DNA of 64,000 nucleotides from the NCBI GenBank assembly GCA_014695195.1, contig JACJNW010000037.1:124001-188000 (forward strand), read 5' to 3'. Positions 1 through 64,000 of this stretch are shown piece by piece. Below the pieces are notes generated by a model that was not told the origin of the DNA, ran no database searches, and was given only the letters and a program-made list of their open reading frames with translations. The position numbers were made by a program, and so were the translations under genes. Every line of letters begins with the position of its first letter. Within the stretch, counting starts at the first letter, position 1. Source of the stretch: Cyanobacteria bacterium FACHB-DQ100 (GTDB lineage: Bacteria; Cyanobacteriota; Cyanobacteriia; Leptolyngbyales; Leptolyngbyaceae).

Positions 1-102
1 TCCTAAGTTTAATGAATCCAACAGACACGTTCCAAGCACCGCCAACACCAATGACTCAAGCCAGCTAACGACCTGAGCTGAACCGCCCTGAGTAAAGGCT
101 CG

Positions 103-885
103 ATGCCCAGAAAAATCATCATCCTGGGGGCAAATACGGGGGCTGGAAAATCTGTTCGGATTAGCGAGGATTTAATTCGCGAGTGGATCGCTCAAGGCGG
201 AAACGTTATTGTCCTGGGGATGCTGAATTCTCTCGGCTTTCAGAATGCGAAACGCTTCGATATTCCCCATATTGGGCATTACAATCTTGCTGATCCTGAT
301 CAGCGAAAAGCCTTCTATAACGATATTTCATATCGCCCTAGACGAGGCAAATCAATGCTTGGAGCAGCTGCTCTTTGGCGGGACGCTCGGAGATAAACAG
401 CCTGCAATATTGGAGCGATTTAGCGAAATTGCAGCGAAGGCGAGTCAGAATGGCGCGATCGTGGCAGCAGAAGCTGAAGTATACGATCGCTCGATTAACT
501 TCCTCAAAGCAGTTTCAGGCATTGAAGAAACGCAATATTTCAAGCATTGGCGCAATTCCGCCCCGTGGAATATCCGGATCGGCTCCGGCAATTTGTCGGG
601 CTTTCTGCCGTCCCTGGGCGACCCGCTCGGCGCGAATGGCGAGCCGATCAGAAAATTTCTATATGTCACCTCATCCCAGAAAAACGCTCGAATCGTAAAG
701 CGCATCTATCGTCTGCGTTATCCGAATAAGCGCATTGAGCGCATCGACTCGGAGACAAATCGAGAAGGGGCATTCGATTCATTTTTCGATGATCCAACAG
801 CCTACTTGCAAGAAGCAGATTTGGATATTCTGATCCTTTCCCCTTCAGCAAGAACAGGGGTTTCGATCGAGTGGGAAGGCTTCTA
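103..885 (+). pseudogene. Broken CyRepA1-type plasmid replication helicase remnant
   Basis: Two reading frames together resemble the P-loop helicase part of cyanobacterial plasmid replication proteins (CyRepA1 type). The first frame (103 to about 330) has a Walker A motif, GANTGAGKS, followed by a conserved-looking segment. The second frame (about 330 to 885) has a Walker B-like ALDEAN motif and a later TGVSIEWEGF segment. The frames differ, and the distance between Walker A and Walker B is shorter than expected, so a frameshift plus a small deletion is likely near 325-340. The second frame loses its sense at about 885, where it runs into the antisense of the next gene, so the C terminus is missing as well. 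Family assignment is from motif memory and moderately sure; the broken state is clear. Confidence 0.55.
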
Positions 886-888
886 TGC

Positions 889-1254
889 TTATCTACCCGA
901 ATTGTTCTTGAACGCTTTCATCTGTGCATCCACAGCATTCATGTAGCCCTGATCCTGCAAAATGCTCTGCGGCAGTAGATTTGCCTTGATCGCCACTTGT
1001 ACCACATCATTTGCCGTTAGAGTTCCTTGGTTACATCCATCCGCAAAGGCTCCATAGCTACGCAAGCCCTGCGCCCGGAGACGACCTTGGTATGCAGCAT
1101 ACACTAAGTCATACGGCGTTAGAGGCGGAACGGCTGCCGCTGTCGCAACGGGAGCAGTCGTTGCATTCGTCGGGGTTGATTCTGCTCGCACGATCGGCAT
1201 CGGAAGCAGAACAGTAGTCAGGAGCAGTCCCAGCATGAGTTTCCAATGATTCAT
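889..1254 (-). CDS. Small secreted protein of unknown function
   Basis: A protein of about 121 residues with a signal peptide (hydrophobic LMLGLLLTTVLLPMPIVRA followed by a likely cleavage site), then an Ala/Thr-rich linker and a compact C-terminal part containing a conserved-looking YAAYQGRLRAQGLRSYG segment. I do not recognise the family. The start is set at the ATG at 1254 because AGGAG lies just upstream; a longer version starting at 1272 would put that ribosome binding site inside the coding sequence. It is probably exported to the periplasm. It is oriented against the broken replication gene, whose end it abuts. Confidence 0.7.
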   Translation of the reverse strand: MNHWKLMLGLLLTTVLLPMPIVRAESTPTNATTAPVATAAAVPPLTPYDLVYAAYQGRLRAQGLRSYGAFADGCNQGTLTANDVVQVAIKANLLPQSILQDQGYMNAVDAQMKAFKNNSGR

Positions 1255-1379
1255 GTCCTTTCTCCTAAGCATTCGTTGAGTTAGCGCACGTGTTAGCGAG
1301 CTAGTTTTACAGCTTAGAGGATGTCTCAGCCGTTGAAAAGTGGTCAGAACACTAAAGCCATCCTCTCAAGGTTTGAACA

Positions 1380-1528
1380 ATGGAAGAATCTTTAGTCGAT
1401 CTATTAGTGAACTCTGAACCCGCGATCGCGCCCATGACGATACGATCGAGGCATGGCTGATTCTGGCGTTCATGATTGGGCTAGTGGCTTGGGGACTTAT
1501 GGGAGAGCGGCGTGATCCGGGAAGATGA
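1380..1528 (+). pseudogene. Possible frameshifted small membrane protein
   Basis: An ATG at 1380 opens a short frame (MEESLVDLLVNSEPAIAP) that stops early. A second frame continues at about 1434 with DDTIEAWLILAFMIGLVAWG, a convincing membrane helix, then a charged tail ending in TGA at 1526-1528. The two halves would make one protein of about 50 residues if a single frameshift near 1434 were repaired. No family is recognised. Without comparison this is only a suggestion. Confidence 0.25.
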
Positions 1529-1819
1529 TCTTAGGTTGGGGATGCGATCGGGCTGAATACTTCAGAGAATTGAGTCGCGTTCTAGACATGTGGGTCAGCG
1601 TGATTGAATGGCTCTTCTGACGGAAATCTTTAGAAAGCCAGCCACAGGTATCAGACGACAGCATTTGTTCTGTGCTGCCTTTTGCTCAATGTTTTTGATC
1701 GGGGTGCAATTTTTTTCGATTTAGAGCACGCTAGGAATAGGTCGTATTGGGGGAGAACACGATGAATCTGCATCCTGCTCCTTGCACGCGTGAGCGACGA
1801 TTTTCCATAGGACAATCAA
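1529..1819. other. Intergenic stretch with no supported gene
   Basis: Between the possible frameshifted peptide and the GGDEF-EAL gene there is no convincing coding sequence, tRNA or strong hairpin. A short open frame around 1535-1620 has no start signal and was not called. Confidence 0.5.
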
Positions 1820-4800
1820 TTACGGCAGCGCCTCTCCAAACTGACCCACTTCGTTGGAAGCGAAGATTCGTTTGTCTGCAAGAAGAGCAGCAACAGCGGC
1901 ATGATTGAGTGGTCGCGAGAAGATGTAGCCTTGCCCGTTCTCACATCTGAGAACCTTAAGTTGAGCTAATTGTTTTTTCGTCTCCACACCCTCTGCAACC
2001 ACATCCATTCCTAAATTCCAAGCCAAGTTAACCACCGTGCGAATAATTTCCATCTTTTCCAGGTCGTCTTCTACGTTGGTGATGAAGGAGCGATCGATCT
2101 TCAGCGTATCCACAGGAAAACGATGCAAATAGCCTAAAGAGGAATATCCGGTACCAAAATCATCCATGGAGAGATGAATGCCCAAGTCTCTCAATCTTTG
2201 AAGCATTACGACAGCAGCATCCGCGTTTTCCATCACCGTGCTCTCGGTGATTTCCAGCTTCAAACATTGAGCACTAAGCCCCGTTTCCTGCAAAATCTGC
2301 TGAACTTGGTTGACTAGATCCGGTTGAGCAAACTGTCTACTAGAAACGTTGACACTGATAGTCAGGGGTGGCTCTGTCGGGAACTGAAGTTGCCATTCCT
2401 GCATTTGACGGCATGCTTCTCGCATCACCCACCAACCCAGAGGAATAATCAATCCAGTCTCTTCAGCAATGGGAATAAACTCGGATGGCATAATCAAACC
2501 GCGTTTAGGATGCTGCCATCGAACCAAGGCCTCAAACCCTTGAACTTTGTCAGTTCTGATGCAGACGATCGGCTGATAATAGAGCTGAAATTCTTGATTT
2601 TGCAGGGCACGCCGCATGTCATTCTCAATGTGTAGCAGTGCGACGGCAGAATCGTGCATCGAAGGATCAAACACTTGGTGACGGGCGCGACCGAGTGCTT
2701 TTGCACGGTACATTGCAGTATCAGCGTCTCTTAGCAGGTCTTCCGGTCGCTCATAGTTTGTTGTTGTGCTGAGAATAATCCCGATACTTGCAGTGGCGAA
2801 AATTTCCTGAGTATTGATATGAAAGGGGTGCTTTAGCGTCTGCTGTACATGCTCAGCGATTTCAGTAGCCTCCTCATCATCCTGAATGCCATCGAGCAAA
2901 ATCACAAACTCATCCCCACCGAGACGGGCAAAGGTATCATCCGGTCGTAAGCAGTCGCCCAGTTTTTCAGCAATGGCAACTAAAAGCTGATCGCCGACCA
3001 TGTGACCCAAACTATCATTAATCACCTTAAAGCGATCAAGATCGATAAACAGAACTGCGAAAAGGTAATTCTCATGCCGCTTAGACAACTGAATCACGTG
3101 TCTCAAGCGCTCCATAAACAAAATGCGATTCGCTAAACCTGTGAGGGAATCATGTAAAGCATCATGCAATAGCTGTTCTTCAGCCTGCTTACGCTCGGTA
3201 ATATCTGTTTGGGATCCCACCATCCGGTAAGCTTTGCCATTTTCGTCCCGGACGACGAAGCCCCGGCTGAGCATCCAAAGATGCCGCCCATCCTTGTGTA
3301 GCAAACGATGCTCACTTTCAAACTGCGTTATTATTCCCTCAATGCAAGCCGCAATCTCTTGATGAACTTTCAACGCATCATCGGGATGAATGCGATTCAG
3401 CCATTCATTAGGATGATGCGCAATTTCGTTGTCTTCATACCCCAGCATTGCTTTCCAGCGGGATGAGAAAAAGGTTTGGTTTAGGGTTAAATTCCAGTCC
3501 CATAGTCCATCGTGTGTCCCTTGAATTGCTAGGGCATACCGCTCTTCACTTTCGCGCAATGCCGCTTCGGTCAGTTTATTCTCTGTGATATCTAAAACCG
3601 AGCCCTCGTAGTACAGCACTTGGTCGTTAGCATCCCGCACGACTCGGGCAGTCTCCGAAATCCAAATCACGCTACCATCTTTGCGATAGACTTGTGATTC
3701 AAACTTCTTGATTACATCCTGCTGCTGCAATAATGCTGTAAATTCTTTGCGACGATTTCGATCAACATACAATTGATGTTCGATGTCGGGCAAAGCGACG
3801 AGCAGTTCCTCCGGTGATTCGTAACCATAGATCTGAGCTAGAGCGGGATTCGCACTGAGATAGTGCCCATCTGGAGTGGTTTGAAAAAGCCCAGTTATGG
3901 CATTCTCGAAAATGCTGTGATACTTCTCCTCAACTTGCTGTAAGGCTGTCTCAGCACGTTGACGTTCCGAGAGAAATAAGGCTAACCGTTGCACTAATAG
4001 AAGAATGATGCCACCACCGATGAGCCCAATGACGAGTAGAGAAATCGTGAGATAGTTTAGGCTTTTCTTGCCTTGGTGATAAATCTCGCGGGGAGTATCA
4101 ACTCGCAATAGCAGTGCTGGTTGACGGTAAATATCAGTCAGCAGAACATACCCCTCGATCGTCTGTTCACTCACGGGGCGGACTAGAATTGGGGCTCGGG
4201 TTGTCAAAGCAGGACGCACTGCTTCAAAATCTTCGGGTAGGTTGCCTTGCAGCTGCTGGACGGTAAGCTGCGATCGCATCACGTCAGAGAGCCGCTGAAT
4301 CGTATTGGCATCTAAATAGCGACCAAAAATTAACACCCCCCGGATTGGTCCTTTACCTTCACTTGTCAGAATGGGTCTCGATGTAATTAACATCGGACCG
4401 GATGGCAATAATATGATCCCTGATAAGTTAGTGCCGCGAAGGGGTTGCTGAAGCAGTGGATCTTCAGTGGAAAGATGTTGTAAAACTTTGGGTGGGATGG
4501 GTAACTTGCGTTTGTGTTGTTGATCGAATCCCGTTCCGAAAACGACTTGCCCTGAGGGTTGGACAAGCAGTGCTAAATCTACCTTCAAATTTGCCAGTGC
4601 TTCTGGAACGAGATTGGATTTGATGTAGTTGAGGTTGCCATCTTGAACGAAGGTGTAGGTATCATCCCAGGAAGACCAGTCTGCAAAACGGCTGCTGAAG
4701 TTCTCTTGAGTTTGAGTAAAGACACTTAAAACTCCCTGAATAGACTGACGCGTACTCCGAGCTTCTGCATCGCGAACATGTCGCATCAAAATAGTCGATG

Positions 4801-4939
4801 AGACCGTGTACACGGTACTTAGTAACCCGAGAAAGGTAATGCCAACGATAAGTAGAGTCTTCTTGGGAGCGATCATGTATTCACTTTCAACTCTGCGTCC
4901 AACAGTTTTATAAAACAAGCTTGGGTCTCTTTCATCCAC
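1820..4939 (-). CDS. CHASE4-PAS-PAS-GGDEF-EAL membrane c-di-GMP signalling protein
   Basis: A 1039-residue receptor that probably makes and/or breaks cyclic di-GMP at the inner membrane. Order of parts: membrane helix at about 27-50, a periplasmic CHASE4-like sensor (about 80-230, with the WSSWDDTY signature), a second helix at about 297-320, two PAS domains (about 340-455 and 465-585), a GGDEF domain with intact GGDEF at 674-678, and an EAL domain with intact EAL at 803-805 plus the DDFGTGYSSL and KIDRSF metal and catalytic segments. Both output motifs look intact, so either activity is possible. An alternative start 63 bases downstream (MIAPKK) sits right before the first helix; neither start has a clear ribosome binding site. 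It is the last gene of the minus-strand signalling block. Confidence 0.93.
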   Translation of the reverse strand: MDERDPSLFYKTVGRRVESEYMIAPKKTLLIVGITFLGLLSTVYTVSSTILMRHVRDAEARSTRQSIQGVLSVFTQTQENFSSRFADWSSWDDTYTFVQDGNLNYIKSNLVPEALANLKVDLALLVQPSGQVVFGTGFDQQHKRKLPIPPKVLQHLSTEDPLLQQPLRGTNLSGIILLPSGPMLITSRPILTSEGKGPIRGVLIFGRYLDANTIQRLSDVMRSQLTVQQLQGNLPEDFEAVRPALTTRAPILVRPVSEQTIEGYVLLTDIYRQPALLLRVDTPREIYHQGKKSLNYLTISLLVIGLIGGGIILLLVQRLALFLSERQRAETALQQVEEKYHSIFENAITGLFQTTPDGHYLSANPALAQIYGYESPEELLVALPDIEHQLYVDRNRRKEFTALLQQQDVIKKFESQVYRKDGSVIWISETARVVRDANDQVLYYEGSVLDITENKLTEAALRESEERYALAIQGTHDGLWDWNLTLNQTFFSSRWKAMLGYEDNEIAHHPNEWLNRIHPDDALKVHQEIAACIEGIITQFESEHRLLHKDGRHLWMLSRGFVVRDENGKAYRMVGSQTDITERKQAEEQLLHDALHDSLTGLANRILFMERLRHVIQLSKRHENYLFAVLFIDLDRFKVINDSLGHMVGDQLLVAIAEKLGDCLRPDDTFARLGGDEFVILLDGIQDDEEATEIAEHVQQTLKHPFHINTQEIFATASIGIILSTTTNYERPEDLLRDADTAMYRAKALGRARHQVFDPSMHDSAVALLHIENDMRRALQNQEFQLYYQPIVCIRTDKVQGFEALVRWQHPKRGLIMPSEFIPIAEETGLIIPLGWWVMREACRQMQEWQLQFPTEPPLTISVNVSSRQFAQPDLVNQVQQILQETGLSAQCLKLEITESTVMENADAAVVMLQRLRDLGIHLSMDDFGTGYSSLGYLHRFPVDTLKIDRSFITNVEDDLEKMEIIRTVVNLAWNLGMDVVAEGVETKKQLAQLKVLRCENGQGYIFSRPLNHAAVAALLADKRIFASNEVGQFGEALP

Positions 4940-5240
4940 ATGAGCTGAGATTCTTTAGGAGTGCTGACTTAACCAGCACAATAGTTCACACTTAACTTGA
5001 CCAGAGCCTAAGTGTTAAGCCATTGCTGAAGCTCTATCAGACCAGAAGTCATTGAGTTGATCTCCCACAATTCATGAGAGTTCCACTTTGCGTTGTTTTA
5101 CTCAGATTTCCCCAGAGGACGCAAAATTAACGTGAGCCTCCAGAGCGATTGCAAAAGGGCAATCGCTCATTCGGTGCGAGGGTTTGCTGAGAAAAGTGAG
5201 GGTGAGTTGAAGACTCAACCGCTGACCTTGCTTCTGATGC

Positions 5241-5384
5241 AACCCGTTTGCCCGGTTCTTCGACCTCTGTTCCGGGTAATCCCACTACAACAATTCCTGG
5301 CAATCCCCCCGCAACATCGACTTCAACGCCGACTTTTACGGCATCGATTCCAATGAGTGACGCACTCCAAACCCTTGCCAGCAT
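5241..5384 (-). pseudogene. N-terminal fragment of a ComM/YifB Mg-chelatase-like gene
   Basis: The first roughly 40 residues match the start of the ComM/YifB family, a natural-transformation AAA+ helicase: MLARVWSASLIGIDAVKVGV followed by EVDVAGGLPGIVVVGLP. After that the similarity fades and the frame ends by 5127 without any Walker motifs. The full protein is about 500 residues, so more than nine tenths is missing. It lies between two signalling genes on the same strand, as if left behind by an insertion or deletion. Confidence 0.7.
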
Positions 5385-5399
5385 TCTTTACCTCAGTTT

Positions 5400-7490
5400 T
5401 TACCTCTCGGTAGAGTACCCTGCATTCTGCGGTAAAGCGCGATCGTGAGACAGGATGCTCACGAGATCCTGTGTTGTAAATGGCTTTTGCAAAAATCCCT
5501 GAAAGCCATGTGCTTCTGCTTGGGCAACGACCTCTGTAGAAGCGACTCCGCTCATGGCGATCGCATACAGTTGAGGATTCCACTGCCGCAGAAGGGGTAA
5601 CGTGGCAAATCCATCCAGCGATGGCATCATCAAATCGAGCAAAACCGTGCGAATTTGAGTTTTGTATTGCGTCAAAAGCTCGATCGCGGCTAAGCCACTC
5701 GCAGCGGTCAGCACTTGGTAGTCGTAATCGAGCAGTGTGGCTTGCACAGTTTCACAAATGGCTGCTTCGTCATCGACAATCAAAATTAGGGTCTGTTCAC
5801 CAGATAACGGTTTGGAATCCAGCGGGGCGGGGGGTTCGATCGTAGAAGTGGCAGGTAGATAAATCTTGAACTGACTGCCTTGATCGATTTGGCTGTGAAC
5901 ATCGACAAATCCGCCATGGCTTCTGACAATGCCGAGCAAAGCGGAGAGTCCTAAACCTGTGCCTTTGCCAATGTCTTTGGTGGTGAAAAAGGGGTCGAAA
6001 ATTCGCTGAAGATTGTCCGGAGTGATGCCGCTTCCCGTATCCGTCACTGTAACCAAAACGTAAGCCCCGACTTGGGCTTCCAGATGCAAGCGAGCGATCG
6101 CGGCGTCGATCGTGACATTCTCAGCTTTAAGCGTCAGCGCTCCGCCGTCGGGCATCGCATCGCGAGCATTCACGCACAGGTTCATTAGGATTTGATGGAT
6201 CTGAGTGGCATCGCCTGTGATTGGCCAAAGGTCGGGTGCGATGTCTGTGTGAAGGTCGATCGATTTTGGAAAGGTGGGCTGAATGATGTCCTGAATTTCG
6301 CGCAGGACGTGACGGAGTTGTAGGCTGACTCGTCGTCCCTCAATGCCTCGCGCAAACGCCAGAATTTGCTTCACGAGATCGGCTCCGCGTCGGGCACTGG
6401 TTTCGGCAGTGGTGAGCAGAACGCGGTTTTGGTCGCTGAGATTGGGAAGTTTGAGCGGAAGCAGTTGAGTGACTGCCAGAATTGGAGTCAGAATGTTGTT
6501 GAGATCGTGAGCAATTCCGCTTGCTAGGGTTCCGAGGCTGTCGAGCCGTTGCGCTCTGAAAAACTGGGCTTCAAGCTGTTTTTTCTCGGTGATATCCATG
6601 TGAATTCCCAGCATTCGTGGCGAATTCAGCTCTGATGCAAAGACGCTGCTTTGAACGGCGATCCAACGAATGCTGCCGTTGGGATGCAGGATACGGAATT
6701 CGATGTCGAGTCCGTGGAACTGCGCGATCGCACTTTGGCATTCTTGCTCGATTTTGGCGCGATCGTCCGGGTGAATCAACGCAATCCAATCGGCAGCAGT
6801 GCCACCAAAACTATGAGGTACTAAGCCGTAAAGCGCTTCGACCTCGCCTGTCCAAGCCATTGCCTGGGTGTGGAGGTTCCATTCAAAGCTGCCCATTTTT
6901 GCGGCTTTTTGTGCGAGTTCTAGCCGCTCTTGGATTTTCTGAGCACGATCGATTTCTTGTTGCAGCCGCTGATTTGCCGTTTCCAGTTCTCTTGTCCGTT
7001 CTTGGACGCGATGTTCAAGAATATCGTTTGCTTCTCGGAGCGCTTCTGCTGCTTGTTTGCGCTCGATCGCATATCGAATGGAGCGAATAAAGGTATCCGG
7101 ATTAATCTGCCGTTTCACGAGATAATCCTGAGCGCCGTGTCGGACGGCGTGAATGGCAAGCTGATCGTCGTTTGTGTTGGTCAGAACCACGATCGGGAGA
7201 TTGGGAGAATGCCGCAGCATCGTATTCAGCGAATCGAGTCCCGCACTATCTGGCAGCGTGAGATCCAGCAAGACAACATCGAATGCCTCAGATTCCAGCA
7301 GCGCGATCGCTTCGCGCATTCGCTGCACTGGGACAAGCTGAAATCGGCATTCGATCGTGTGCTTTAGAATCTCTTGCAACAGTCGCGCTTCTGCTGCATT
7401 GTCTTCGACCAGTAGCACTTTGACACAGGGACGCTGTTCTAAGTGGGACTCTGTCCGACTTTGATCGGTAATGTGGCGGTGTCTAGCCAA
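5400..7490 (-). CDS. Hybrid sensor kinase: REC-PAS-HisKA-HATPase-REC
   Basis: A soluble 696-residue hybrid histidine kinase. Parts in order: an N-terminal receiver (phosphoacceptor D76), a coiled coil at about 145-195, a PAS domain at about 195-305, the dimerisation/phosphotransfer helix with H328 in AHDLNN, an ATPase with N441, DTGSGI at 484-489 and GTGLGL at 510-515, and a C-terminal receiver with D619. There are no membrane helices, so the input is cytoplasmic, either through the first receiver or the PAS. The start overlaps the end of the upstream Rcp1-like regulator by 52 bases, which points to translational coupling and to phosphotransfer between the two products. Confidence 0.93.
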   Translation of the reverse strand: MARHRHITDQSRTESHLEQRPCVKVLLVEDNAAEARLLQEILKHTIECRFQLVPVQRMREAIALLESEAFDVVLLDLTLPDSAGLDSLNTMLRHSPNLPIVVLTNTNDDQLAIHAVRHGAQDYLVKRQINPDTFIRSIRYAIERKQAAEALREANDILEHRVQERTRELETANQRLQQEIDRAQKIQERLELAQKAAKMGSFEWNLHTQAMAWTGEVEALYGLVPHSFGGTAADWIALIHPDDRAKIEQECQSAIAQFHGLDIEFRILHPNGSIRWIAVQSSVFASELNSPRMLGIHMDITEKKQLEAQFFRAQRLDSLGTLASGIAHDLNNILTPILAVTQLLPLKLPNLSDQNRVLLTTAETSARRGADLVKQILAFARGIEGRRVSLQLRHVLREIQDIIQPTFPKSIDLHTDIAPDLWPITGDATQIHQILMNLCVNARDAMPDGGALTLKAENVTIDAAIARLHLEAQVGAYVLVTVTDTGSGITPDNLQRIFDPFFTTKDIGKGTGLGLSALLGIVRSHGGFVDVHSQIDQGSQFKIYLPATSTIEPPAPLDSKPLSGEQTLILIVDDEAAICETVQATLLDYDYQVLTAASGLAAIELLTQYKTQIRTVLLDLMMPSLDGFATLPLLRQWNPQLYAIAMSGVASTEVVAQAEAHGFQGFLQKPFTTQDLVSILSHDRALPQNAGYSTER

Positions 7491-7879
7491 AACTCTTCAA
7501 TCCCCCGAATGATTTTGAACAACTGGCTCAGATTGCGGGATTTGGCGATATAGCAATTCACGTGCAGATCGTAGCTCTTATGAATGTCTTCCTCATTGCG
7601 CGAGGTCGTCAGCACAACGACGGGAATGTGCTTCAGCAACGGATCAGCTTTGATCTCGGCGAGCACTTCCCGTCCATCCTTCCTCGGCAAATTCAAGTCC
7701 AACAGAATCAGGTCTGGGTAAGTTTCCTGACTCTGAAGGAGTTGCATTGCTTCGACCCCATCCCGCGCCACAATAACTTCACATTCAGTTGCGGTGCTTT
7801 TGAGCGCTTCCTGGATAAGCCGAATATCGCCTCGGTTATCTTCGATTAAAAAGATAGTTTTTCTTTTGTCCGATCGCAT
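7439..7879 (-). CDS. Rcp1-like single-domain response regulator
   Basis: A 146-residue receiver domain of the phytochrome-associated Rcp1 type, with acidic pocket residues in IEDN, phosphoacceptor D61 in LLDLNLP, the conserved T/S in VVLTTS and K in the IAKS loop. It has no output domain, so it probably works as a phosphate shuttle or by protein contact. The start is set at the internal ATG at 7879, giving the usual Rcp1 length; a start at 7978 would add 33 residues. It overlaps the 3' end of the phytochrome gene by 44 bases and the hybrid kinase gene on its other side by 52. This tight overlap makes it the obvious partner of the phytochrome. Confidence 0.92.
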   Translation of the reverse strand: MRSDKRKTIFLIEDNRGDIRLIQEALKSTATECEVIVARDGVEAMQLLQSQETYPDLILLDLNLPRKDGREVLAEIKADPLLKHIPVVVLTTSRNEEDIHKSYDLHVNCYIAKSRNLSQLFKIIRGIEEFWLDTATLPIKVGQSPT

Positions 7880-10139
7880 GGCTGGGATCTCGTCCTCCAA
7901 CGGGGATGGTGAAGTGAAAAGTCGCGCCGTGACCGATTTCCGATTCGACCCAGATGCGTCCGCGATGGCATTCGACAATCTTTTTACAGATGGCTAATCC
8001 CATGCCTGATCCGGGATACTCATCACGGGTATGTAACCGCTGAAAGATCACGAAAATACGATCGTTAAATTGCGGCTCGATGCCGATACCGTTGTCTCGG
8101 ACTGAGAAGAGCCAAGCATCTTCCTGTCGCTGAACGCCAATATGAATGTGTGGCGGCTGATTGCCCTTGAATTTGATCGCATTCCCAATCAAATTTTGGA
8201 ACAGTTGCATCAATTGAGTCCCGTCTGCCACAATTTGCGGCATTGGATCAAAAGTAATCTGAGTTCCAGTCTCGGCAATGCGTCCACGCAAATTACTCAA
8301 TGCATGATTCAGAGCCGTTTCCGCATCGGTGAGTTGCCATTCAATACCTTTGAGATCGACTTTTGAATACACCAAAACATCATCGATCAAGGTCTGCATT
8401 AAGCTCACACCTTCGACCGCAAAATCGATGAAATCCGTGGCATCTTGATCGAGGGAGTCGTGGTAGCGCATTTCGAGCAGTTGCACATAGTTTGCAACTT
8501 GATTCAGCGGCTCTTGTAAATCATGAGAGGCAACATAAGCAAACTTTTTCAGTTCTGCGTTCGATCGCTCTAAATCCTGTGCCAAGAGTGCCAATTCTTC
8601 CGCTTGTCGCAGCACGATGTTAACGATCGCTTTTCGTAATTCAAGGGTTGCTTGAATTTCAACGGGTTTCCACGGCAATGAATTCAGCCGAACCGTTTCT
8701 TTCCATAATTCAAACGACTTACGCGGACAGAGACGACGTTCATTGCCCACTTCTTGCAGTTCATACGCATGATTGGGATCACCCCCCCAATTCACGGTTT
8801 GGATCACTTCGGGGCGGAACCAAAGCACGTAGCTCCGTTTTGAAATGGGAATCGCTAATAATCCGCTAGCGACGTGCTTGAAGCGCTCTGCATCCGAATA
8901 AATAGCGGGTAATTCGCTAGTATAAAACACTTCGTCATCGACGTTTTTCGCCAGCCATTGCACTAAGTAATTTAGTTCTTCTTCGGATGGCGTTTGCCCG
9001 ATCGTTGTCCAGCGTCCTCCAAAACAAATCGCAGCCCCTTTTGCATCTGCTAAATCCAATAAATTCAGCTCAGATTGAATTAAGCCATCAATAAAATTCT
9101 CCGCTTCAGACATTGATTCAATCAATGCAGAATGCACTCGTGCTAGGTGCATTCGATAGTGATAATCTGCGGCTTCTTCGCGTGTAGAAATTTCTGCAAA
9201 AATGACTCGACCTAAAAATTCGCAAGCCTTACGTAATTCGTAAGAAACGGCTTTCGGGGTGCGATGATGACAGGCAATTAATCCCCAGAGCTTTTGGTCT
9301 TTCATCAATGAAATGGTCAGCGATGCGCCTACGCCCATATTGTGCAAATATTCAGTGTGACAGGCGTAAGGACTCCGCAGAATTGATAGCGTTAAATCTG
9401 TCGGTTGCTGAGTGACAGGATTATGAGCAGGATAGAGCGAAACGGGTTCAGCATGAGCATCTGGAATCACACGAATCCAGTTTGAGACAAACATCTTACG
9501 CGCAGGCTGAGGAATGTCTGATTCTGGGAAATGCAAGCCAAAATAAGGCTCTAGTTCTTCGATTTTCTCTTCTGCAACGACTTCTCCGTGACCATCGCCA
9601 TCAAATTTGTAGAGCATGACGCGATCGAACCCCGTCACTTTCCGAACTTCTTGCACAATAATCTGACAGAAATCTTGTAGATTTGCTGTTGCTTGTAGCT
9701 GATTAATCGAAGCTTTCGCAAGGTGATAGAAGCTTAAAAACGGAATGTTTTCTTGAGCTAATGCAGGCTCTAATTCCAACACTAAGAATCCATCTGCACT
9801 CCGATGAAACACTGCATCAAATACGGCGTAATCATCGCCTCTTTTTCTGATCCAAACTCTTGTCGGATTGATAAAGTCCAAATTATCTGCGGCTAATCCT
9901 TCCCGAAATCGCTCAACTTGGAATGAATCAAAGATTTCATCGATCGCTTTACCCAACAAATTGCTTGGAGCAATCTGAAGAGCAGAATTCGTATTTCCGC
10001 TCACTTGCAGAACAGTTAGATCAGGTTCCTGTAAGACAATTAGAATACCATGCGGCTGAATCTGAGTTAAGCGGTGAATTGAGGGTTGTTTCAAGCTGAT
10101 TAAGCTACTGGGTTGCGCTTCCAAAGTGATATCGGTCAT
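7836..10139 (-). CDS. Cph1-type cyanobacterial phytochrome histidine kinase
   Basis: A red/far-red photoreceptor kinase of 767 residues with PAS-GAF-PHY-HisKA-HATPase layout. The GAF domain has the bilin-binding Cys at 260 in SPYACHTEYL and the DIP motif in FPESDIP; the PHY tongue has PRKSF at 471-475 and WGG; the kinase has H538 in ASHDLQEP. These positions fall almost exactly where they lie in Synechocystis Cph1. There is no Cys in the N-terminal extension, so it is the phycocyanobilin-binding class and not the biliverdin-binding class. The start at 10139 is chosen because AAGGA lies at the right distance; an ATG at 10214 would add 25 residues. The kinase core (NLIGNAIKF, DNGIGI, GSGMGLAI) looks complete. 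Confidence 0.96.
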   Translation of the reverse strand: MTDITLEAQPSSLISLKQPSIHRLTQIQPHGILIVLQEPDLTVLQVSGNTNSALQIAPSNLLGKAIDEIFDSFQVERFREGLAADNLDFINPTRVWIRKRGDDYAVFDAVFHRSADGFLVLELEPALAQENIPFLSFYHLAKASINQLQATANLQDFCQIIVQEVRKVTGFDRVMLYKFDGDGHGEVVAEEKIEELEPYFGLHFPESDIPQPARKMFVSNWIRVIPDAHAEPVSLYPAHNPVTQQPTDLTLSILRSPYACHTEYLHNMGVGASLTISLMKDQKLWGLIACHHRTPKAVSYELRKACEFLGRVIFAEISTREEAADYHYRMHLARVHSALIESMSEAENFIDGLIQSELNLLDLADAKGAAICFGGRWTTIGQTPSEEELNYLVQWLAKNVDDEVFYTSELPAIYSDAERFKHVASGLLAIPISKRSYVLWFRPEVIQTVNWGGDPNHAYELQEVGNERRLCPRKSFELWKETVRLNSLPWKPVEIQATLELRKAIVNIVLRQAEELALLAQDLERSNAELKKFAYVASHDLQEPLNQVANYVQLLEMRYHDSLDQDATDFIDFAVEGVSLMQTLIDDVLVYSKVDLKGIEWQLTDAETALNHALSNLRGRIAETGTQITFDPMPQIVADGTQLMQLFQNLIGNAIKFKGNQPPHIHIGVQRQEDAWLFSVRDNGIGIEPQFNDRIFVIFQRLHTRDEYPGSGMGLAICKKIVECHRGRIWVESEIGHGATFHFTIPVGGRDPSHAIGQKKNYLFNRR

Positions 10140-10358
10140 AGCTGTCCTTACGCCTAGGGCGCGAAAATATTGTGCTTTATGTGGGAGCTTTTCGACCGAT
10201 GATGCAGAGTTCAAATCTTAAGCTGCCGCATTTCTATTTCTACTCTCAGTCAGCAGCATAACTTAGAAAACTAAGCCAGATTGTTAAATAAAACCGAAGT
10301 AATTTTATTTTGAGATCAATTGTTTTTACTTATCTGTATGCTCTGGAGAAATGAGCGC

Positions 10359-10778
10359 TCACTCTAATGGTAAAGTCACAATTCCTAACCAGAAATCTTT
10401 AATTCGTTGAATGATTTGTGATAATTGATCGCGATCCGAAGCTTTAATAACGTAGCTGTTACCTTGCAGCGTATAACTTTGGAAGATTTCTTCTTCTCGA
10501 TCAGAGCTAGTCAAAATCACAACCGGAATTCGTCTCAGCTTCGGATCGGACTTTAATTCTGTTAATATCTCTTGCCCCGATTTTCCAGGTAAATTCAGGT
10601 CGAGTAAAATTAAATCAGGGCGCGGAGCTTCAGAATATTCGCCGCGACGCTGTAAGAAATTGATTGCGCTTGTGCCATCAGCGATCACTTTGACTTGAAA
10701 AGCATCTTGCTGAAACGCAGATTGAATTAAAAGCGTATGTTCTGGATTTTCTTCTAGCACTAGAATGAAACGTTCCAC
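10359..10778 (-). CDS. Second Rcp1-like response regulator
   Basis: A 139-residue stand-alone receiver of the Rcp1 group with phosphoacceptor D60 in LLDLNLPGKSG, the T/S switch in VVILTSS and K in VIKAS. The usual acidic pair near the N terminus is Glu-Glu (LEENPE) where most receivers have Glu-Asp or Asp-Asp, so metal binding may be altered. It lies upstream of the phytochrome gene on the same strand with a gap of about 220 bases, so it may have its own transcript. With the overlapping regulator downstream, the photoreceptor is flanked by two possible phosphate acceptors. Confidence 0.9.
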   Translation of the reverse strand: MERFILVLEENPEHTLLIQSAFQQDAFQVKVIADGTSAINFLQRRGEYSEAPRPDLILLDLNLPGKSGQEILTELKSDPKLRRIPVVILTSSDREEEIFQSYTLQGNSYVIKASDRDQLSQIIQRIKDFWLGIVTLPLE

Positions 10779-10854
10779 GAAAAATCTTCCTCGAATGTAG
10801 TCTTGCTAACTTTAGTAAAACATTCTCGATCGCGAACGCTTGGAAATTTGTTAA

Positions 10855-11262
<408 letters not shown>

Positions 11263-11269
11263 AGGCGGT

Positions 11270-11905
11270 TTGCGCTACGATCGACAAGAGCGAATCGGAG
11301 GAAGGACAACGGTTTACACACGCCCTTTAGCTCGATTGATCGAGCAATTGCAGCACCTCCCTGGTGTTGGCCCCAAATCAGCCCAGCGCTTAGCTTTGCA
11401 TCTGATCAAACGCCCCGAAGAAGAAGTGAAAGCTTTGGCGATGGCGTTGATGGAAGCGAAGCTACAGGTTGGGTACTGTTCTGTATGCGGTCATTTGTCG
11501 GCAGAACCTGTCTGCGAAATTTGTCGATCGCCCCAGCGTGATGCCAAAACGATCTGCGTCGTGGCAGATTCTCGTGATGTGATTGCGCTGGAAAAAACGC
11601 GGGAATATCGCGGGAAGTATCACGTTTTAGGTGGATTAATTTCGCCGATCGACGGCATTGGCCCGGAACAACTCAATATCAAGCAATTGGTTCGACGAGT
11701 GAGCCAGCAAAAAGTGGAAGAAGTCATTCTTGCCATTAGTCCCAGCGTGGAAGGCGAAACGACAACGCTGTATGTCGGTAGTTTGCTGAAGCCTTTTACC
11801 CGTGTGACTCGGATTGCCTTTGGTTTACCGATGGGCGGCGATTTAGAATATGCCGACGAAGTGACGCTGGCACGGGCACTCGAAGGCAGGCGCGAATTGG
11901 ATTAA
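11270..11905 (+). CDS. recR: Recombination mediator RecR
   Basis: RecR of 211 residues at most, the clamp-like partner of RecF/RecO that loads RecA at gaps. It has the N-terminal helix-hairpin-helix ([16 protein letters not shown]), a Cys4 zinc finger ([16 protein letters not shown]) and a Toprim domain ([27 protein letters not shown]). The only available canonical start is the TTG at 11270. The family normally begins at the segment encoded from about 11309, where a GGAGG at 11297 has ideal spacing to an ACG codon, so the true start is uncertain. It ends overlapping the convergent VOC gene by 4 bases. Confidence 0.95.
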
Positions 11906-12348
11906 GTGCGATCGCCGATCAACTCTGAATCTTGATTGCCGAAAATTGCGTCTTGATGAGCGTAATATTTGTACTCCATCAGATTGCCAAACGGATCAAC
12001 CAGGAAAAAGGTGCGGTGTTCGAGTGGAGTACCGAGAAAGCGCTGTTTTGGCTGTTGATAAAACGTCAGTTGTTTTTGCTGAGCGCGATCGAGCAAAGCT
12101 CTCCAGTCAGCTTCATCGGTAAACACAAGCCCAAAGTGACGCGGGTAGATGCCTGTTTGCGGTGCGATCGCATCAGGTGTAACGTGCGCGACGAGTTGAT
12201 GACCGTACAGATTCAGAATCGCAGACTGTGCGTTTTCTCTCCCTAAACCACAGCCTAAACCATCTACGTAATAGCTTTTTGTCGTGGGAATATCGCGAAC
12301 CGGAAACGCTAGATGAAACAGCACTGAAGACATAATCGCGTCAGCCAT
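11902..12348 (-). CDS. VOC (glyoxalase/bleomycin-resistance) fold protein
   Basis: A 148-residue protein of the vicinal-oxygen-chelate superfamily: [20 protein letters not shown] at the start of the first beta-alpha module, [13 protein letters not shown] in the middle and [15 protein letters not shown] at the end carrying the second metal-ligand Glu. Candidate metal ligands are His, His and Glu at the usual places. The reaction is unknown; relatives are annotated as dioxygenase or lyase-like. A second possible start lies 15 bases downstream (MSSVLFH). It is convergent with recR. Confidence 0.85.
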
Positions 12349-12390
12349 AGAAATGCCACAATTAATTATGGCGAATTTTTTCTGTGAATT

Positions 12391-13149
12391 ATGCCCCCAA
12401 TTGCTTCAGACTGGCTCATCGCGATCGTAGTCAACACGGTTCTGCTTGGAGTCGCTGCGATCGTTCCGAAAAAACTGCTCACTCCAGGTGGGCTGGTAAA
12501 TGCTTGGATTTTAGGAGTCATCATCTGGGGCTGTCTCGGCTGGCAGGGCTATCTTCTAGTGATGTTCTATTTTCTCGTCGGATCTGGTGTGACCTTCGTG
12601 GGCAAGGCGCAGAAAGAAGAATTGGGGATTGCAGAAGCGCGATCGGGAGCCAGAGGAGCCGGAAATGTTTGGGGATCAGCGCTCGTTGGTGCAATTTGCG
12701 CGATTTTAGTCTTTCTGCTGTCCAATAGTGTTCTTCCGCCGTCGTTGCCTTGGGTTGTGTTGCTGCAATTAGGATTTGTCGCGAGTTTTTGTACCAAGCT
12801 ATCCGATACTTGCGGCACAGAAATTGGGAAAGCGTATGGTCAACGAACGTTTTTAATTACGACATTGAAGCCGGTGCCGCGTGGAACAGAAGGAGCCGTG
12901 AGTTTAGAAGGCACGATCGCAGGTGTGATCGGCTCAATCGCGATCGCGATCGTCGGTTGGTTACTGGGATTAATCAGCCCGATCGGAGTTGTCATTTGTG
13001 CGATCGCGGCATTTGTGGCAACTACAATCGAGAGTCTGATTGGAGCCACGATCGAAGATAAAGTCCCATTTCTCACTCACGATGTTGTGAATATTTTGAA
13101 TACCTTGATTGGTGCGATCGTCGCAATTGCGATCGGACTTGCGTTCTAA
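12391..13149 (+). CDS. DUF92 family membrane protein, VTE6-like phytyl-phosphate kinase candidate
   Basis: A 252-residue polytopic membrane protein of the DUF92/TIGR00297 family, with about six membrane helices and the family core SDTCGTEIGKAYG ... RGTEGAVSLEGT. Plant VTE6 of this family phosphorylates phytyl phosphate for tocopherol and phylloquinone recycling, so a phytol-salvage role in this cyanobacterium is reasonable but not shown by sequence alone. The comB-like gene follows one base after its stop, which suggests coupling. Confidence 0.87.
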   Translation: MPPIASDWLIAIVVNTVLLGVAAIVPKKLLTPGGLVNAWILGVIIWGCLGWQGYLLVMFYFLVGSGVTFVGKAQKEELGIAEARSGARGAGNVWGSALVGAICAILVFLLSNSVLPPSLPWVVLLQLGFVASFCTKLSDTCGTEIGKAYGQRTFLITTLKPVPRGTEGAVSLEGTIAGVIGSIAIAIVGWLLGLISPIGVVICAIAAFVATTIESLIGATIEDKVPFLTHDVVNILNTLIGAIVAIAIGLAF

Positions 13150-13150
13150 A

Positions 13151-13888
13151 ATGGAGAACAAGTCTTCTAGGATGAACTTTGATCAAGCTCAATTTGAGGT
13201 GCGCTGTGAATGGGGTCAGCAGGGGGTTTTGCGGTTAGCGCCTATCAGTGATGTTGTCATTATTGTTGATGTTCTTTCGTTTTCGACTTGCATTGAGATT
13301 GCAAATCGTCGAGGCGCGATCGTGTTTCCGTATCAGTGGAAAGATGAATCTGCCAACGCATTTGCTCGATCCGTAGGGGCAGAAATTGCCGAAAAGCGTG
13401 GCAGTGGGAGGTACTCTTTATCTCCGACTTCGTTGCTTTTGATCGAGCCAGGAACTCGACTGGTGCTTCCCTCTCCAAATGGGTCTTCTTTAAGTCGTAT
13501 CACAGGCACAACTCCGACTCTAACTGGGTGTTTGAGAAATCATCAAGCTGTTGCGATCGCGGCAATGCAATACGGACGAAGAATCGCGGTGATTCCAGCA
13601 GGAGAAACCTGGGAGAACGGTAGCCTGCGTCCTTCTTTCGAGGATTTGATCGGAGCGGGAGCGGTGATCAATGGTTTAAACGGCAGTCGATCACCAGAAG
13701 CGGAATTAGCAGTCGCGGCGTATGAAGGGGTCTTGCGATCGCTAAACCATCTGATCAAGCAATGTAGCTCCGGTCAAGAACTAATTCAGCGAGGTTTTGA
13801 ACAAGATGTCGAGTTGGCAGCAGAGATCAATGTCAGCGATTGTGTTCCTACGTTGATGAATGGAGCATATACAAATTGCATAAATTAA
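13151..13888 (+). CDS. comB: ComB family 2-phosphosulfolactate phosphatase-like protein
   Basis: A 245-residue ComB-type phosphatase; family members hydrolyse 2-phosphosulfolactate in coenzyme M synthesis, but cyanobacteria do not make coenzyme M, so the substrate here is probably different. Family landmarks are VVIIVDVLSFSTCIEIA near the N terminus, PSPNGSSLS, and IPAGETWENGSLRPSFEDLIGAGA. The start is placed at the ATG one base after the DUF92 stop; an internal ATG 21 bases later is also possible. It is convergent with the exonuclease gene with 15 bases between them. Confidence 0.88.
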   Translation: MENKSSRMNFDQAQFEVRCEWGQQGVLRLAPISDVVIIVDVLSFSTCIEIANRRGAIVFPYQWKDESANAFARSVGAEIAEKRGSGRYSLSPTSLLLIEPGTRLVLPSPNGSSLSRITGTTPTLTGCLRNHQAVAIAAMQYGRRIAVIPAGETWENGSLRPSFEDLIGAGAVINGLNGSRSPEAELAVAAYEGVLRSLNHLIKQCSSGQELIQRGFEQDVELAAEINVSDCVPTLMNGAYTNCIN

Positions 13889-13903
13889 CTGATTGAATTT
13901 GCG

Positions 13904-14692
13904 TTAGGAGAGTTCTACAATCACGGGCGTATGATCGCTTGGTTGTTCAAGTTCGCGGGGAGCACGATCGATCACACAAGAAATCGCCCGCTCATAGAGA
14001 TTCGGTGTCAGGTAATGATGATCAATCCGCCAGCCTGCATTGCGACGGAATCCCGCCGATCGATAATCCCACCAGCTATAGTGTCCACCTTCGGTTGTGA
14101 ACTTCCGAAACGCATCGGAGAGTCCAAGATCTAAGACATGACGCAATGCTTCCCGCTCTAAATCAGTTGCCATCACTTGCTTCTCACGTCCTTTTGGGTT
14201 GTGAATATCAATATCTTCAAGCGCAATATTAAAGTCACCACACACCAGTAAAGATGGAGACTGCTGAAGTAAGGTCTGCAAATATTCGCGCAATACTTTC
14301 AACCAACGCAGCTTGTATTCATACTTCTCACTGCCCACGGCTGAACCATTCGGAACATAAAGATCAACAATTCGCACACCATTCAACACGGTACTAATCA
14401 CCCGCTTTTGATCGTCCAAATCGCCGACAATTTCTGCCGGCAAAATTGCCCCAAACCCTAAATCCACTGCCTGAAGCGGCGATCGACTAATCAGCGCGAC
14501 CCCGTTATAACTCTTCTGCCCAAACGCATAAGCGTGATACCCAACCGAGGCGATCGCTTCATGCGGAAATAATTCATCGACGACCTTTGTTTCCTGCACA
14601 CACAGCAGATCGATCGGATTGTCGGTGAGCCACTGGGTTACATGAGCCAGACGAGTCCGAATCGAATTGACATTCCAGGTTGCAATCTTCAT
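13904..14692 (-). CDS. xth: Exodeoxyribonuclease III
   Basis: A 262-residue AP endonuclease / 3'-5' exonuclease of the ExoIII family acting in base excision repair. Signature segments are all present: KIATWNVNSIRTRL, the metal-binding LCVQETKV, YVPNGS, CGDFNIA, WWDYRS and the terminal SDHTPVIVEL with the catalytic Asp-His. Length is normal. It is monocistronic or coupled to the FHA kinase gene 36 bases upstream on the same strand. Confidence 0.96.
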   Translation of the reverse strand: MKIATWNVNSIRTRLAHVTQWLTDNPIDLLCVQETKVVDELFPHEAIASVGYHAYAFGQKSYNGVALISRSPLQAVDLGFGAILPAEIVGDLDDQKRVISTVLNGVRIVDLYVPNGSAVGSEKYEYKLRWLKVLREYLQTLLQQSPSLLVCGDFNIALEDIDIHNPKGREKQVMATDLEREALRHVLDLGLSDAFRKFTTEGGHYSWWDYRSAGFRRNAGWRIDHHYLTPNLYERAISCVIDRAPRELEQPSDHTPVIVELS

Positions 14693-14728
14693 GAAGCTCG
14701 ATCAAATCAAACGGATTCCATCTTCGCA

Positions 14729-15988
14729 TTAAACGAGCGATCGTAACGCCGCTTCTACCTCGCGTGCCGACTGATAGCGATCGTTCGGATTTGGCTCTGT
14801 TAGTCGATACAGCACTTCAACCAACTCTGGCAACAGTCCCGGAATCAAATCGGGACTAAAGCGATAATCCTGCTGCCATTGGCGGTAGAACAAGTGCGGC
14901 GGCTGACCTGAAATCAAAAACGAGAGTGTGGTGCCGATCGCATATAAATCCGATAAAACGGTTGCTTGTCCAAATTTCTGCTCTGGAGCGAGATAAGTAG
15001 CAGCTAGCTTATCTAAACTTAGTCCGCGCACCCCGCCAAAATCAACCAGCGCTAACTGGTAAGAAGAAGTCGAATGCGATCGACAAATAATATTGGAGGG
15101 ACGGATATCTTGATGGAGAACGGGCAGAGCTTGTGCGTGGAGATAATCCAGAATTTCACACACCTCGATCATCCAATCGACTGCTTGCTTGAGATCGACT
15201 TTGCCCCGCTCTAGAATGTGGTGAAAGAGCGTTCTTCCTGCGATCAGTTCTGTGACTAAAAACGGCTGCCCGTCCACGCGAAAAAAATCGCGCCAACGAG
15301 GAAGCCCAGGATGATTCAACGATCGCAGCAGCTTTGCCTGCCGCTCGAACAACGACAACGCCTCCGGATGATTCAGCCAACTCGAATGGAGCGTTTTGAG
15401 GAGAACGGCTTCGCCCGCATACTGACCTACGTAAGTCACACCCATTTTGCCTCGACTCAAAAGCTTGATCGAGTGATATTGTCCGATCGTGCAGGGATCT
15501 GGATTTGCCGATGCATAACTTGACTGGCTTGAGTCCATCGTCGTTTTTGAGGTTAAGCCAATCTTTGACGGTTGTAGCAATTGCGTCTTATCGTCTTCCC
15601 CGTGGTAAGCGACGGTATTGCTTACAGCTTGAGCCGGAATACGGGTGGACTCAGAGGCTCGTTTCAGCAGCGCGGGATCGGGACGACCCAAATGAATTTG
15701 CAAATTTGGGCCTGAACGTGCCAACCGAAAAATCATGCCATCGCGGATTGGCACTTGTGAAATTCTTTTGCCCTCGTAATACGTGCCGTTTGCGCCCAGG
15801 CTAACCAGTTCCCAAGACGAATTGACTCGTCGAATTTCCGCATGGTAGCGAGAAACAACGGCACTGTAGAGGACAACCTGATTATCTGTCGATCGACCCA
15901 CCCGGACGGTTGAACCGTCATTAAATGTCCAGTGCTGAACGGGCGTTAGCCGATCGGGATGCAAGAGAGTTAGGGTAATCACATTCAC
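14729..15988 (-). CDS. FHA domain-containing Ser/Thr protein kinase
   Basis: A 419-residue cytoplasmic protein. An N-terminal FHA domain (about 25-100: VRVGRSTDNQVVLYSAVVSRYHAEI, then GANGTYYEG) binds phosphothreonine, followed by a linker and a Hanks-type kinase (about 165-415). The kinase has a glycine loop (LLSRGKMGVTYVG), the Lys in VLLKTL, a catalytic loop reading HQDIRPSN where HRD is usual, and an intact DFG. The Arg-to-Gln change in HRD suggests regulation without activation-loop phosphorylation. FHA in front of a kinase is an uncommon order that would let it dock on phosphorylated partners. Confidence 0.92.
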   Translation of the reverse strand: MNVITLTLLHPDRLTPVQHWTFNDGSTVRVGRSTDNQVVLYSAVVSRYHAEIRRVNSSWELVSLGANGTYYEGKRISQVPIRDGMIFRLARSGPNLQIHLGRPDPALLKRASESTRIPAQAVSNTVAYHGEDDKTQLLQPSKIGLTSKTTMDSSQSSYASANPDPCTIGQYHSIKLLSRGKMGVTYVGQYAGEAVLLKTLHSSWLNHPEALSLFERQAKLLRSLNHPGLPRWRDFFRVDGQPFLVTELIAGRTLFHHILERGKVDLKQAVDWMIEVCEILDYLHAQALPVLHQDIRPSNIICRSHSTSSYQLALVDFGGVRGLSLDKLAATYLAPEQKFGQATVLSDLYAIGTTLSFLISGQPPHLFYRQWQQDYRFSPDLIPGLLPELVEVLYRLTEPNPNDRYQSAREVEAALRSLV

Positions 15989-16382
15989 GCCACAGAAGCT
16001 TGGACGAACAAGAAACGAAGAACGATTTAGATTCAGGAATTCAGTGATGCTTGAGGCTCAGGACAATACTGTACCCTGAAGCTCTACAACTGATGCAGAA
16101 ATTATTCAGGTCGAGCCAGCAAAAGAGTTTGTGATTGCTCTCAAAATTCCCAGAAGTTCCCCGCTTGCTAACGCTGCTGCTGACTCAACTGCGCTCTATC
16201 AATCTATAGCGATGTAAATTCCAAGCTTTGTGCGATCGAGCGTGGCATGAGCGATCGGCGAACAATTTGATTCAACAATCTGATCCACGGATCAGCGAGG
16301 CATAAAGAGTAATTCGCGAGCGACTATACTGTACATTTGTGTGGATTTGAGCACACAGCATCAGTTATAGGGAGTAATGCAG
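15989..16382. other. Intergenic region upstream of gatA; possible decayed reading frame
   Basis: From 16047 an ATG frame runs to a TAA at 16215-16217, with one in-frame TGA at 16077-16079. The part after that stop (TDAEIIQVEPAKEFVIALKI and onward) looks protein-like but matches nothing I recognise. Nearer gatA there is a TATACT at 16325-16330 that could serve as a -10 element; no good -35 hexamer accompanies it. No RNA gene is seen. Confidence 0.35.
16325..16330 (+). promoter_or_regulatory. Candidate -10 element for gatA
   Basis: TATACT lies about 50 bases upstream of the gatA start and is close to the TATAAT consensus. The -35 position carries no TTGACA-like hexamer, so this is a weak, unproven call. 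Confidence 0.3.
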
Positions 16383-17831
16383 ATGGCATCCATTCGCGAG
16401 TTGCATCAACAACTCATCCGCAAAGAACGATCGGCAGTTGAAATTGTGCAGGAGTCGCTGAATCAGATTCAAGCGCTTGAACCGATGCTGCATAGTTTTT
16501 TGCAGGTGACGAGCGATCGCGCTTTGGAACACGCGAAGCAAATTGATGCCAAAATTGCTGCTGGCGAGGAAATTGGATTGCTGGCAGGAATTCCGATTGG
16601 CATTAAAGATAATCTCTGTACAAAAGGCGTTCCGACCACTTGCGCCTCTAAGATTCTGCAAAATTTCGTGCCGCCGTATGAATCGAGCGTGACGCAGAAG
16701 CTGATCGATGCGGGTGCTGTGATGGTTGGGAAAACCAATCTCGATGAGTTTGCGATGGGCGGCTCGACCGAAACTTCAGCTTATGCAAAAACCGCGAACC
16801 CTTGGGATACGTCACGAGTTCCGGGCGGATCGTCGGGGGGATCGGCAGCGGCAGTTGCCGGAGGAGAATGTCCGATCGCGCTTGGCTCCGACACAGGTGG
16901 CTCGATTCGGCAACCTGCCTCGTTTTGCGGCATTGTGGGATTGAAGCCGACCTATGGCTTGGTGTCGCGCTATGGTTTGGTGGCGTTTGCGTCGTCGCTG
17001 GATCAGATTGGCCCATTTGCGCGATCGGTGGAAGATGCGGCGATTTTGCTGAATGCGATCGCGGGATACGATCCGCGAGATTCCACGAGCCTGAAAGTTG
17101 ATGTTCCGGATTACACGCAGTTTCTGACTTCAGACCTGAAAGGTAAGCGGGTCGGGGTGATTAAAGAAACGTTTGGAGAAGGACTTGATCCAGAAGTTGA
17201 AAAAGCGGTGAATGGCGCGATCGATCAACTCAAAGCATTGGGCGCAGAAGTGAAAGAAATCTCCTGTCCTCGATTCCGTTACGGGATTGCAGCGTACTAC
17301 ATCATTGCACCGTCGGAAGCCTCCGCAAATTTGGCGCGATACGACGGGGTGAAGTATGGAGCGCGGATCGAAGAGGCTGAAAACTTGATGGAGATGTACA
17401 CGCGGACACGATCGGAAGGATTCGGAGCAGAAGTCAAACGCCGAATTATGATCGGAACCTACGCGCTGTCTGCCGGATATTACGATGCGTATTATCTACA
17501 GGCGCAAAAAGTGAGAACGCTAATCAAACAAGATTTTGAGGCAGCGTTTGAGCAAGTCGATGTGCTAGTTTCACCGACTGCACCGACCACTGCATTTAAG
17601 CTAGGGGATAAATCTCAAGATCCACTCAGTATGTACCTGATCGATTTGATGACGATTCCGGTGAATCTAGCAGGACTGCCGGGAATGAGTGTGCCTTGTG
17701 GATTTGATTCGCAGGGTTTACCGATCGGTCTGCAAATTGTTGGGAATGTCTTGCGTGAAGATCAGGTGTTTCAGGTGGCATCGGCGTATGAGCGATCGAC
17801 CGATTGGCATACGCGAATTCCTAAACTTTGA
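16383..17831 (+). CDS. gatA: Aspartyl/glutamyl-tRNA(Asn/Gln) amidotransferase subunit A
   Basis: A 482-residue amidase subunit that releases ammonia from glutamine for converting misacylated Glu-tRNA(Gln) or Asp-tRNA(Asn) together with GatB and GatC. The amidase-signature triad is intact: K75 in IGIKD, S150 in PGGSSGGS and S174 in TGGS, at the usual spacing. The start at 16383 is chosen because GGAG at 16371-16374 is 8 bases upstream; the ATG at 16377 is too close to it. Neither gatB nor gatC is adjacent. A hairpin follows 15 bases after the stop. Confidence 0.97.
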
Positions 17832-17845
17832 GGGACTAGATCATC

Positions 17846-17873
17846 GTATGAGTATCAGCAACGGTACTCATAC
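17846..17873 (+). terminator. Hairpin just after gatA
   Basis: A perfect 9-bp stem (GTATGAGTA with TACTCATAC) with a 10-base loop begins 15 bases after the gatA stop. It has no U tract on the plus strand, so it may act as an mRNA 3' stabiliser or a weak terminator. Confidence 0.45.
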
Positions 17874-17900
17874 AAAAATCAACACTCAAACAAAAATCAA

Positions 17901-17940
17901 TCCAAACAAAACCCCGTATTCCGGTTTGGATAGGACGGGG
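17901..17940 (-). terminator. Terminator for the nfi / secreted protein pair, with interleaved stems
   Basis: On the minus strand CCCCGT pairs with ACGGGG and is followed directly by TTTTG, which fits a factor-independent terminator for the genes at 17996-19040. A second perfect 7-bp pair (TCCAAAC with GTTTGGA) interleaves with the first in the order a-b-a'-b', the arrangement of an H-type pseudoknot. Confidence 0.5.
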
Positions 17941-17995
17941 CAAAAGACGCAGTTAGGAGGTATCTGCTATTCACACTATCGAAGGAAATACTAAC

Positions 17996-18379
17996 TTAGC
18001 GCGATCTTAAGATGTTCTTAACGTCTAGATTGGGGAGTGGGTCGCTGACTCCCCGAAATGAACCCGGTTTTCCACTAGCGACTCCAAACGCATCACGCGG
18101 CGGCTTGAAAAAACTACAGACGATTTCTGCGGTTCCATCTTGTTCAAATAGCTCCAGAACTTTGTTCGGTTGAATCGCAATTCTCTTACGGCAGTCGTAT
18201 ACCTGCATTGGCTTTACTTCACCATCGACTCGCACTTTGGCACGATACTCCCAATAGTTCTTTGCGCTGCGTTTGATGGTCACAATACAAATTTCGTGGT
18301 TGTCTAAGGTTCGACAAGGTGCTGCCTGCACCGGTAATGTCACATTAATGAACAGAATAATCAGAATTAAAAGTCGCAT
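17996..18379 (-). CDS. Small secreted protein of unknown function
   Basis: A 127-residue protein with a clear signal peptide (MRLLILIILFINVTLPVQA) and, in the mature part, four Cys (CRTLDNHEIC, YDCRK, VCSFF) that could form two disulfides in the periplasm. No family is recognised. Its ATG lies one base after the stop of the endonuclease V gene, so it is translated from the same message. An SH3-like small beta fold is possible but not supported. Confidence 0.75.
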   Translation of the reverse strand: MRLLILIILFINVTLPVQAAPCRTLDNHEICIVTIKRSAKNYWEYRAKVRVDGEVKPMQVYDCRKRIAIQPNKVLELFEQDGTAEIVCSFFKPPRDAFGVASGKPGSFRGVSDPLPNLDVKNILRSR

Positions 18380-18380
18380 T

Positions 18381-19040
18381 TCAGCCGCTAGCTAATTTGT
18401 GTGCATGTCGTGTTGTTTCTGGTAATCGATATTTTGTGGTGCAACCCATCACATAAGCGATCGCTGTTTCTAAACTAATCCGATGTCCAGAAGAAATATA
18501 AAGCGGATTGGTGCCGATGCGAGTTCGCAGAACGGCTCCGATCGTGTCGCCTTTATGTAGCAGTGGCACCCATTTACCGCGTTGGTTTGGCACTTCTGCA
18601 TAAGTTCCGACTAATCGGGATTTTGCAACCCCGACCGCAGGTAAATTCGTCAACACTCCCAAATGACAGGCGATGCCAAATCGTCTTGGATGCGCCAATC
18701 CTTGACCATCACACAGCAACAAATCGGGAGTGGTTTGAAGTTGCTCCAGCGCATCTAGCACCGCAGGCACTTCTCGAAACGAGAGAAACCCCGGAATGTA
18801 GGGGAAGGTTGTCGGACGACGAGCGATCGCGCTTTCATGAAGCTTTAACTCTGGATAAGACAACACCGCGACAGCCGCTCGCGTGACGGTGCCCTCGCTC
18901 TCGAATCCCACATCGATCCCCGCAACAAACTGAACCACACCAAACTGATCTTGGGTGATGACTTCTTGACGAAGTTCCTGTTGGATTGGGATGGCTGCTT
19001 CTGCCGTCAGCGCCCACTCATGTCGTGGTTCAATTTTCAT
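18381..19040 (-). CDS. nfi: Endonuclease V (deoxyinosine 3' endonuclease)
   Basis: A 219-residue repair nuclease that nicks DNA (and in some organisms RNA) one base 3' of inosine. Family motifs are present: VAGIDVGFE with the first catalytic Asp, [14 protein letters not shown] for base recognition, [15 protein letters not shown] with the second Asp, and GVAKSRLVG. The start at 19040 gives the usual length; 14 more residues are possible upstream at 19082. It lies divergent from the kinase/receptor fusion gene, 65 bases away. Confidence 0.95.
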
Positions 19041-19105
19041 GACTGCTTCGTGTATGATTTTGTCGATCGACCTACAATGCACTATTATCTCTTTCCAGGG
19101 CTGCG

Positions 19106-21334
19106 ATGCTAGGACGACTTCTCGATGGACGATACAGAATTATTCAGGCTCTAGGTTCGGGCGGCTTTGGGCAGACGTACATCGCAGAAGATACCCGTCG
19201 TCCCGGAAATCCGCGCTGTGTGCTGAAGCATTTGAGCTTTTCGAGCTACGATGAAGCGATTTTGCGGCAGGTGCGCCGCATGTTTTACGCTGAGGCGGAT
19301 ACGCTGGAAAAATTAGGCAAGCACGACCAAATTCCGCAACTGCTGGCGTATTTTGAACAAGACCACGAGTTTTATCTGGTGCAAGAATTCATTCAGGGGC
19401 ATCCCCTGAGCGATGAAATTACTGGCGGTCACCGACTTTCAGAAGCTCAAGTGATTGAACTACTCGAAGATGTCACGCGAGTTCTTGATTTTGTGCATCA
19501 ACAGGGTGTGATTCATCGCGATCTCAAACCTGAAAACCTGATTCGCCGCGATCGCGATGAAAAGCTGGTGCTGATCGATTTTGGAGCCGTTAAAACCATT
19601 GTTGAGACCTCGATTGCAGAAACGCAGGTGCAAACCCAAGTTAGCCTTCCCGTATACACCACAGGCTATGCTGCTAGCGAACAATGCCTCGGAAAACCAA
19701 GATATAACAGTGACTTCTATTCGTTAGGAATCATTGCCATTCAAGCTCTAACTGGAATGCGTCCTTCCCAGTTTGCCCACGATCCCCGGACTTACAGCCT
19801 CGTCTGGCGTGAACACGCAAACGTGAGCGACGAGCTTGCGGATGTGATCGAGAAAATGACGCAGTTTCACTTTAACGATCGCTATCAAACCGCCTCAGAG
19901 GTATTCGCCGCATTAGCGCAAGTCAAGTCTGCGACCTTTACGCAAGTTCCCCTCTCAAAAATTGGTCGCCCTCCGCGCGCTCGTCGCTCAAAAAAGTCTT
20001 TCAAATTTGCGGCGATCGGGCTGGGAGCTGCGTCAATCGTCGGGATTGCTATCTGGGCATTAACGCGCCCCGCTGCAACACCCGTAGTCGAGCAGGCGGC
20101 ACAACAACTTAGTTTTGGGGAAATCGGACTCAATCCACTTTCACAAACGCCGCTGAAGCAAGCCGCGATCGACAAAATGAGGAGCGGCAATTTTTCTGAA
20201 GCGGTGAAGCTCTTCGAGAAAGCACGACGCGCAGATAAATCTGATCCCGAAACCTTAATCTATTTGAACAATGCCCGCATCGGCAACCATCAAGCTCATA
20301 CCATTGCGGTAGTGATCCCGGTTCGCACTCAACCTCAGTCTTCGATCGAAGTACTACGTGGCGTTGCTCAAGCGCAAGATCGAATCAATCAAACCAAAAG
20401 TATAAAGCTACGAGTTGCGGTGGCGTGGGATGACTCTGATCCTAGACTCGCAAGCACGATCGCAACTCAGTTGGTGAACGATCCAAAAGTTCTCGGCGTG
20501 ATTGGACATGGAACCAGCGACACAACCTATGCAGCCGGAAAAATCTATCAAGCCGGGGAACTGGTTGCTATTTCTCCGGTTAGCTCGGCAAAAGATTTGT
20601 CGGGCTTTAGTCGCTATGTGTTTCGCACGATGCCGAGTGATGAATTGCCTGCTAAACAGCTTGCCGCCTACCTAACTAAACGGCTGAACAAACGAAAGGT
20701 CGCCATCTTCTTCAATTCCAAAAATCGCTACAGTCGATCGCTCACCGACTCGTTTAAAGATGCGCTCTACTATGGGGATCGAGGGCAAGTCGTGGATCAA
20801 ATTGATTTAAGTGATCCCGCGATCGAGATTGCCGATAGAGTGAACCAAGCGAGGAGAAAGGGGGCACAAGCTATCCTGCTGGCTCCTAACAGCGAATTGC
20901 TCGATCGAGCGCTGCTTGTGATTAACGCCAATCAAAAACGGTTGCCGATTCTGGCAGGAGATGCCCTTTATAGCTCCCGGATTCTTACAGAACTGGGAAA
21001 TCTTGCAGCAGGAATGGTCGTTGCAATTCCCGCAGCACAAACTCAGCTACAGAATTCGCCGTTTGAGCAGCAAGCGCGATCGGTTTGGGGCAAGCCTGCA
21101 CCTTGGCGATCGGCACTCGGCTATGATGCGGCTCAAGCGTTCATTGCAGCGCTGCAAAAAGCGCCCACCCGGAACGGCATTCGCGCTGCACTTTCAACCC
21201 CGGAATTCACCACGATCGGAGCAGTCAATCCCGTCAATTTCACCCCGAACGGCGATCGCGAAATGGCGATCGTGCTAGTGCGGGTGACTCCGGCAAAATC
21301 TGGGCGATTTGTGTTCCGACCGGTCATGAAGTAG
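19106..21334 (+). CDS. Ser/Thr kinase fused to a branched-chain-type ligand-binding domain
   Basis: A 742-residue membrane receptor kinase. The cytoplasmic Hanks-type kinase occupies about 10-270, with [10 protein letters not shown]41, HRDLKPEN (D139) and DFG at 158-160. A basic stretch and one membrane helix follow at about 300-320. After a short TPR-like linker (about 345-390), a type I periplasmic binding fold of the LivJ/Peripla_BP_6 kind (about 400-740) closes the protein. The C-terminal domain would lie in the periplasm and bind an amino acid or similar small molecule that controls the kinase. This fusion is known in some cyanobacteria; the ligand is not. Confidence 0.92.
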
Positions 21335-21336
21335 CG

Positions 21337-21702
21337 CTATTTTACAGGCTGAGTCACAGGTTGAGTTGTAGGGGCGGGTGTGACGGATGCGGGTTGGGAT
21401 TGCAGCAGAACTTGGCGACGCTTGAGGAATTCAGCAGTTGCAGCGTCTAGGCTATCTCGCTGCTGCTGTCGGAAGGCATCGGGGTCGATCGAGGTTTGAG
21501 TCGCACGCTGAATTAGCTCCATCAAACCCGTGCTGGGGTTTTCGCCGCGATTGTTAAACAGATTACTCAAAGAATCTTGGGACTGCGGATCACGAAGCAA
21601 ATCAGCGCTACTGGGTGCTTGTTGAGCGTGAGCCGGTTGCGCGAGTGCGAACGCAGCACCCAATCCTGCAATGAATCCAAATGCCAATGCTTTCCTAGAC
21701 AT
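21337..21702 (-). CDS. Small secreted Gln/Pro-rich protein
   Basis: A 121-residue protein with an N-terminal signal peptide (AFGFIAGLGAAFALAQPAHAQ, cleaved after AHA), a short helical region containing SLSNLFNNRGENPSTGLMEL, and a Pro/Thr/Gln-rich tail. No family is recognised. It is convergent with the kinase gene with 2 bases between the stops. Export to the periplasm is the only supported statement. Confidence 0.7.
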   Translation of the reverse strand: MSRKALAFGFIAGLGAAFALAQPAHAQQAPSSADLLRDPQSQDSLSNLFNNRGENPSTGLMELIQRATQTSIDPDAFRQQQRDSLDAATAEFLKRRQVLLQSQPASVTPAPTTQPVTQPVK

Positions 21703-21940
21703 GAAACAACTCCCCGTTTGCGATGGTTTGAATGACTTTGCCCTACTGACATTCTACTGAGGACAAATTGTGATGACGAATTGTTTTGGAAATTTCTCCC
21801 ATCACAACCCCTAATTCTCAGAATAGAAAATCTCTACGGTTAGATGAAACTGTTGCACTTACAAATCTGTCACAGGAGGGATGTACGAAACTCCAGCTTC
21901 GTGAGATTGTATAGGAGTGTGAGGAGATTGATTCAAGTTT

Positions 21941-21987
21941 CAAAAGCCTTTGAAGTCGAAACACGGCAAGACGTTCAAAGGCTTTTG
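21941..21987. terminator. Strong bidirectional terminator at the end of the AGE gene
   Basis: A perfect 14-bp stem (CAAAAGCCTTTGAA paired with TTCAAAGGCTTTTG) with a 19-base loop. The GC core is flanked by A and T runs, so it can end transcripts in both directions. The epimerase stop codon lies inside one arm. Confidence 0.8.
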
Positions 21988-23165
21988 TTTTGCGAAGAAT
22001 CTGAACGATCGAGCTTCTCGAACTCCTGCCAGCAGAGGTACAGCGATCGTGGCACATGAAAGCAGCCTTTCCACTTGCCGCCCTTCAGATTGAGTAGCAC
22101 TTCGCCGCGTCGATTGAGATAGCCAAACCATTCACCATACTCTCGATCGGCAAAGTGGTTCCAACTGTAATCGTGGACTTTTTCGTACCAGTTCCAGCAT
22201 TCTGCACGTCCGGTCAGACGATACCCCATGACCAGTGCGACTAATGTTTCAACATGAACCCACCAGAGCTTTTGATCCCACTCTAGCTGTTGAGTAGGAT
22301 AGCCTTTGATATCAAGGAAGTAATAGATTCCGCCATAGGTTTGATCCCAAGCAAACTCTAGTGTATTGATTACAACGTCAACACATTGGTTAATCAAGTC
22401 CAGATTATTGCTGCGTTCGGCGATATCCATCATGAACCACATCGCCTCAATACCATGACCCGGATTAATCAAGCGACCTTCAAAAGAATCGATGTGGGAG
22501 CCATCTGGAGCAACATTTTCGTAAAGTAAGTTCTGATCCAAAAAATCAGTCATCACTTCTTGAACCGTTGCTTTAAGCACTTGTTCTAGCGTTTCCTGGG
22601 GTAGTAACCATTCCATCTCTAGCGTTAAATTTGCAAGGATCATCGGGACGGATAACCCTTTCATCGATCGCGTTCCCGGATACGCTTTGTTATAAACTCC
22701 TTTTGGGTTGTTCTGCCGACGCAAGACGTTCTGATATGCCTGCAGTGCAACCTCTCGCGCCCAGTCCTGACCGGATGCTAACGCAAATTGACTAAACGCC
22801 ATCGCTGCAAAACAGTCAGAGAAGATATTGTACGGCTGAATCAAGGGTTGACCCGAACGATCGAGCGAAAAATACCAGTTGCCCTCAGCGTCGCGCCCAT
22901 GTTTTGCTAAAAATTTCGCGCCATGTTCTGCGATGTCTAACCACTCGGATCGCGGCTCCAATCGGTTGCACAACATCGAAAACATCCAAATCTGGCGGTT
23001 TTGCAACCAGATAAATTTATCCGTATCGTAGACACTCCCGGTGCGATCGAGGCAGGTAAAATAGCCGCCTTGCGGATCGATCGAATGCTTCTGCCAAAAT
23101 GGAAGTACATCATTGAGGAGCGCAGTTTTGTACAGGTCTGCTAACTGCTGAAAATCGCGCTCCAT
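21975..23165 (-). CDS. AGE family (N-acylglucosamine 2-epimerase-like) sugar epimerase
   Basis: A 396-residue alpha/alpha-barrel protein of the AGE family, whose members epimerise N-acetylglucosamine or reducing-end sugars at C2. Characteristic segments are [28 protein letters not shown], the His-containing [16 protein letters not shown] and [20 protein letters not shown]. The substrate (GlcNAc, mannose or a disaccharide) cannot be decided. It lies in a minus-strand run with ssb and the nucleotidyltransferase, which may reflect sugar metabolism but the genes are separated. Confidence 0.9.
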
Positions 23166-23194
23166 ATCACCGCTCCGTAAAATCAGCCTTTATT

Positions 23195-23647
23195 TTAGAA
23201 CGGGATGTCGTCTAACTCAGGTTGAGATTCAAGCGCTGGAGCGGTAGGTGCTTTGAGGGTGCGTTTCGGGGTCGTGGCGGCAGGTGACGGAGTGCTGGGA
23301 GCGCGAGTCGGGGCTTCAGTCGTGACGCTACTAGAGATCGATGCGCCGTTTAGAGCGTGAATTCTTTGAATGGTTAATTCTGCTTGCTTCTCTTTGAAGC
23401 CTTCAGGGCGATCGACGGTATTCATCGTCAAGCGCCCTTCTAGAATCACGCGATCGCCTTGGTGATAGTTTGCTTGAATTTCTTGCGCGAGGTTGCCCCA
23501 GCCCACTGCTTTAAGCTGAGTTGCCGGATCTTCGGGGCGGAGTCCAGCAAACTCCACTCGTAACTCCGCGATCGGGGTTTGGTTGTCGGAGGTGAATCGA
23601 AGCTGCGGTTCCTGAATGATGTCCGCTAACAAAATGATGCTGTTCAT
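23195..23647 (-). CDS. ssb: Single-stranded DNA-binding protein
   Basis: A 150-residue SSB with an OB fold (about 1-100) and a flexible Pro/Thr/Ala-rich linker ending in the acidic DDIPF tip used to recruit repair and replication partners. The OB part is divergent from standard SSB (AELRVEFAGLRPEDPATQLKAVGWG), matching the second, shorter SSB type found in cyanobacteria. It lies 29 bases upstream of the AGE gene on the same strand and could share its transcript. Confidence 0.9.
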   Translation of the reverse strand: MNSIILLADIIQEPQLRFTSDNQTPIAELRVEFAGLRPEDPATQLKAVGWGNLAQEIQANYHQGDRVILEGRLTMNTVDRPEGFKEKQAELTIQRIHALNGASISSSVTTEAPTRAPSTPSPAATTPKRTLKAPTAPALESQPELDDIPF

Positions 23648-23711
23648 AGACCTGTGAAAAGTGGGTGAACGTTATTCTACTGCCTTGGCTGATTTTGTAA
23701 GAAGCGATATT

Positions 23712-26255
23712 TTAGTACACATGCTCTATTCTAGCTTCTTCGATGCCTTGTTCTTGGTAAACAAACTCTTGCACTTTCAGCCGATATTCGCGCAAAATTT
23801 CATCGACCCAGCCGCGATTTGGGCTATTGGCGTAAACGTGAATTAAGGGTTCCGTGGCATCCGGTAAAATCAGCACCCAGCTATCGCTGCGATCGGGATT
23901 AAAAATCTTCACGCCGTCAAACGTCTCTAACATTTCGGCGGGATGACTTTCGACTAAATGCCGCATCAGCGCTCCCTTAATTGTCCAGGGACAGCGCACC
24001 GAATAGGTTTTGTGCGACACACGCGGACACTCTGCCCGAATTTGTGCCAGAGTGCGGTCTTGCAGCGTCAGCATCTCGATCAGTTTCGCAATGCAGAACA
24101 TCGCATCGAAGCCAGGATGCAGTTGCGGAAAGATAAAGCCCATTTCGCCGCTACCCCCTAAAACCGTGTTGCCGTGAGCATGACAGGCTTCCATTAGCGA
24201 CGTTGGACTCGCTTTGGTGCGTACCACTTTGCCATCGTGACGACGAGCAATTTGCTCGATCGCGCTCGACGCATGAACCGGAACCACGATCGTCCCCCGC
24301 GGATTTGATGTCAACATCATATCGACCATCAGCGCCGTCAGCGTTTCACCCCGAATTGGGCTGCCTGTTTCATCCACAAGAATCAACTGTTCCCCGTTAG
24401 CCGAAACTTGCACCCCAAAGGTTGCTTTTAGCGCTTCGACGACGTGACCGAGCTGATTGAGCAGAGATTCACGATCGTTGACCGAGGGAGCCGTTTGCGT
24501 CAGACTGGCATTCAATACGACTGCATCACAGCCAAATTTTGCCAATAGCTGTGGCAAGACTGCACCAGAAACCGCATAAGCGTAATCAATCACAACTTTC
24601 GAGCTACTGTGCTGCACCGCTTGAATGTTCAAATGCCGCTCAAATCCACGGCTGTAGATTTCAGTTGCTTGATTGACGCTCACCACGCCGCCAATTTCTT
24701 GAATCGGAGCGCGGCGAAAATCTTCCTTGAAAAATGCGCCTTCGATCTTTTTCTCGATCGCTTTCGAGACGTTAATTCCAATGCGATCGAAAAACTCAAT
24801 CAAAATGTGATCGGATTTTTCTGGATGAATCCGAATGTGTAAACCGCCTGCGACACCGAGCGTGGGAACGACCGATCGCGACACGGGAATTGCTGTCGCT
24901 TCGAGGTTTTGCACATTAATTCCAACCGACATCAAGCCTGCAATCATCGATCGTGACACCATGCGAGAAATCGTTCTTTGATCTCGTGAAACCGTCACCT
25001 GTGATCCCGGTTTGAGCGTTGAGCCATAGGCTGCTCCCAGCTTCACGGCAAATTCTGGAATGATATCGACGTTGGCGAGTCCAGAAACACCGCGCTGACC
25101 AAATAAATTCCGGTGTGCTGTGTAGCCCCAAATTAAATTGGTGTTGAGCGTTGCGCCTGCTTCTACATTTTTACTGGGCCAAACGCGCACACTGGGGCCA
25201 ATCAGCGCTTCTTCTCCGACAGATGAAAGTGGCCCTACCACTGCGCCTTCTAGAACGTGCGATCGACGATCGATTCTCGCTCCTCGCGCAATCACACAGG
25301 CGCGTAAATGCACTTCATCCCCGATCAAGGCACCGTTCCAGATGATCGGGCGCTTCAAATCTGCTTCTGCCCCGATCGTCACGTTATCTCCAATTGCGGT
25401 TCCGGCTTCGATCGTCACCCGCGCTCCAATCCGGCAGTTATTGCCAATAATTGCCGGTGTTTCAATTCGCGCTGAAGGATCGATATAGGTGTTGTCTCCC
25501 ACCCATAATCCGGGCGATCGCTCGACGTAATCGAACTCTAATTTCACCTTGCGCGATAGTCCTGCATACTGCGCTTCCCGATACGCATCTAAATGCCCGA
25601 CATCGCACCAATAGCCTTCTGCAATGTAGCCATACATCGGCTCACCTTTATCCAGCAGAAGCGGGAACAGATCTTTTGAAAAGTCTGCCTCTTCGTTGTC
25701 CGGCAAATACTTCAGCACATCCGGCTCAAGAATATAAATTCCGGTATTCACCGTATCCGAGAAAATCTCACTGCTCGAAGGTTTTTCTAAGAAGCGACGA
25801 ATGCGGTAATCTTCATCTGTGATTACCACACCGAACTCGATCGGATTCTGTACTCGCGTCAACACTAAGGTTGCTTTCGATCCCTTGCGGTAGTGGAACT
25901 CGATCGCAGCACTCAGGTCAAAATCGGTAACACTATCGCCGCTGATCACCAAAAACGTATCCTCGAGCAATTCCGCAATATTTTTAACGCAACCAGCGGT
26001 TCCTAAAGGCTGATCTTCCTCAACCGCATAAGTCATTTGCACCCCGAACTCACTGCCATCCTGAAAGTAATCACGCATCACATCCGGGAGATAGTGCAGC
26101 GTTGCGATCACTTCCCGAATGTGGTGGCGTTGCAGCAGGTTGATAATATGTTGCGCGATCGGACGGTTGAGAATCGGAACCATCGGTTTTGGCAGGTCAC
26201 AGGTGAGCGGTCTCAGTCGAGTTCCCGATCCACCTGCCATTAACACTGCTCTCAT
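23712..26255 (-). CDS. Sugar-1-phosphate nucleotidyltransferase with degenerate phosphomannomutase domain
   Basis: An 847-residue two-domain protein. Residues 1-230 form a nucleotidyltransferase with MRAVLMAGGSGTRLRPLT and a Lys in LPKPMVPI, likely making GDP-mannose or a similar sugar nucleotide. Hexapeptide (left-handed beta helix) repeats follow at about 250-370. The C-terminal 470 residues resemble phosphomannomutase, but the catalytic TASHNP is replaced by RIHPEKSD, the DGDGD metal loop is absent (VDETGSPI), and the phosphate loop reads LPDATEP. The mutase part is thus probably regulatory or structural. The start at 26255 is supported by AAGGAG upstream; 16 more residues are possible. 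Confidence 0.92.
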   Translation of the reverse strand: MRAVLMAGGSGTRLRPLTCDLPKPMVPILNRPIAQHIINLLQRHHIREVIATLHYLPDVMRDYFQDGSEFGVQMTYAVEEDQPLGTAGCVKNIAELLEDTFLVISGDSVTDFDLSAAIEFHYRKGSKATLVLTRVQNPIEFGVVITDEDYRIRRFLEKPSSSEIFSDTVNTGIYILEPDVLKYLPDNEEADFSKDLFPLLLDKGEPMYGYIAEGYWCDVGHLDAYREAQYAGLSRKVKLEFDYVERSPGLWVGDNTYIDPSARIETPAIIGNNCRIGARVTIEAGTAIGDNVTIGAEADLKRPIIWNGALIGDEVHLRACVIARGARIDRRSHVLEGAVVGPLSSVGEEALIGPSVRVWPSKNVEAGATLNTNLIWGYTAHRNLFGQRGVSGLANVDIIPEFAVKLGAAYGSTLKPGSQVTVSRDQRTISRMVSRSMIAGLMSVGINVQNLEATAIPVSRSVVPTLGVAGGLHIRIHPEKSDHILIEFFDRIGINVSKAIEKKIEGAFFKEDFRRAPIQEIGGVVSVNQATEIYSRGFERHLNIQAVQHSSSKVVIDYAYAVSGAVLPQLLAKFGCDAVVLNASLTQTAPSVNDRESLLNQLGHVVEALKATFGVQVSANGEQLILVDETGSPIRGETLTALMVDMMLTSNPRGTIVVPVHASSAIEQIARRHDGKVVRTKASPTSLMEACHAHGNTVLGGSGEMGFIFPQLHPGFDAMFCIAKLIEMLTLQDRTLAQIRAECPRVSHKTYSVRCPWTIKGALMRHLVESHPAEMLETFDGVKIFNPDRSDSWVLILPDATEPLIHVYANSPNRGWVDEILREYRLKVQEFVYQEQGIEEARIEHVY

Positions 26256-26423
26256 ACAGTCTCCTTCATACTTTCTCGATTTGTGCGATCGCTCTTTATT
26301 CAATTTGACAGCGCTAGCTTTTTTCGGACAGGAATCTCACAATTATTAGCAAATGTGAAGTCCCCCCGACTCTGCATTTCGATTGTTAGAATCTGAAAAG
26401 AAAATGAAAACGAGGACTTTGGC

Positions 26424-26600
26424 ATGAAGCTCTTACTATTGTTGGCGTTGGCGGTGTATGTCGTGGGGGCTTATCGCTTTTGGAAAGGCTTCCGACGGAC
26501 AAACTTTAGTCAAGGTAGAGTGTATTTAGCGCTACTGTGGCCCGCTATGATGTTTAATCGTTCTTACCGTCAAAACTTTACTCGCGCACTCAAAGGCTAA
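26424..26600 (+). CDS. 58-residue membrane protein
   Basis: A short gene with a good ribosome binding site (GAGG, 8 bases before the ATG). The product has one N-terminal membrane helix (LLLLLALAVYVVGAY), a basic loop (FWKGFRRTNFSQGR) and a second, weaker hydrophobic stretch (VYLALLWPAMMF), ending in a basic tail. It looks like a real small inner- or thylakoid-membrane protein of unknown role. It sits 4 bases before the methyltransferase gene on the same strand. Confidence 0.75.
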   Translation: MKLLLLLALAVYVVGAYRFWKGFRRTNFSQGRVYLALLWPAMMFNRSYRQNFTRALKG

Positions 26601-26604
26601 ATCA

Positions 26605-27282
26605 TTGGCTGTACAAGACTGGGATTCACATATTGCTGCGATCGCCGATCGCTTTAACCGAGAATATCGCGGTGAGGCGATCGCGCTGCCTGAAGAAGTT
26701 GAGGCAATGCCGATTTTTCGGGAGCGCGTATCAGGACAGCTTCAAGCAAAGATTACCTCTCCGTTTTGGCAATTGGCGCAACCGCAGAAGAATCAACGCT
26801 GCTTGGATATTGGCTGCGGCGTTGGTTTTTTGATTTATGGCTGGCGGGATTGGAATGCTTACTATTCTGGTCAAGATGTCAGTAAGGTGGCGTGTGATGC
26901 GATCAATGCTCGCGCTCCGCAACTCAATTCTAAGCTGTTTCGCGGGGTTAAGCTCGAAGCGGCGCATCAGTTGCAGTATGAGGCGAACCAGTTTGATTAT
27001 GTGGTTTCGACGGGCGTGAGTTGTTATTCGTCGATCGATTACTGGTCGCTAGTTATGTCCGAAGTGAAGCGGGTGCTTAAACCCGGTGGAGTGTTTGTGT
27101 TTGATGTGCTTGATCCGAATGCACCACTGGCGGAGAGTTGGGCAATTTTGGAAACGTATTTAGGCACAGAAGTCTTTCTTGAGTCGTTAGAAGATTGGAA
27201 GAAATTGATTCAGTCTGAGGGCGGTAAAATTGTGAAAACGCTGCCTGGAGAGTTATTTCAGTTGTACAAGGTAACGTTTTAG
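26605..27282 (+). CDS. Class I SAM-dependent methyltransferase
   Basis: A 225-residue methyltransferase with the SAM-binding motif I CLDIGCGVGFLIYG, an acidic residue ending motif II (YSGQDVSK) and motif III FDYVVSTGV with the post-motif VLKPGGVFVFDVL. The substrate is unknown. The start is a TTG at 26605, taken because no ATG fits; it follows the small membrane protein gene by 4 bases, so coupled translation is likely. Confidence 0.88.
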   Translation: MAVQDWDSHIAAIADRFNREYRGEAIALPEEVEAMPIFRERVSGQLQAKITSPFWQLAQPQKNQRCLDIGCGVGFLIYGWRDWNAYYSGQDVSKVACDAINARAPQLNSKLFRGVKLEAAHQLQYEANQFDYVVSTGVSCYSSIDYWSLVMSEVKRVLKPGGVFVFDVLDPNAPLAESWAILETYLGTEVFLESLEDWKKLIQSEGGKIVKTLPGELFQLYKVTF

Positions 27283-27313
27283 GATGGTACAACGCTGCGT
27301 TATTAGTGGCTTG

Positions 27314-27347
27314 TGCCCCCTAAATCCCCCACGAGTGGGGGACTTTG
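27314..27347 (+). repeat. Half copy of the GCCCCCTAAATCCCCCA repeat
   Basis: GCCCCCTAAATCCCCCA followed within 4 bases by TGGGGGACTTT. The same half-element occurs at 29367, 29441 (inverted), 30172 (inverted), 36881 and 36934 (inverted). Here only one half is seen, 31 bases after the methyltransferase stop, where its own short hairpin could act as an mRNA end. Confidence 0.75.
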
Positions 27348-27399
27348 AGTATAGAAGAACTGTGAACATAGAAGAACTGCTTGAGCTTGGGGAGTTACT

Positions 27400-28803
27400 C
27401 TACTTGCGCGGCTTCTCGGGTCGGTTTCTCGCTGGAATGCGATCCCCTCGATAAAACTTGCGCTCTAAATTGTGTAACACAAGCCAAGTTGAACCTGCAA
27501 TCAGGGGCACGATCGCAGCCAATCCCGCAATTAGCAGCGATGACGGCTGAAAGAGAATGGACACTAAAGGCAACACTGCCCAACATAAGCCCCCTAGAAC
27601 AGCGATCGCGAACTTCAACTGCTGAATTCGCGCCAATGCAGTACGGCAGCTTGAACAATGAACGGTGTGAGAGTGATAGCGATCGAGTAATTGTTCGATC
27701 GGCTGCAAAGGAGGTAACGATTGATGCGGAAAGGGATCAGCTTCAAACTGATTCACCCAATTTCGTAAGCTTGACACAAATGCATCGGCACGAGTCGGTA
27801 AGTAACAAGCTTTTGCATAGTTCTCACTGCCACCTTTTTCGACTAAATAGCGCTCTTGATAGTGCAAAAAGATTTGATCATCTTCTAACACCGTGTTGTT
27901 GCCTAAATGCGAATACCAGCGCGGTGTGAGCTTGATAAAAAATTCAGGAAGCTTAGAGGCAAACTTAAACGGGAATCGAGCAAAGACGCGGCATTCCCCT
28001 TTTCGCATCGGTGTTGCATAAACAACTGTAAGCGTCCGCCCGAATTGTTTCGAGGTTAGATCGTGATACATCAATGCCGGAGCAATGAACTTTGTATGCT
28101 GCGATCCCAGTGTTCCTTTGCGTGGGCCTTCTTGCCAAAAGCCTACAAAACCTTGTTTACCAGATTCTAAAACTTCTAGCTCAACGGTGGAAGCATTCGA
28201 TCGATTCCCCACGGATTTATGATGCGTAAACGAAATGTGGCTAACATCAAGAACATTTTCCAGCAGCGTTAAGGCATCGTAAGGTAAATCGCGAAACGTG
28301 TTCAAACACACCCATTCATCGGGCGATTCTTCCATTGCTTCTATGATCGGAATGTTGACTTGCTCTGGATTGTTTTTGCCGGGATAGATGAACAATAGTC
28401 CTTGCCGTTCTGCGGTGGCATAGGAAGCAACACACGCCCGCTTAGATTCATCTGCAGAAACATTGTCAGACTGTTGGGGAATACGATCGCAGCTTCCATC
28501 TCCTTTAAATGCCCACCCATGATAGGGACATTCAAGCAGTCCATCTTCTGCAATTCTGCCTTCTGAAAGGGGAGCTAATCGATGCGGACATTGATCCTCG
28601 AATGCTCTCCAAGTCTCAGACTGAACATCCCACCAAATGACTAAATCCTGTCCCAACAGGGTAAATTTAGTTGGCTCTGTTTTGCTTAAATCTCGAACAT
28701 AATGAACCGGATACCAAGCTTCCTTCCAATCAAACCGAGTCGGATCGGTTCCGCCTGCGGGAATCTCAGTCGCTTGGGTTGCGGGGGGTCGGTCGATCAG
28801 CAT
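27400..28803 (-). CDS. Rieske oxygenase of the pheophorbide a oxygenase / TIC55 family
   Basis: A 467-residue membrane-bound non-haem iron oxygenase. The Rieske [2Fe-2S] site is at about 65-100 (CPHRLAPL ... CPYHGWAF). The mononuclear iron site follows in ENVLDVSHISFTHHKS. The PaO-like domain is in the middle. A CSSC redox pair near residue 395 precedes two membrane helices (about 405-450). This CxxC plus membrane anchor marks the PaO/TIC55/PTC52 group, members of which act on chlorophyll breakdown products or protochlorophyllide. The substrate in this organism is inference. Confidence 0.9.
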   Translation of the reverse strand: MLIDRPPATQATEIPAGGTDPTRFDWKEAWYPVHYVRDLSKTEPTKFTLLGQDLVIWWDVQSETWRAFEDQCPHRLAPLSEGRIAEDGLLECPYHGWAFKGDGSCDRIPQQSDNVSADESKRACVASYATAERQGLLFIYPGKNNPEQVNIPIIEAMEESPDEWVCLNTFRDLPYDALTLLENVLDVSHISFTHHKSVGNRSNASTVELEVLESGKQGFVGFWQEGPRKGTLGSQHTKFIAPALMYHDLTSKQFGRTLTVVYATPMRKGECRVFARFPFKFASKLPEFFIKLTPRWYSHLGNNTVLEDDQIFLHYQERYLVEKGGSENYAKACYLPTRADAFVSSLRNWVNQFEADPFPHQSLPPLQPIEQLLDRYHSHTVHCSSCRTALARIQQLKFAIAVLGGLCWAVLPLVSILFQPSSLLIAGLAAIVPLIAGSTWLVLHNLERKFYRGDRIPARNRPEKPRK

Positions 28804-28887
28804 GAGTCAGCCCTTTGAAGAAATTTCTTTACACTTCTTCATTATAAAGAGCTGAGTTTAAGACAGGTGAAACCATAGTTAGCGATG

Positions 28888-28918
28888 GCTTGAAGGGTTC
28901 TACATCTGACCCTCAAGC
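28888..28918 (-). terminator. Hairpin overlapping the stop of the small membrane protein gene
   Basis: GCTTGA-GGGT pairs with ACCC-TCAAGC around a 10-base loop, with one bulged or mismatched base. The stop codon at 28913-28915 lies in one arm. It probably ends the minus-strand transcript. Confidence 0.5.
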
Positions 28919-29233
28919 GATATAGGAACTGAACGCGATTAAGCCGACTAAGGTGAACAAACCGAGTCCTCGACGGAAGTAGTTCACGCCCTGAAACAGT
29001 TCTAACCAAGCCCAGGTAAACGCAGCTCCAAACCCGATTAAACCGATTCCAGCTTGGAGTCTGCTTGCAGGAAGGACAAGATGCAATAGGATAGCTGTCG
29101 TGGCAACGATAACGGGTAAATTTGGCATCTGAGCAATTACAATATTGCCCTCGTGGTCGCGAAACGTGCGATCAAACAACGTGCTTCTTTGCGCTTCAAC
29201 TTTCTCTGAATTGGTTTTTAATTGCGATGTCAT
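28913..29233 (-). CDS. Two-helix membrane protein, cyanobacterial hypothetical
   Basis: A 106-residue protein with a soluble N terminus (VEAQRSTLFDRTFRDHEGNI) and two or three membrane helices (PVIVATTAILLHLVLPA, GIGLIGFGAAFTWAWLE, GLFTLVGLIAFSSYIA). It looks like a conserved cyanobacterial hypothetical of unknown role. The start at 29233 is chosen because it begins the protein-like part; 21 further residues upstream look random. Confidence 0.75.
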   Translation of the reverse strand: MTSQLKTNSEKVEAQRSTLFDRTFRDHEGNIVIAQMPNLPVIVATTAILLHLVLPASRLQAGIGLIGFGAAFTWAWLELFQGVNYFRRGLGLFTLVGLIAFSSYIA

Positions 29234-29366
29234 ATATTCTGTCTGCCAGCTACTTGATCCAAAGCTTAGCTCTGTCGCATTCGCTCGATGCCCCACTAAA
29301 GTTGGAGATTTTCAGTGTTAACGTGAGTTCGACAGAAGTTTTTAGCTACGTTTGAACCTGCGGGTA

Positions 29367-29470
29367 GCCCCCTAAATCCCCCACAGGTGGGGGACTTTGA
29401 AGGGTTAGGAATCGATTCAATTGGGGAATTGCGGTTCTCTAAGTCCCCCATTCTGGGGGATTTAGGGGGC
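29367..29470. repeat. MITE-like palindromic element
   Basis: A 104-bp unit whose ends are perfect 17-bp inverted repeats (GCCCCCTAAATCCCCCA and its complement), each carrying an inner small hairpin. It has no coding capacity. The base after its right end begins AGAAGCCGCTCAAACCG, which recurs after the copy at 30172-30204, so the two right ends are longer direct repeats. Confidence 0.75.
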
Positions 29471-29542
29471 AAGAAGCCGCTCAAACCGAAGCGAAAAATC
29501 TCGTCGAACTGACGTCAGGTTAGGGTTAAGGTAGACCAGCAT

Positions 29543-29806
29543 CGAGTGTGACGGCAAATTTGATTCAAGCCTTACGAGTGCGGAGGAGTTGCACGAAGGT
29601 ATCGCTGACGGTGTGGTCTTTAGTATCGGCGGCATATTAGATTAAGGTTTCGCGCAAGGCTTGGGCGGCATCGATCGATAAGAGAGTCGCGAGGAGAAAG
29701 TAAACGCCGCGAAACCGAGGATCACCGAGAAAGGTTCGCACGATGAAAAATGCGGCGATTTTGTCGTGTTGGAAATGCCATTCTTTCTGAATTTCGCCTT
29801 CAAACA
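29543..29806 (-). pseudogene. Decayed gene remnant of unknown family
   Basis: On the minus strand a protein-like frame reads from about 29806: LFEGEIQKEWHFQHDKIAAF, then FLGDPRFRGVYFLLATLLSI, then DAAQALRETLI, an in-frame TAA, and YAADTKDHTVSDTFVQLLRT before the end. Codon choice and residue mix look like a real C-terminal domain with one nonsense change and no start. I do not recognise the family. Confidence 0.4.
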
Positions 29807-29821
29807 GCAACGATCATGATT

Positions 29822-30053
29822 GAAACGAGAAACTTGGTGTTTGAAGAGCGGTCGTTTGAGTTTGGAAGACGATTGTTCCGTTTTAGAAGACGATCGTTCC
29901 GTTTTAGAAGACGATCGTTTCGCTTTAGAAGACGATCGTTTCGCTTTAGAAGACGATTGTTTGCGTTCAGAGGACGATCGTTTGCCCTTGAAACGCGAAT
30001 CTTGGAGTTTGGAAGACGATCGTTTCGCTTCAGAGCACGATCGTTGGTGTTGC
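29822..30053. repeat. Array of about eleven 21-bp tandem repeats
   Basis: From 29865 to 30053 nine units follow each other in strict 21-bp register; two looser units precede them. The core of each unit is GAAGACGATCGTT followed by a variable TCGCTTTA-like part. The unit at 29991-30011 is the most diverged. There are no spacers, so it is not a CRISPR. Because 21 is a multiple of three, long Lys/Ser- or Arg/Phe-rich frames appear on both strands; these are by-products. Confidence 0.85.
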
Positions 30054-30171
30054 ATCTCTCGATCAACGAACTCTTATGCAATTTTGGTAAAACGAAGGTG
30101 CGGTAGCTTCGCTTCACCAAAATTGCGTAAGAGTCGCAAAGAGTCCACTCATTGCAGACCTTTTAATCTTC

Positions 30172-30204
30172 TCAAAGTCCCCCAGAATGGGGGATTTAGG
30201 GGGC
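30172..30204 (-). repeat. Half copy of the GCCCCCTAAATCCCCCA repeat
   Basis: TCAAAGTCCCCC, a 4-base loop and TGGGGGATTTAGGGGGC: the right half of the same repeat family, 37 bases from the dapL stop. Its outer flank AAGCCGCTCAAACCGAAG repeats the flank of the copy ending at 29470. Confidence 0.75.
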
Positions 30205-30241
30205 ACAAGCCGCTCAAACCGAAGCCAAGATTCGCATCTAC

Positions 30242-31471
30242 TTAGAACTTTGCCGTAATCCGCTTCATCGCTTCAACGACATTCTCCCGGCTATTAAACG
30301 CAGAAATGCGGAAATATCCTTCCCCTGCTGCACCAAATCCCGATCCAGGCGTACCCACCACATTGCAGACATTCAGCAGCTTATCGAAGAAATCCCAACT
30401 CGATAATCCATTCGGCGTTTTCACCCAGACATAAGGTGCGTTCACACCGCCATAGACAGAAAGACCCGCTTTGGTCAATTCTTCGCGAATAATCTTGGCA
30501 TTTTCCAAATAGAAATTCACCAATGTCTTGATCTGTGCTTGTCCTTCCTCGGAATAAACCGCTTCCGCTCCTCGCTGAACAATGTAAGACACGCCGTTAA
30601 ATTTAGTCGATTGGCGACGATTCCACAGCTTCCACAATTCCACATCCGAACCATCGGAAGCTTTTGCTGTTAGCGTCTTCGGCACAACGGTTAGCGCACA
30701 GCGCGTTCCGGTAAAGCCTGCATTTTTAGAGAACGATCGAAACTCGATCGCACAATCCCGCGCCCCTTCAATCTCATAGATCGATCGCGGCAAACTTTCA
30801 TCGGTCACATACGCTTCATACGCTGCATCGAAGAAAATGATCGTACCGTTTGCCTTCGCGTAATCTACCCAGGCTTTCAAATACTCTTTAGTTGCGACTG
30901 CACCTGTGGGATTGTTCGGGAAACAGAGATAAACCAAATCAACTTTCTGCGAGGGAATCTCAGCCGTGAAGTTGTTTTCCGCAGAAATCGGTAGATAAAC
31001 TAATCCCGCGTATTCTCCCCGATCGTTGGCTTCTCCGGTATTGCCTGCCATCACATTCGTATCGACATACACTGGATACACCGGATCAGTCACCGCGATC
31101 GTATTGTCGCGCCCGAAGATTTCCAAAATATTGCCTGTGTCACATTTCGAGCCATCCGACACAAAAATCTCAGAAGCATCAATCTCACAGCCTCGCGCAT
31201 GGAAATCATGTTTCGCAATCTTTTCCCTGAGCCATTCGTAACCCTGTTCAGGCCCATAACCCTTAAAGAGACTACGATCGCCCATGTCCTCAACCGCTTT
31301 GATCATCGCCTGGCGACACGCTTCCGGTAGCGGTTCGGTCACATCCCCAATTCCCAAACGAATAATCGGAGCATCAGGATTTGCCTGCGCGAAAGCATTC
31401 ACCCGCCGAGCAATTTCGGGGAATAAGTAACCTGCTTTCAGCTTCAAATAATTGTCGTTAACGGTTGCCAT
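30242..31471 (-). CDS. dapL: LL-diaminopimelate aminotransferase
   Basis: A 409-residue PLP enzyme converting tetrahydrodipicolinate directly to LL-diaminopimelate for lysine and peptidoglycan synthesis, the route used by cyanobacteria and plants. It has the N-terminal family signature ([20 protein letters not shown]), the loop [12 protein letters not shown] and the PLP Lys in [13 protein letters not shown]. Length matches the family. It is divergent from the PBP2 gene, so two cell-wall genes share one intergenic region of about 160 bases. Confidence 0.97.
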
Positions 31472-31634
31472 GTCGATTGAGTGTGAATAAGGTCTGACTC
31501 ACCATTATTCATCAGATTTCACATCAGATTTCACAGGGGCTTCAAATAATTCCACCAGAATCCTCTTCTCTTACTGGATCTGTTACAGTAAGTCCGATGT
31601 CATTTCTTTGACCTTCTCACCCTTAGCGCAACGT

Positions 31635-33413
31635 ATGGCGAACACCTTCTATTCATCGACGAATTCCTGGGTCAGCAAAGCACGATCGCAGCGCTCCTTC
31701 CGGGCGGTGATTCTATTCCTACTTGCCAGTGGCGTGATGAGCGTTTGTGGATTTCGCCTCGCCTATCTGCAACTGGTTGAAGGAAAAAACAACCGCCAGC
31801 TTGCTGAACAAAACCGCGTCCGATCGCTTTCCATCGTGGCAGATCGCGGTAATTTGGTCGATCGCAAAGGCAAACCGATCGTCGTGAATCGCTTGTCGCG
31901 AGCCGTGTATCTCTATCCGCGTGAGCAAACCAAAGAACAATGGCAGGTATCGGCTCAGCGCATTAGCGAGTTATTAGAAATCCCGAAAGAAGACATTATC
32001 AAAAAGCTCGAAGAAGTGAAGTATCGATCGGTGTCCCCGGTGCGAATTCTGCGGGGACTTGATGAGAAGAAATTTATCGCGCTGCACGAAGTCGGGCAAA
32101 TTCGCGGCTTAGAAGTTCAAGCAGAATCAACCCGCCAATATCCTTATGGAAGCCTTGGCGCTCACGTTTTAGGCTACATCGGCGAAGCCACGCAAGAAGA
32201 TCTCAAAGCAAATCCCCAATTTCCCAACGGAATGCTGGTGGGACAGATGGGCATTGAGCGGATTCAAGATGCGACATTGCGCGGCATCTGGGGCAGACGG
32301 CTGATTGAGGTGGATGCGGCAGGCAAAGAGTTAAAGATGCTCGGTGTGCAGCCGCCCGTTGCAGGAGCGCCGCTACAGTTAACGCTCGATGTCAAACTGC
32401 AACAAGCGGCTGAGAAAGCATTAGCCGGACGACGCGGCGCAGTTGTAGCGCTCGATGTGAAAACGGGTGCGGTTCTCGTCATGGCAAGCGGGCCGACCTT
32501 TGATCCGAATATTTTTACTCGCAAAATCAGCCAGAAGACCTGGGATGCACTGCAAAGCCAAGACCATCCTTTTCTCAACCGCGCTTTGCAAGGCTATCCA
32601 CCAGGTAGCACCTTCAAAATTGTGACTGCAATGGCAGCGATGAAGTCCGGTCAATTTTCTGCAACCTCAATGTTGCCGACTTACAGCGCCATAAACATTG
32701 GCGGAACTCTCTTTCACGAACATGGCGATGCTAGCTACGGAACGATCGGGTTTCGGGATGCGTTAGCAGTCAGTAGTAATACGTTTTTCTATCAGCTTGG
32801 CATGGCGATCGGCCCTGAAGCGATTTCTGAGTGGGGTCAAAAATTCGGCGTTGGCACGACTTCTACCATGGGCTTAGATGGTGGCAGTCATGGCATCATT
32901 CCCACACCCAAACAGAAGGAGAAATTATTCAAAGAGCCGTGGTATGTCGGAGATACAGTCAGTACCTCGATCGGGCAAGGAATGGTACAGATGACTCCGC
33001 TAGAAATGTCAGTCATGGTTTCAACCGTGGCGAACGGAGGGAAGCGCGTCAAGCCTCATTTACTCGCAAGTCAAACTTACCAGCCGAATATGCAGCCGGA
33101 ATCGCTGGGGTTTGAGCCATCTGCTCTAAAAGTTCTGCAAGAAGGACTCACAGCCGTTGTGCAAGAAGGAACGGCACGCAGTCTTGGCGACGGCTCGATC
33201 CCGCTCACCGCCGGTAAAACGGGAACGGCGGAGGTTCAAGGACAAGAGGACAATTCGCTCTACGTGGGATATGGGCCAGTCAGCAATCCTCAGATTGCGA
33301 TCGCGGTTGTGGTTGAAAACGGCGGTTATGGAGCGACAGCCGCAGTACCGATCGCGCATGAAGTGTACAAAGCCTTTTTCGGAGCGGCGAAACCTGCTCC
33401 GAAAGCAGAATAA
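31635..33413 (+). CDS. mrdA: Penicillin-binding protein 2 (class B transpeptidase)
   Basis: A class B PBP of 592 residues that cross-links peptidoglycan during elongation with RodA. A cytoplasmic tail precedes one membrane helix (AVILFLLASGVMSVCGF); the dimerisation domain contains ADRGNLVDRKG and QYPYGSLGAHVLGYIGE; the transpeptidase domain has the nucleophile motif PGSTFKIV, SSNTFF and KTGTAE. A TTG at 31608 would add 9 residues; the ATG is preferred, though neither has a clear ribosome binding site. Confidence 0.93.
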   Translation: MANTFYSSTNSWVSKARSQRSFRAVILFLLASGVMSVCGFRLAYLQLVEGKNNRQLAEQNRVRSLSIVADRGNLVDRKGKPIVVNRLSRAVYLYPREQTKEQWQVSAQRISELLEIPKEDIIKKLEEVKYRSVSPVRILRGLDEKKFIALHEVGQIRGLEVQAESTRQYPYGSLGAHVLGYIGEATQEDLKANPQFPNGMLVGQMGIERIQDATLRGIWGRRLIEVDAAGKELKMLGVQPPVAGAPLQLTLDVKLQQAAEKALAGRRGAVVALDVKTGAVLVMASGPTFDPNIFTRKISQKTWDALQSQDHPFLNRALQGYPPGSTFKIVTAMAAMKSGQFSATSMLPTYSAINIGGTLFHEHGDASYGTIGFRDALAVSSNTFFYQLGMAIGPEAISEWGQKFGVGTTSTMGLDGGSHGIIPTPKQKEKLFKEPWYVGDTVSTSIGQGMVQMTPLEMSVMVSTVANGGKRVKPHLLASQTYQPNMQPESLGFEPSALKVLQEGLTAVVQEGTARSLGDGSIPLTAGKTGTAEVQGQEDNSLYVGYGPVSNPQIAIAVVVENGGYGATAAVPIAHEVYKAFFGAAKPAPKAE

Positions 33414-33470
33414 ACTCAAAGATCGCGATCGCACGGTAGGATCAATCAGTCGATTTGCGAATATCGCCCT

Positions 33471-35279
33471 GTGACCTACGTTCCCCTTCATCACAAATAC
33501 CGTCCCCAAACGTTCTTGCAGCTTGTGGGTCAAGACGCGATCGCGACCACACTGTCAAATGCGCTGAAGCAAAACCGGATCGCGCCTGCCTATCTCTTCA
33601 CGGGCGCACGCGGAACCGGGAAAACTTCGAGCGCCCGGATTTTTGCGAAATCACTCAATTGTATTTCGGTAGATGCCCCAACCGACAAGCCTTGTGGTGT
33701 TTGTCAGACCTGTCAAGAGATTACTAAAGGTAATGCTTTAGATGTCATTGAAATTGACGCTGCAAGTAATACCGGAGTTGATAATATTCGTGAACTTATT
33801 GAACGCGCTCAATTTGCTCCTGTGCAATGCAGATATAAAACTTATGTGATCGACGAAGTTCATATGTTAAGTAATGCTTCGTTCAATGCTTTATTGAAAA
33901 CTTTAGAAGAACCCCCGGAACAAGTTGTTTTCATTCTAGCGACCACTGATCCGCAAAGAGTTTTACCGACCATTATCTCTCGCTGTCAACGGTTCGATTT
34001 CCGGCGGATTCCGATCGACGATATGACCCAACACCTCACGATGATCGCCGAGAAAGAAGGAATTGCGATCGCAGAGGATGCCCTCTATCTAATTGCTCAG
34101 ATCTCTCAAGGTGGCTTACGCGATGCCGAAAGCTTGCTTGATCAACTGAGCCTTTTATCCGGTGATATTACCGTTGAGCGCGTTTGGGATTTAGTGGGTG
34201 CAGTTCCAGAGCGCGATCTAATGGCGCTAGTTGAAGCGATCGCTCAAAACCAGCCAGAAACCGTTCTTGATACCACTCGCCGCTTGATGGATCGCGGACG
34301 GGAACCTTTAATTGTGCTGCAAAATTTAGCCAGCTTCTATCGTGATTTATTGATTGCAAAAACGGCTCCCGATCGCGGAGATTTAGTTGCGCTTACGTCT
34401 CCAACTTGGGTGCAGCTTTGCGAGTTTGCAAAAGGAGTCTCGATCGGAACAATCCTCGCTGGACAACAACGCCTCAAGGAAAGCGAACTGCAATTAAAAA
34501 ACTCTACTCAGCCTCGTCTCTGGTTAGAAGTAACATTAATGGGACTATTGCCTTCCGCAGTCGCAACCGAATCGACTCAACCGATTGTTGCTCAATCGAT
34601 CGCAAAACCTGTCCAAACGATTGCCCCACCGATTCCAGAACCGATTAAGCCTCCTGTTCCGGCAACGACTCCGGAGCCAACACCAGAACCGATACAAGAG
34701 TCACCAGACAGCGATCTAACGGATCTGGAGCAACTCTGGCAAACGATCATCAGTAATTTACAACCCTTGGGAACGCAAGCCCTGTTAAAACAACAGGGAA
34801 GCTTACTTTCGTTTGATGGAGAAGTGGCTCAAATTGGTGTAGCTCAAAAACTCTTAGGACTGGCACAAGGACGATCGAAAAACATTGCTGCCGCGCTCAC
34901 CAAAACTTTTGGAAAAGAAATCAAATTCAGCTTGGTGGTCGCACCGACGACTGCTGTAACATCCCCAACGCCCCCTCCTGCACCTTCACCCACCGAACCT
35001 TCAGAACCCGCTCTGCCTCCATTCTCCAATCCCACTCCACCTGTTACGACCAACCCCGAACCCCACTCCGAATCTACTCCCGAAGAACCTCCCCAACCCT
35101 CTTACAAACGCTCAGATTGGGAAGACGATGAAGTTGCTCGTGCGGCAAGAACGTTAGCGGAAGCATTCAATGGGTCTGTGGTTGATGCAGACGAGGCTGA
35201 GATTGAAGCGATCGGCACTCCAGACGAGATTCCAGAACTAGAAGACGCGATCGACGACGAAGATGATACAGAGTTCTAA
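33471..35279 (+). CDS. dnaX: DNA polymerase III gamma/tau subunit
   Basis: A 602-residue clamp-loader ATPase. It has Walker A GARGTGKTSSARIF, a zinc module (NCISVDAPTDKPCGVCQTC), Walker B VIDEVHMLS, the sensor-1 region LATTDPQRVLPTI and an arginine-finger SRC motif. A long Pro/Thr/Glu-rich linker runs from about 365 to 545 around a conserved tau-like domain, and the end is very acidic. The start is a GTG at 33471 that begins the family sequence (TYVPLHHKYRPQTFLQLVGQ). No intein, which some cyanobacterial dnaX genes carry, is present. Confidence 0.96.
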   Translation: MTYVPLHHKYRPQTFLQLVGQDAIATTLSNALKQNRIAPAYLFTGARGTGKTSSARIFAKSLNCISVDAPTDKPCGVCQTCQEITKGNALDVIEIDAASNTGVDNIRELIERAQFAPVQCRYKTYVIDEVHMLSNASFNALLKTLEEPPEQVVFILATTDPQRVLPTIISRCQRFDFRRIPIDDMTQHLTMIAEKEGIAIAEDALYLIAQISQGGLRDAESLLDQLSLLSGDITVERVWDLVGAVPERDLMALVEAIAQNQPETVLDTTRRLMDRGREPLIVLQNLASFYRDLLIAKTAPDRGDLVALTSPTWVQLCEFAKGVSIGTILAGQQRLKESELQLKNSTQPRLWLEVTLMGLLPSAVATESTQPIVAQSIAKPVQTIAPPIPEPIKPPVPATTPEPTPEPIQESPDSDLTDLEQLWQTIISNLQPLGTQALLKQQGSLLSFDGEVAQIGVAQKLLGLAQGRSKNIAAALTKTFGKEIKFSLVVAPTTAVTSPTPPPAPSPTEPSEPALPPFSNPTPPVTTNPEPHSESTPEEPPQPSYKRSDWEDDEVARAARTLAEAFNGSVVDADEAEIEAIGTPDEIPELEDAIDDEDDTEF

Positions 35280-35283
35280 AAAC

Positions 35284-35382
35284 ACCTGAGTTCGATGACC
35301 CTCATAGAACCATTAAAACGATCCCCGACCCCCGATGCCACCGAGGACAACGGCATGAATTGTGGTTAACCCGAACTCAGGT
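35284..35382. repeat. Inverted repeat element after dnaX
   Basis: Perfect 11-bp inverted repeats (ACCTGAGTTCG and CGAACTCAGGT) bound a 99-bp stretch with no coding potential. It may be a small MITE or a long-range 3' structure of the dnaX message. Confidence 0.5.
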
Positions 35383-35478
35383 TAGTTGGAGCTTGAGTGA
35401 ACACAGGCTGGAAGCGCAAATGGTTGTCAACCAAGCGATCGGACAAATTATCCGCACCGCCTTTGGTAAATGTTCGCT

Positions 35479-36555
35479 CTACTTTGATAGTTTGTCCCAG
35501 GTTTGAATAATAGCCTGGAAGGATCTTGGAAGATTCTTTGTTTCTAAATCAATGTACTGCGTTGTCATTCCCATTCCTTGCAGAGTCGTGGTCGGATAGT
35601 CTGCGAAAGCGGCACTACTGAGATAGCGCAGATTGTGCAAATTGGGAAATCGTTGTATTTGGAGCAATCGCTCAAATCGTTCAACTTCCGGTTGAGACAG
35701 CCGTTTCACAACTACCGGACGAGTCCGAATGTTCGGAGCGCTGACGTATTTCGTAATCACGCCCTCTTTGGTCAAGCTCAGCCGCGTCACTGTGCCTGCA
35801 AGATCTCCCGAAACGATCGATTGAAATACCACAGTGTCCTCGATCGGCAGTTTGTTTTCTTCTGGAATAAACGAAGGCACTAATCCGCCTCGGCTACCAC
35901 TTGCGGTTGAATTCTGAACGATGCGAGTTCCAGACTGATCGAGGTGATAGATCCAGCTCCGTTCGCCATGAGTTACGATCGCTTGCCACCCAGGTATCGC
36001 GATTCTAGTACAAGCTTGCCGAGGTTTGAAGATGCCAAGACAGCCATCCCAGGTCGTCGATCGGACTGCTGCAATCTTCAAGCGATCGACGGGGACTCGA
36101 ACTTGTCGCGAAATCTTGTTCAGCAAGCGTTGGCTGACTTCAATGGGTAAAGTTGCCTCGCTCGATCGCGGCTCTAAACGAACGGTGTTGGCATTACTGT
36201 CTGTGCGGTAGGTTAAGTTGTTCTGTCCATCTGAGACTTCGACTCGCCAGCCTTCGATTAGTGCTTGGGCGCAGATTTCAGCCGCACCCCCTAAGCCGAG
36301 ACAGCTATCCATCCAAGTCTGCTGATTGAAGCTCACAAGATTGACCGCACTCGGCTGAACGCCAAACTGTTGAGCGGCAGCTTGGCGAACCTTCTGTTCG
36401 ACGGATTCCGGCAAGGCAGCAAGCTTTGGCGTGAGGGCAACCTCGAACAGCCGAGGAGCCGCAAATCCAGCTTGAATGGAAAGCCCAGCACTGGTACTGA
36501 GCATGAATCCAGCCAGCGCGATCGTCGTCATCTGATGCAACAAACGAGAATTCAT
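35479..36555 (-). CDS. Secreted protein with two repeated Trp/Cys modules
   Basis: A 358-residue exported protein (signal peptide MTTIALAGFMLSTSAGLSIQ, cleavage likely after GFA or AAP). Two similar modules of about 95 residues follow: the first contains TWMDSCLGLGGAAEICAQA, IEGWRVEV and a NNLTYRTD end; the second contains TWDGCLGIFKPRQACTRIA, IPGWQAIV and RSWIYHLD. Each keeps two Cys that probably form a disulfide. A third, Cys-free domain (about 250-358) follows. Modules of this kind are known in cyanobacterial hypotheticals; no activity is established. Confidence 0.8.
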   Translation of the reverse strand: MNSRLLHQMTTIALAGFMLSTSAGLSIQAGFAAPRLFEVALTPKLAALPESVEQKVRQAAAQQFGVQPSAVNLVSFNQQTWMDSCLGLGGAAEICAQALIEGWRVEVSDGQNNLTYRTDSNANTVRLEPRSSEATLPIEVSQRLLNKISRQVRVPVDRLKIAAVRSTTWDGCLGIFKPRQACTRIAIPGWQAIVTHGERSWIYHLDQSGTRIVQNSTASGSRGGLVPSFIPEENKLPIEDTVVFQSIVSGDLAGTVTRLSLTKEGVITKYVSAPNIRTRPVVVKRLSQPEVERFERLLQIQRFPNLHNLRYLSSAAFADYPTTTLQGMGMTTQYIDLETKNLPRSFQAIIQTWDKLSK

Positions 36556-36597
36556 AACAATTGAGAGTGTTAAGGACAGGTCTAACTTAGCTAGTCG

Positions 36598-36798
36598 AAT
36601 GCTGAAGGACGATTGCTGTTTCTGAATTTGCTACAGCACTCACAATTCGTTACTCAACGTGCCGCAGGTGAGGTGCGCTCGATAGGGTGTGACCAGAGTT
36701 TGATTCGCTTTCATTACCTGCGAGCATTACATGATCTCCCTCTAAAGGTTCAAGAACTCTGCAAGTAGGGATACCTCAAGAGTTGGAGGAAAAGATGA
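36598..36798 (+). pseudogene. Possible decayed reading frame
   Basis: A frame without a start runs from about 36598 and contains protein-like sequence (DQSLIRFHYLRALHDLPLKV) up to a TAG at 36766-36768, then continues in frame with GYLKSWRKR to a TGA at 36796-36798. No family is recognised; it may be a fragment with one nonsense change. Confidence 0.25.
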
Positions 36799-36845
36799 GC
36801 TTCAGTCTCTAGGCTGGTTGGTGTGACGGGTGAGCGCGATCGATA

Positions 36846-37006
36846 ATACCAAATTGATTTTTGAGTGCGACAGATCCTTCGCCCCCTAAATCCCCCACGC
36901 GTGGGGGACTTCAAGCCAAATCTGTTTCGGATTCTCAAAGTCCCCCAGTATGGGGGATTTAGGGGGCTTCCAAGATCTGTCGCATTAATAAATTGATTCG
37001 GTATAA
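36846..37006. repeat. Complete nested MITE with extended terminal inverted repeats
   Basis: A roughly 160-bp palindromic unit. The outer arms begin ATACC on both sides and match at about 25 of 31 positions, including a perfect TGCGACAGATC pair. The inner arms are the GCCCCCTAAATCCCCCA family repeat (36881 to 36967). There is no coding capacity. It lies 54 bases upstream of the erythromycin esterase gene and could fold into a long hairpin if transcribed. Confidence 0.8.
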
Positions 37007-37059
37007 CTATCAATTCTTTTCAAAAAATTCTTTTCAAAATGTAAGTAGCTGGAGGAACG

Positions 37060-38403
37060 ATGCCAAACGCTACAGATACAAACCTCGTCGGTGTTGTGAG
37101 GCAAGCGGCTTGTCCACTAACAGGCACAACCTCAGATTATGATTCTCTGATGGATTTAATTGGGGATGCACGTTTGGTGTTGATGGGTGAAGCAACGCAT
37201 GGAACTCATGAGTTCTATCAACAGCGAGCAGAAATCACGAAACGATTGATTCAAGACAAAGGCTTCACCGCTGTTGCCGTTGAAGCAGACTTTCCAGATG
37301 CTTATCGAGTGAACCGCTATGTGCGGGGAGTGAATCTCGATCCGACTCCTGAAGTCGCATTACGAGGGCTTCAACAATTTCCAACTTGGATGTGGCGCAA
37401 CGTTGATGTCGTCGCTTTCGTCGGCTGGCTGCGTCAGCATAACGATGCCCTCACTCCAAGCCAATCCAAGGTCGGCTTCTATGGCTTAGATTTGTACAGT
37501 CTGTATCGCTCGATCGCAGCCGTGCTGGATTACCTCGATCGCGTTGACCCAGAAGCGGCAAAACGGGCACGCGATCGCTATGCTTGCTTAGACCACTTTG
37601 CTGAAGATGCTAAAGACTATGGTTACGCGGTCACCTTTGGCTTCGGTGAATCTTGTCAAGAAAAAGTCGTGAATCAGTTAACGGAGTTACAACAACAATC
37701 GGGCTATACCCAACAAGAGGGTCAGGTTGCAGCGGATGAATTCTTCTATGCAGAACAAAACGCTCGTTTGGTAAAAGATGCCGAAGCCTACTATCGCTCG
37801 ATGTTTGAGGGGCAGGTATCGTCCTGGAATGTGCGCGATCGTCACATGGCAGATAGCTTGGATAATTTAGTTGAATATCTCGATCGCCAAGGAAATGAGT
37901 CTAAAGTCGTCGTTTGGGCGCACAACTCTCATTTAGGAGATGCACGGGCAACTGATATGAGCAAAGCTGGAGAGTGGAACCTCGGTCAACTCGTGCGCGA
38001 AAAATATGGACAGGATGCTGTCTTGATCGGATTCAGCACTTATACCGGAACCGTGACCGCTGCCGCTCACTGGAATGAACTTCCGCAGTTAAAGCGAGTT
38101 TGCCCAAGTTTACCCGGTAGCTACGAGGCACTCTTTCACGAGACTGGACTTCCTCAATTTTGGATTAATCTGCAAGCTGAAAATTTAGCCGTTGCAGGAT
38201 TGCGGGAGCGGCGATTAGAGCGAGCGATCGGTGTGATTTATCGTCCTGAAACGGAACGCGAGAGCCACTACTTCTATGCGTCGCTGCCTCAACAGTTCGA
38301 TGTCATGATTCACATTGATGACACTCGTGGGGTCGAACCGATCGATCGTACTGTTGAATCGATCACCGACGAAGTACCAGAAACCTTTCCCTCTGCCCTT
38401 TAA
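37060..38403 (+). CDS. Erythromycin esterase family protein
   Basis: A 447-residue member of the erythromycin-esterase/succinoglycan-biosynthesis-type hydrolase family, with GEATHGTHEFY (the His/Glu active-site region), VAVEADFPDAYRVNRYV and VVVWAHNSHLGDARAT. Family members open macrolide lactones or hydrolyse esters; most genomic copies have unknown substrates, and resistance should not be assumed. The ribosome binding site GGAGG is 4 bases before the ATG. A MITE lies directly upstream. Confidence 0.9.
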   Translation: MPNATDTNLVGVVRQAACPLTGTTSDYDSLMDLIGDARLVLMGEATHGTHEFYQQRAEITKRLIQDKGFTAVAVEADFPDAYRVNRYVRGVNLDPTPEVALRGLQQFPTWMWRNVDVVAFVGWLRQHNDALTPSQSKVGFYGLDLYSLYRSIAAVLDYLDRVDPEAAKRARDRYACLDHFAEDAKDYGYAVTFGFGESCQEKVVNQLTELQQQSGYTQQEGQVAADEFFYAEQNARLVKDAEAYYRSMFEGQVSSWNVRDRHMADSLDNLVEYLDRQGNESKVVVWAHNSHLGDARATDMSKAGEWNLGQLVREKYGQDAVLIGFSTYTGTVTAAAHWNELPQLKRVCPSLPGSYEALFHETGLPQFWINLQAENLAVAGLRERRLERAIGVIYRPETERESHYFYASLPQQFDVMIHIDDTRGVEPIDRTVESITDEVPETFPSAL

Positions 38404-38422
38404 CCAACTACGGAGTGATAGT

Positions 38423-38497
38423 ATGACTGAGAAAAAGTTAGCGAATGAAATTGCAGTGCCTTCGGCTCTCGCTTTGCGAGTTCGTCACGGGTTCTGA
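38423..38497 (+). pseudogene. Truncated start of a gene (24 codons)
   Basis: An ATG with a good upstream GGAG opens MTEKKLANEIAVPSALALRV and stops after 24 codons, 20 bases after the esterase. It looks like the start of a cotranscribed gene whose remainder was lost, though a leaderless small peptide cannot be excluded. Confidence 0.3.
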
Positions 38498-38550
38498 TTC
38501 TGGGATTGGACATTGTTCTATTCCAATAGAGATTATCCAAACAACTGTAA

Positions 38551-39273
38551 TTAGTGAGGTATGACTGATTGAGTGGTGAACCATTGCATTGCTTCATCAG
38601 CGATCGCACTCGGAACCGTATGCGAACCGTCAAATTCTCGGTAAAGCACGTCGTAGCCTGCTTGTTGTAGTCGTGGCACAATCCGACGACTGCATCGATC
38701 AATCGGCAACACTGTATCGCCTTTGCCGTGAGACACAAAGCATCGGGGTTGTCCGACTTGAGTTGCGGGTGCTATAAATCCAGGCGAGAACGCAAGGATA
38801 TCAGTAAACAAATCTCCATTGGTAATGCCTACGGAAAGGGCATAGGATGCTCCATCTGAAAAACCTGCGATCGCAATTTGATTCGGGTTAATCGAATAAC
38901 GAGAAAACGTCTGTGACAATGCTTGATCAATAAAGGCAATGTCAGAACCGTAATGGCTAAGAATCACATCCCAAGTTTGCTCACGTGAGTCGATCGCTAA
39001 CACGATCGCGCTCAATTGCTCTGCCCATTGCTGAATGATACTGAGTCCATTTTCCGCATTGCCTCCTGCACCATGTAGCATCAGCACGAGAGGATTAGAA
39101 GAATCTGCTCGATAAGCTGTAGGAACATAAAGTAACCCATCTCGCTTACCTGCTAATTTGAGCGGATGCAGCCCAGGAGAGCCAGATCCTTTCGGCTGTA
39201 TCGGACGAGCGCGTAATCGCCCTGCTGCGGCTGAACTTGATTGCTTCAGAAGTTTAGAGTTGATTCGCGGCAT
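38551..39273 (-). CDS. Alpha/beta hydrolase, phospholipase/carboxylesterase type
   Basis: A 240-residue serine hydrolase of the PHB-depolymerase/carboxylesterase kind, with an oxyanion segment VLMLHGAGGNAENG, nucleophile motif GFSDGA, an Asp in the CFVSHGKGDTVLPI loop and a terminal His in EFDGSHTVP. There is no signal peptide. It may act on short acyl esters; the substrate is unknown. The disordered 103-residue protein gene is 14 bases upstream on the same strand, suggesting one transcript. Confidence 0.88.
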   Translation of the reverse strand: MPRINSKLLKQSSSAAAGRLRARPIQPKGSGSPGLHPLKLAGKRDGLLYVPTAYRADSSNPLVLMLHGAGGNAENGLSIIQQWAEQLSAIVLAIDSREQTWDVILSHYGSDIAFIDQALSQTFSRYSINPNQIAIAGFSDGASYALSVGITNGDLFTDILAFSPGFIAPATQVGQPRCFVSHGKGDTVLPIDRCSRRIVPRLQQAGYDVLYREFDGSHTVPSAIADEAMQWFTTQSVIPH

Positions 39274-39287
39274 AATTTCAATTACCG

Positions 39288-39599
39288 TTATTCTGCGCTG
39301 GGAGCATCCGTTGTGAGAGACAAGTTGCCTTCGTCATCAAGCTGCGTCAGATCGACTGGATAGTCTCCTGTTGTTGTAAATTGTTTCGCTTCGGTCGGAT
39401 CATCGGTATCCTGATCGCCGGAAAAGTTGCTTGCGACAGGTTCGTTGCTCGAATCATCGAGTTGGGGATCGACTTGGGCGTTTGCATCGAGTAATGCACT
39501 TCCACCTGCAGCATGGGTCTGTCCTGAGACCGTTTGTTGCGCTTCTAGTGCTGCTTGGTTGGGAGTTGCGCCTTGGTTTGCCATTGATTGGTCGTTCAT
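39288..39599 (-). CDS. Acidic, probably disordered small protein
   Basis: A 103-residue protein almost without hydrophobic core, rich in Asp, Gln, Ser, Thr and Ala, with segments such as DANAQVDPQLDDSSNEP and DYPVDLTQLDDEGNLSL. No domain is recognised. The residue mix resembles stress-type hydrophilic proteins, but this is only compositional. It is the first gene of the pair with the alpha/beta hydrolase. Confidence 0.65.
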   Translation of the reverse strand: MNDQSMANQGATPNQAALEAQQTVSGQTHAAGGSALLDANAQVDPQLDDSSNEPVASNFSGDQDTDDPTEAKQFTTTGDYPVDLTQLDDEGNLSLTTDAPSAE

Positions 39600-39919
39600 G
39601 GTTTGAAGTGTTTTCGTGTTGCAGTTTGTTTCGTAGAGTCAGCGTCGATCGCACTGTCAGAAATTTTCACCAGCACAGGGATTGATCGAGTATCTGATAA
39701 CAGACTTTCATGCTAAGAATTGCTGTAAGCTCAACCGTCTATCCAATGCCATATTTATGATTACTTTGAAATAACAAGCGATCGAAGAAATGAGAGCTTG
39801 TTCAATGAAACAATCAGTTCGCTTCAATCTAGAACAAAATGTTACTCCTATGGTAAAGATGACATCTGCAAGCAATCATTACGCTAGTAAATTGTGGCGA
39901 ACTAATTGAAACGAAGACT
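39600..39919. other. Intergenic stretch with no supported gene
   Basis: About 320 bases upstream of the disordered-protein gene. A 33-codon frame at 39805 (MKQSVRFNLEQN...) has no ribosome binding site and was not called. No repeats or RNA genes are seen. Confidence 0.5.
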
Positions 39920-40136
39920 GTGAAACCTCTGATCGTCGTACACGGAGGAGCGAAGTGCGATCGACACGCTGATCAGTCGTGTAGAGGAAGAAGCAGGATG
40001 TATTTTAATCGATCGTCAAGGGCGTATCGGGTGGGCGCACAACTCTCAGGATATGGCGGTTGCTTATATGAGTGAGGGTTTAGCACAGCCTGCTATCTTT
40101 ACCCGTAAGGAGCAAACTTCAGTCATTCCAGCCTAA
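39920..40136 (+). pseudogene. Collapsed isoaspartyl peptidase / plant-type asparaginase gene
   Basis: The first 11 codons (VKPLIVVHGGA) match the N terminus of the Ntn-hydrolase isoaspartyl peptidase family. Directly after, and out of frame, the sequence becomes the C-terminal end: EEEAGCILIDRQGRIGWAHN, then DMAVAYMSEGLAQPAIFTRK to a TAA at 40134-40136. About 240 internal residues, including the catalytic Thr, are missing. This is a clean internal deletion that left only the two tips. Confidence 0.75.
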
Positions 40137-40621
40137 AATCTAATATGTTTTCTCAGCATCCTTTTTTTCAAGGAAATTCGTTTTCTGATTTGTTTGCTCA
40201 AGACATTCAGGTCGATCGCGATCGTGGTTGCATCGACTAAATCCCGCAGTTGGTTGAGTGCTATCAGGATTGTTGATAAGCGATCGAAGGTTGCTAGATC
40301 CTGTTGAAATTTCTCGATATCAAAGGAACGGGGTAGGAAGTCAGATTTCTGTTAGATGACTTCTAGAACTTTGCCAGCAAAGATGCGGTTTTTGTTGCCC
40401 ATGCCTAACATTGATTTTCGTTCTTCTGCGCTGAGGTCGCGTAAGAAGGGGAGGAGATCGTTGATCTGAGTGAGCAGGTTGAGGATGGTATCTCGATCTC
40501 TTTGGCTCAGAAGTTCAGCACCCGTGGAGCTAGAAGCATCAGAGGGGAAAAGGAGGGCAGAATGGTTTGAGGGGCACTGTTGCCGTTGCTCGTGCCATTG
40601 CCGTTTGTTTTGATTCATCAA
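40133..40621 (-). pseudogene. Hypothetical protein gene interrupted by one nonsense codon
   Basis: From the ATG at 40621 the frame reads through a low-complexity start into TQINDLLPFLRDLSAEERKS, MLGMGNKNRIFAGKVLEVI, then a TAA at 40352-40354. The same frame continues without another stop for 72 codons: QKSDFLPRSFDIEKFQQDLA, TFDRLSTILIALNQLRDLVD, ATTIAIDLNVLS. This matches the layout of a widespread small helical protein of unknown function (PFL-LTxEER, ...GDKSRxF..., LPxxFDxxxFxxD, ...QLxxLxDDT). The last part (from about 40190 down) no longer matches, so the C terminus is probably also damaged. Confidence 0.6.
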
Positions 40622-40894
40622 GGTATCGATGCACGTTGTTGCATCTACTAAACATGCTCCTAGCGTTTCCGTGTTGAAGAGTGGGATTTGCAAGGAGCAG
40701 GTTATTTTTTGGGAGAGGGGGGTGCGATCGCGGGAAAATATTAGGTAACGGCGAGCGTCACCGGCAGTAGATAACATTGGAACGAAGCCAGAAGTTACCA
40801 ATCTGTCCGGTGCACGCAAGGGTTAGCTGACAATTTCTGAAATAGCTGAGATAGTTGAGTAAAAGAGTTTTCGGTCTCCTACACCAACTCCAAC

Positions 40895-41566
40895 TTATGA
40901 GATCAACGCTCCCACTTTACGTGGTTCAAGTTGCTGATATAACCATGACTCAACTTGTGGATCGCCAATATTACAAGGATTAGCAATCTTGATGACAACT
41001 GCTTTAGTTGTAGGACTATAACCGATACTTTTTTCTACCAAGCTTTCTGCTAATTTCAAAAAAGTTTTGGACTGGCAACGTGATATAAAAGTCACTAAAC
41101 TGCGAAAGACAATCTCTGGCTCCATAGAGCCATCCTGATACTTTGTAGTTGCATATTCTAGATTATCCAATTCTAAATATACATACATCACCCATTCATA
41201 TGGAATATTACCTTCTACATTCCAAAAATGCGGGAACATTTCACGTGTTTTATTCCAACGATAAAATCCTTCATTTGTCAAATTGAGTCTTTCATAATAC
41301 TTATCTAGTGCTGAGTCTTTCTTTGTTTCAATCCACTGCTCGTAGGCAACAGCAGCACCTCCAATGGCAATTATTGTTGCTGCAAGCCCAAAATAATCCT
41401 CCTTTTTTATAAACTTTTCACTTTCTGGAATTTTGCTAATTCCTATAAATCCTGCTATTGCAACAGCGATAGTAATGAGAAAAGGCCAAAGTCCTATCTG
41501 AGCTGTCCATCTCTTCTTAAGTCCAACTTCCTTCAGAACTGTTTTTTCAAATGCTATTCGTCTCAT
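40895..41566 (-). CDS. Membrane-anchored orphan protein, AT-rich
   Basis: A 223-residue protein with two N-terminal membrane helices (about 25-45 and 60-78), then a cytoplasmic helical domain containing YEQWIETKKDSALDKYYERL and EWVMYVYLELDNLEYATTKY. That second part resembles the DUF4760-like domain of many small accessory membrane proteins, but I am not sure. Its base composition is clearly more AT-rich than its neighbours and HIP1 sites are absent, which points to recent transfer. Function unknown. Confidence 0.7.
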   Translation of the reverse strand: MRRIAFEKTVLKEVGLKKRWTAQIGLWPFLITIAVAIAGFIGISKIPESEKFIKKEDYFGLAATIIAIGGAAVAYEQWIETKKDSALDKYYERLNLTNEGFYRWNKTREMFPHFWNVEGNIPYEWVMYVYLELDNLEYATTKYQDGSMEPEIVFRSLVTFISRCQSKTFLKLAESLVEKSIGYSPTTKAVVIKIANPCNIGDPQVESWLYQQLEPRKVGALIS

Positions 41567-41916
41567 ACTATTGACTCCTTATCTCATAAATGAAGCAGTA
41601 TCAAACCTATCTCATAGATACATCAGCTTAGCAATTGAATGTGAGGAAGTTGTGAATTCACTGACAATCGAAGTAAAAATCTTGAAGATACTTAATTAGT
41701 ACCTTTGCATCGAATTCATATTTTTTAATGCTCTAAACACGTAATCACTCAATTCGGGTTTAGGGACACCTCGAAAAAATCAAGCTTGGTTAGGTAATGA
41801 CACTTGCAGGCTAACTCATTTATTTTTAGACGGATTCGACCCGTCTTATTCTGCTTAATCTCCCAGATTGAGATTTTAAGAAGATGGAGATCCACATAAC
41901 ACTCTGGAGCAGTATA
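41567..41916. other. AT-rich intergenic stretch
   Basis: No coding frame or RNA gene is supported. Composition is like the orphan gene beside it, so it may belong to the same acquired segment. A GACGGATTCGACCCGTC palindrome at about 41829-41845 marks the approach to the 40-bp repeats. Confidence 0.4.
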
Positions 41917-42080
41917 TTATCCAGACGGGAATTCTGTCTAACGCTCCGAATCAGGACGTTATCTAGACGGAGATCTGTATATCATCCGAAAAAAATTTAT
42001 CCAGACTAGGATTCTGTATGTCATGCCGAAATAGCATTTTATGCAGAATTCACGTCCGTATAATGTCCCTCGGCTTAACG
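41917..42080. repeat. Four degenerate repeats of about 40 bp
   Basis: Units begin TTAT(C/G)(C/T)AGA at 41917, 41959, 41997 and 42039 (spacing 42, 38 and 42) and share a following GG-ATTCTGTNT-type segment. They are not coding and are much diverged, so the unit boundaries are approximate. Confidence 0.5.
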
Positions 42081-42182
42081 CAATTTCTTACTTCTTCAAG
42101 AAACATTTATGATTGGCACTTCATCACACTCCACTCAAACAAGCTTCGCTCCGCTGGAAGTGTTCGCACTTTCTCCAACCCC

Positions 42183-42389
42183 CCAAAGCTCACCCCTGAC
42201 CATCCAAAGCTAACGCATGAGCTTCCAACACTCACCCCTTGAGCTTCCAGAGTCGATCGCTGAGCTTCCAAAGCTAACCCGCGATCGCTCAAAGCTGACG
42301 CATGAGCTTCCGAGGTTCACCCCTTGAGCTTCCAGAGCTAATCGTTGAGCTTCCCAAGCTGACGCATGAGCCTCCAAAGCTCGATCGAG
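42183..42389. repeat. Array of about ten 21-22 bp tandem repeats
   Basis: Units of the form CCAAAGCT-ACGCATGAGCTT follow one another with 21 or occasionally 22 bp spacing and end about 95 bases before rtcB. Apparent Leu-Glu-Ala-Gln-rich frames on the minus strand come from the repeat itself. The period equals that of the unrelated array at 29822-30053. Confidence 0.75.
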
Positions 42390-42483
42390 GAAAAATACTG
42401 TTCGATCAGATCCGCCATTCGATACAAGCATGTTGTCATATAGCTCGCCAAGATCAAGCTGTGCTTCGTAGGAAGGTGGTGCG

Positions 42484-43944
42484 ATGGCTACGATCGAGGT
42501 CTTAACTCAAATCTCTGATGTCATCTGGGAAATCCCCACGTCCTACAAAGACGGGATGCGGGTTCCGGCTCGGCTTTATGGGACAGAGAAATTGATTCGA
42601 GAACTCGATGATGCCGTTTACGATCAGATTACGAATGTCGCAACGCTTCCGGGAATCACCAAATATGCACTCTGTATGCCTGATGGTCACTTTGGCTATG
42701 GCTTTCCGATCGGGGGCGTTGCCGCAATGGACATCGAGCAAGGAGGTGTCATTTCTCCGGGCGGTATCGGGTTTGATATCAATTGTGGAATGCGGTTAGT
42801 AACCACGAACTTAACGTATAAAGACGTGAAGCCGCATCTGAAGGAACTCGTCGATAAGCTGTACGATCGCGTTCCGGCTGGCGTCGGTAGCACTGGTTTT
42901 GTCAAACTCTCGCGCAACGACTTTCGCAAGGTGGTAGAGCAAGGAGCGCAATGGTGCATCAACAATGGGTATGGTTGGGAAGATGACCTGGAATTCATGG
43001 AAGAACAAGGGTGTATCAAGGGAGCCGATGCCAGCAAGATCAGTGAGAAAGCTATCGATCGGGGGTTTCATCAAATCGGGACATTAGGATCGGGCAATCA
43101 CTATCTTGAAATTCAAGTTGCCAAGCGAGAAAACATTTTTGATAAATCATTGGCAAAGCAGATGGGGATTACCAAACCGGATCAAGTGGTGATCATGTTT
43201 CACTGCGGTAGCCGAGGCTTTGGGCATCAGGTTGCAACCGATTACTTGCAGCGATTCCTTAAAGTGATGGATAGCAAGTATGGGATTAAGGTTCTCGATC
43301 GAGAGCTTGCCTGTGCGCCGTTTGATTCTCCCGAAGGACAAGCCTATTTTGCCGCGATGAAGTGCGGTATCAATATGTCCTTTGCCAATCGCCAAGTCAT
43401 TTTGCATCGCATTCGAGAAGTGTTTTCGCAAGTGTTTGGGCAATCGGCAGAAGATCTGGGAATGCAGCTTGTGTATGATGTGTCGCACAACACTGCGAAG
43501 TTAGAAAAACATATTGTGGATGGCAAGGAGCGATCGCTGTTAGTTCACCGCAAAGGAGCCACTCGCGCTTTTGCCCCCGAAATGGCTGACCTCCCAGAAC
43601 GCTACAAAGAAACAGGACAACCTGTGATCATTGGGGGCAGCATGGAAACCGGATCATACTTGCTCACCGGAGTTGCAACCGGAGATCAAACCTTTTACAG
43701 TACAGCCCACGGTAGCGGACGCACGATGAGCCGTACCAAAGCGCGTAAAACATGGCGCGGAGATGCACTACAGAAACAAATGCAGCAACGAGGGATTTAT
43801 GTTCGGAGTACATCCTACACAGGACTCGCAGAAGAAGCAGGCGGTGCTTACAAGGACGTGGATGAAGTGATCGAAGCGGCAGAACTCGCAGGCATTAGTC
43901 AACGAGTCGCGAAGTTAACGCCGATCGGCAATATCAAGGGGTGA
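42484..43944 (+). CDS. rtcB: RNA-splicing ligase RtcB
   Basis: A 486-residue GTP- and Mn-dependent RNA ligase joining 2',3'-cyclic phosphate or 3'-phosphate ends to 5'-OH ends. Metal ligands and catalytic residues are present: GGIGFDINCG with C101 and D98, FHCGSRGFGHQ, YDVSHN and the guanylated His at 409 in AHGSGRTMSR. The ribosome binding site GGAAGG is 7 to 9 bases upstream. It is the first gene of a four-gene operon with a CobW-like GTPase, archease and rtcA; no rtcR regulator or sigma-54 site is seen upstream. Confidence 0.97.
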   Translation: MATIEVLTQISDVIWEIPTSYKDGMRVPARLYGTEKLIRELDDAVYDQITNVATLPGITKYALCMPDGHFGYGFPIGGVAAMDIEQGGVISPGGIGFDINCGMRLVTTNLTYKDVKPHLKELVDKLYDRVPAGVGSTGFVKLSRNDFRKVVEQGAQWCINNGYGWEDDLEFMEEQGCIKGADASKISEKAIDRGFHQIGTLGSGNHYLEIQVAKRENIFDKSLAKQMGITKPDQVVIMFHCGSRGFGHQVATDYLQRFLKVMDSKYGIKVLDRELACAPFDSPEGQAYFAAMKCGINMSFANRQVILHRIREVFSQVFGQSAEDLGMQLVYDVSHNTAKLEKHIVDGKERSLLVHRKGATRAFAPEMADLPERYKETGQPVIIGGSMETGSYLLTGVATGDQTFYSTAHGSGRTMSRTKARKTWRGDALQKQMQQRGIYVRSTSYTGLAEEAGGAYKDVDEVIEAAELAGISQRVAKLTPIGNIKG

Positions 43945-43947
43945 ACT

Positions 43948-44844
43948 ATGACAGAACGTACACCCCTTACCGTTGTTACGGGGCCTTTGGGCAGCGGCAA
44001 AACCACACTGTTGCGACACATTCTGAGTGTGATGCCGCGAAAGTTGGCAATTTTGATGAACGAGTTTGGGGAGATTGCGATCGACACCAAAATCCTTCAA
44101 GGCAAAAACGTTGAAATGGCAGATTTAGGTGGCGGTTGTGTTTGCTGTTCGCTCTTGGGTGAATTTGAAGCGGCGGTCGATGAAATTATTGCAACGGTCA
44201 ATCCGGATCAGATCATTGTGGAAACAACGGGCGTAGCGGAACCCGATGCGTTAGTGTTTGATATTCAAGAAAGCTTGCCTCAAGTGCGGCTCGATGGAGT
44301 TGTCACCGTGATGGATGCTGATGGTCTAGTGGCATATCCTCAAATTGGGCATACCTCTCGGATTCAAATTGAATCGGCTGATCTCATTCTGTTGAACAAA
44401 GTTGATTTAGTGACTGAAACTGAGTTAGAAACAGTCATCCATAAACTTCAGTCATTCAATAAAGTGGCATTTATTGTTCGCACGGTTCGATGCCAAATTG
44501 ATCTAGATCTATTGTTTGGCATTGGTCGAGAACGCTTACAACCTGCTCCGCACCATCAACATCAGCTAGAGGTTGAATCGTTTAGCTACACCGCTCAATC
44601 GGTTTACGATCGCGCTTGTTTTGAAACCTTTGCCGATTCTATGAACTCAACGATCTATCGAGCAAAAGGATTCATTCAACTTCCGGAGGGTACGCATCTC
44701 TTCAATTTTGTGGCGGGACGCTGGGATTTAGAATTGTTTGATGCTCCCGCGACAGAACTCGTGTTCATTGGTAAACAAGTGCGTCAGTTTCAATCTAACA
44801 TTTGCGACCGCCTGCAAGCTTGTGAACGATCGTCAGGAGAATAG
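43948..44844 (+). CDS. G3E (CobW/YjiA/COG0523) GTPase, candidate metallochaperone
   Basis: A 298-residue SIMIBI GTPase with Walker A TGPLGSGKTTLL, the metal-binding CxCC motif at 64-67 (GGGCVCCS), Walker B-like VETTGVAEPDAL and base-specificity motif LLNKVDL. A short His-rich stretch (APHHQHQ, about residue 195) precedes the CobW C-terminal domain. Such proteins use GTP to deliver a metal to a client enzyme. The start is 3 bases after the rtcB stop and archease follows 4 bases after its own stop, so the metal-dependent RtcB is an obvious candidate client. That last point is inference. Confidence 0.93.
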   Translation: MTERTPLTVVTGPLGSGKTTLLRHILSVMPRKLAILMNEFGEIAIDTKILQGKNVEMADLGGGCVCCSLLGEFEAAVDEIIATVNPDQIIVETTGVAEPDALVFDIQESLPQVRLDGVVTVMDADGLVAYPQIGHTSRIQIESADLILLNKVDLVTETELETVIHKLQSFNKVAFIVRTVRCQIDLDLLFGIGRERLQPAPHHQHQLEVESFSYTAQSVYDRACFETFADSMNSTIYRAKGFIQLPEGTHLFNFVAGRWDLELFDAPATELVFIGKQVRQFQSNICDRLQACERSSGE

Positions 44845-44848
44845 CCCC

Positions 44849-45280
44849 ATGCCTTACGAATTTCTAGAGGAAGTTGCAACGGCGGATATTGCCTTCTATG
44901 CCTGGGGAGCCGATCTAGAGGAAGTGTTCAAAGCTGCAGGCGATGCGGTGATCAACACAATGATTGAAAATCTAGATGCGATCGCACTGACTGAAACGCG
45001 CCCGTTCAATCTAGAGGATGACGCGCTCGATTTATTGTTATTCAACTTTCTCCAGGAGTTTGTTTACTACAAGGATAGTGAACTACTTTTACTGAGGGCG
45101 CAACAAATTCAGATCAAAGAGCAAGCAGCAATCTATCATCTCACTGCAACAATGCAAGGCGAACGGTTAGATCGCGATCGCCATCACCAGCGAGTGGATG
45201 TCAAAGCTGTCACACTCCATCAATTTGAACTAAAAAAGACCGACACGGGTTGGTCAGCACAAGTTATTCTAGACATCTAA
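44849..45280 (+). CDS. Archease, RtcB activator
   Basis: A 143-residue archease, the partner that speeds RtcB guanylylation and allows multiple turnovers. Family marks are EEVATADIAFYAWG at the start, LLFNFLQEFVYYKDSE in the middle and the closing VDVKAVTLHQFEL ... VILDI with the metal-binding Asp residues. The start at 44849 is supported by GGAG upstream; a longer frame begins inside the GTPase gene and is not used. rtcA follows one base after its stop. Confidence 0.95.
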   Translation: MPYEFLEEVATADIAFYAWGADLEEVFKAAGDAVINTMIENLDAIALTETRPFNLEDDALDLLLFNFLQEFVYYKDSELLLLRAQQIQIKEQAAIYHLTATMQGERLDRDRHHQRVDVKAVTLHQFELKKTDTGWSAQVILDI

Positions 45281-45281
45281 C

Positions 45282-46373
45282 ATGCTACAGATTGATGGTT
45301 CCTATGGAGAAGGCGGCGGGCAAATCCTGCGAACAAGCCTCAGTTTAGCGGCGATTACGGGACAACCAACTCGCATCGACCGCGTTCGGGCACGACGGGC
45401 AAAACCCGGACTCGCGATTCAACATCTCACCGCAGTCAGGGCAGCAGCAGCGCTCTGTCAGGCAGAAATCACAGGCGATAGGGTTGGCTCCACTCAACTA
45501 GAATTTATCCCGACGCAACCCGTCCAAGCCGGAGATTATACCTTTGATGTGGCTGAAACCCTTGGAACTGGATCTGCTGGAGCCGTAACGCTGATTCTGC
45601 AAACCGTTTTACTTCCCCTAGCACTCACAACAGGTACATCAACCGTGACCTTGAGAGGTGGAACGTTCATCCCCTTCAGCCCACCCGCTTCGTACATCGA
45701 GCAAGTGTATTTGCCCACCTTGCAGCGCATGGGAGTTCAGGCAGAGGTAGAAATCTTGGCTTGGGGCTGGTATCCACGCGGAGGGGGTGAAATCCAACTA
45801 CGAGTGAGTGGCAATGGTGGTAGTGTTGGTGCGCTCCACCCGATTCAATTACTAGAGCGCGGATCTCTACAACAGATTAAAGGATTAGCGATCGTGACCG
45901 AACTCCCGTCTCACATTCCCCAGCGGATGGCGAGTCGTGCGGAAAACTTGTTAGCGGAAGCCCAGCTCAAAGCACAGGTGAAAGCGCGACGACTCAAGGG
46001 CGTGGGTGCGGGTGCGGGTGTTTTTCTGACTGTCGAATATGAGCAAACAAGAGCAGGCTTTGGAGCGATTGGAAAACTTGGATTGCCTGCCGAAGAAGTG
46101 GCAGCGATCGCAGTTCAAGAATTTTTAGACTTTCACAAGACTGGAATGCCCGTTGATCTTCATCTAGCCGATCAATTGCTCTTACCTGCGGCGTTGGCAT
46201 CAAGTTCTAGCCAGTACCGAGCCGCTCAAATCAGTCTGCATCTATCAACGAATGCTTGGGCGATCGAGCAATTTGGTCTAGCAAAAATCTCGATCGACCA
46301 AACAGAACACCAAATTACTGTCGTCCCTTTGATTCACAAACGAACTAGCAAAATTGCTGGGTCAACGCAATAA
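45282..46373 (+). CDS. rtcA: RNA 3'-terminal phosphate cyclase
   Basis: A 363-residue RtcA that converts RNA 3'-phosphate to 2',3'-cyclic phosphate using ATP, thereby preparing or protecting ends for RtcB. It has the N-terminal DGSYGEGGGQILR, the internal GTGSAGAVTL-like segment, WYPRGGGE and the adenylated His at 294 in DLHLADQLLLPAAL. It is the last gene of the operon and is convergent with the DUF928 gene 49 bases downstream. Confidence 0.96.
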   Translation: MLQIDGSYGEGGGQILRTSLSLAAITGQPTRIDRVRARRAKPGLAIQHLTAVRAAAALCQAEITGDRVGSTQLEFIPTQPVQAGDYTFDVAETLGTGSAGAVTLILQTVLLPLALTTGTSTVTLRGGTFIPFSPPASYIEQVYLPTLQRMGVQAEVEILAWGWYPRGGGEIQLRVSGNGGSVGALHPIQLLERGSLQQIKGLAIVTELPSHIPQRMASRAENLLAEAQLKAQVKARRLKGVGAGAGVFLTVEYEQTRAGFGAIGKLGLPAEEVAAIAVQEFLDFHKTGMPVDLHLADQLLLPAALASSSSQYRAAQISLHLSTNAWAIEQFGLAKISIDQTEHQITVVPLIHKRTSKIAGSTQ

Positions 46374-46422
46374 CGATCGCAACGAGTTGTTCTGGATCAA
46401 TTGGCTTCCTACTTTGCTTGAG

Positions 46423-47208
46423 CTATGGCTGACAGCACGGAGTTACAGTGGCAGAGGTTTTTCCCTCTAGCCTTTGTTGCCGCAGTAAATCTCTCCAGGC
46501 AGCAAGAACCACTTGATTATTTTGAGATGCTTGAATCTGTACGCCCAAAGCAGTAAGAGCGTCATACCAAATGCCATATTTTGCATAAAGCTTGGCTCGA
46601 TCTAGGGGGGTTTTGGCTTGTTTAAGTTCCTGTTGTAACGCGGGAGGTGTTGCAACGCGCTGAATCCTACCTTTACGAACTAAAGGTCTATCAAAAGTAT
46701 TACTGTTCGGATCACTAGCAGAATTGCCTGCACTATCACAATAGAGGGCGAGATCCCATTGATAGGTGGCGATCGCAAGCGGCACACTTGCCGGAATGGA
46801 GAATCCAATGACACCGGGATTCGTTTTCGGCAAGCGGGAAGATGTTTTGTAGCGCGTCTTACCCGTTGCGTCGCGTAATCTCCACTCTGCAAGTGTTCCC
46901 GCAGTAATTCCGGTGGGAACATTGAACCAGACCGTTGGTCGATCGCTGACTGTTAAGCCCCAACGATCTGCAGGTACATTGGCATGAGGTGATGGAACTA
47001 ATGCAGCTAGGCCTGTGTAGACATCATCACAGGGACCGCGAGAGCCTCCGGCCTGTCCTCGGTCAGAAGGAGTCCCTGGATCGGGAGGCGTGGGCGGAGA
47101 AAAGTTAATTCGCTGTTGAGCATTCGAGAATTGAGCGATCGTAACTGTACCGATCAAAACAACCCCTAATGCAGCCGAGGCAGTTTTCATAGAGGCTAGA
47201 AAGGTCAT
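46423..47208 (-). CDS. DUF928 secreted protein
   Basis: A 261-residue exported protein of the DUF928 family, largely confined to cyanobacteria. A signal peptide (TASAALGVVLIGTVTIAQFSNA) is followed by a Pro-rich segment, then a beta-sandwich-like region with PTVWFNVP and YQWDLALYC, and a helical end containing YAKYGIWYDALTALG. It is the last gene of the minus-strand sigma/CHAT set, 18 bases after the CHAT-CHASE2 gene. DUF928 often travels with CHAT genes, so a shared envelope role is likely but unproven. Confidence 0.88.
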   Translation of the reverse strand: MTFLASMKTASAALGVVLIGTVTIAQFSNAQQRINFSPPTPPDPGTPSDRGQAGGSRGPCDDVYTGLAALVPSPHANVPADRWGLTVSDRPTVWFNVPTGITAGTLAEWRLRDATGKTRYKTSSRLPKTNPGVIGFSIPASVPLAIATYQWDLALYCDSAGNSASDPNSNTFDRPLVRKGRIQRVATPPALQQELKQAKTPLDRAKLYAKYGIWYDALTALGVQIQASQNNQVVLAAWRDLLRQQRLEGKTSATVTPCCQP

Positions 47209-47226
47209 GGGAAGCGTCTCCTGTTG

Positions 47227-49572
47227 TTAGTTACGATGGGCTAAAAAATGATAGGCAACAATACTACTATTCAGAATGAGACCCAATAGTGCAGGGATCA
47301 ATGGAATCCAGCCGCCTTGGGTGAGAATCAGCCAACAGCCGCTAATCAGTACCACAATACTGGCGACCATGGCGAATCCAATCCAGTTGACCTGCCGAAA
47401 ACACCATAGAATCAGTCCTCCTAGAAGCGTCCATCCCCCGATCCATAAAATTTCAATTCCAGGCGACCAGACCCAGAGTAAGGAGCGCTTATCCAATACA
47501 GCACTGAGCATCTGGCTGATCATGTGTGCATGAATGAGTACACCGGGCAGTCTTTGCGAAAAACTCCTACCATAAGGGGTTGCAGCGTAGTCTTTACTAC
47601 TGGAAGCCGTGACCCCAATTAGCACAATGCGACCTTTGATTGCCGCTAAATTGATTTGTCCACCCAGGAGCTGACGCACAGTAACTTGTTGAGCCATGTC
47701 CTGGGGAAATTTTGTCGATCGATAGTTGAGCAAAATCTGACTTCCGCGTGCATCAAAGCGTTGATAGCCCCCGGTTGGATTAGTTAAGCTTGGAAACACC
47801 GTGGAACCAAGCTGTAAATGGTTGTTCGAGGTGAACGTGGGCGCAATCTGGGGTTGTCGTGCAAACAGATATCGAAAGACTAGCTGCACACTCAGACTAT
47901 AGGGAGCAGAACAGGCTGCGATCGTATTAGGACTCGCGAATAACAACTGTCGCCGAATCACGCCGTCCCCATCTTCGAGAAAATCGCTGAAACCAACCTC
48001 TGATTGCCCAATTCCAGGGGGTGGTGCAATTCCTGTCGGATCATTCGATTCTGGATCAGGACGCTTACAGATCGCAATTAGCTGATCGTTCTGGGTCATT
48101 TGTTGAAGGCGTTTCTTTAAGCTAGAGCGGCGGGCTGGAAAGTCTCGATACAAATCAAGTCCAATTACTCGCGCTTGATGCTGCTCTAGCGTTTCGAGAA
48201 CGCGCTCTAGCGTTTCATCAGATAGTGAGCCAGCATTCTCCGGTTGTTTCTGAATGTCTTCCTCTTCCACTCGAACAATCAATAAACGTGGATCAGGTGG
48301 CTCGATCGGGCGATGTTGCATCAGAATATCAAACGCCTGGAGTTCCAAAGGTTGCAACAATCCAAACCAGCGTGTCCCAACAATCAAGCTTGTAACCAGC
48401 AGTGTGCTCAGTGCGAGCGTTTTAGCTTGCGATCGCGTCATCGGTGGTAGAAGCCTGCGTTTTTGACCACACCAATCTTGCCAAGTTGGTGGTACTTCTG
48501 CGGGATTTTGACAAATCACAGGCAGCCAAGTTGCACACGGAAATTCAGATTCTAGAGTTTGCAGTTTTTCTCGTGCCTTCCGAACCGCAGCATACAAAGA
48601 TTGCCCACTGGAAAAAGCGCTGAGAAAAGATTTGAGGAATTCCTGGGCAACTAGATCCGGAACAGGTTCCCGCATGACAATGACTTGGGGAAGCTGAAGA
48701 TCAGCAAGATCCTGAGCCAGCCCCAAGCCGTCACAGGAGTTGAAGATCGCCAGCTTCAGACCTTGTGCGATTGCATGGCGTAAGCCGTATTTGAGTTGTT
48801 CGATCGTGAGCGTTTCTGTTTGATTGATTTGAATGTAGCCTTTTTCACTGGTTGAACTATGTCCAGCAAAAAATAAAACATCCCAATTCGCTTGCCAAAC
48901 TTTTTCTTGCAAATCTTGCGCGGTCGGTTCAACTAAACAATGAATTTCACTATCTGGCAAACTTTCTAAGAGTTTGCGATCGCGCTCAACATCAATGCCT
49001 TTCGCATTGCCAAGAATGCTCAAAATTCTCACTTTCTTGCGTCGAGGCGGAGCTGGGAGTTGCAGCGATCGAGCAAATTCCGGCAAACTTAGCGCAATTT
49101 CAGCATGGGGATAGTCGGTGAGAAAGTCCCACAAACACCACGGCAATTTTAAGATCTGATTGTCTTTCGCAACAATCATTAACCGAATGTGATCTTGGGG
49201 TGAAAGGCGAGTCCGTAACTGTCGATCGATGACGCGAAAAGAACTCGCACTCAGCCACGCATTCAATTGAAGTTGCAGATCGTGAGATAGCTGATGAAAT
49301 TCTGAGGCGGAAATGTGAGTGACTTCTTCTTCATCAATTTCAAAGTCTGGATGGTGTGTTTGTCGCCATCCTAAATGAGCATAAAGCGCTGTGTAGAGCG
49401 ATCGCCACCGTTGATAGCGATCGACGATTCCCGGAATCGCGGGTAAGCTTCCGGTAAACTGCATGGGAGTCGATCGCCCAGATTCCCAAAGTTGAGCGAT
49501 CACGGTTGGAAATCCGTCTTGCCAATTGCCTTGCCCAAGATTGAGAACAATTAGATAATCCATAGTGAGCAT
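47227..49572 (-). CDS. CHAT protease-CHASE2 membrane receptor
   Basis: A 781-residue protein joining a caspase-like CHAT protease to an extracytoplasmic sensor. The CHAT domain (about 180-360) has the catalytic dyad H238 in FFAGHSS and C280 in IFNSCDG; residues 1-175 are a helical region of unknown fold. A membrane helix at about 384-404 leads to a CHASE2 domain (about 405-690), which should face outside, and three helices close the protein (about 700-778). The layout suggests an outside signal controlling a cytosolic protease. The first ATG or one 9 bases later may start it. Confidence 0.93.
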   Translation of the reverse strand: MLTMDYLIVLNLGQGNWQDGFPTVIAQLWESGRSTPMQFTGSLPAIPGIVDRYQRWRSLYTALYAHLGWRQTHHPDFEIDEEEVTHISASEFHQLSHDLQLQLNAWLSASSFRVIDRQLRTRLSPQDHIRLMIVAKDNQILKLPWCLWDFLTDYPHAEIALSLPEFARSLQLPAPPRRKKVRILSILGNAKGIDVERDRKLLESLPDSEIHCLVEPTAQDLQEKVWQANWDVLFFAGHSSTSEKGYIQINQTETLTIEQLKYGLRHAIAQGLKLAIFNSCDGLGLAQDLADLQLPQVIVMREPVPDLVAQEFLKSFLSAFSSGQSLYAAVRKAREKLQTLESEFPCATWLPVICQNPAEVPPTWQDWCGQKRRLLPPMTRSQAKTLALSTLLVTSLIVGTRWFGLLQPLELQAFDILMQHRPIEPPDPRLLIVRVEEEDIQKQPENAGSLSDETLERVLETLEQHQARVIGLDLYRDFPARRSSLKKRLQQMTQNDQLIAICKRPDPESNDPTGIAPPPGIGQSEVGFSDFLEDGDGVIRRQLLFASPNTIAACSAPYSLSVQLVFRYLFARQPQIAPTFTSNNHLQLGSTVFPSLTNPTGGYQRFDARGSQILLNYRSTKFPQDMAQQVTVRQLLGGQINLAAIKGRIVLIGVTASSSKDYAATPYGRSFSQRLPGVLIHAHMISQMLSAVLDKRSLLWVWSPGIEILWIGGWTLLGGLILWCFRQVNWIGFAMVASIVVLISGCWLILTQGGWIPLIPALLGLILNSSIVAYHFLAHRN

Positions 49573-49610
49573 CGCTATCTGTTACATAAAATAAGAACTC
49601 CGCCAACTTC

Positions 49611-50087
49611 CTAAACTATAAATCTCTCCGTTAAATCTGCCGAATCTAACGAAACTTGTAGCTTAAATCGTGTCCCGATCGAGCAACGAAATCGCTTCAG
49701 TTGAATGCCATTATCTTGATCACGAGCCGTCACCGATTGCACAACATCTCCTGAGTTTGACAGCAACGACAAACGAACCCCCGTGGGCAGAATCGCCGTG
49801 GGTTCAGCCGAACCGAGGTGCACTCGAACCGAAACGCGATTAACACTCCGCACACTGCCCAAACAATCGCCCTTCTTTTCTGATTTGACTAAAAGCCACA
49901 GCGTTTGTTCTCCGAGTTCTAACACTTTGGTTTGCTGCATTGGCACATCGGCTAGTTCAACAGTGTGCCGAAACTGATGGGTGATACAGGGTCTGTTGCT
50001 CGGTTCTGAGTCTGATGGTTGCCGATGATCCGTAAAGGTATTCTGTAACCATTGCCGGAGTTGGAGCAGAGTGTTAGGAAAAGTCAT
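49611..50087 (-). CDS. Short paralogue of the DUF1822 C-terminal domain
   Basis: A 158-residue protein. After a short LRQWLQNTF helix and a spacer, its last about 100 residues match the C-terminal domain of the DUF1822 protein two genes upstream: RVSVRVHLGSAEPTAILPTG with RVSIRVQLRPAERSQCLPMG, and SGDVVQSVTARDQDNGIQLK with SGDVVQSVQAREQDNSIQLQ. It has no signal peptide. The start at 50087 is supported by GAGG 7 bases upstream. It lies 38 bases before the CHAT-CHASE2 gene, so both are probably cotranscribed. Confidence 0.85.
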   Translation of the reverse strand: MTFPNTLLQLRQWLQNTFTDHRQPSDSEPSNRPCITHQFRHTVELADVPMQQTKVLELGEQTLWLLVKSEKKGDCLGSVRSVNRVSVRVHLGSAEPTAILPTGVRLSLLSNSGDVVQSVTARDQDNGIQLKRFRCSIGTRFKLQVSLDSADLTERFIV

Positions 50088-50231
50088 GGCAAACCTCACA
50101 AACAGAAGGTCAGGACAGCAAAATCCGATTGATAGTCTTAGCCACGTTTGCGTTTGGAGAAATATGCAGTCGATCGCTCTCAATGGACGAAATTTCTGCC
50201 CCTCAGATGTGCTTAATTGGATTTTTATCCT

Positions 50232-51602
50232 CTACCAAGGGTTGCCAATTAGCGTAAATGCTGCCCAGTGATGTGGGTGAGCGAAGTTTTCATCGATCGA
50301 AGGCACAATCCCTGAAAACGAGGGCTGATTGCGGAGGCGTTGCCGAATTTTAGCTGAGTTGCGAATCATTTCGATCTGAGCCTCTCGTAACGCATCCGCC
50401 TTTACTTCAGCCGTTTTGAGTTGCCGATAAAATTCCTGCATCAGGAGCAATGTACTCGCATCCCTCACCGACCAGAGCGACGCGATCGCCGCTTTACTTC
50501 CCGACTGCACGGCTAACCCCGCAAAGCCCATTTCTGCTTTACTATCCCCCAAAGCCGTCCGACAGGCACTCAACACCAACAACTGCACGGGCGGATTGCG
50601 TAACCCTAAGTCCTGAAGCTGACTGAGCCGCAACTGCTGATCCCAAAACTGGATGTATGACTGATTGACATCTCCGGGTGCAAATTCAGCATGGGTCGCC
50701 AAATGAACAATGCTGTAAGACTTTCTCTCCCGTACGGCTCTCAGGTTTTTGAGGGTGAAATTTTGATTGAGCAACGCCGTTCCTTCCCAAGGCGGTTGAG
50801 TAATTGCTGATAGCTCGATCGGTACACCAGGCAAAGGTGGCTTATTGTTGAAAGTCGATGCACCCATTGCCAAAATTCTGGTGTTCGTTGACGTTCGCGC
50901 TTGGCGATCGAGCAAATTAAATGCAGGAATAATTGCCAAGTTATACTTTTCGATCAAAAACTGTTTGCCATCATGCAGAGCTGCTAATGGCGTACTTCGT
51001 AATCCTGCTCCAAGACAAAATATGAGTTGATTGATGCCTTGCGATCGTAACTGCGGCTCCAAGGGGGCAACAATCCACTGATAAAGCTGTTGACCGGGTT
51101 GTAGATAATCCTCTGGGTCTGAGTCTTCCCGAACCACGCCCATGCGAAAGGCTTGAATCGTTTTAGTCAATGCCGCTCGATTAGCTGCGTTAATCCGGCG
51201 ATGAATCAGTCTACCGTTTGCCGTTACTAACATTAAATCGAGATGATTTGCCCCCGGAATCGCGTACAGCAAAGCAGATTTGCGTCCGGTGCGACGGTTA
51301 ATTTGTTCGAGAGACTCAACGATTTGAGGAGCAGACAGCACTTGAGTTGTGAACTTTCCTTGAAAGTACTCTTCGTATTGCTTTTTCCATCGCCGCTCAA
51401 TTTGTAGAACCGCTTCCGCGACATCGCCCCGATCGAGCGCTTGACCCACGAGATCCGGCGGTGGACTGGGAGAGGGCGTGACCGAGGCGGTTTCTTGAGC
51501 AGGTAGCGGAGCGATCGAGGACATCACGACCGAAGACGTAAATTCGCACCCAACTAGAGCAACAGAGAGTGCAACCCCAACAAACGGTAGATGCTTGTTC
51601 AT
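50232..51602 (-). CDS. CHAT domain lipoprotein
   Basis: A 456-residue exported CHAT protease. It begins with a lipoprotein signal (VALSVALVGC, lipid Cys at 19), a Pro/Ser linker and a helical region, then the CHAT domain (about 150-456) with H304 in HLATHAEF and C347 in VLSACRTALGD, ending in the typical WAAFTLIGNPW. The start at 51602 puts the signal at the N terminus; a start at 51671 would add 23 unlikely residues. Being lipidated, it should work outside the cytoplasm, unlike the CHAT-CHASE2 protein encoded downstream. Confidence 0.92.
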   Translation of the reverse strand: MNKHLPFVGVALSVALVGCEFTSSVVMSSIAPLPAQETASVTPSPSPPPDLVGQALDRGDVAEAVLQIERRWKKQYEEYFQGKFTTQVLSAPQIVESLEQINRRTGRKSALLYAIPGANHLDLMLVTANGRLIHRRINAANRAALTKTIQAFRMGVVREDSDPEDYLQPGQQLYQWIVAPLEPQLRSQGINQLIFCLGAGLRSTPLAALHDGKQFLIEKYNLAIIPAFNLLDRQARTSTNTRILAMGASTFNNKPPLPGVPIELSAITQPPWEGTALLNQNFTLKNLRAVRERKSYSIVHLATHAEFAPGDVNQSYIQFWDQQLRLSQLQDLGLRNPPVQLLVLSACRTALGDSKAEMGFAGLAVQSGSKAAIASLWSVRDASTLLLMQEFYRQLKTAEVKADALREAQIEMIRNSAKIRQRLRNQPSFSGIVPSIDENFAHPHHWAAFTLIGNPW

Positions 51603-51873
51603 AAGTCTTCGACGAAATAGCAGGTAGATAGTAGACAGCTTCAGTGATGTCTCGGCTCGATCGTTGAACAATGGATAGGGAGAGCCGTTGACCTCTAATT
51701 GATAAATCTCGTTTTCATGGATTTGGTGCTTTGACGAATGAATAGCAGCTTCTGTTGCATTGATTCCTGAATTGGCTACAAAACTTTGGATTTTTCCCCT
51801 AAGTTCGTCATCGCGGACTAAGTTTTTATAGCCCCGAATCTATTTGCTAAGCTATTTCCCAGATCGAGCCGCT

Positions 51874-53007
51874 TTAACATTGAAACGCTTCGGTTAGAAC
51901 CGCATTGCCCAATGCAACCTGAAAACTAAATTTAGTTCCCGCAGGGCACTTGAATCGTTGTAGCTGAATTGAGTTATCCTGCTCCCGTGCTTGAACCGAT
52001 TGCACAACATCGCCCGAAGCAGAAACCAGCGATAGCGACAAACCCATTGGCAAGCACTGAGAACGCTCTGCCGGACGAAGTTGCACTCGAATGCTGACTC
52101 GACCATCCGCTTCGGGAGCGAGGGCAAGCATCAACAGAACTGTTTGTTCTGCAAACTCTAACGGTTTCACTCGTCGAACCCCAGTCGGTTCCATGACCTC
52201 CGTTTGGCGAAAACTGAATGCCAATTCTTCGGGATTCAGCCACGTCTCGATCGCGCTCCATCCCGCCGTAAACGAGTTCTCTAGCCATTGCCGCAAATTC
52301 GTTGCAACCGTTGTATTCGGATTGCGACCTTGACGCAGTTGATGTAATCTTTCTCGCCACGATCGCGTTTCCAGTAATGATCCCCACATCGTAAACGGAA
52401 TTTCTAAGCGCGGTTGCTCCACAGTCGCCAGCCGTTGCAGTAAATTTTCTGCTTGTGTTTCCGCAACCGATGGTAATTCTGTAACCTCAACTCGTGTGGG
52501 TTCTGTCGGATAGAGTTGACGCATCACCCATAACACCGCAATGTCCTGAACCAGAAACTGAGCATCAAGACCATAAGCACGATCGCTGGAATCATACTGT
52601 CCGAGCGCCTTGATCTGTGCGTGGGTGGTATATCCCCAAATCCGCAGGGATGACTCATCGGGATTGATTTGAACCGCCAAATAATAGTCTCCAACCCAGC
52701 TAGGAACATCAATCCATTCTTGTGGAACTCTCAGTTCACTCGTGTCAAAACTTTTCTCTGGAATCAGCACCAAGCGTTTTTCATTCCACTCAATGGCGCA
52801 ACCCTGAATCAAGTCCCACGCGGTCAAAGAAGCCGTCGATCGCGACGCGTATTCCGCCTGCAACCACAGTAAAACTGTCTCCAAACAAACCTGATTCAGA
52901 TATGCTGTCCACTGTGCTTTCGGCATCGAGTAGCGTTGACTGTGTTGCCAAGCGCGGTGATCGATCGCTGCGGAAATTTGTAATTCTAGTTGCGTAATGC
53001 TGTCCAT
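51874..53007 (-). CDS. DUF1822 family protein
   Basis: A 377-residue protein of the cyanobacterial DUF1822 family. The N-terminal domain (about 1-195) contains the family segments WTAYLNQVCLETVLLWLQAE and SWVGDYYLAVQINPDESSLR. A linker with a WxxxL helix follows (LRQWLENSF), and the C-terminal beta domain (about 265-377) carries the SGDVVQSVQAREQDN signature repeated in the shorter neighbour. No enzyme motif is seen. It follows the sigma factor gene by 37 bases. Its constant pairing with sigma and CHAT genes suggests a regulator or substrate; that is inference. Confidence 0.9.
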   Translation of the reverse strand: MDSITQLELQISAAIDHRAWQHSQRYSMPKAQWTAYLNQVCLETVLLWLQAEYASRSTASLTAWDLIQGCAIEWNEKRLVLIPEKSFDTSELRVPQEWIDVPSWVGDYYLAVQINPDESSLRIWGYTTHAQIKALGQYDSSDRAYGLDAQFLVQDIAVLWVMRQLYPTEPTRVEVTELPSVAETQAENLLQRLATVEQPRLEIPFTMWGSLLETRSWRERLHQLRQGRNPNTTVATNLRQWLENSFTAGWSAIETWLNPEELAFSFRQTEVMEPTGVRRVKPLEFAEQTVLLMLALAPEADGRVSIRVQLRPAERSQCLPMGLSLSLVSASGDVVQSVQAREQDNSIQLQRFKCPAGTKFSFQVALGNAVLTEAFQC

Positions 53008-53044
53008 AACTGTTGTTTAAGTGTCTGTACGATTCAATCGATCC

Positions 53045-54226
53045 TCATCCCCTCTTTTCCATTAGCCATTCTTCCAATACCGCGCTGATTTGTTTTCCCA
53101 CGTCTGAAGTTGGTGCAATATGCAAAGTGTCCTGACTCCAACGCAAAAGCGCCGATAGTAAAGCCTCGCGTGCCTTACTAAGCTTGCGAGATACAGCATA
53201 TTGCTGGATTCCTAATTGTTTTGCAATCTCCTGCTGAGTTAAATTTTGTTGATAATAAAGCTGCAACAGCTCTTGGCTCGCAGGATCAAGTTTGGCGATC
53301 GCCGCTTCTAAAACTTGATTGAGTTGCGATCGCTGCGCCTGCCGTTCCTCAAGGTCTTCCTGAGAAATCAAGTCTGTCAACAATGACTCTTGAGCCGGAT
53401 CAACTATGTCATCTTGAATTTCTTTGGTGTCTTCGCCCAACTTCGGCGCATTCAGCGAAGAGACAGCAGGATAGAGATACGATCGCACGCGGTTGACACA
53501 AGCCGTTAACCATTTCTGGATCACATCCGCACTTGCCTCAGCGCCAGGAGATCGCAGTTGATGGCGTTGCTGATTGTAGCGACTGGCGATCGCGTCCCAC
53601 GTTTCCCGGTTAGGTGCAGGAAGTTGACGCAATTTGGGAGATTTTGTGGGCAAATAAACCGACTCAAAACACGACCACGCTAGAATCCAGCGATCGATGT
53701 CATCCGTATTCAAGCCCGCATTCTGTAAAGACTCTACCAATCGCTTACGACTGACTTTTAATAACAATCCCCAATCGCTACATAAATCAATTTCGCGACT
53801 CTGCCGCAAAAAATCTCGAATACTATTATTAAAGGCTTGACTGGCATAAGTTTTCAGACTGCCGGGATAATCAGGATCTCGCGCCTTGAGAATTCTTGGC
53901 ACCTCTGCGATCGCCACTTGAAAACAATCTGATAAGCGATACCGTGATTGAGACAAATACGGCATCGTTCTATATGCACTCCAGTAACAAGCCTCTTGCA
54001 GGTACGCAGATAGATGCCCCAACGCTGTCTTTTTATCTGAGTGCTGTTGCCAGACTTTTTGCCAATAAACGACCCAAAAAGTATCCGCGTGAGGCTCCGA
54101 TCGCTCAGATAAATGTGTTTGAATGCTGCGCCGCAATCGTGCATCTGTTGCCCATCCCCCAAAGCTGTCAGCCTTAAACTGTACAAAGGTTGAAAATAAA
54201 TCGATGATGCTTTGACGGGGTTGCAT
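53045..54226 (-). CDS. Sigma-70 family RNA polymerase sigma factor, cyanobacterial long type
   Basis: A 393-residue sigma factor-like protein. The C-terminal region 4 is clear (about 318-368: LDPASQELLQLYYQQNLTQQ, then EIAKQLGIQQYAVSRKLSKA with the helix-turn-helix). Region 2 is divergent and lies around 75-160 (YWSAYRTMPYL, TYASQAFNNSIRDFLRQS). The long middle part (about 160-310) is unlike classical ECF factors. The start at 54226 has GGAG 8 bases upstream; an in-frame GTG 9 bases earlier is less likely. As first gene of the set it probably directs transcription of the CHAT/DUF1822 genes and perhaps itself. Confidence 0.88.
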   Translation of the reverse strand: MQPRQSIIDLFSTFVQFKADSFGGWATDARLRRSIQTHLSERSEPHADTFWVVYWQKVWQQHSDKKTALGHLSAYLQEACYWSAYRTMPYLSQSRYRLSDCFQVAIAEVPRILKARDPDYPGSLKTYASQAFNNSIRDFLRQSREIDLCSDWGLLLKVSRKRLVESLQNAGLNTDDIDRWILAWSCFESVYLPTKSPKLRQLPAPNRETWDAIASRYNQQRHQLRSPGAEASADVIQKWLTACVNRVRSYLYPAVSSLNAPKLGEDTKEIQDDIVDPAQESLLTDLISQEDLEERQAQRSQLNQVLEAAIAKLDPASQELLQLYYQQNLTQQEIAKQLGIQQYAVSRKLSKAREALLSALLRWSQDTLHIAPTSDVGKQISAVLEEWLMEKRG

Positions 54227-54314
54227 GAAACGCACTCCTGCTGTGCAAAGGACTCAACCCCCTCAAATTACTAGGTTTATCAATGGGTTTCAATATCCGA
54301 TGCGGAAGTTGTGG

Positions 54315-54420
54315 CTGTGTCGCGAAAAAATTAAGGTACGCTAAATCTGTTGTGCAAGAGCCGAGATTTTAGCGGGTAACTGCTCTTTCTGTAGCGTAGT
54401 CAGAATTTTTTGCGACACAG
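54315..54420. repeat. Long palindrome upstream of the sigma factor gene
   Basis: Outer arms CTGTGTCGCGAAAAAATT and AATTTTTTGCGACACAG pair perfectly apart from one extra G. Inside them TACGCTAAATCT pairs with AGATTTTAGCGGGTA, and TACGCTA also pairs with TAGCGTA at 54393. The element is 106 bp and not coding. It may be a MITE or an operator/attenuator of the sigma operon, whose start lies 88 bases away. Confidence 0.65.
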
Positions 54421-54629
54421 CCGTGCCATTTCCCTCATCCAGCCTGCTTTGTAGCCGCGTTGTCACCCCCTGAAGAAAATCAATCTCTTCACTGCTTGGA
54501 AAACAAGCGGTTATGGCTATATAACCACTGCTATACCTGCTCTTACTGGCAGTTTCTTCGAGGAGTCTTACTAAAAATCTCCAGACGCTTGAAGCAGCCT
54601 GGAGATCGAAATCAATTTATCAACGTAAA
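54421..54629. other. Intergenic between the sigma palindrome and the sulfur-carrier gene
   Basis: No gene is seen. GGTTAT-GGCTAT-ATAACC near 54510 is a short palindrome. A CCAGACGCTT...AGCAGCCTGG-type pairing at about 54579-54603 could end the minus-strand thrC message. Confidence 0.35.
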
Positions 54630-54905
54630 TTAGCCACCCGCGATCGCAGGAATAATGCTCACTTCGTCACCATCTTTAAGCGGCGTATTCACTCCATCAA
54701 GAAAGCGAATGTCTTCGCTGTTCACATAGAAGTTGACGAAGCGGCGCAATTGTCCTTGCTCATCACACAACCGCGCTTTAATACCTGGACAGTTAGATTC
54801 AAGCGACTCTAACAGCGTACCAATGGTATCGCCGCTACATTCAACGGTTGCCTGATCGTTGGTGAGCTTTTGCAGAGGAGTTGGAATTAAAACTTTAACA
54901 GCCAT
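54630..54905 (-). CDS. MoaD/ThiS family sulfur-carrier protein, downstream of thrC
   Basis: A 91-residue ubiquitin-fold protein ending in the activatable Gly-Gly (IIPAIAGG), which after adenylation and thiocarboxylation carries sulfur for molybdopterin, thiazole or cysteine synthesis. The inserted [20 protein letters not shown] segment is typical of the longer CysO-like MoaD group. It follows threonine synthase by 32 bases on the same strand. Which sulfur pathway it serves is open. Confidence 0.9.
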
Positions 54906-54937
54906 AACCTTAGAACAATGTGGAAAGAACTAAAACA

Positions 54938-56239
54938 TTAAACCAAAACTTGTTGCCACTCTAGACGATCGAGCGTTCTGGATCTTTCTAATGCACGCTC
55001 GAAGCTATCGAGTTTCGGTTCGATCGTGAACGGTTCGCCGACGTAACCTTGTACTGCTTCTTGAGTCTTCAGACCGTTTCCGGTGATGTAGGCGACCGTC
55101 GTTTCATCGGGATTGATCTTGCCTGCTTCGACCAATTTCTTCAGCACTGCGATCGTCGTTCCGCCTGCGGTTTCGGTGAAGATTCCTTCGGTTTCCGCCA
55201 GTAGCTTGATGCCTTCGATAATTTCAGCATCGGTGACCGATTCGATGTTGCCGTTGGTTTTCCGAGCGATATCGACCGCATAAACACCATCTGCGGGATT
55301 TCCGATTGCGATCGATTTGGCGATCGTGTTCGGCTTCACCGGGGAGATGAAGTCGCGTCCTTCTTGAAAGGCTTTGGCGATCGGAGAACATCCTTCCGCT
55401 TGTGCGCCACTGAATCGAACCGCTTTTTCATCAACCAAGCCCACTTCGACGAACTCTTGGAAGCCTTTGTAGATCTTGGTGAAGAGTGAACCCGATGCCA
55501 ACGGAGCAACAATGTGATCTGGCAGTTGCCATCCAAGCTGTTCGATCACTTCGTAGCCCAGAGTTTTTGAACCTTCAGAATAGTAGGGGCGCAGGTTAAT
55601 ATTTACAAATCCCCAACCGTGGGTGTTTGCCACTTCAGAGCAGAGGCGATTCACTTGGTCGTAGTTACCGTGAACTGCCATCACAGTTGGGCTGTAGATT
55701 AGCGTTCCGAGGACTTTTCCGGCTTCAAGATCGGACGGAATGAACACACAGCAATCGAGACCTGCATGAGCAGCGATCGCCGCAGTCGAGTTGGCTAAGT
55801 TTCCGGTACTGGCACAAGAAACCGTGGTAAAGCCCAATTCACGGGCGCGGCTCAATGCTACCGAAACGACGCGATCCTTAAAGCTCAGGGTCGGCATGTT
55901 CACTGCATCATTCTTGATGTACAGCTTCTTCAGACCCAACCGACGCGCCAAACGATTTGCTTGCAGCAAGGGAGTCATCCCAGTTCCGACATCAATGACG
56001 TTATCGGTTTCAACGGGGAGAAACGGACGATAGCGCCAAATCGAGTTCGGGCCTGCTTGAATGGTTTCGCGAGTGACTGTTTTGCGGAGCCAATCGTAAT
56101 CATATTTGACTTCTAACGGGCCAAAACACATCTCGCATACATGAGTTGCTTTTGGCTCGTATTCTGCGCCGCACTCTTTACACTTGAGCGCTTCAAAAGC
56201 AGATTGGCTAGAACGAATTTTGGAATGGGTAACGGTCAT
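54938..56239 (-). CDS. thrC: Threonine synthase
   Basis: A 433-residue PLP enzyme converting O-phosphohomoserine to threonine. An N-terminal Cys4 ribbon (CKECGAEYEP ... CEMCFGPLEVKYDYDW) precedes the fold-type II core with the PLP Lys in LSFKDRVV, the phosphate loop SCASTGNLANSTA and the late TETAGGTTIAVL. The start at 56239 is supported by GGAG 9 bases upstream; a frame extending 22 residues further looks non-coding. It is flanked on both sides by MoaD/ThiS genes on the same strand. Confidence 0.95.
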   Translation of the reverse strand: MTVTHSKIRSSQSAFEALKCKECGAEYEPKATHVCEMCFGPLEVKYDYDWLRKTVTRETIQAGPNSIWRYRPFLPVETDNVIDVGTGMTPLLQANRLARRLGLKKLYIKNDAVNMPTLSFKDRVVSVALSRARELGFTTVSCASTGNLANSTAAIAAHAGLDCCVFIPSDLEAGKVLGTLIYSPTVMAVHGNYDQVNRLCSEVANTHGWGFVNINLRPYYSEGSKTLGYEVIEQLGWQLPDHIVAPLASGSLFTKIYKGFQEFVEVGLVDEKAVRFSGAQAEGCSPIAKAFQEGRDFISPVKPNTIAKSIAIGNPADGVYAVDIARKTNGNIESVTDAEIIEGIKLLAETEGIFTETAGGTTIAVLKKLVEAGKINPDETTVAYITGNGLKTQEAVQGYVGEPFTIEPKLDSFERALERSRTLDRLEWQQVLV

Positions 56240-56353
56240 CTCTCGAAACTCCCTATCAGCAAGCTCTCTATCGTTTGACTGTGATTTCGCTTGAAATCGT
56301 ATCACGCGAAAAATATCGAGTCAAACAAATCCGATAGTTTTTGTCGGGATTGC

Positions 56354-56611
56354 TCAACCACCGCTCACAGGCGGGATTAGAACGATTTCATCGCCGTTTT
56401 GGACGATCGTCTCTGCGGAAACAAATTCCAAATTTATGCCAAATTGAGTAATACCCTTGAGCGGCGCAAGCTGAGGACGATCGTACAGAATGCGATCGCA
56501 CACCTGCTCAACGCTCACGCCTTGAGGCAATTCTAGGGTTAGTTCTGGCACTCCGTAAGCATCCTGATACGCCGCAAATAGCTTTACGGTCACGGTAATT
56601 GAGTCAGACAT
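56354..56611 (-). CDS. MoaD-like sulfur-carrier protein, upstream of thrC
   Basis: An 85-residue ubiquitin-fold protein ending in PPVSGG, the typical MoaD tail. It is shorter than the second carrier downstream of thrC and closer to true MoaD (TVKLFAAYQDAYG start, NGDEIVLIPPVSGG end), so molybdopterin synthesis is the first guess. No moaE is in the window. It lies 114 bases before thrC and could share its transcript. Confidence 0.9.
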   Translation of the reverse strand: MSDSITVTVKLFAAYQDAYGVPELTLELPQGVSVEQVCDRILYDRPQLAPLKGITQFGINLEFVSAETIVQNGDEIVLIPPVSGG

Positions 56612-56692
56612 CTTCGGTAAAATTCAACATGTTTGTTCAAAATTAGGCGAAAAAGATCACTCTAAAGAAAAACGATCGCGCCTCCTCTGAGT

Positions 56693-58648
56693 ATGACGTA
56701 CTGTATTAACCCTGACTGCCCCCAGCCTCAGAATCCAGATCGCCTTGAACGCTGTCAGAGTTGCGGCACTCTGATGAAACTCAGAGGACGTTATTGCGTT
56801 GTGCAACCGCTCGGACGAGGCGGATTTGGCAAGACTTTTTTAGCGATCGATGAAGATCGCTTAGGAACTCGCTGCGTAATTAAACAGTTTTTGCCGCAGA
56901 GCAAAGGAACCAAGGCGCTGAACAAAGCGATTCAACTGTTTGAACAAGAAGCCGTCCGACTCCATGAACTCGGAGAGCATCCCCACATTCCCACACTCTT
57001 GGCTTATTTTGAGCAGGAACAGCGCCTCTATTTGGTGCAGCAGTACATTGAGGGGGCGACTCTGGCGCAAGAACTAGCCCAAACTGGGGTCTTCAACGAA
57101 CAAAAGATTCGAGAAGTGTTAGTGCGGCTGTTGCCGATTTTGAAATTTGTTCACGATCGCAATGTGATTCATCGTGACATTACACCTGCCAATATTATTC
57201 GCCGCAAGCTAGACGGACGATTAGTGCTGATTGATTTCGGCGTTGCCAAGGTGTTGCCGGAGACGGATGCGATTCAGCCCGGAACCAGAATCGGAACAGA
57301 AGGCTATGCCCCCGTCGAACAACTGCGAAACGGCAAAGCTTATCCTGCAAGCGATTTATACAGCTTAGGTGCAACTTGTATCTACTTACTCACTCAAGTC
57401 AGACCTGAAAAACTGCATGATCCAATATCGGGGCGCTGGCTTTGGCGCGAACACCTGGAGCGGCGCGGCGGTGGCATTAGCCAAAGGATCGGGCAAATTC
57501 TCGATCGCTTGCTCAGGGATCTAGTGAGCGAACGGTATCAAACTGCCGATGAAGCGATGCATGACCTAAGAATGGCATTATCTACGCCTGCGGTTGGTGC
57601 AATGAGGGAGTTTGAAAGCAACGAGGTGACAGCGCCAGTCCTCGCAACACAGCCGCCGGAGTTGCGCCCTTCGCGACCGAGCATTCCGCCTCCGCCCTCG
57701 ATACCCACGAGCGCCGCCCGCTATGTTTCAAAGAGTTCACAGCCGCGAAAATGTCTCTACACCTTGAGCGGTCACAGCACTTGGGTGATATCACTCGCGG
57801 TTAGTCCAGACCAACGCACGTTAGTCAGCGGGAGTTTAGACGATCGCATTTTCATGTGGGATGCAAGCACAGGAGAACGGTTAGGCACGTTCATCGGTCA
57901 TACAAAATCGGTGAATTCGCTTGCGTTTAGTCCTGATGGGAGGCGATTGGTCAGTTGTAGCGATGATGATTCGATTAAGATTTGGGACTTACCCAGTGGT
58001 GAGTTAATCCGATCGCTCTGCGGTCATTTGCGCGATGTGAACGCGATCTCGCTGAGTCCCGATGGACAGTTTTTCGTCAGTGGTAGTGAGGATCGCACCG
58101 TTTGCGTTTGGCGATTGCAGACTGGGGAACTGCTGCAAAGCTTCACTACGTCAGGGATGGTGCGATCGGTAGCGGTTAGCCCAAACGGTCAAATTGTTGC
58201 CAGTGGTGGGCTGGATAATCAAATTAGGCTGTGGAGTTTGAGGACAGGTCAGCAGATTCGGACATTAAGCGGACATCAAAATTCCATTATGTCGATCGCG
58301 CTCAATCCGCAAGGCGATCGTCTTGTAAGTGCGAGTAAAGACAAAACAATCCGGATTTGGGAGCCGAATTCTGGAGAACTGCTGCAAACCTTGACCGGAC
58401 ATTTCGATATTGTTTGCACGATCGCGATTAGTCCCGATGGCAAGACCTTGATTAGCGGCAGCAATGATAAAACGATTAAGCTTTGGAACCTTAGCACTGG
58501 AGACCTTCTTTGCACCTTGAGTGAGCATTCTCAAGCGGTCAATGCGATCGCGATTAGCTCAGACGGCAGGTGGTTCGCTAGTGGTAGTTCAGATAACACT
58601 GTAAAAATCTGGCAATTAAGAACGTTAGAACTTGTTCCACCGCTTTGA
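56693..58648 (+). CDS. Ser/Thr kinase with zinc ribbon and seven WD40 repeats
   Basis: A 651-residue cytoplasmic kinase. A Cys4 ribbon (C4, C9, C21, C24) starts the protein. A Hanks-type kinase follows (about 33-300) with GRGGFGKTF, K64, HRDITPAN (D162) and DFG at 181-183. A Pro-rich linker leads to a WD40 propeller (about 355-648) with seven units, each close to the GH...SPDG...SGS.D.TI..W pattern; the fourth lacks the GH pair. The propeller probably binds partner proteins. The 3' end overlaps the convergent hydrolase gene by 24 bases. Confidence 0.94.
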   Translation: MTYCINPDCPQPQNPDRLERCQSCGTLMKLRGRYCVVQPLGRGGFGKTFLAIDEDRLGTRCVIKQFLPQSKGTKALNKAIQLFEQEAVRLHELGEHPHIPTLLAYFEQEQRLYLVQQYIEGATLAQELAQTGVFNEQKIREVLVRLLPILKFVHDRNVIHRDITPANIIRRKLDGRLVLIDFGVAKVLPETDAIQPGTRIGTEGYAPVEQLRNGKAYPASDLYSLGATCIYLLTQVRPEKLHDPISGRWLWREHLERRGGGISQRIGQILDRLLRDLVSERYQTADEAMHDLRMALSTPAVGAMREFESNEVTAPVLATQPPELRPSRPSIPPPPSIPTSAARYVSKSSQPRKCLYTLSGHSTWVISLAVSPDQRTLVSGSLDDRIFMWDASTGERLGTFIGHTKSVNSLAFSPDGRRLVSCSDDDSIKIWDLPSGELIRSLCGHLRDVNAISLSPDGQFFVSGSEDRTVCVWRLQTGELLQSFTTSGMVRSVAVSPNGQIVASGGLDNQIRLWSLRTGQQIRTLSGHQNSIMSIALNPQGDRLVSASKDKTIRIWEPNSGELLQTLTGHFDIVCTIAISPDGKTLISGSNDKTIKLWNLSTGDLLCTLSEHSQAVNAIAISSDGRWFASGSSDNTVKIWQLRTLELVPPL

Positions 58649-59755
58649 GCTTAGGCAGGACTGACTGAAGGTTTGAATGATGTCTGCAAATCGCGAATTC
58701 TGTTCCATTAGCGCCATGTGCCCCGCTGGAGACAAGACCTCCAATTGTGCTTGAGGGACTTCTCGACTCATACGATCGCTCGCAATCGGTCGAGTTGCAA
58801 TGTCCGATCGACCTACTACAACTAAAGTAGGAACTGTTATCTTCGGTAACGTTGCAGTTTCATCAAATCTAAACATTGCCAGAACGCCCCGCGCCAAAAT
58901 TCCTGGTGGTGCTTTGATACCAATTAAACTAGAGAAATTAAGCTGTCCGCGTGTTTCTCTTCCGGTAAAGCCAGAAATTTCTGTGGTTAGCAGGGTCGTA
59001 CCATTCAAATAACTGAGCCAGCTTGTCAGATGCAGTAGTGGAGAAAGCACGATCGCAAGATATAGCAAAGGCTCTAGCAGAGGTTTTTGCAGTGCTAGCA
59101 ATAGTTTACTGAGAATGGTCGTTCTCAGTGGATTGGTGTAAGTTCCATCTACCAAGATCAAGCCTGCAACTCGTTGTTCAAGTCGCTCTGGAAACAATCG
59201 ACAGAAGGTGAGCAGAACCATTGCTCCCATACTATGTCCGAGCAAAATAGCAGGCTGATCTCCTGCTATCTCCAAGACTGCATTCAGATCACGAGCATAT
59301 TTTTCCAAAGAGTAGTCGCGATTTTTCGGCTTTTTAGATTGACCCAATCCAGGCAGATCCCACACAATCACGCGAAACTGTTGAGCAAGCTGCTTCTTGG
59401 CGTAGTACCACACGGTACTATCAGGCCCCCAACCGTGCGTCAGAATCAGCGGGGGAGCATGGTCATCTCCATAGAATTCAACTTTAATTTCGCTGCCATC
59501 CGGTCGAACTAGGCGTTGAACCTGGTTGCTGCGGTAAGGTTTAGGTTCATCCCGACCAAGACGACGCAGTAGTAGAACCGGCAAAAAGCCCAAGAATGAC
59601 CAGAGTAAGAGTCCAATGCCTAGATATAACCAGAGATCGTCTTGCCATTCTCCCTCGTACCACTGACGCAGAATGTAACCGCTACCACCCAGTAGAGCAA
59701 TAGACAGCAAGCCTGCGAACGAGCGCAGCAGAAAATCGAGGGGCATGAACATCAC
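58625..59755 (-). CDS. Membrane-anchored alpha/beta hydrolase
   Basis: A 376-residue hydrolase with two N-terminal membrane helices (about 9-28 and 41-62) and an alpha/beta domain: LTHGWGPDSTVW for the oxyanion region, nucleophile GHSMGAM, an Asp in VVGRSDIATRP and His in SPAGHMALMEQN. The fold is of the epoxide-hydrolase/lipase kind; the substrate is unknown, but the membrane anchor suggests a lipid. The stop lies 24 bases inside the 3' end of the WD40 kinase gene on the other strand. Confidence 0.9.
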   Translation of the reverse strand: MMFMPLDFLLRSFAGLLSIALLGGSGYILRQWYEGEWQDDLWLYLGIGLLLWSFLGFLPVLLLRRLGRDEPKPYRSNQVQRLVRPDGSEIKVEFYGDDHAPPLILTHGWGPDSTVWYYAKKQLAQQFRVIVWDLPGLGQSKKPKNRDYSLEKYARDLNAVLEIAGDQPAILLGHSMGAMVLLTFCRLFPERLEQRVAGLILVDGTYTNPLRTTILSKLLLALQKPLLEPLLYLAIVLSPLLHLTSWLSYLNGTTLLTTEISGFTGRETRGQLNFSSLIGIKAPPGILARGVLAMFRFDETATLPKITVPTLVVVGRSDIATRPIASDRMSREVPQAQLEVLSPAGHMALMEQNSRFADIIQTFSQSCLSSKRWNKF

Positions 59756-59912
59756 AGGGTTACTCTTTAAGAGCAGGGAATTAAACTATGCTGAGATTAG
59801 AGCAAAGTTTGAGCTAAGAGTAACCCTCTGAGGATAGAATAGCGTCCTCTTAATGTTTTCTAGAAGCCTTACATACTGGATAAGCGGCTATTGACCCTGC
59901 TGAAAAATTACA

Positions 59913-60581
59913 TCATTGAGCCAAAGGGGATTGATCAAAATGAGCCAGCAAATCCGCAGGGCTATCGTAAATCTCGATCGCCTCTGCTAATTGCTCATCC
60001 GAAAATCCTCCACTGCGAAATGCAATCACTGCTACTCCAGCAGCGTTTGCTGCCTGAATATCATAAGGCGTATCTCCCAACATAATCGCCTCATTCGGCT
60101 TCAAATGCCCTTTCTCCAGAGTTACCTCAATCAAATCGGGTTCAGGCTTAGAAGCGTCTGCGTCGCTTGAGGTCGTTGCCATATTTTGGTCTAAAAGATC
60201 ATCAACCTGAGCCGCTTTCAACAAAACCGAGAGTTCTTCGCTCGTTGCTGAACTAGAAATCACTAATTCATACCCGGACTGTTTTAGCTTTTCGATTAAC
60301 AGTCTTGAACCATCAGTCGGAGCTAAATCAGCACCATACTTTTGCATGATCAGTTCTTTGCGTCGATCGGCAATCTCTTTTCCTTCTCCTTCTTCACCAG
60401 ATAGTGACGACACAATTCGCGGAATTAATTGATCTCCGCCCATGCCGATTAAAGGTCGAACTTGATCGAACTCTACATCATATCCATGCTCTGCAAATGC
60501 TTCCACATAGGCATGAGCGTGAGCATCATTACTATCGACTAATGTACCATCAATATCTAACAGTACGCCTTTTAATAACAT
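59913..60581 (-). CDS. HAD family phosphatase
   Basis: A 222-residue HAD-superfamily phosphatase of the phosphoglycolate phosphatase/beta-phosphoglucomutase kind. Motif I GVLLDIDGTLVDSN (nucleophile Asp), motif II VISSSATSEE, a Lys in KPEPDLIEVTLE, and motif III MLGDTPYDIQAANAAG are present. The C1 cap occupies about 17-90. The substrate is unknown; 2-phosphoglycolate is one candidate in a photorespiring organism. Confidence 0.92.
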   Translation of the reverse strand: MLLKGVLLDIDGTLVDSNDAHAHAYVEAFAEHGYDVEFDQVRPLIGMGGDQLIPRIVSSLSGEEGEGKEIADRRKELIMQKYGADLAPTDGSRLLIEKLKQSGYELVISSSATSEELSVLLKAAQVDDLLDQNMATTSSDADASKPEPDLIEVTLEKGHLKPNEAIMLGDTPYDIQAANAAGVAVIAFRSGGFSDEQLAEAIEIYDSPADLLAHFDQSPLAQ

Positions 60582-60704
60582 GGTGAAGTCTTCCTGGTGT
60601 TAAAGAATTAGTGCTGCGATCGCAAATACAATCAAGACTTCTCATTCTAGACATTCACAAACTCCCCCAAGTCTGCTTTAAGGCACATCTTAGTCGAGAG
60701 ATAA

Positions 60705-61922
60705 TCAACGCTCTAACACCTCTAAAACTGCTTTCGGCAACAATTGATCCTTAAACCAAACAATCCGAGCAGGCGTATCCGAAACCTTCACTCCCGCCTT
60801 CTCTAAGTTCAATCGCTCTGACACTGCCAGAATCAAATCATCCCGCCCGGATTGGCGCACCTGCGAAAACTTCTTCCGCAAATACTCTGGTCGCCAATAG
60901 CCTACAATTTCAACTAAGAATGTCCTGCCATCAGGATGCACCACCCGAAAATCAGGAATCATCACGCTTCCCGGAATCGGAATTAGATCGACCTCGCGTT
61001 CTAATCGCCATTCTGTTTTAGCTTTGTTCCATCGATCGACAAACCCCGCCTCAAGCAAACTATCATAGGTCTTCCCTGGGGGATAATGGCTGACCAATCC
61101 ACAGTCGGAATCTAACGCAAATCGACCTTGGCGCGTTTTACCCGAATAACTATCATTAACCTGCAACTCAGCAGACAAGCTCCAGCGCGTCACATGCAGT
61201 AAAGCTGGAAGTAACTTTGCGATCGCCAATCCATACCGTGTGGAAGGCTTAAACAAGCTAGTCGGGCCATCGATCGTCAAAGTAAATCCATGATCCGCAT
61301 CACCTTCAATGTAAGTCATTAACTGAAACAGCTTCATATACCGGAACAATAGCTTATACTGTCCCGGATCATTGCGATGTGCATTGATTACGAGATGACT
61401 TGCTCGATAAAACACCCCTTGCACTTGCGATAGATTGTAACGATGGACAAGAGCCTCCGGTGTTGGAGCTTCAAAACTAACTAGGATTTGGTTTTCTGGC
61501 AAATCTGCATACAATCCCGACTTGACTTGCTCTGGAAAAACTTCAGCGTTCAACTCCTGACTCAGCATCTTTGCAACTTGCCCGATTGTCTGCTCAGTCT
61601 CCAACACACTTGGAATTTTTTGTGCTGACAGGGCAAATACCCGTTCTCTCAGCATCAGTGGGTCAAGTGGACTCACCGTTTCAAACGTACTAAACGCACT
61701 ATTAAGCAGATGTGCCAAACCGCGCTTAACTCGATAATCGGTTTCTTCACCCTCGATCGCTTGTAATTGTCGATTCAATTCGCCCCTCGTTCCGTGCTGC
61801 GCCTCATGAAACAACGTGATCAACTCTTCAGCGATCGACAAAACTTTCTCATCAAGCAGCAATCGCTTGGGGACAATCTCTTCACCATTAAAACGTTGAA
61901 TCAATAACTCAGTCGGTAACAT
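60705..61922 (-). CDS. DUF790 protein, Bax1-like nuclease
   Basis: A 405-residue protein of the DUF790 family, whose archaeal member Bax1 is a PD-(D/E)xK-type nuclease that works with the XPB helicase. The N-terminal part (about 1-260) includes VKRGLAHLLNSAFSTFETVS and ALVHRYNLSQVQGVFYRASH. The nuclease-like end has PDFRVVHPDGRTFLVEIVG, with Asp and Glu of the fold, and YLRKKFSQVRQSGRDDL. No XPB-like helicase gene is in the window. It is divergent from the NucA-type gene with 75 bases between them. Confidence 0.9.
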   Translation of the reverse strand: MLPTELLIQRFNGEEIVPKRLLLDEKVLSIAEELITLFHEAQHGTRGELNRQLQAIEGEETDYRVKRGLAHLLNSAFSTFETVSPLDPLMLRERVFALSAQKIPSVLETEQTIGQVAKMLSQELNAEVFPEQVKSGLYADLPENQILVSFEAPTPEALVHRYNLSQVQGVFYRASHLVINAHRNDPGQYKLLFRYMKLFQLMTYIEGDADHGFTLTIDGPTSLFKPSTRYGLAIAKLLPALLHVTRWSLSAELQVNDSYSGKTRQGRFALDSDCGLVSHYPPGKTYDSLLEAGFVDRWNKAKTEWRLEREVDLIPIPGSVMIPDFRVVHPDGRTFLVEIVGYWRPEYLRKKFSQVRQSGRDDLILAVSERLNLEKAGVKVSDTPARIVWFKDQLLPKAVLEVLER

Positions 61923-61997
61923 ACTTTTACTATCACAGCAGATCCATCCTACCGCTCAGATTCGCTGCATAATGGGTTCAGAAAGATAAAATACACC

Positions 61998-62858
61998 ATG
62001 TTGAAATCTCGCTGGAAAATCTTGACGATCGTCGCCCTTCTCGTTGTTACTGTACTGGGCTGTGCTTTTCTACTCAATCGACCTAAAGCACCGATCGGTA
62101 GTCAACCGTTACTCCCCCCTATTGTAGGAAACGTTCACCTCGCAATGGGCATTCCCAGCAAAGCTACACCCGATATTGCCAATGCAAACGACTACCTGAT
62201 CGCAGATAATACTCGTTCCTACGCACTGTCTTACAACAACAGCAAACACATCCCTAACTGGACAAGTTGGCAACTGAATAAAAGCTGGCTTGGCACAGTT
62301 CCCCGCTCTAATGATTTTCGCCCTGATCCGATCCTGCCAAAAGGCTGGTATCAAGTAAAGTCCAGCGACTACAACGGTAGTGGCTACGATCGCGGACACC
62401 TCACTCCTTCTGCCGATCGCACTCGCAATCTGCAAACGAATTCCGCGACCTTTTTCATGACCAACATTCTGCCGCAAACTCCTGATAACAATCGCGATGT
62501 GTGGGAAGGTCTAGAAAGCGAGTCGCGCAGACTGGTCAACACTGGCAAAGAACTTTACATTATTGCCGGTGGGCTGGGCGAAAAAGGGACGATCGGCGCT
62601 GAAAAAATTTCCATCCCCGCTTCAACCTGGAAAGTGATTGTTGTCATGGATCAACCCAGCTCTAAAGCGGCTGATGTCACAGCTAAAACCAGAGTGATTG
62701 CGGTAAATGTTCCGAACATTCAAGGAATCAAAGATAAAACTTGGCGCGACTATCGCATCAGCGTGGATCAGCTTGAAGCTAAAACGGGATACGACTTCCT
62801 CAGCGCTGTTCCAGAAGCAGTACAACAAGCGATCGAAAGCAAAGTAGACAATCAATAA
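61998..62858 (+). CDS. DNA/RNA non-specific endonuclease, NucA type
   Basis: A 286-residue secreted or membrane-tethered beta-beta-alpha-metal nuclease. An N-terminal hydrophobic segment with a possible lipobox (VTVLGC) is followed by the nuclease domain (about 70-275), with the catalytic GYDRGHLTPSADR and the metal-binding TNILPQTPDNNRD. It should degrade DNA and RNA outside the cytoplasm, as NucA of Anabaena does. No inhibitor gene (nuiA) is adjacent. Its last 17 codons are duplicated directly after the stop. Confidence 0.92.
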   Translation: MLKSRWKILTIVALLVVTVLGCAFLLNRPKAPIGSQPLLPPIVGNVHLAMGIPSKATPDIANANDYLIADNTRSYALSYNNSKHIPNWTSWQLNKSWLGTVPRSNDFRPDPILPKGWYQVKSSDYNGSGYDRGHLTPSADRTRNLQTNSATFFMTNILPQTPDNNRDVWEGLESESRRLVNTGKELYIIAGGLGEKGTIGAEKISIPASTWKVIVVMDQPSSKAADVTAKTRVIAVNVPNIQGIKDKTWRDYRISVDQLEAKTGYDFLSAVPEAVQQAIESKVDNQ

Positions 62859-62909
62859 GTTCTAGAAGCAGTACAACAAGCGATCGGAAGCAAAGTAGAC
62901 AATCAATAA
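62808..62909 (+). repeat. 51-bp tandem duplication at the nuclease 3' end
   Basis: The last 51 bases of the gene including the TAA (62808-62858) are repeated head-to-tail at 62859-62909 with two substitutions. The second copy lies after the stop and also ends in TAA. If the first stop were read through, the protein would gain 17 nearly identical residues. Confidence 0.9.
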
Positions 62910-63333
62910 ATAGTGATTAGAATCTATAGCCATCCGGTTTGAGCTGTGAACGCTAAAAGAAGTAGGGGGTGAAAAGGGAACATCCCCCACTCCACAACTG
63001 ATCTAGGTAATTTAAGGTCGCTATAGATCAACCGTGATACAGCGCTCATATTCTGTTATCTTCTATACACCAAACTGCGCTGGAAGTATTGCACAATGTA
63101 ATCTCCGTAGTTTCACCGCTTTCAGGCTGATCAATTCTTCACTATGCCATAAAGATTCAGTGAAGCAGGTAGACGTGTCTCCGGTGAACCACTTAGATTA
63201 CGTAATAAGTAAGCCAAAAGTCTTGTTAGACGCAAGAGTTTTAACTCCTGAACCCGCCCAAATGCTCTCCTCTCGGTCTCATCTATTGCCCAGGTCATGA
63301 GCAACCCATTTTTCTAAGTAGAGATTCCTCTTT
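62910..63333. other. Intergenic upstream of the exopolysaccharide gene
   Basis: About 420 bases without a convincing gene. A hairpin with 10 of 11 paired positions lies at 62961-62991 (AGTAGGGGGTG with CATCCCCCACT, 9-base loop) and may end the nuclease transcript, though it has no U tract. A frame at 63034 has no supporting signals. The rest may hold the promoter of the Wzz-like gene. Confidence 0.5.
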
Positions 63334-64000
63334 ATGACAAGCATAAACATGGAGACAAAGCGCTACTCCGAAGACTTCGATCTTCAAAGCCATTGGCTCG
63401 TTCTGAAACGTCGCTGGTTAGTTACTGTCGGTGTGTTTGCCGCAACAGTCGGACTCGTTGGACTGGCAACCACCATGCAACGACCGAGCTATGAAGCAAA
63501 CGGGCGAGTGTTAGTTCAGACAAACCGCACCACCTCGCTAACCGGTGTCGGTGAAAAAATCGGAACGCTTGAACCCCTCAGACGCGAAGGTAATCCACTC
63601 GATACTCAAGCAGTCGTCGTGATGTCCTACCCCAATTTGCAGCGCGTAATTGATACGCTGCAACTTAAGAACGGCAAAGGACGATCGATGACTCCTGAAG
63701 AACTGGCTCGACGGCTTAAGGTCGAACCCGTTCCAACTACCGATATTCTCAACGTCAAGTACAACGACGACGACCCAGAGATGGCAGCAAACGTGGTCAA
63801 CTTGATCATGAAAGCCTACATCGACAGCAACCTTAAAACCAACCAGGAAGAAGCCACCAAAGCAGGTGGTTTTATCGAAAATCAGCTTCCTGCTGCACAA
63901 GAAGAACTGAACAAAGCTTCTGAAGCCCTACGCAACTTTAGAACCCGCAATGGCATTGTCGATTTAGAGCGCGAGTCGGCTGCAAACATTGCCTCAGCCG
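63334..64000 (+). CDS. Wzz/BY-kinase type polysaccharide chain-length protein (partial)
   Basis: The gene runs off the window after 222 codons. The start has MTSINMETKRYSEDFDLQSH, then a membrane helix at about 32-50 (LVTVGVFAATVGLVGLATT) and a Wzz domain: PSYEANGRVLVQTNR, then a periplasmic helical region with NVKYNDDDPEMAANVVNLIM and ENQLPAAQEELNKASEALRN. These are typical of polysaccharide co-polymerases and their tyrosine-kinase fusions used in exopolysaccharide export. Whether a kinase domain follows cannot be seen. No strong ribosome binding site precedes the ATG. Confidence 0.9.
   Translation, partial: MTSINMETKRYSEDFDLQSHWLVLKRRWLVTVGVFAATVGLVGLATTMQRPSYEANGRVLVQTNRTTSLTGVGEKIGTLEPLRREGNPLDTQAVVVMSYPNLQRVIDTLQLKNGKGRSMTPEELARRLKVEPVPTTDILNVKYNDDDPEMAANVVNLIMKAYIDSNLKTNQEEATKAGGFIENQLPAAQEELNKASEALRNFRTRNGIVDLERESAANIASA

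Follow-up and report, generated by a model that had tools for sequence, protein, structure and literature searches.

A conserved sigma factor, DUF1822 and CHAT protease cassette of cyanobacteria: a candidate sensor-driven anti-sigma switch

The 64,000 nucleotides of Cyanobacteria bacterium FACHB-DQ100 that were analysed (hereafter the window) contain a run of minus-strand genes for a sigma factor, a full and a partial DUF1822 protein, two CHAT proteases and a DUF928 protein. The question raised by such a set is whether its members work together and, if they do, which of them senses, which is cut and which acts on transcription. The first-pass annotation had proposed a proteolytic signalling pathway with DUF1822 or DUF928 as the substrate of a CHAT protease and with the sigma factor setting expression. 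The analysis described below finds a real, conserved and transferable signalling cassette, for which a function is proposed.

Layout and joint inheritance of the six genes

All six genes are present at 46423-54226 in the families and the order originally claimed for them, as judged from Pfam and TIGR profiles (Table 1). Between the longest open reading frames the intergenic gaps are 37, 202, 48, 38 and 18 nt, such that the earlier description of mostly short gaps is a fair one overall, save that the second and third gaps become 271 and 144 nt when counted from the later ATG codons of the CHAT lipoprotein and the DUF1822 C-tail protein. The sigma gene has an alternative GTG start at 54235, and the reading frame of the C-tail protein, which consists of the DUF1822 linker and C-domain without the N-domain, extends from a TTG at 50183. 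A scan for promoters and terminators gave 9 against 11.7 in shuffled sequences and 16 against 13.8, respectively, and hence no clear excess that would mark transcripts.

Table 1. Positions in the window of the six genes and of the parts of the DUF1822 protein.
Feature	Position	Strand	Basis
Candidate promoter and leader, moves with the cassette	54227..54312	-	L097 homology begins at window 54312
Sigma-70 family factor, 393 aa from ATG	53045..54226	-	TIGR02937 3e-35; Sigma70_r4 2e-10
DUF1822 protein, proposed anti-sigma factor	51874..53007	-	PF08852 1.8e-91
DUF1822 N-domain, residues 1-225, proposed sigma-binding part	52333..53007	-	AF2 model; covariation with sigma
DUF1822 linker, residues 226-276, proposed cut region	52180..52332	-	Low pLDDT; cut inferred
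DUF1822 C-domain, residues 277-377, beta-sandwich, type A	51877..52179	-	AF2 model; type HMMs
CHAT lipoprotein, 456 aa from ATG at 51602, lipobox LVGC, H304/C347	50232..51602	-	PF12770 1.5e-68
DUF1822 C-tail protein, ~158 aa from ATG	49611..50087	-	PF08852 4.3e-17, positions 228-370 only
CHAT-CHASE2 sensor protease, EACC2-caspase type, H238/C280	47227..49572	-	PF12770 9.8e-15; PF05226 1.3e-63
DUF928 protein, predicted secreted, proposed CHASE2 partner	46423..47208	-	PF06051 3e-40; N-terminal hydrophobic stretch

The six-gene set is inherited as one unit. In the nearest relative identified, Cyanobacteria bacterium FACHB-63 (locus L097), all six recur with their order unchanged, within a block of 7.9 kb (window 46407-54312) of 92.4% identity; the homology ends 16 bases past the DUF928 stop codon and, on the other side, 86 bases upstream of the sigma start codon. 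The stretch compared from the right flank of the window (54570-58492) lies on a different FACHB-63 contig at 92.6% identity, where the 1.5 kb beside the matching flank contains no cassette and instead an open reading frame which, by eye, resembles an ABC transporter ATPase. The left flank (43900-46406) gave no match in FACHB-63, an empty search answer being weak evidence in itself. It is because all six genes share a single FACHB-63 block between different flanks that inheritance as a unit can be stated. In operon order, the dN/dS values against FACHB-63 are 0.17, 0.20, 0.13, 0.39, 0.09 and 0.19, which suggests purifying selection on each of the six, the figure of 0.39 for the C-tail protein taking in its probably untranslated start.

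Beyond this pair of genomes, DUF1822 matches were found in 109 of 146 sampled genomes of the phylum, in 106 of them above the family cut-off, and those from outside the class are mostly weak. Two sets of loci were examined: a phylum sample of 80 loci from 40 genomes, consisting of the top-ranked Pfam DUF1822 matches rather than a random draw and excluding the FACHB-DQ100 loci and one neighbour that shares a stretch, and a GTDB sample of the best 80 of 465 relatives by similarity to the window DUF1822 protein. Genes were called mechanically as open reading frames, domains were assigned with HMMs iterated on the same loci, and loci end at contig ends, such that some absences are possibly false. 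A sigma gene stands directly upstream of DUF1822 in 64 of the 80 phylum loci and in 74 of the 80 GTDB loci, and occurs somewhere in the stretch in 70 of the phylum loci; a relaxed search placed a weak sigma-like gene directly upstream in five more (L043, L065, L084, L088 and L094), which are not counted here. With an operon defined for CHAT by a common strand and gaps of up to 400 nt, a CHAT protein of the CHAT-CHASE2 type belongs to the DUF1822 operon in 43 of 80 phylum and 70 of 80 GTDB loci. All three features together, namely a directly preceding sigma gene, CHAT-CHASE2 within the operon and DUF928 somewhere in the stretch, are found in 16 phylum-sample loci from 14 genomes.

The FACHB-DQ100 genome itself has 12 CHAT matches. 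Within 5 kb of a CHAT gene lie three of its four full DUF1822 loci (P 4e-5) and all five of its full DUF928 genes (P 5e-9), where 0.022 would be expected per gene and where the C-tail gene and one DUF928 fragment were excluded. In other words, the proximity of DUF1822 and DUF928 genes to CHAT genes in this genome is above chance, and a loss of the neighbourhood on which the first-pass annotation relied was looked for and not found.

The sigma factor and DUF1822 as a pair

ECF (group 4) sigma factors contain regions 2 and 4 only, in about 200 residues. The longer window sigma passes the PF07638 Sigma70_ECF cut-off (23.3 against 21.1 bits) over residues 296-359 only, with region 2 below the cut-off, and residues 16-371 of its homologue in locus L104 align with sigmaS, sigmaB and sigmaA in a fold comparison. 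The gene immediately after a sigma gene often encodes the anti-sigma factor of that sigma, and in the cassette this position is taken by DUF1822.

The AF2 model of the window DUF1822 protein (pLDDT 86.7, pTM 0.61) consists of an alpha/beta N-domain, a low-confidence linker and a beta-sandwich C-domain, and its pTM is close to the 0.48-0.63 estimated for two floating domains. Within the linker, pLDDT falls below 50 at residues 230-233 and 267-272; R267 is invariant across 66 rows and residues 268-276 are variable. As to relatives of known structure or function, Pfam finds only DUF1822 itself in the protein and no known anti-sigma domain, and the DUF1822 profile matches no solved protein among PDB sequences at E 5. 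The fold matches of the C-domain (Ig-like, Z up to 7.8) are uninformative because the Ig-like sandwich is common and Z stays below 8. A relationship to Csx30 or to any solved protein was also considered, for which there is no sequence match; the fold listing is without Csx30 and excludes nothing. The name of TPR protein, in contrast, is rejected, since neither Pfam nor the model of the window protein shows a TPR.

A joint model of sigma and DUF1822 could be made from locus L104, where the two genes are in frame and a single chain of 821 aa (sigma, a linker of ~30 residues, DUF1822) was built by reading through the intervening stops. Its AF2 model (pLDDT 84.8) has a pTM of 0.77, which on the pTM formula requires ~72-89% of the residues to lie in one frame, as compared with 0.46-0.58 for a chain without a placed interface, these being estimates from the same formula with assumed PAE values and no control run. 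A sigma-DUF1822 complex is thus predicted, from this single homologue. Against sigma factors, the modelled sigma gives 49 long rows at Z 8.4-10.0 and rmsd 21.5-29.6 over 154-248 residues, and its sigma2 alone gives Z 9.0 and rmsd 2.1 over 93 residues; such an overlay, good only piece by piece, might be as expected of a sequestered sigma.

Covariation points in the same direction. In partial distance correlations between proteins, bootstrapped over 73 loci, sigma and the DUF1822 N-domain give the strongest between-protein value (partial r 0.51, bootstrap 0.24-0.75), which is near the 0.54 of CHAT and CHASE2, two parts of one chain, whereas sigma and the C-domain give 0.05. The value for sigma and CHAT is 0.24 (0.08 to 0.57), and that for the DUF1822 C-domain and CHAT is similar and weak (0.28, -0.07 to 0.42).

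From the models and the covariation, DUF1822 probably binds sigma, and we think it rather likely, with somewhat less assurance, that it also inhibits sigma, i.e. that it is an anti-sigma factor. The original suggestion that sigma sets expression changes in one respect, in that sigma is more likely to be the output, held by DUF1822. The naming of DUF1822 as an anti-sigma factor was not found in the one open-access library searched, which lacks most subscription papers.

The CHAT proteases, their sensors and DUF928

Both catalytic dyads are as first described: H304/C347 in the lipoprotein when numbered from its ATG (H327/C370 of the TTG reading frame) and H238/C280 in the CHAT-CHASE2 protein. 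Their loss was looked for among homologues and none was seen. In the CHAT-CHASE2 type the dyad is kept in all 127 rows that reach the site (130 rows, of which three are fragments), and in the second CHAT type the histidine is kept in 60 of 60 and the cysteine in 62 of 62 (62 rows, two of them too short for the histidine). The dyad being intact in 127 of 127 readable rows, catalysis therefore matters. The coupling of a CHAT domain to a sensor also holds, in that PF12770 and PF05226 match one and the same protein, in which, from what is typical of the CHASE2 family, the CHAT domain would be cytoplasmic and CHASE2 would face outside.

With regard to the substrate, some information is given by the C-terminal region of DUF1822, which falls by HMM score into two types, the models having been seeded with 12 type A and 9 type B of the counted loci, picked after the gene orders were seen. 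The window protein is of type A, as are all 80 GTDB loci, the latter because they were chosen by similarity to it. A CHAT-CHASE2-type protein is in the operon in 42 of 65 type A loci of the phylum sample (it is absent from the operon in 23 and from the whole stretch in 18), as compared with none of the 14 type B loci of that sample and not the one of FACHB-DQ100 (L008); all 15 of these type B loci have sigma directly upstream. The Fisher P of 5e-6 for this difference is overstated, because type B is a single clade inside type A (N-domain tree, 114 rows) and its link with the absence of the protease is one event. The unclassed locus L032 groups with type B on its N-domain, and downstream it carries broken stretches of both CHAT and CHASE2. 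On these gene orders, the C-terminal type appears to track the CHAT-CHASE2-type protease as one evolutionary event, which is the weaker kind of evidence. Moreover, because another, TPR-CHAT-like class occurs in the stretch of 4 of the 14 type B loci (as the next operon gene in L025 and L026), type B DUF1822 may have a CHAT of its own to respond to, of a different class, instead of lacking one. The earlier nomination of DUF1822 as a candidate CHAT substrate is retained.

An alternative is that DUF1822 is a partner of sigma and no substrate, be it a chaperone, a co-activator or a protein released by contact with CHAT as a scaffold. Type B pairs, with the CHAT-CHASE2-type protein nearby in none of 15 loci, are in keeping with this explanation, and the predicted complex is equally compatible with inhibition or activation. 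A scaffold, however, would hardly account for a dyad without a single loss, nor would an activating partner for a modelled sigma that overlays RNA-polymerase-bound sigma only piecewise, such that the explanation is unlikely.

The sensor end of the protease is variable. CHASE2 is the commonest sensor, in 28 of the 42 type A operons with this type of CHAT in the phylum sample, and among 12 scanned relatives without CHASE2 there are six with Peripla_BP_6/ANF, one each with PBP_like_2, TPR and WD40, two with nSTAND1-WD40 and a twelfth with a weak HEAT match only. Sensors are, in other words, exchanged behind a constant CHAT part. This kind of system is already in print, since such swapping matches the EACC2-caspase proteins of Kaur et al. 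2021 (PMC8195603), which, in the available text of that paper, have variable C-termini, CHASE2 included, and stand beside an ECF sigma factor and DUF1822. The window protein resembles them in its CHAT domain with intact dyad behind ~190 N-terminal residues (EACC2 identity being judged by description), in its exchangeable C-terminal sensor and in its sigma and DUF1822 neighbours. The same text calls DUF1822 a TPR protein, unlike the window model of alpha/beta N-domain and beta-sandwich with no TPR array, and gives a TRADD-N partner to a first group only. The words anti-sigma and DUF928 are absent from its main text. The remark in the first-pass annotation that no function was described for this set is hence correct in part, the core set having been published and the anti-sigma reading not being found in that text.

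In the available text, Kaur et al. (PMC8195603) predict a conflict system, with activation by autopeptidase activity and sigma as a possible last step. In that scheme CHAT would serve chiefly as an autopeptidase or as a death effector, its target being either itself or proteins of the cell, with DUF1822 in the role of adaptor and sigma providing a transcriptional arm; the nSTAND1-WD40 variants do resemble conflict receptors. It is at odds with this scheme that sigma and DUF1822 occur without a CHAT-CHASE2-type protease in the 15 type B loci and that CHASE2 prevails among the sensors. In addition, PADLOC, run on the six proteins, returns nothing beyond a BovA match of the CHAT lipoprotein (8.9e-8) and four matches in the sigma HTH region (7e-4 or weaker), where a missing match excludes nothing. 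On balance we hold it improbable that conflict is the main task of the cassette.

The second CHAT protein and the free C-tail are a local variant. The lipobox is found in three of 20 short CHAT proteins of 400-520 aa, those of the window, L097 and L098; two others (L032 and L121) have neither signal nor anchor by eye. In many GTDB loci a short relative of the lipoprotein is encoded upstream of the sigma gene. A free protein of linker plus C-domain occurs, among annotated loci, in the window and L097 only. Neither CHAT protein has a useful match among PDB sequences, Csx29 included.

The role of DUF928 is better read from its neighbours. It is present in the stretch in 23 of the 28 type A loci with CHAT-CHASE2 in the operon as compared with 2 of the 37 without, with a Fisher P of 1e-10 that is generous because the loci are related. 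A separate sample of 20 DUF928-centred loci (every fourth of the first 80 ranked rows, two of them overlapping DUF1822 loci) shows CHASE2 in 12 of them and some CHAT gene in 10; two-partner secretion genes are present in 8 loci and DUF1822 in 2. The N-terminus of DUF928 is a signal-like hydrophobic stretch and the protein should therefore be on the opposite side of the membrane to the CHAT domain, given the topology proposed above. DUF928 as a CHAT substrate, the other nomination in the original proposal, is thus unsupported and held unlikely, the protein being expected on the far side of the membrane and following CHASE2 rather than sigma. Because it co-occurs with CHASE2, DUF928 fits better as a periplasmic partner of that sensor than as the substrate of a cytoplasmic protease.

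Cassettes also occur on plasmids: on pANACY.04 of Anabaena cylindrica PCC 7122, and likewise in Nostoc sp. TCL26-01, the genes for a hypothetical protein of ~505 aa (in A. cylindrica a candidate sigma factor), DUF1822, a CHASE2 protein and DUF928 are consecutive, with a CHAT gene adjoining on the opposite strand; in phage records tblastn found no DUF1822 at 1e-5. That the set is a mobile regulatory island only, with both CHAT proteins, DUF928 and sigma serving different tasks, is quite improbable, since the plasmid copies and the sigma-free loci in which DUF928 and CHASE2 accompany TPR-CHAT and two-partner secretion genes are outweighed by the gene order and the inheritance as a block that the six genes share with FACHB-63, and by the sigma-DUF1822 adjacency in 64 of 80 loci from 40 genomes.

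The proposed switch and its counterparts

The reading preferred here is that of a one-operon transmembrane switch in which CHAT-CHASE2 cuts the anti-sigma factor DUF1822 and so frees sigma; taken whole, it falls slightly on the doubtful side of an even call. In this switch the N-domain of DUF1822 would bind sigma and keep it from RNA polymerase, with the C-domain completing the clamp or presenting the linker. CHASE2, probably together with periplasmic DUF928, would sense an envelope signal and activate CHAT at the cytoplasmic end of the same polypeptide, whereupon CHAT would cut the linker between the two domains, the clamp would open and the freed sigma would transcribe its targets. In relatives, other sensors would feed the same core of sigma, DUF1822 and CHAT. 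The exported CHAT lipoprotein and the free DUF1822 C-tail would be lineage additions, the C-tail perhaps a decoy or competitor for the protease. Directly observed are the gene set, the dyads, conservation, the swapping of sensors and inheritance as a unit; the sigma-DUF1822 complex is predicted by modelling, and the topology, the inhibition, the cleavage and its site, the signal and the roles of the two extra genes are inferred. For the cleavage of DUF1822 by CHAT-CHASE2, the chances seem very nearly balanced, if a shade against.

The closest analogy is with the craspase of type III-E CRISPR, in which, in the available text of PMC10028731, Csx29 cuts Csx30 and frees CASP-sigma. Common to both are a CHAT protease, an anti-sigma substrate (here a proposed one) and a sigma factor in one locus. 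Unlike craspase, the window CHAT-CHASE2 protein has no TPR by Pfam and has CHASE2 as its sensor, and PADLOC finds no Cas protein, Cas7-11 included, among the six proteins. Furthermore, the window sigma scores 25.8 bits (8.7e-6) against NF041236, the model of the III-E sigma, with a cut-off of 100, and neither DUF1822 nor CHAT-CHASE2 matches the solved craspase parts in sequence. HetF carries a CHAT-type domain, and the window protein matches the NF045509 HetF model weakly, at 17.4 bits and thus far below the cut-off of 1200. As given in the available part of PMC12288457, Anabaena HetF cuts the regulator PatU3, which is likewise a matter of a cyanobacterial protease with a negative regulator as substrate (here proposed), the substrate being a different one. 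The CalpL-CalpT-CalpS system has, in the text available from PMC11417357, the same order of logic from sensor-protease through anti-sigma to sigma, with a Lon protease driven by cyclic oligoadenylate there as against CHAT and CHASE2 here. The proposed switch may therefore work like craspase and CalpL/T/S while being a member of neither. What is in print, then, is the core gene set (in the available text of PMC8195603), for which a candidate mode of working is proposed here; the literature searched yielded no mention of DUF1822 as an anti-sigma factor.

As a tentative generalisation, for which doubt outweighs confidence, DUF1822 would be the founding member of a class of anti-sigma factors, new in kind, soluble and made of two domains, which are cut by CHAT proteases fused to various sensors in many plug-in cyanobacterial cassettes, and thus a CRISPR-free counterpart of craspase, to which the cassette of the window would add a CHAT protease on the outside and a free C-domain decoy. 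If DUF1822 is indeed an anti-sigma factor cut by CHAT, many uncharacterised CHAT and DUF1822 genes of cyanobacteria would acquire a function. In that case craspase logic would also exist without CRISPR, in the form of an exchangeable module that leads from sensor to transcription.

Flanks of the six-gene cassette

The RtcB-RtcA row adjoins the cassette, and its 180-aa ORF is, by eye only, a candidate archease. When window DNA 43900-46406 was searched for in the near relative FACHB-63 there was no match, an empty answer of this kind being weak evidence. Some 110 bases beyond the cassette edge lies a stretch of about 55 bases, to which six copies in FACHB-63 are similar (83-89%); it is a dispersed repeat close to the breakpoint.

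Features by position in the window or in compared loci (L numbers)
Feature	Position	Remark
RtcB, CobW-type GTPase, 180-aa ORF, RtcA	window 42484-46373	plus strand
~55-base stretch	window 54421-54479	
Protein kinase fused to WD40 repeats	window 56693-58648	one protein
TPS secretion domain + CHAT domain	L011:4375-8298	one protein; own genome; Pfam
TPS secretion domain + CHAT domain	L190:2409-7877; L192:4371-8798	one protein each; our HMMs
Sigma-DUF1822 pair	L008:7682-9971	no CHAT-CHASE2-type protein
Type-B sigma-DUF1822 pairs	L017-L027, L029, L031, L033 (14 loci)	no CHAT-CHASE2-type protein

Unusual cassettes and TPS-CHAT proteins

The cassette of L153, on a contig filed as a Crocinitomicaceae (Bacteroidota) MAG, is nearest to that of a unicellular cyanobacterium, and reflects either a binning error or transfer. 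In L032, sigma, DUF1822, CHAT, CHASE2 and DUF928 are each called as short pieces only; the locus is a decayed cassette. The TPS-CHAT protein is a caspase-like protease, probably exported by two-partner secretion; ShlB-type genes adjoin its gene in L011 and L190.

Proteases beside type-B DUF1822

In L025 and L026, both type B, the CHAT-CHASE2 type is replaced by a TPR-CHAT-like protein next after the sigma-DUF1822 pair, which suggests that type-B DUF1822, defined by its C-terminus, is served by this second protease class.
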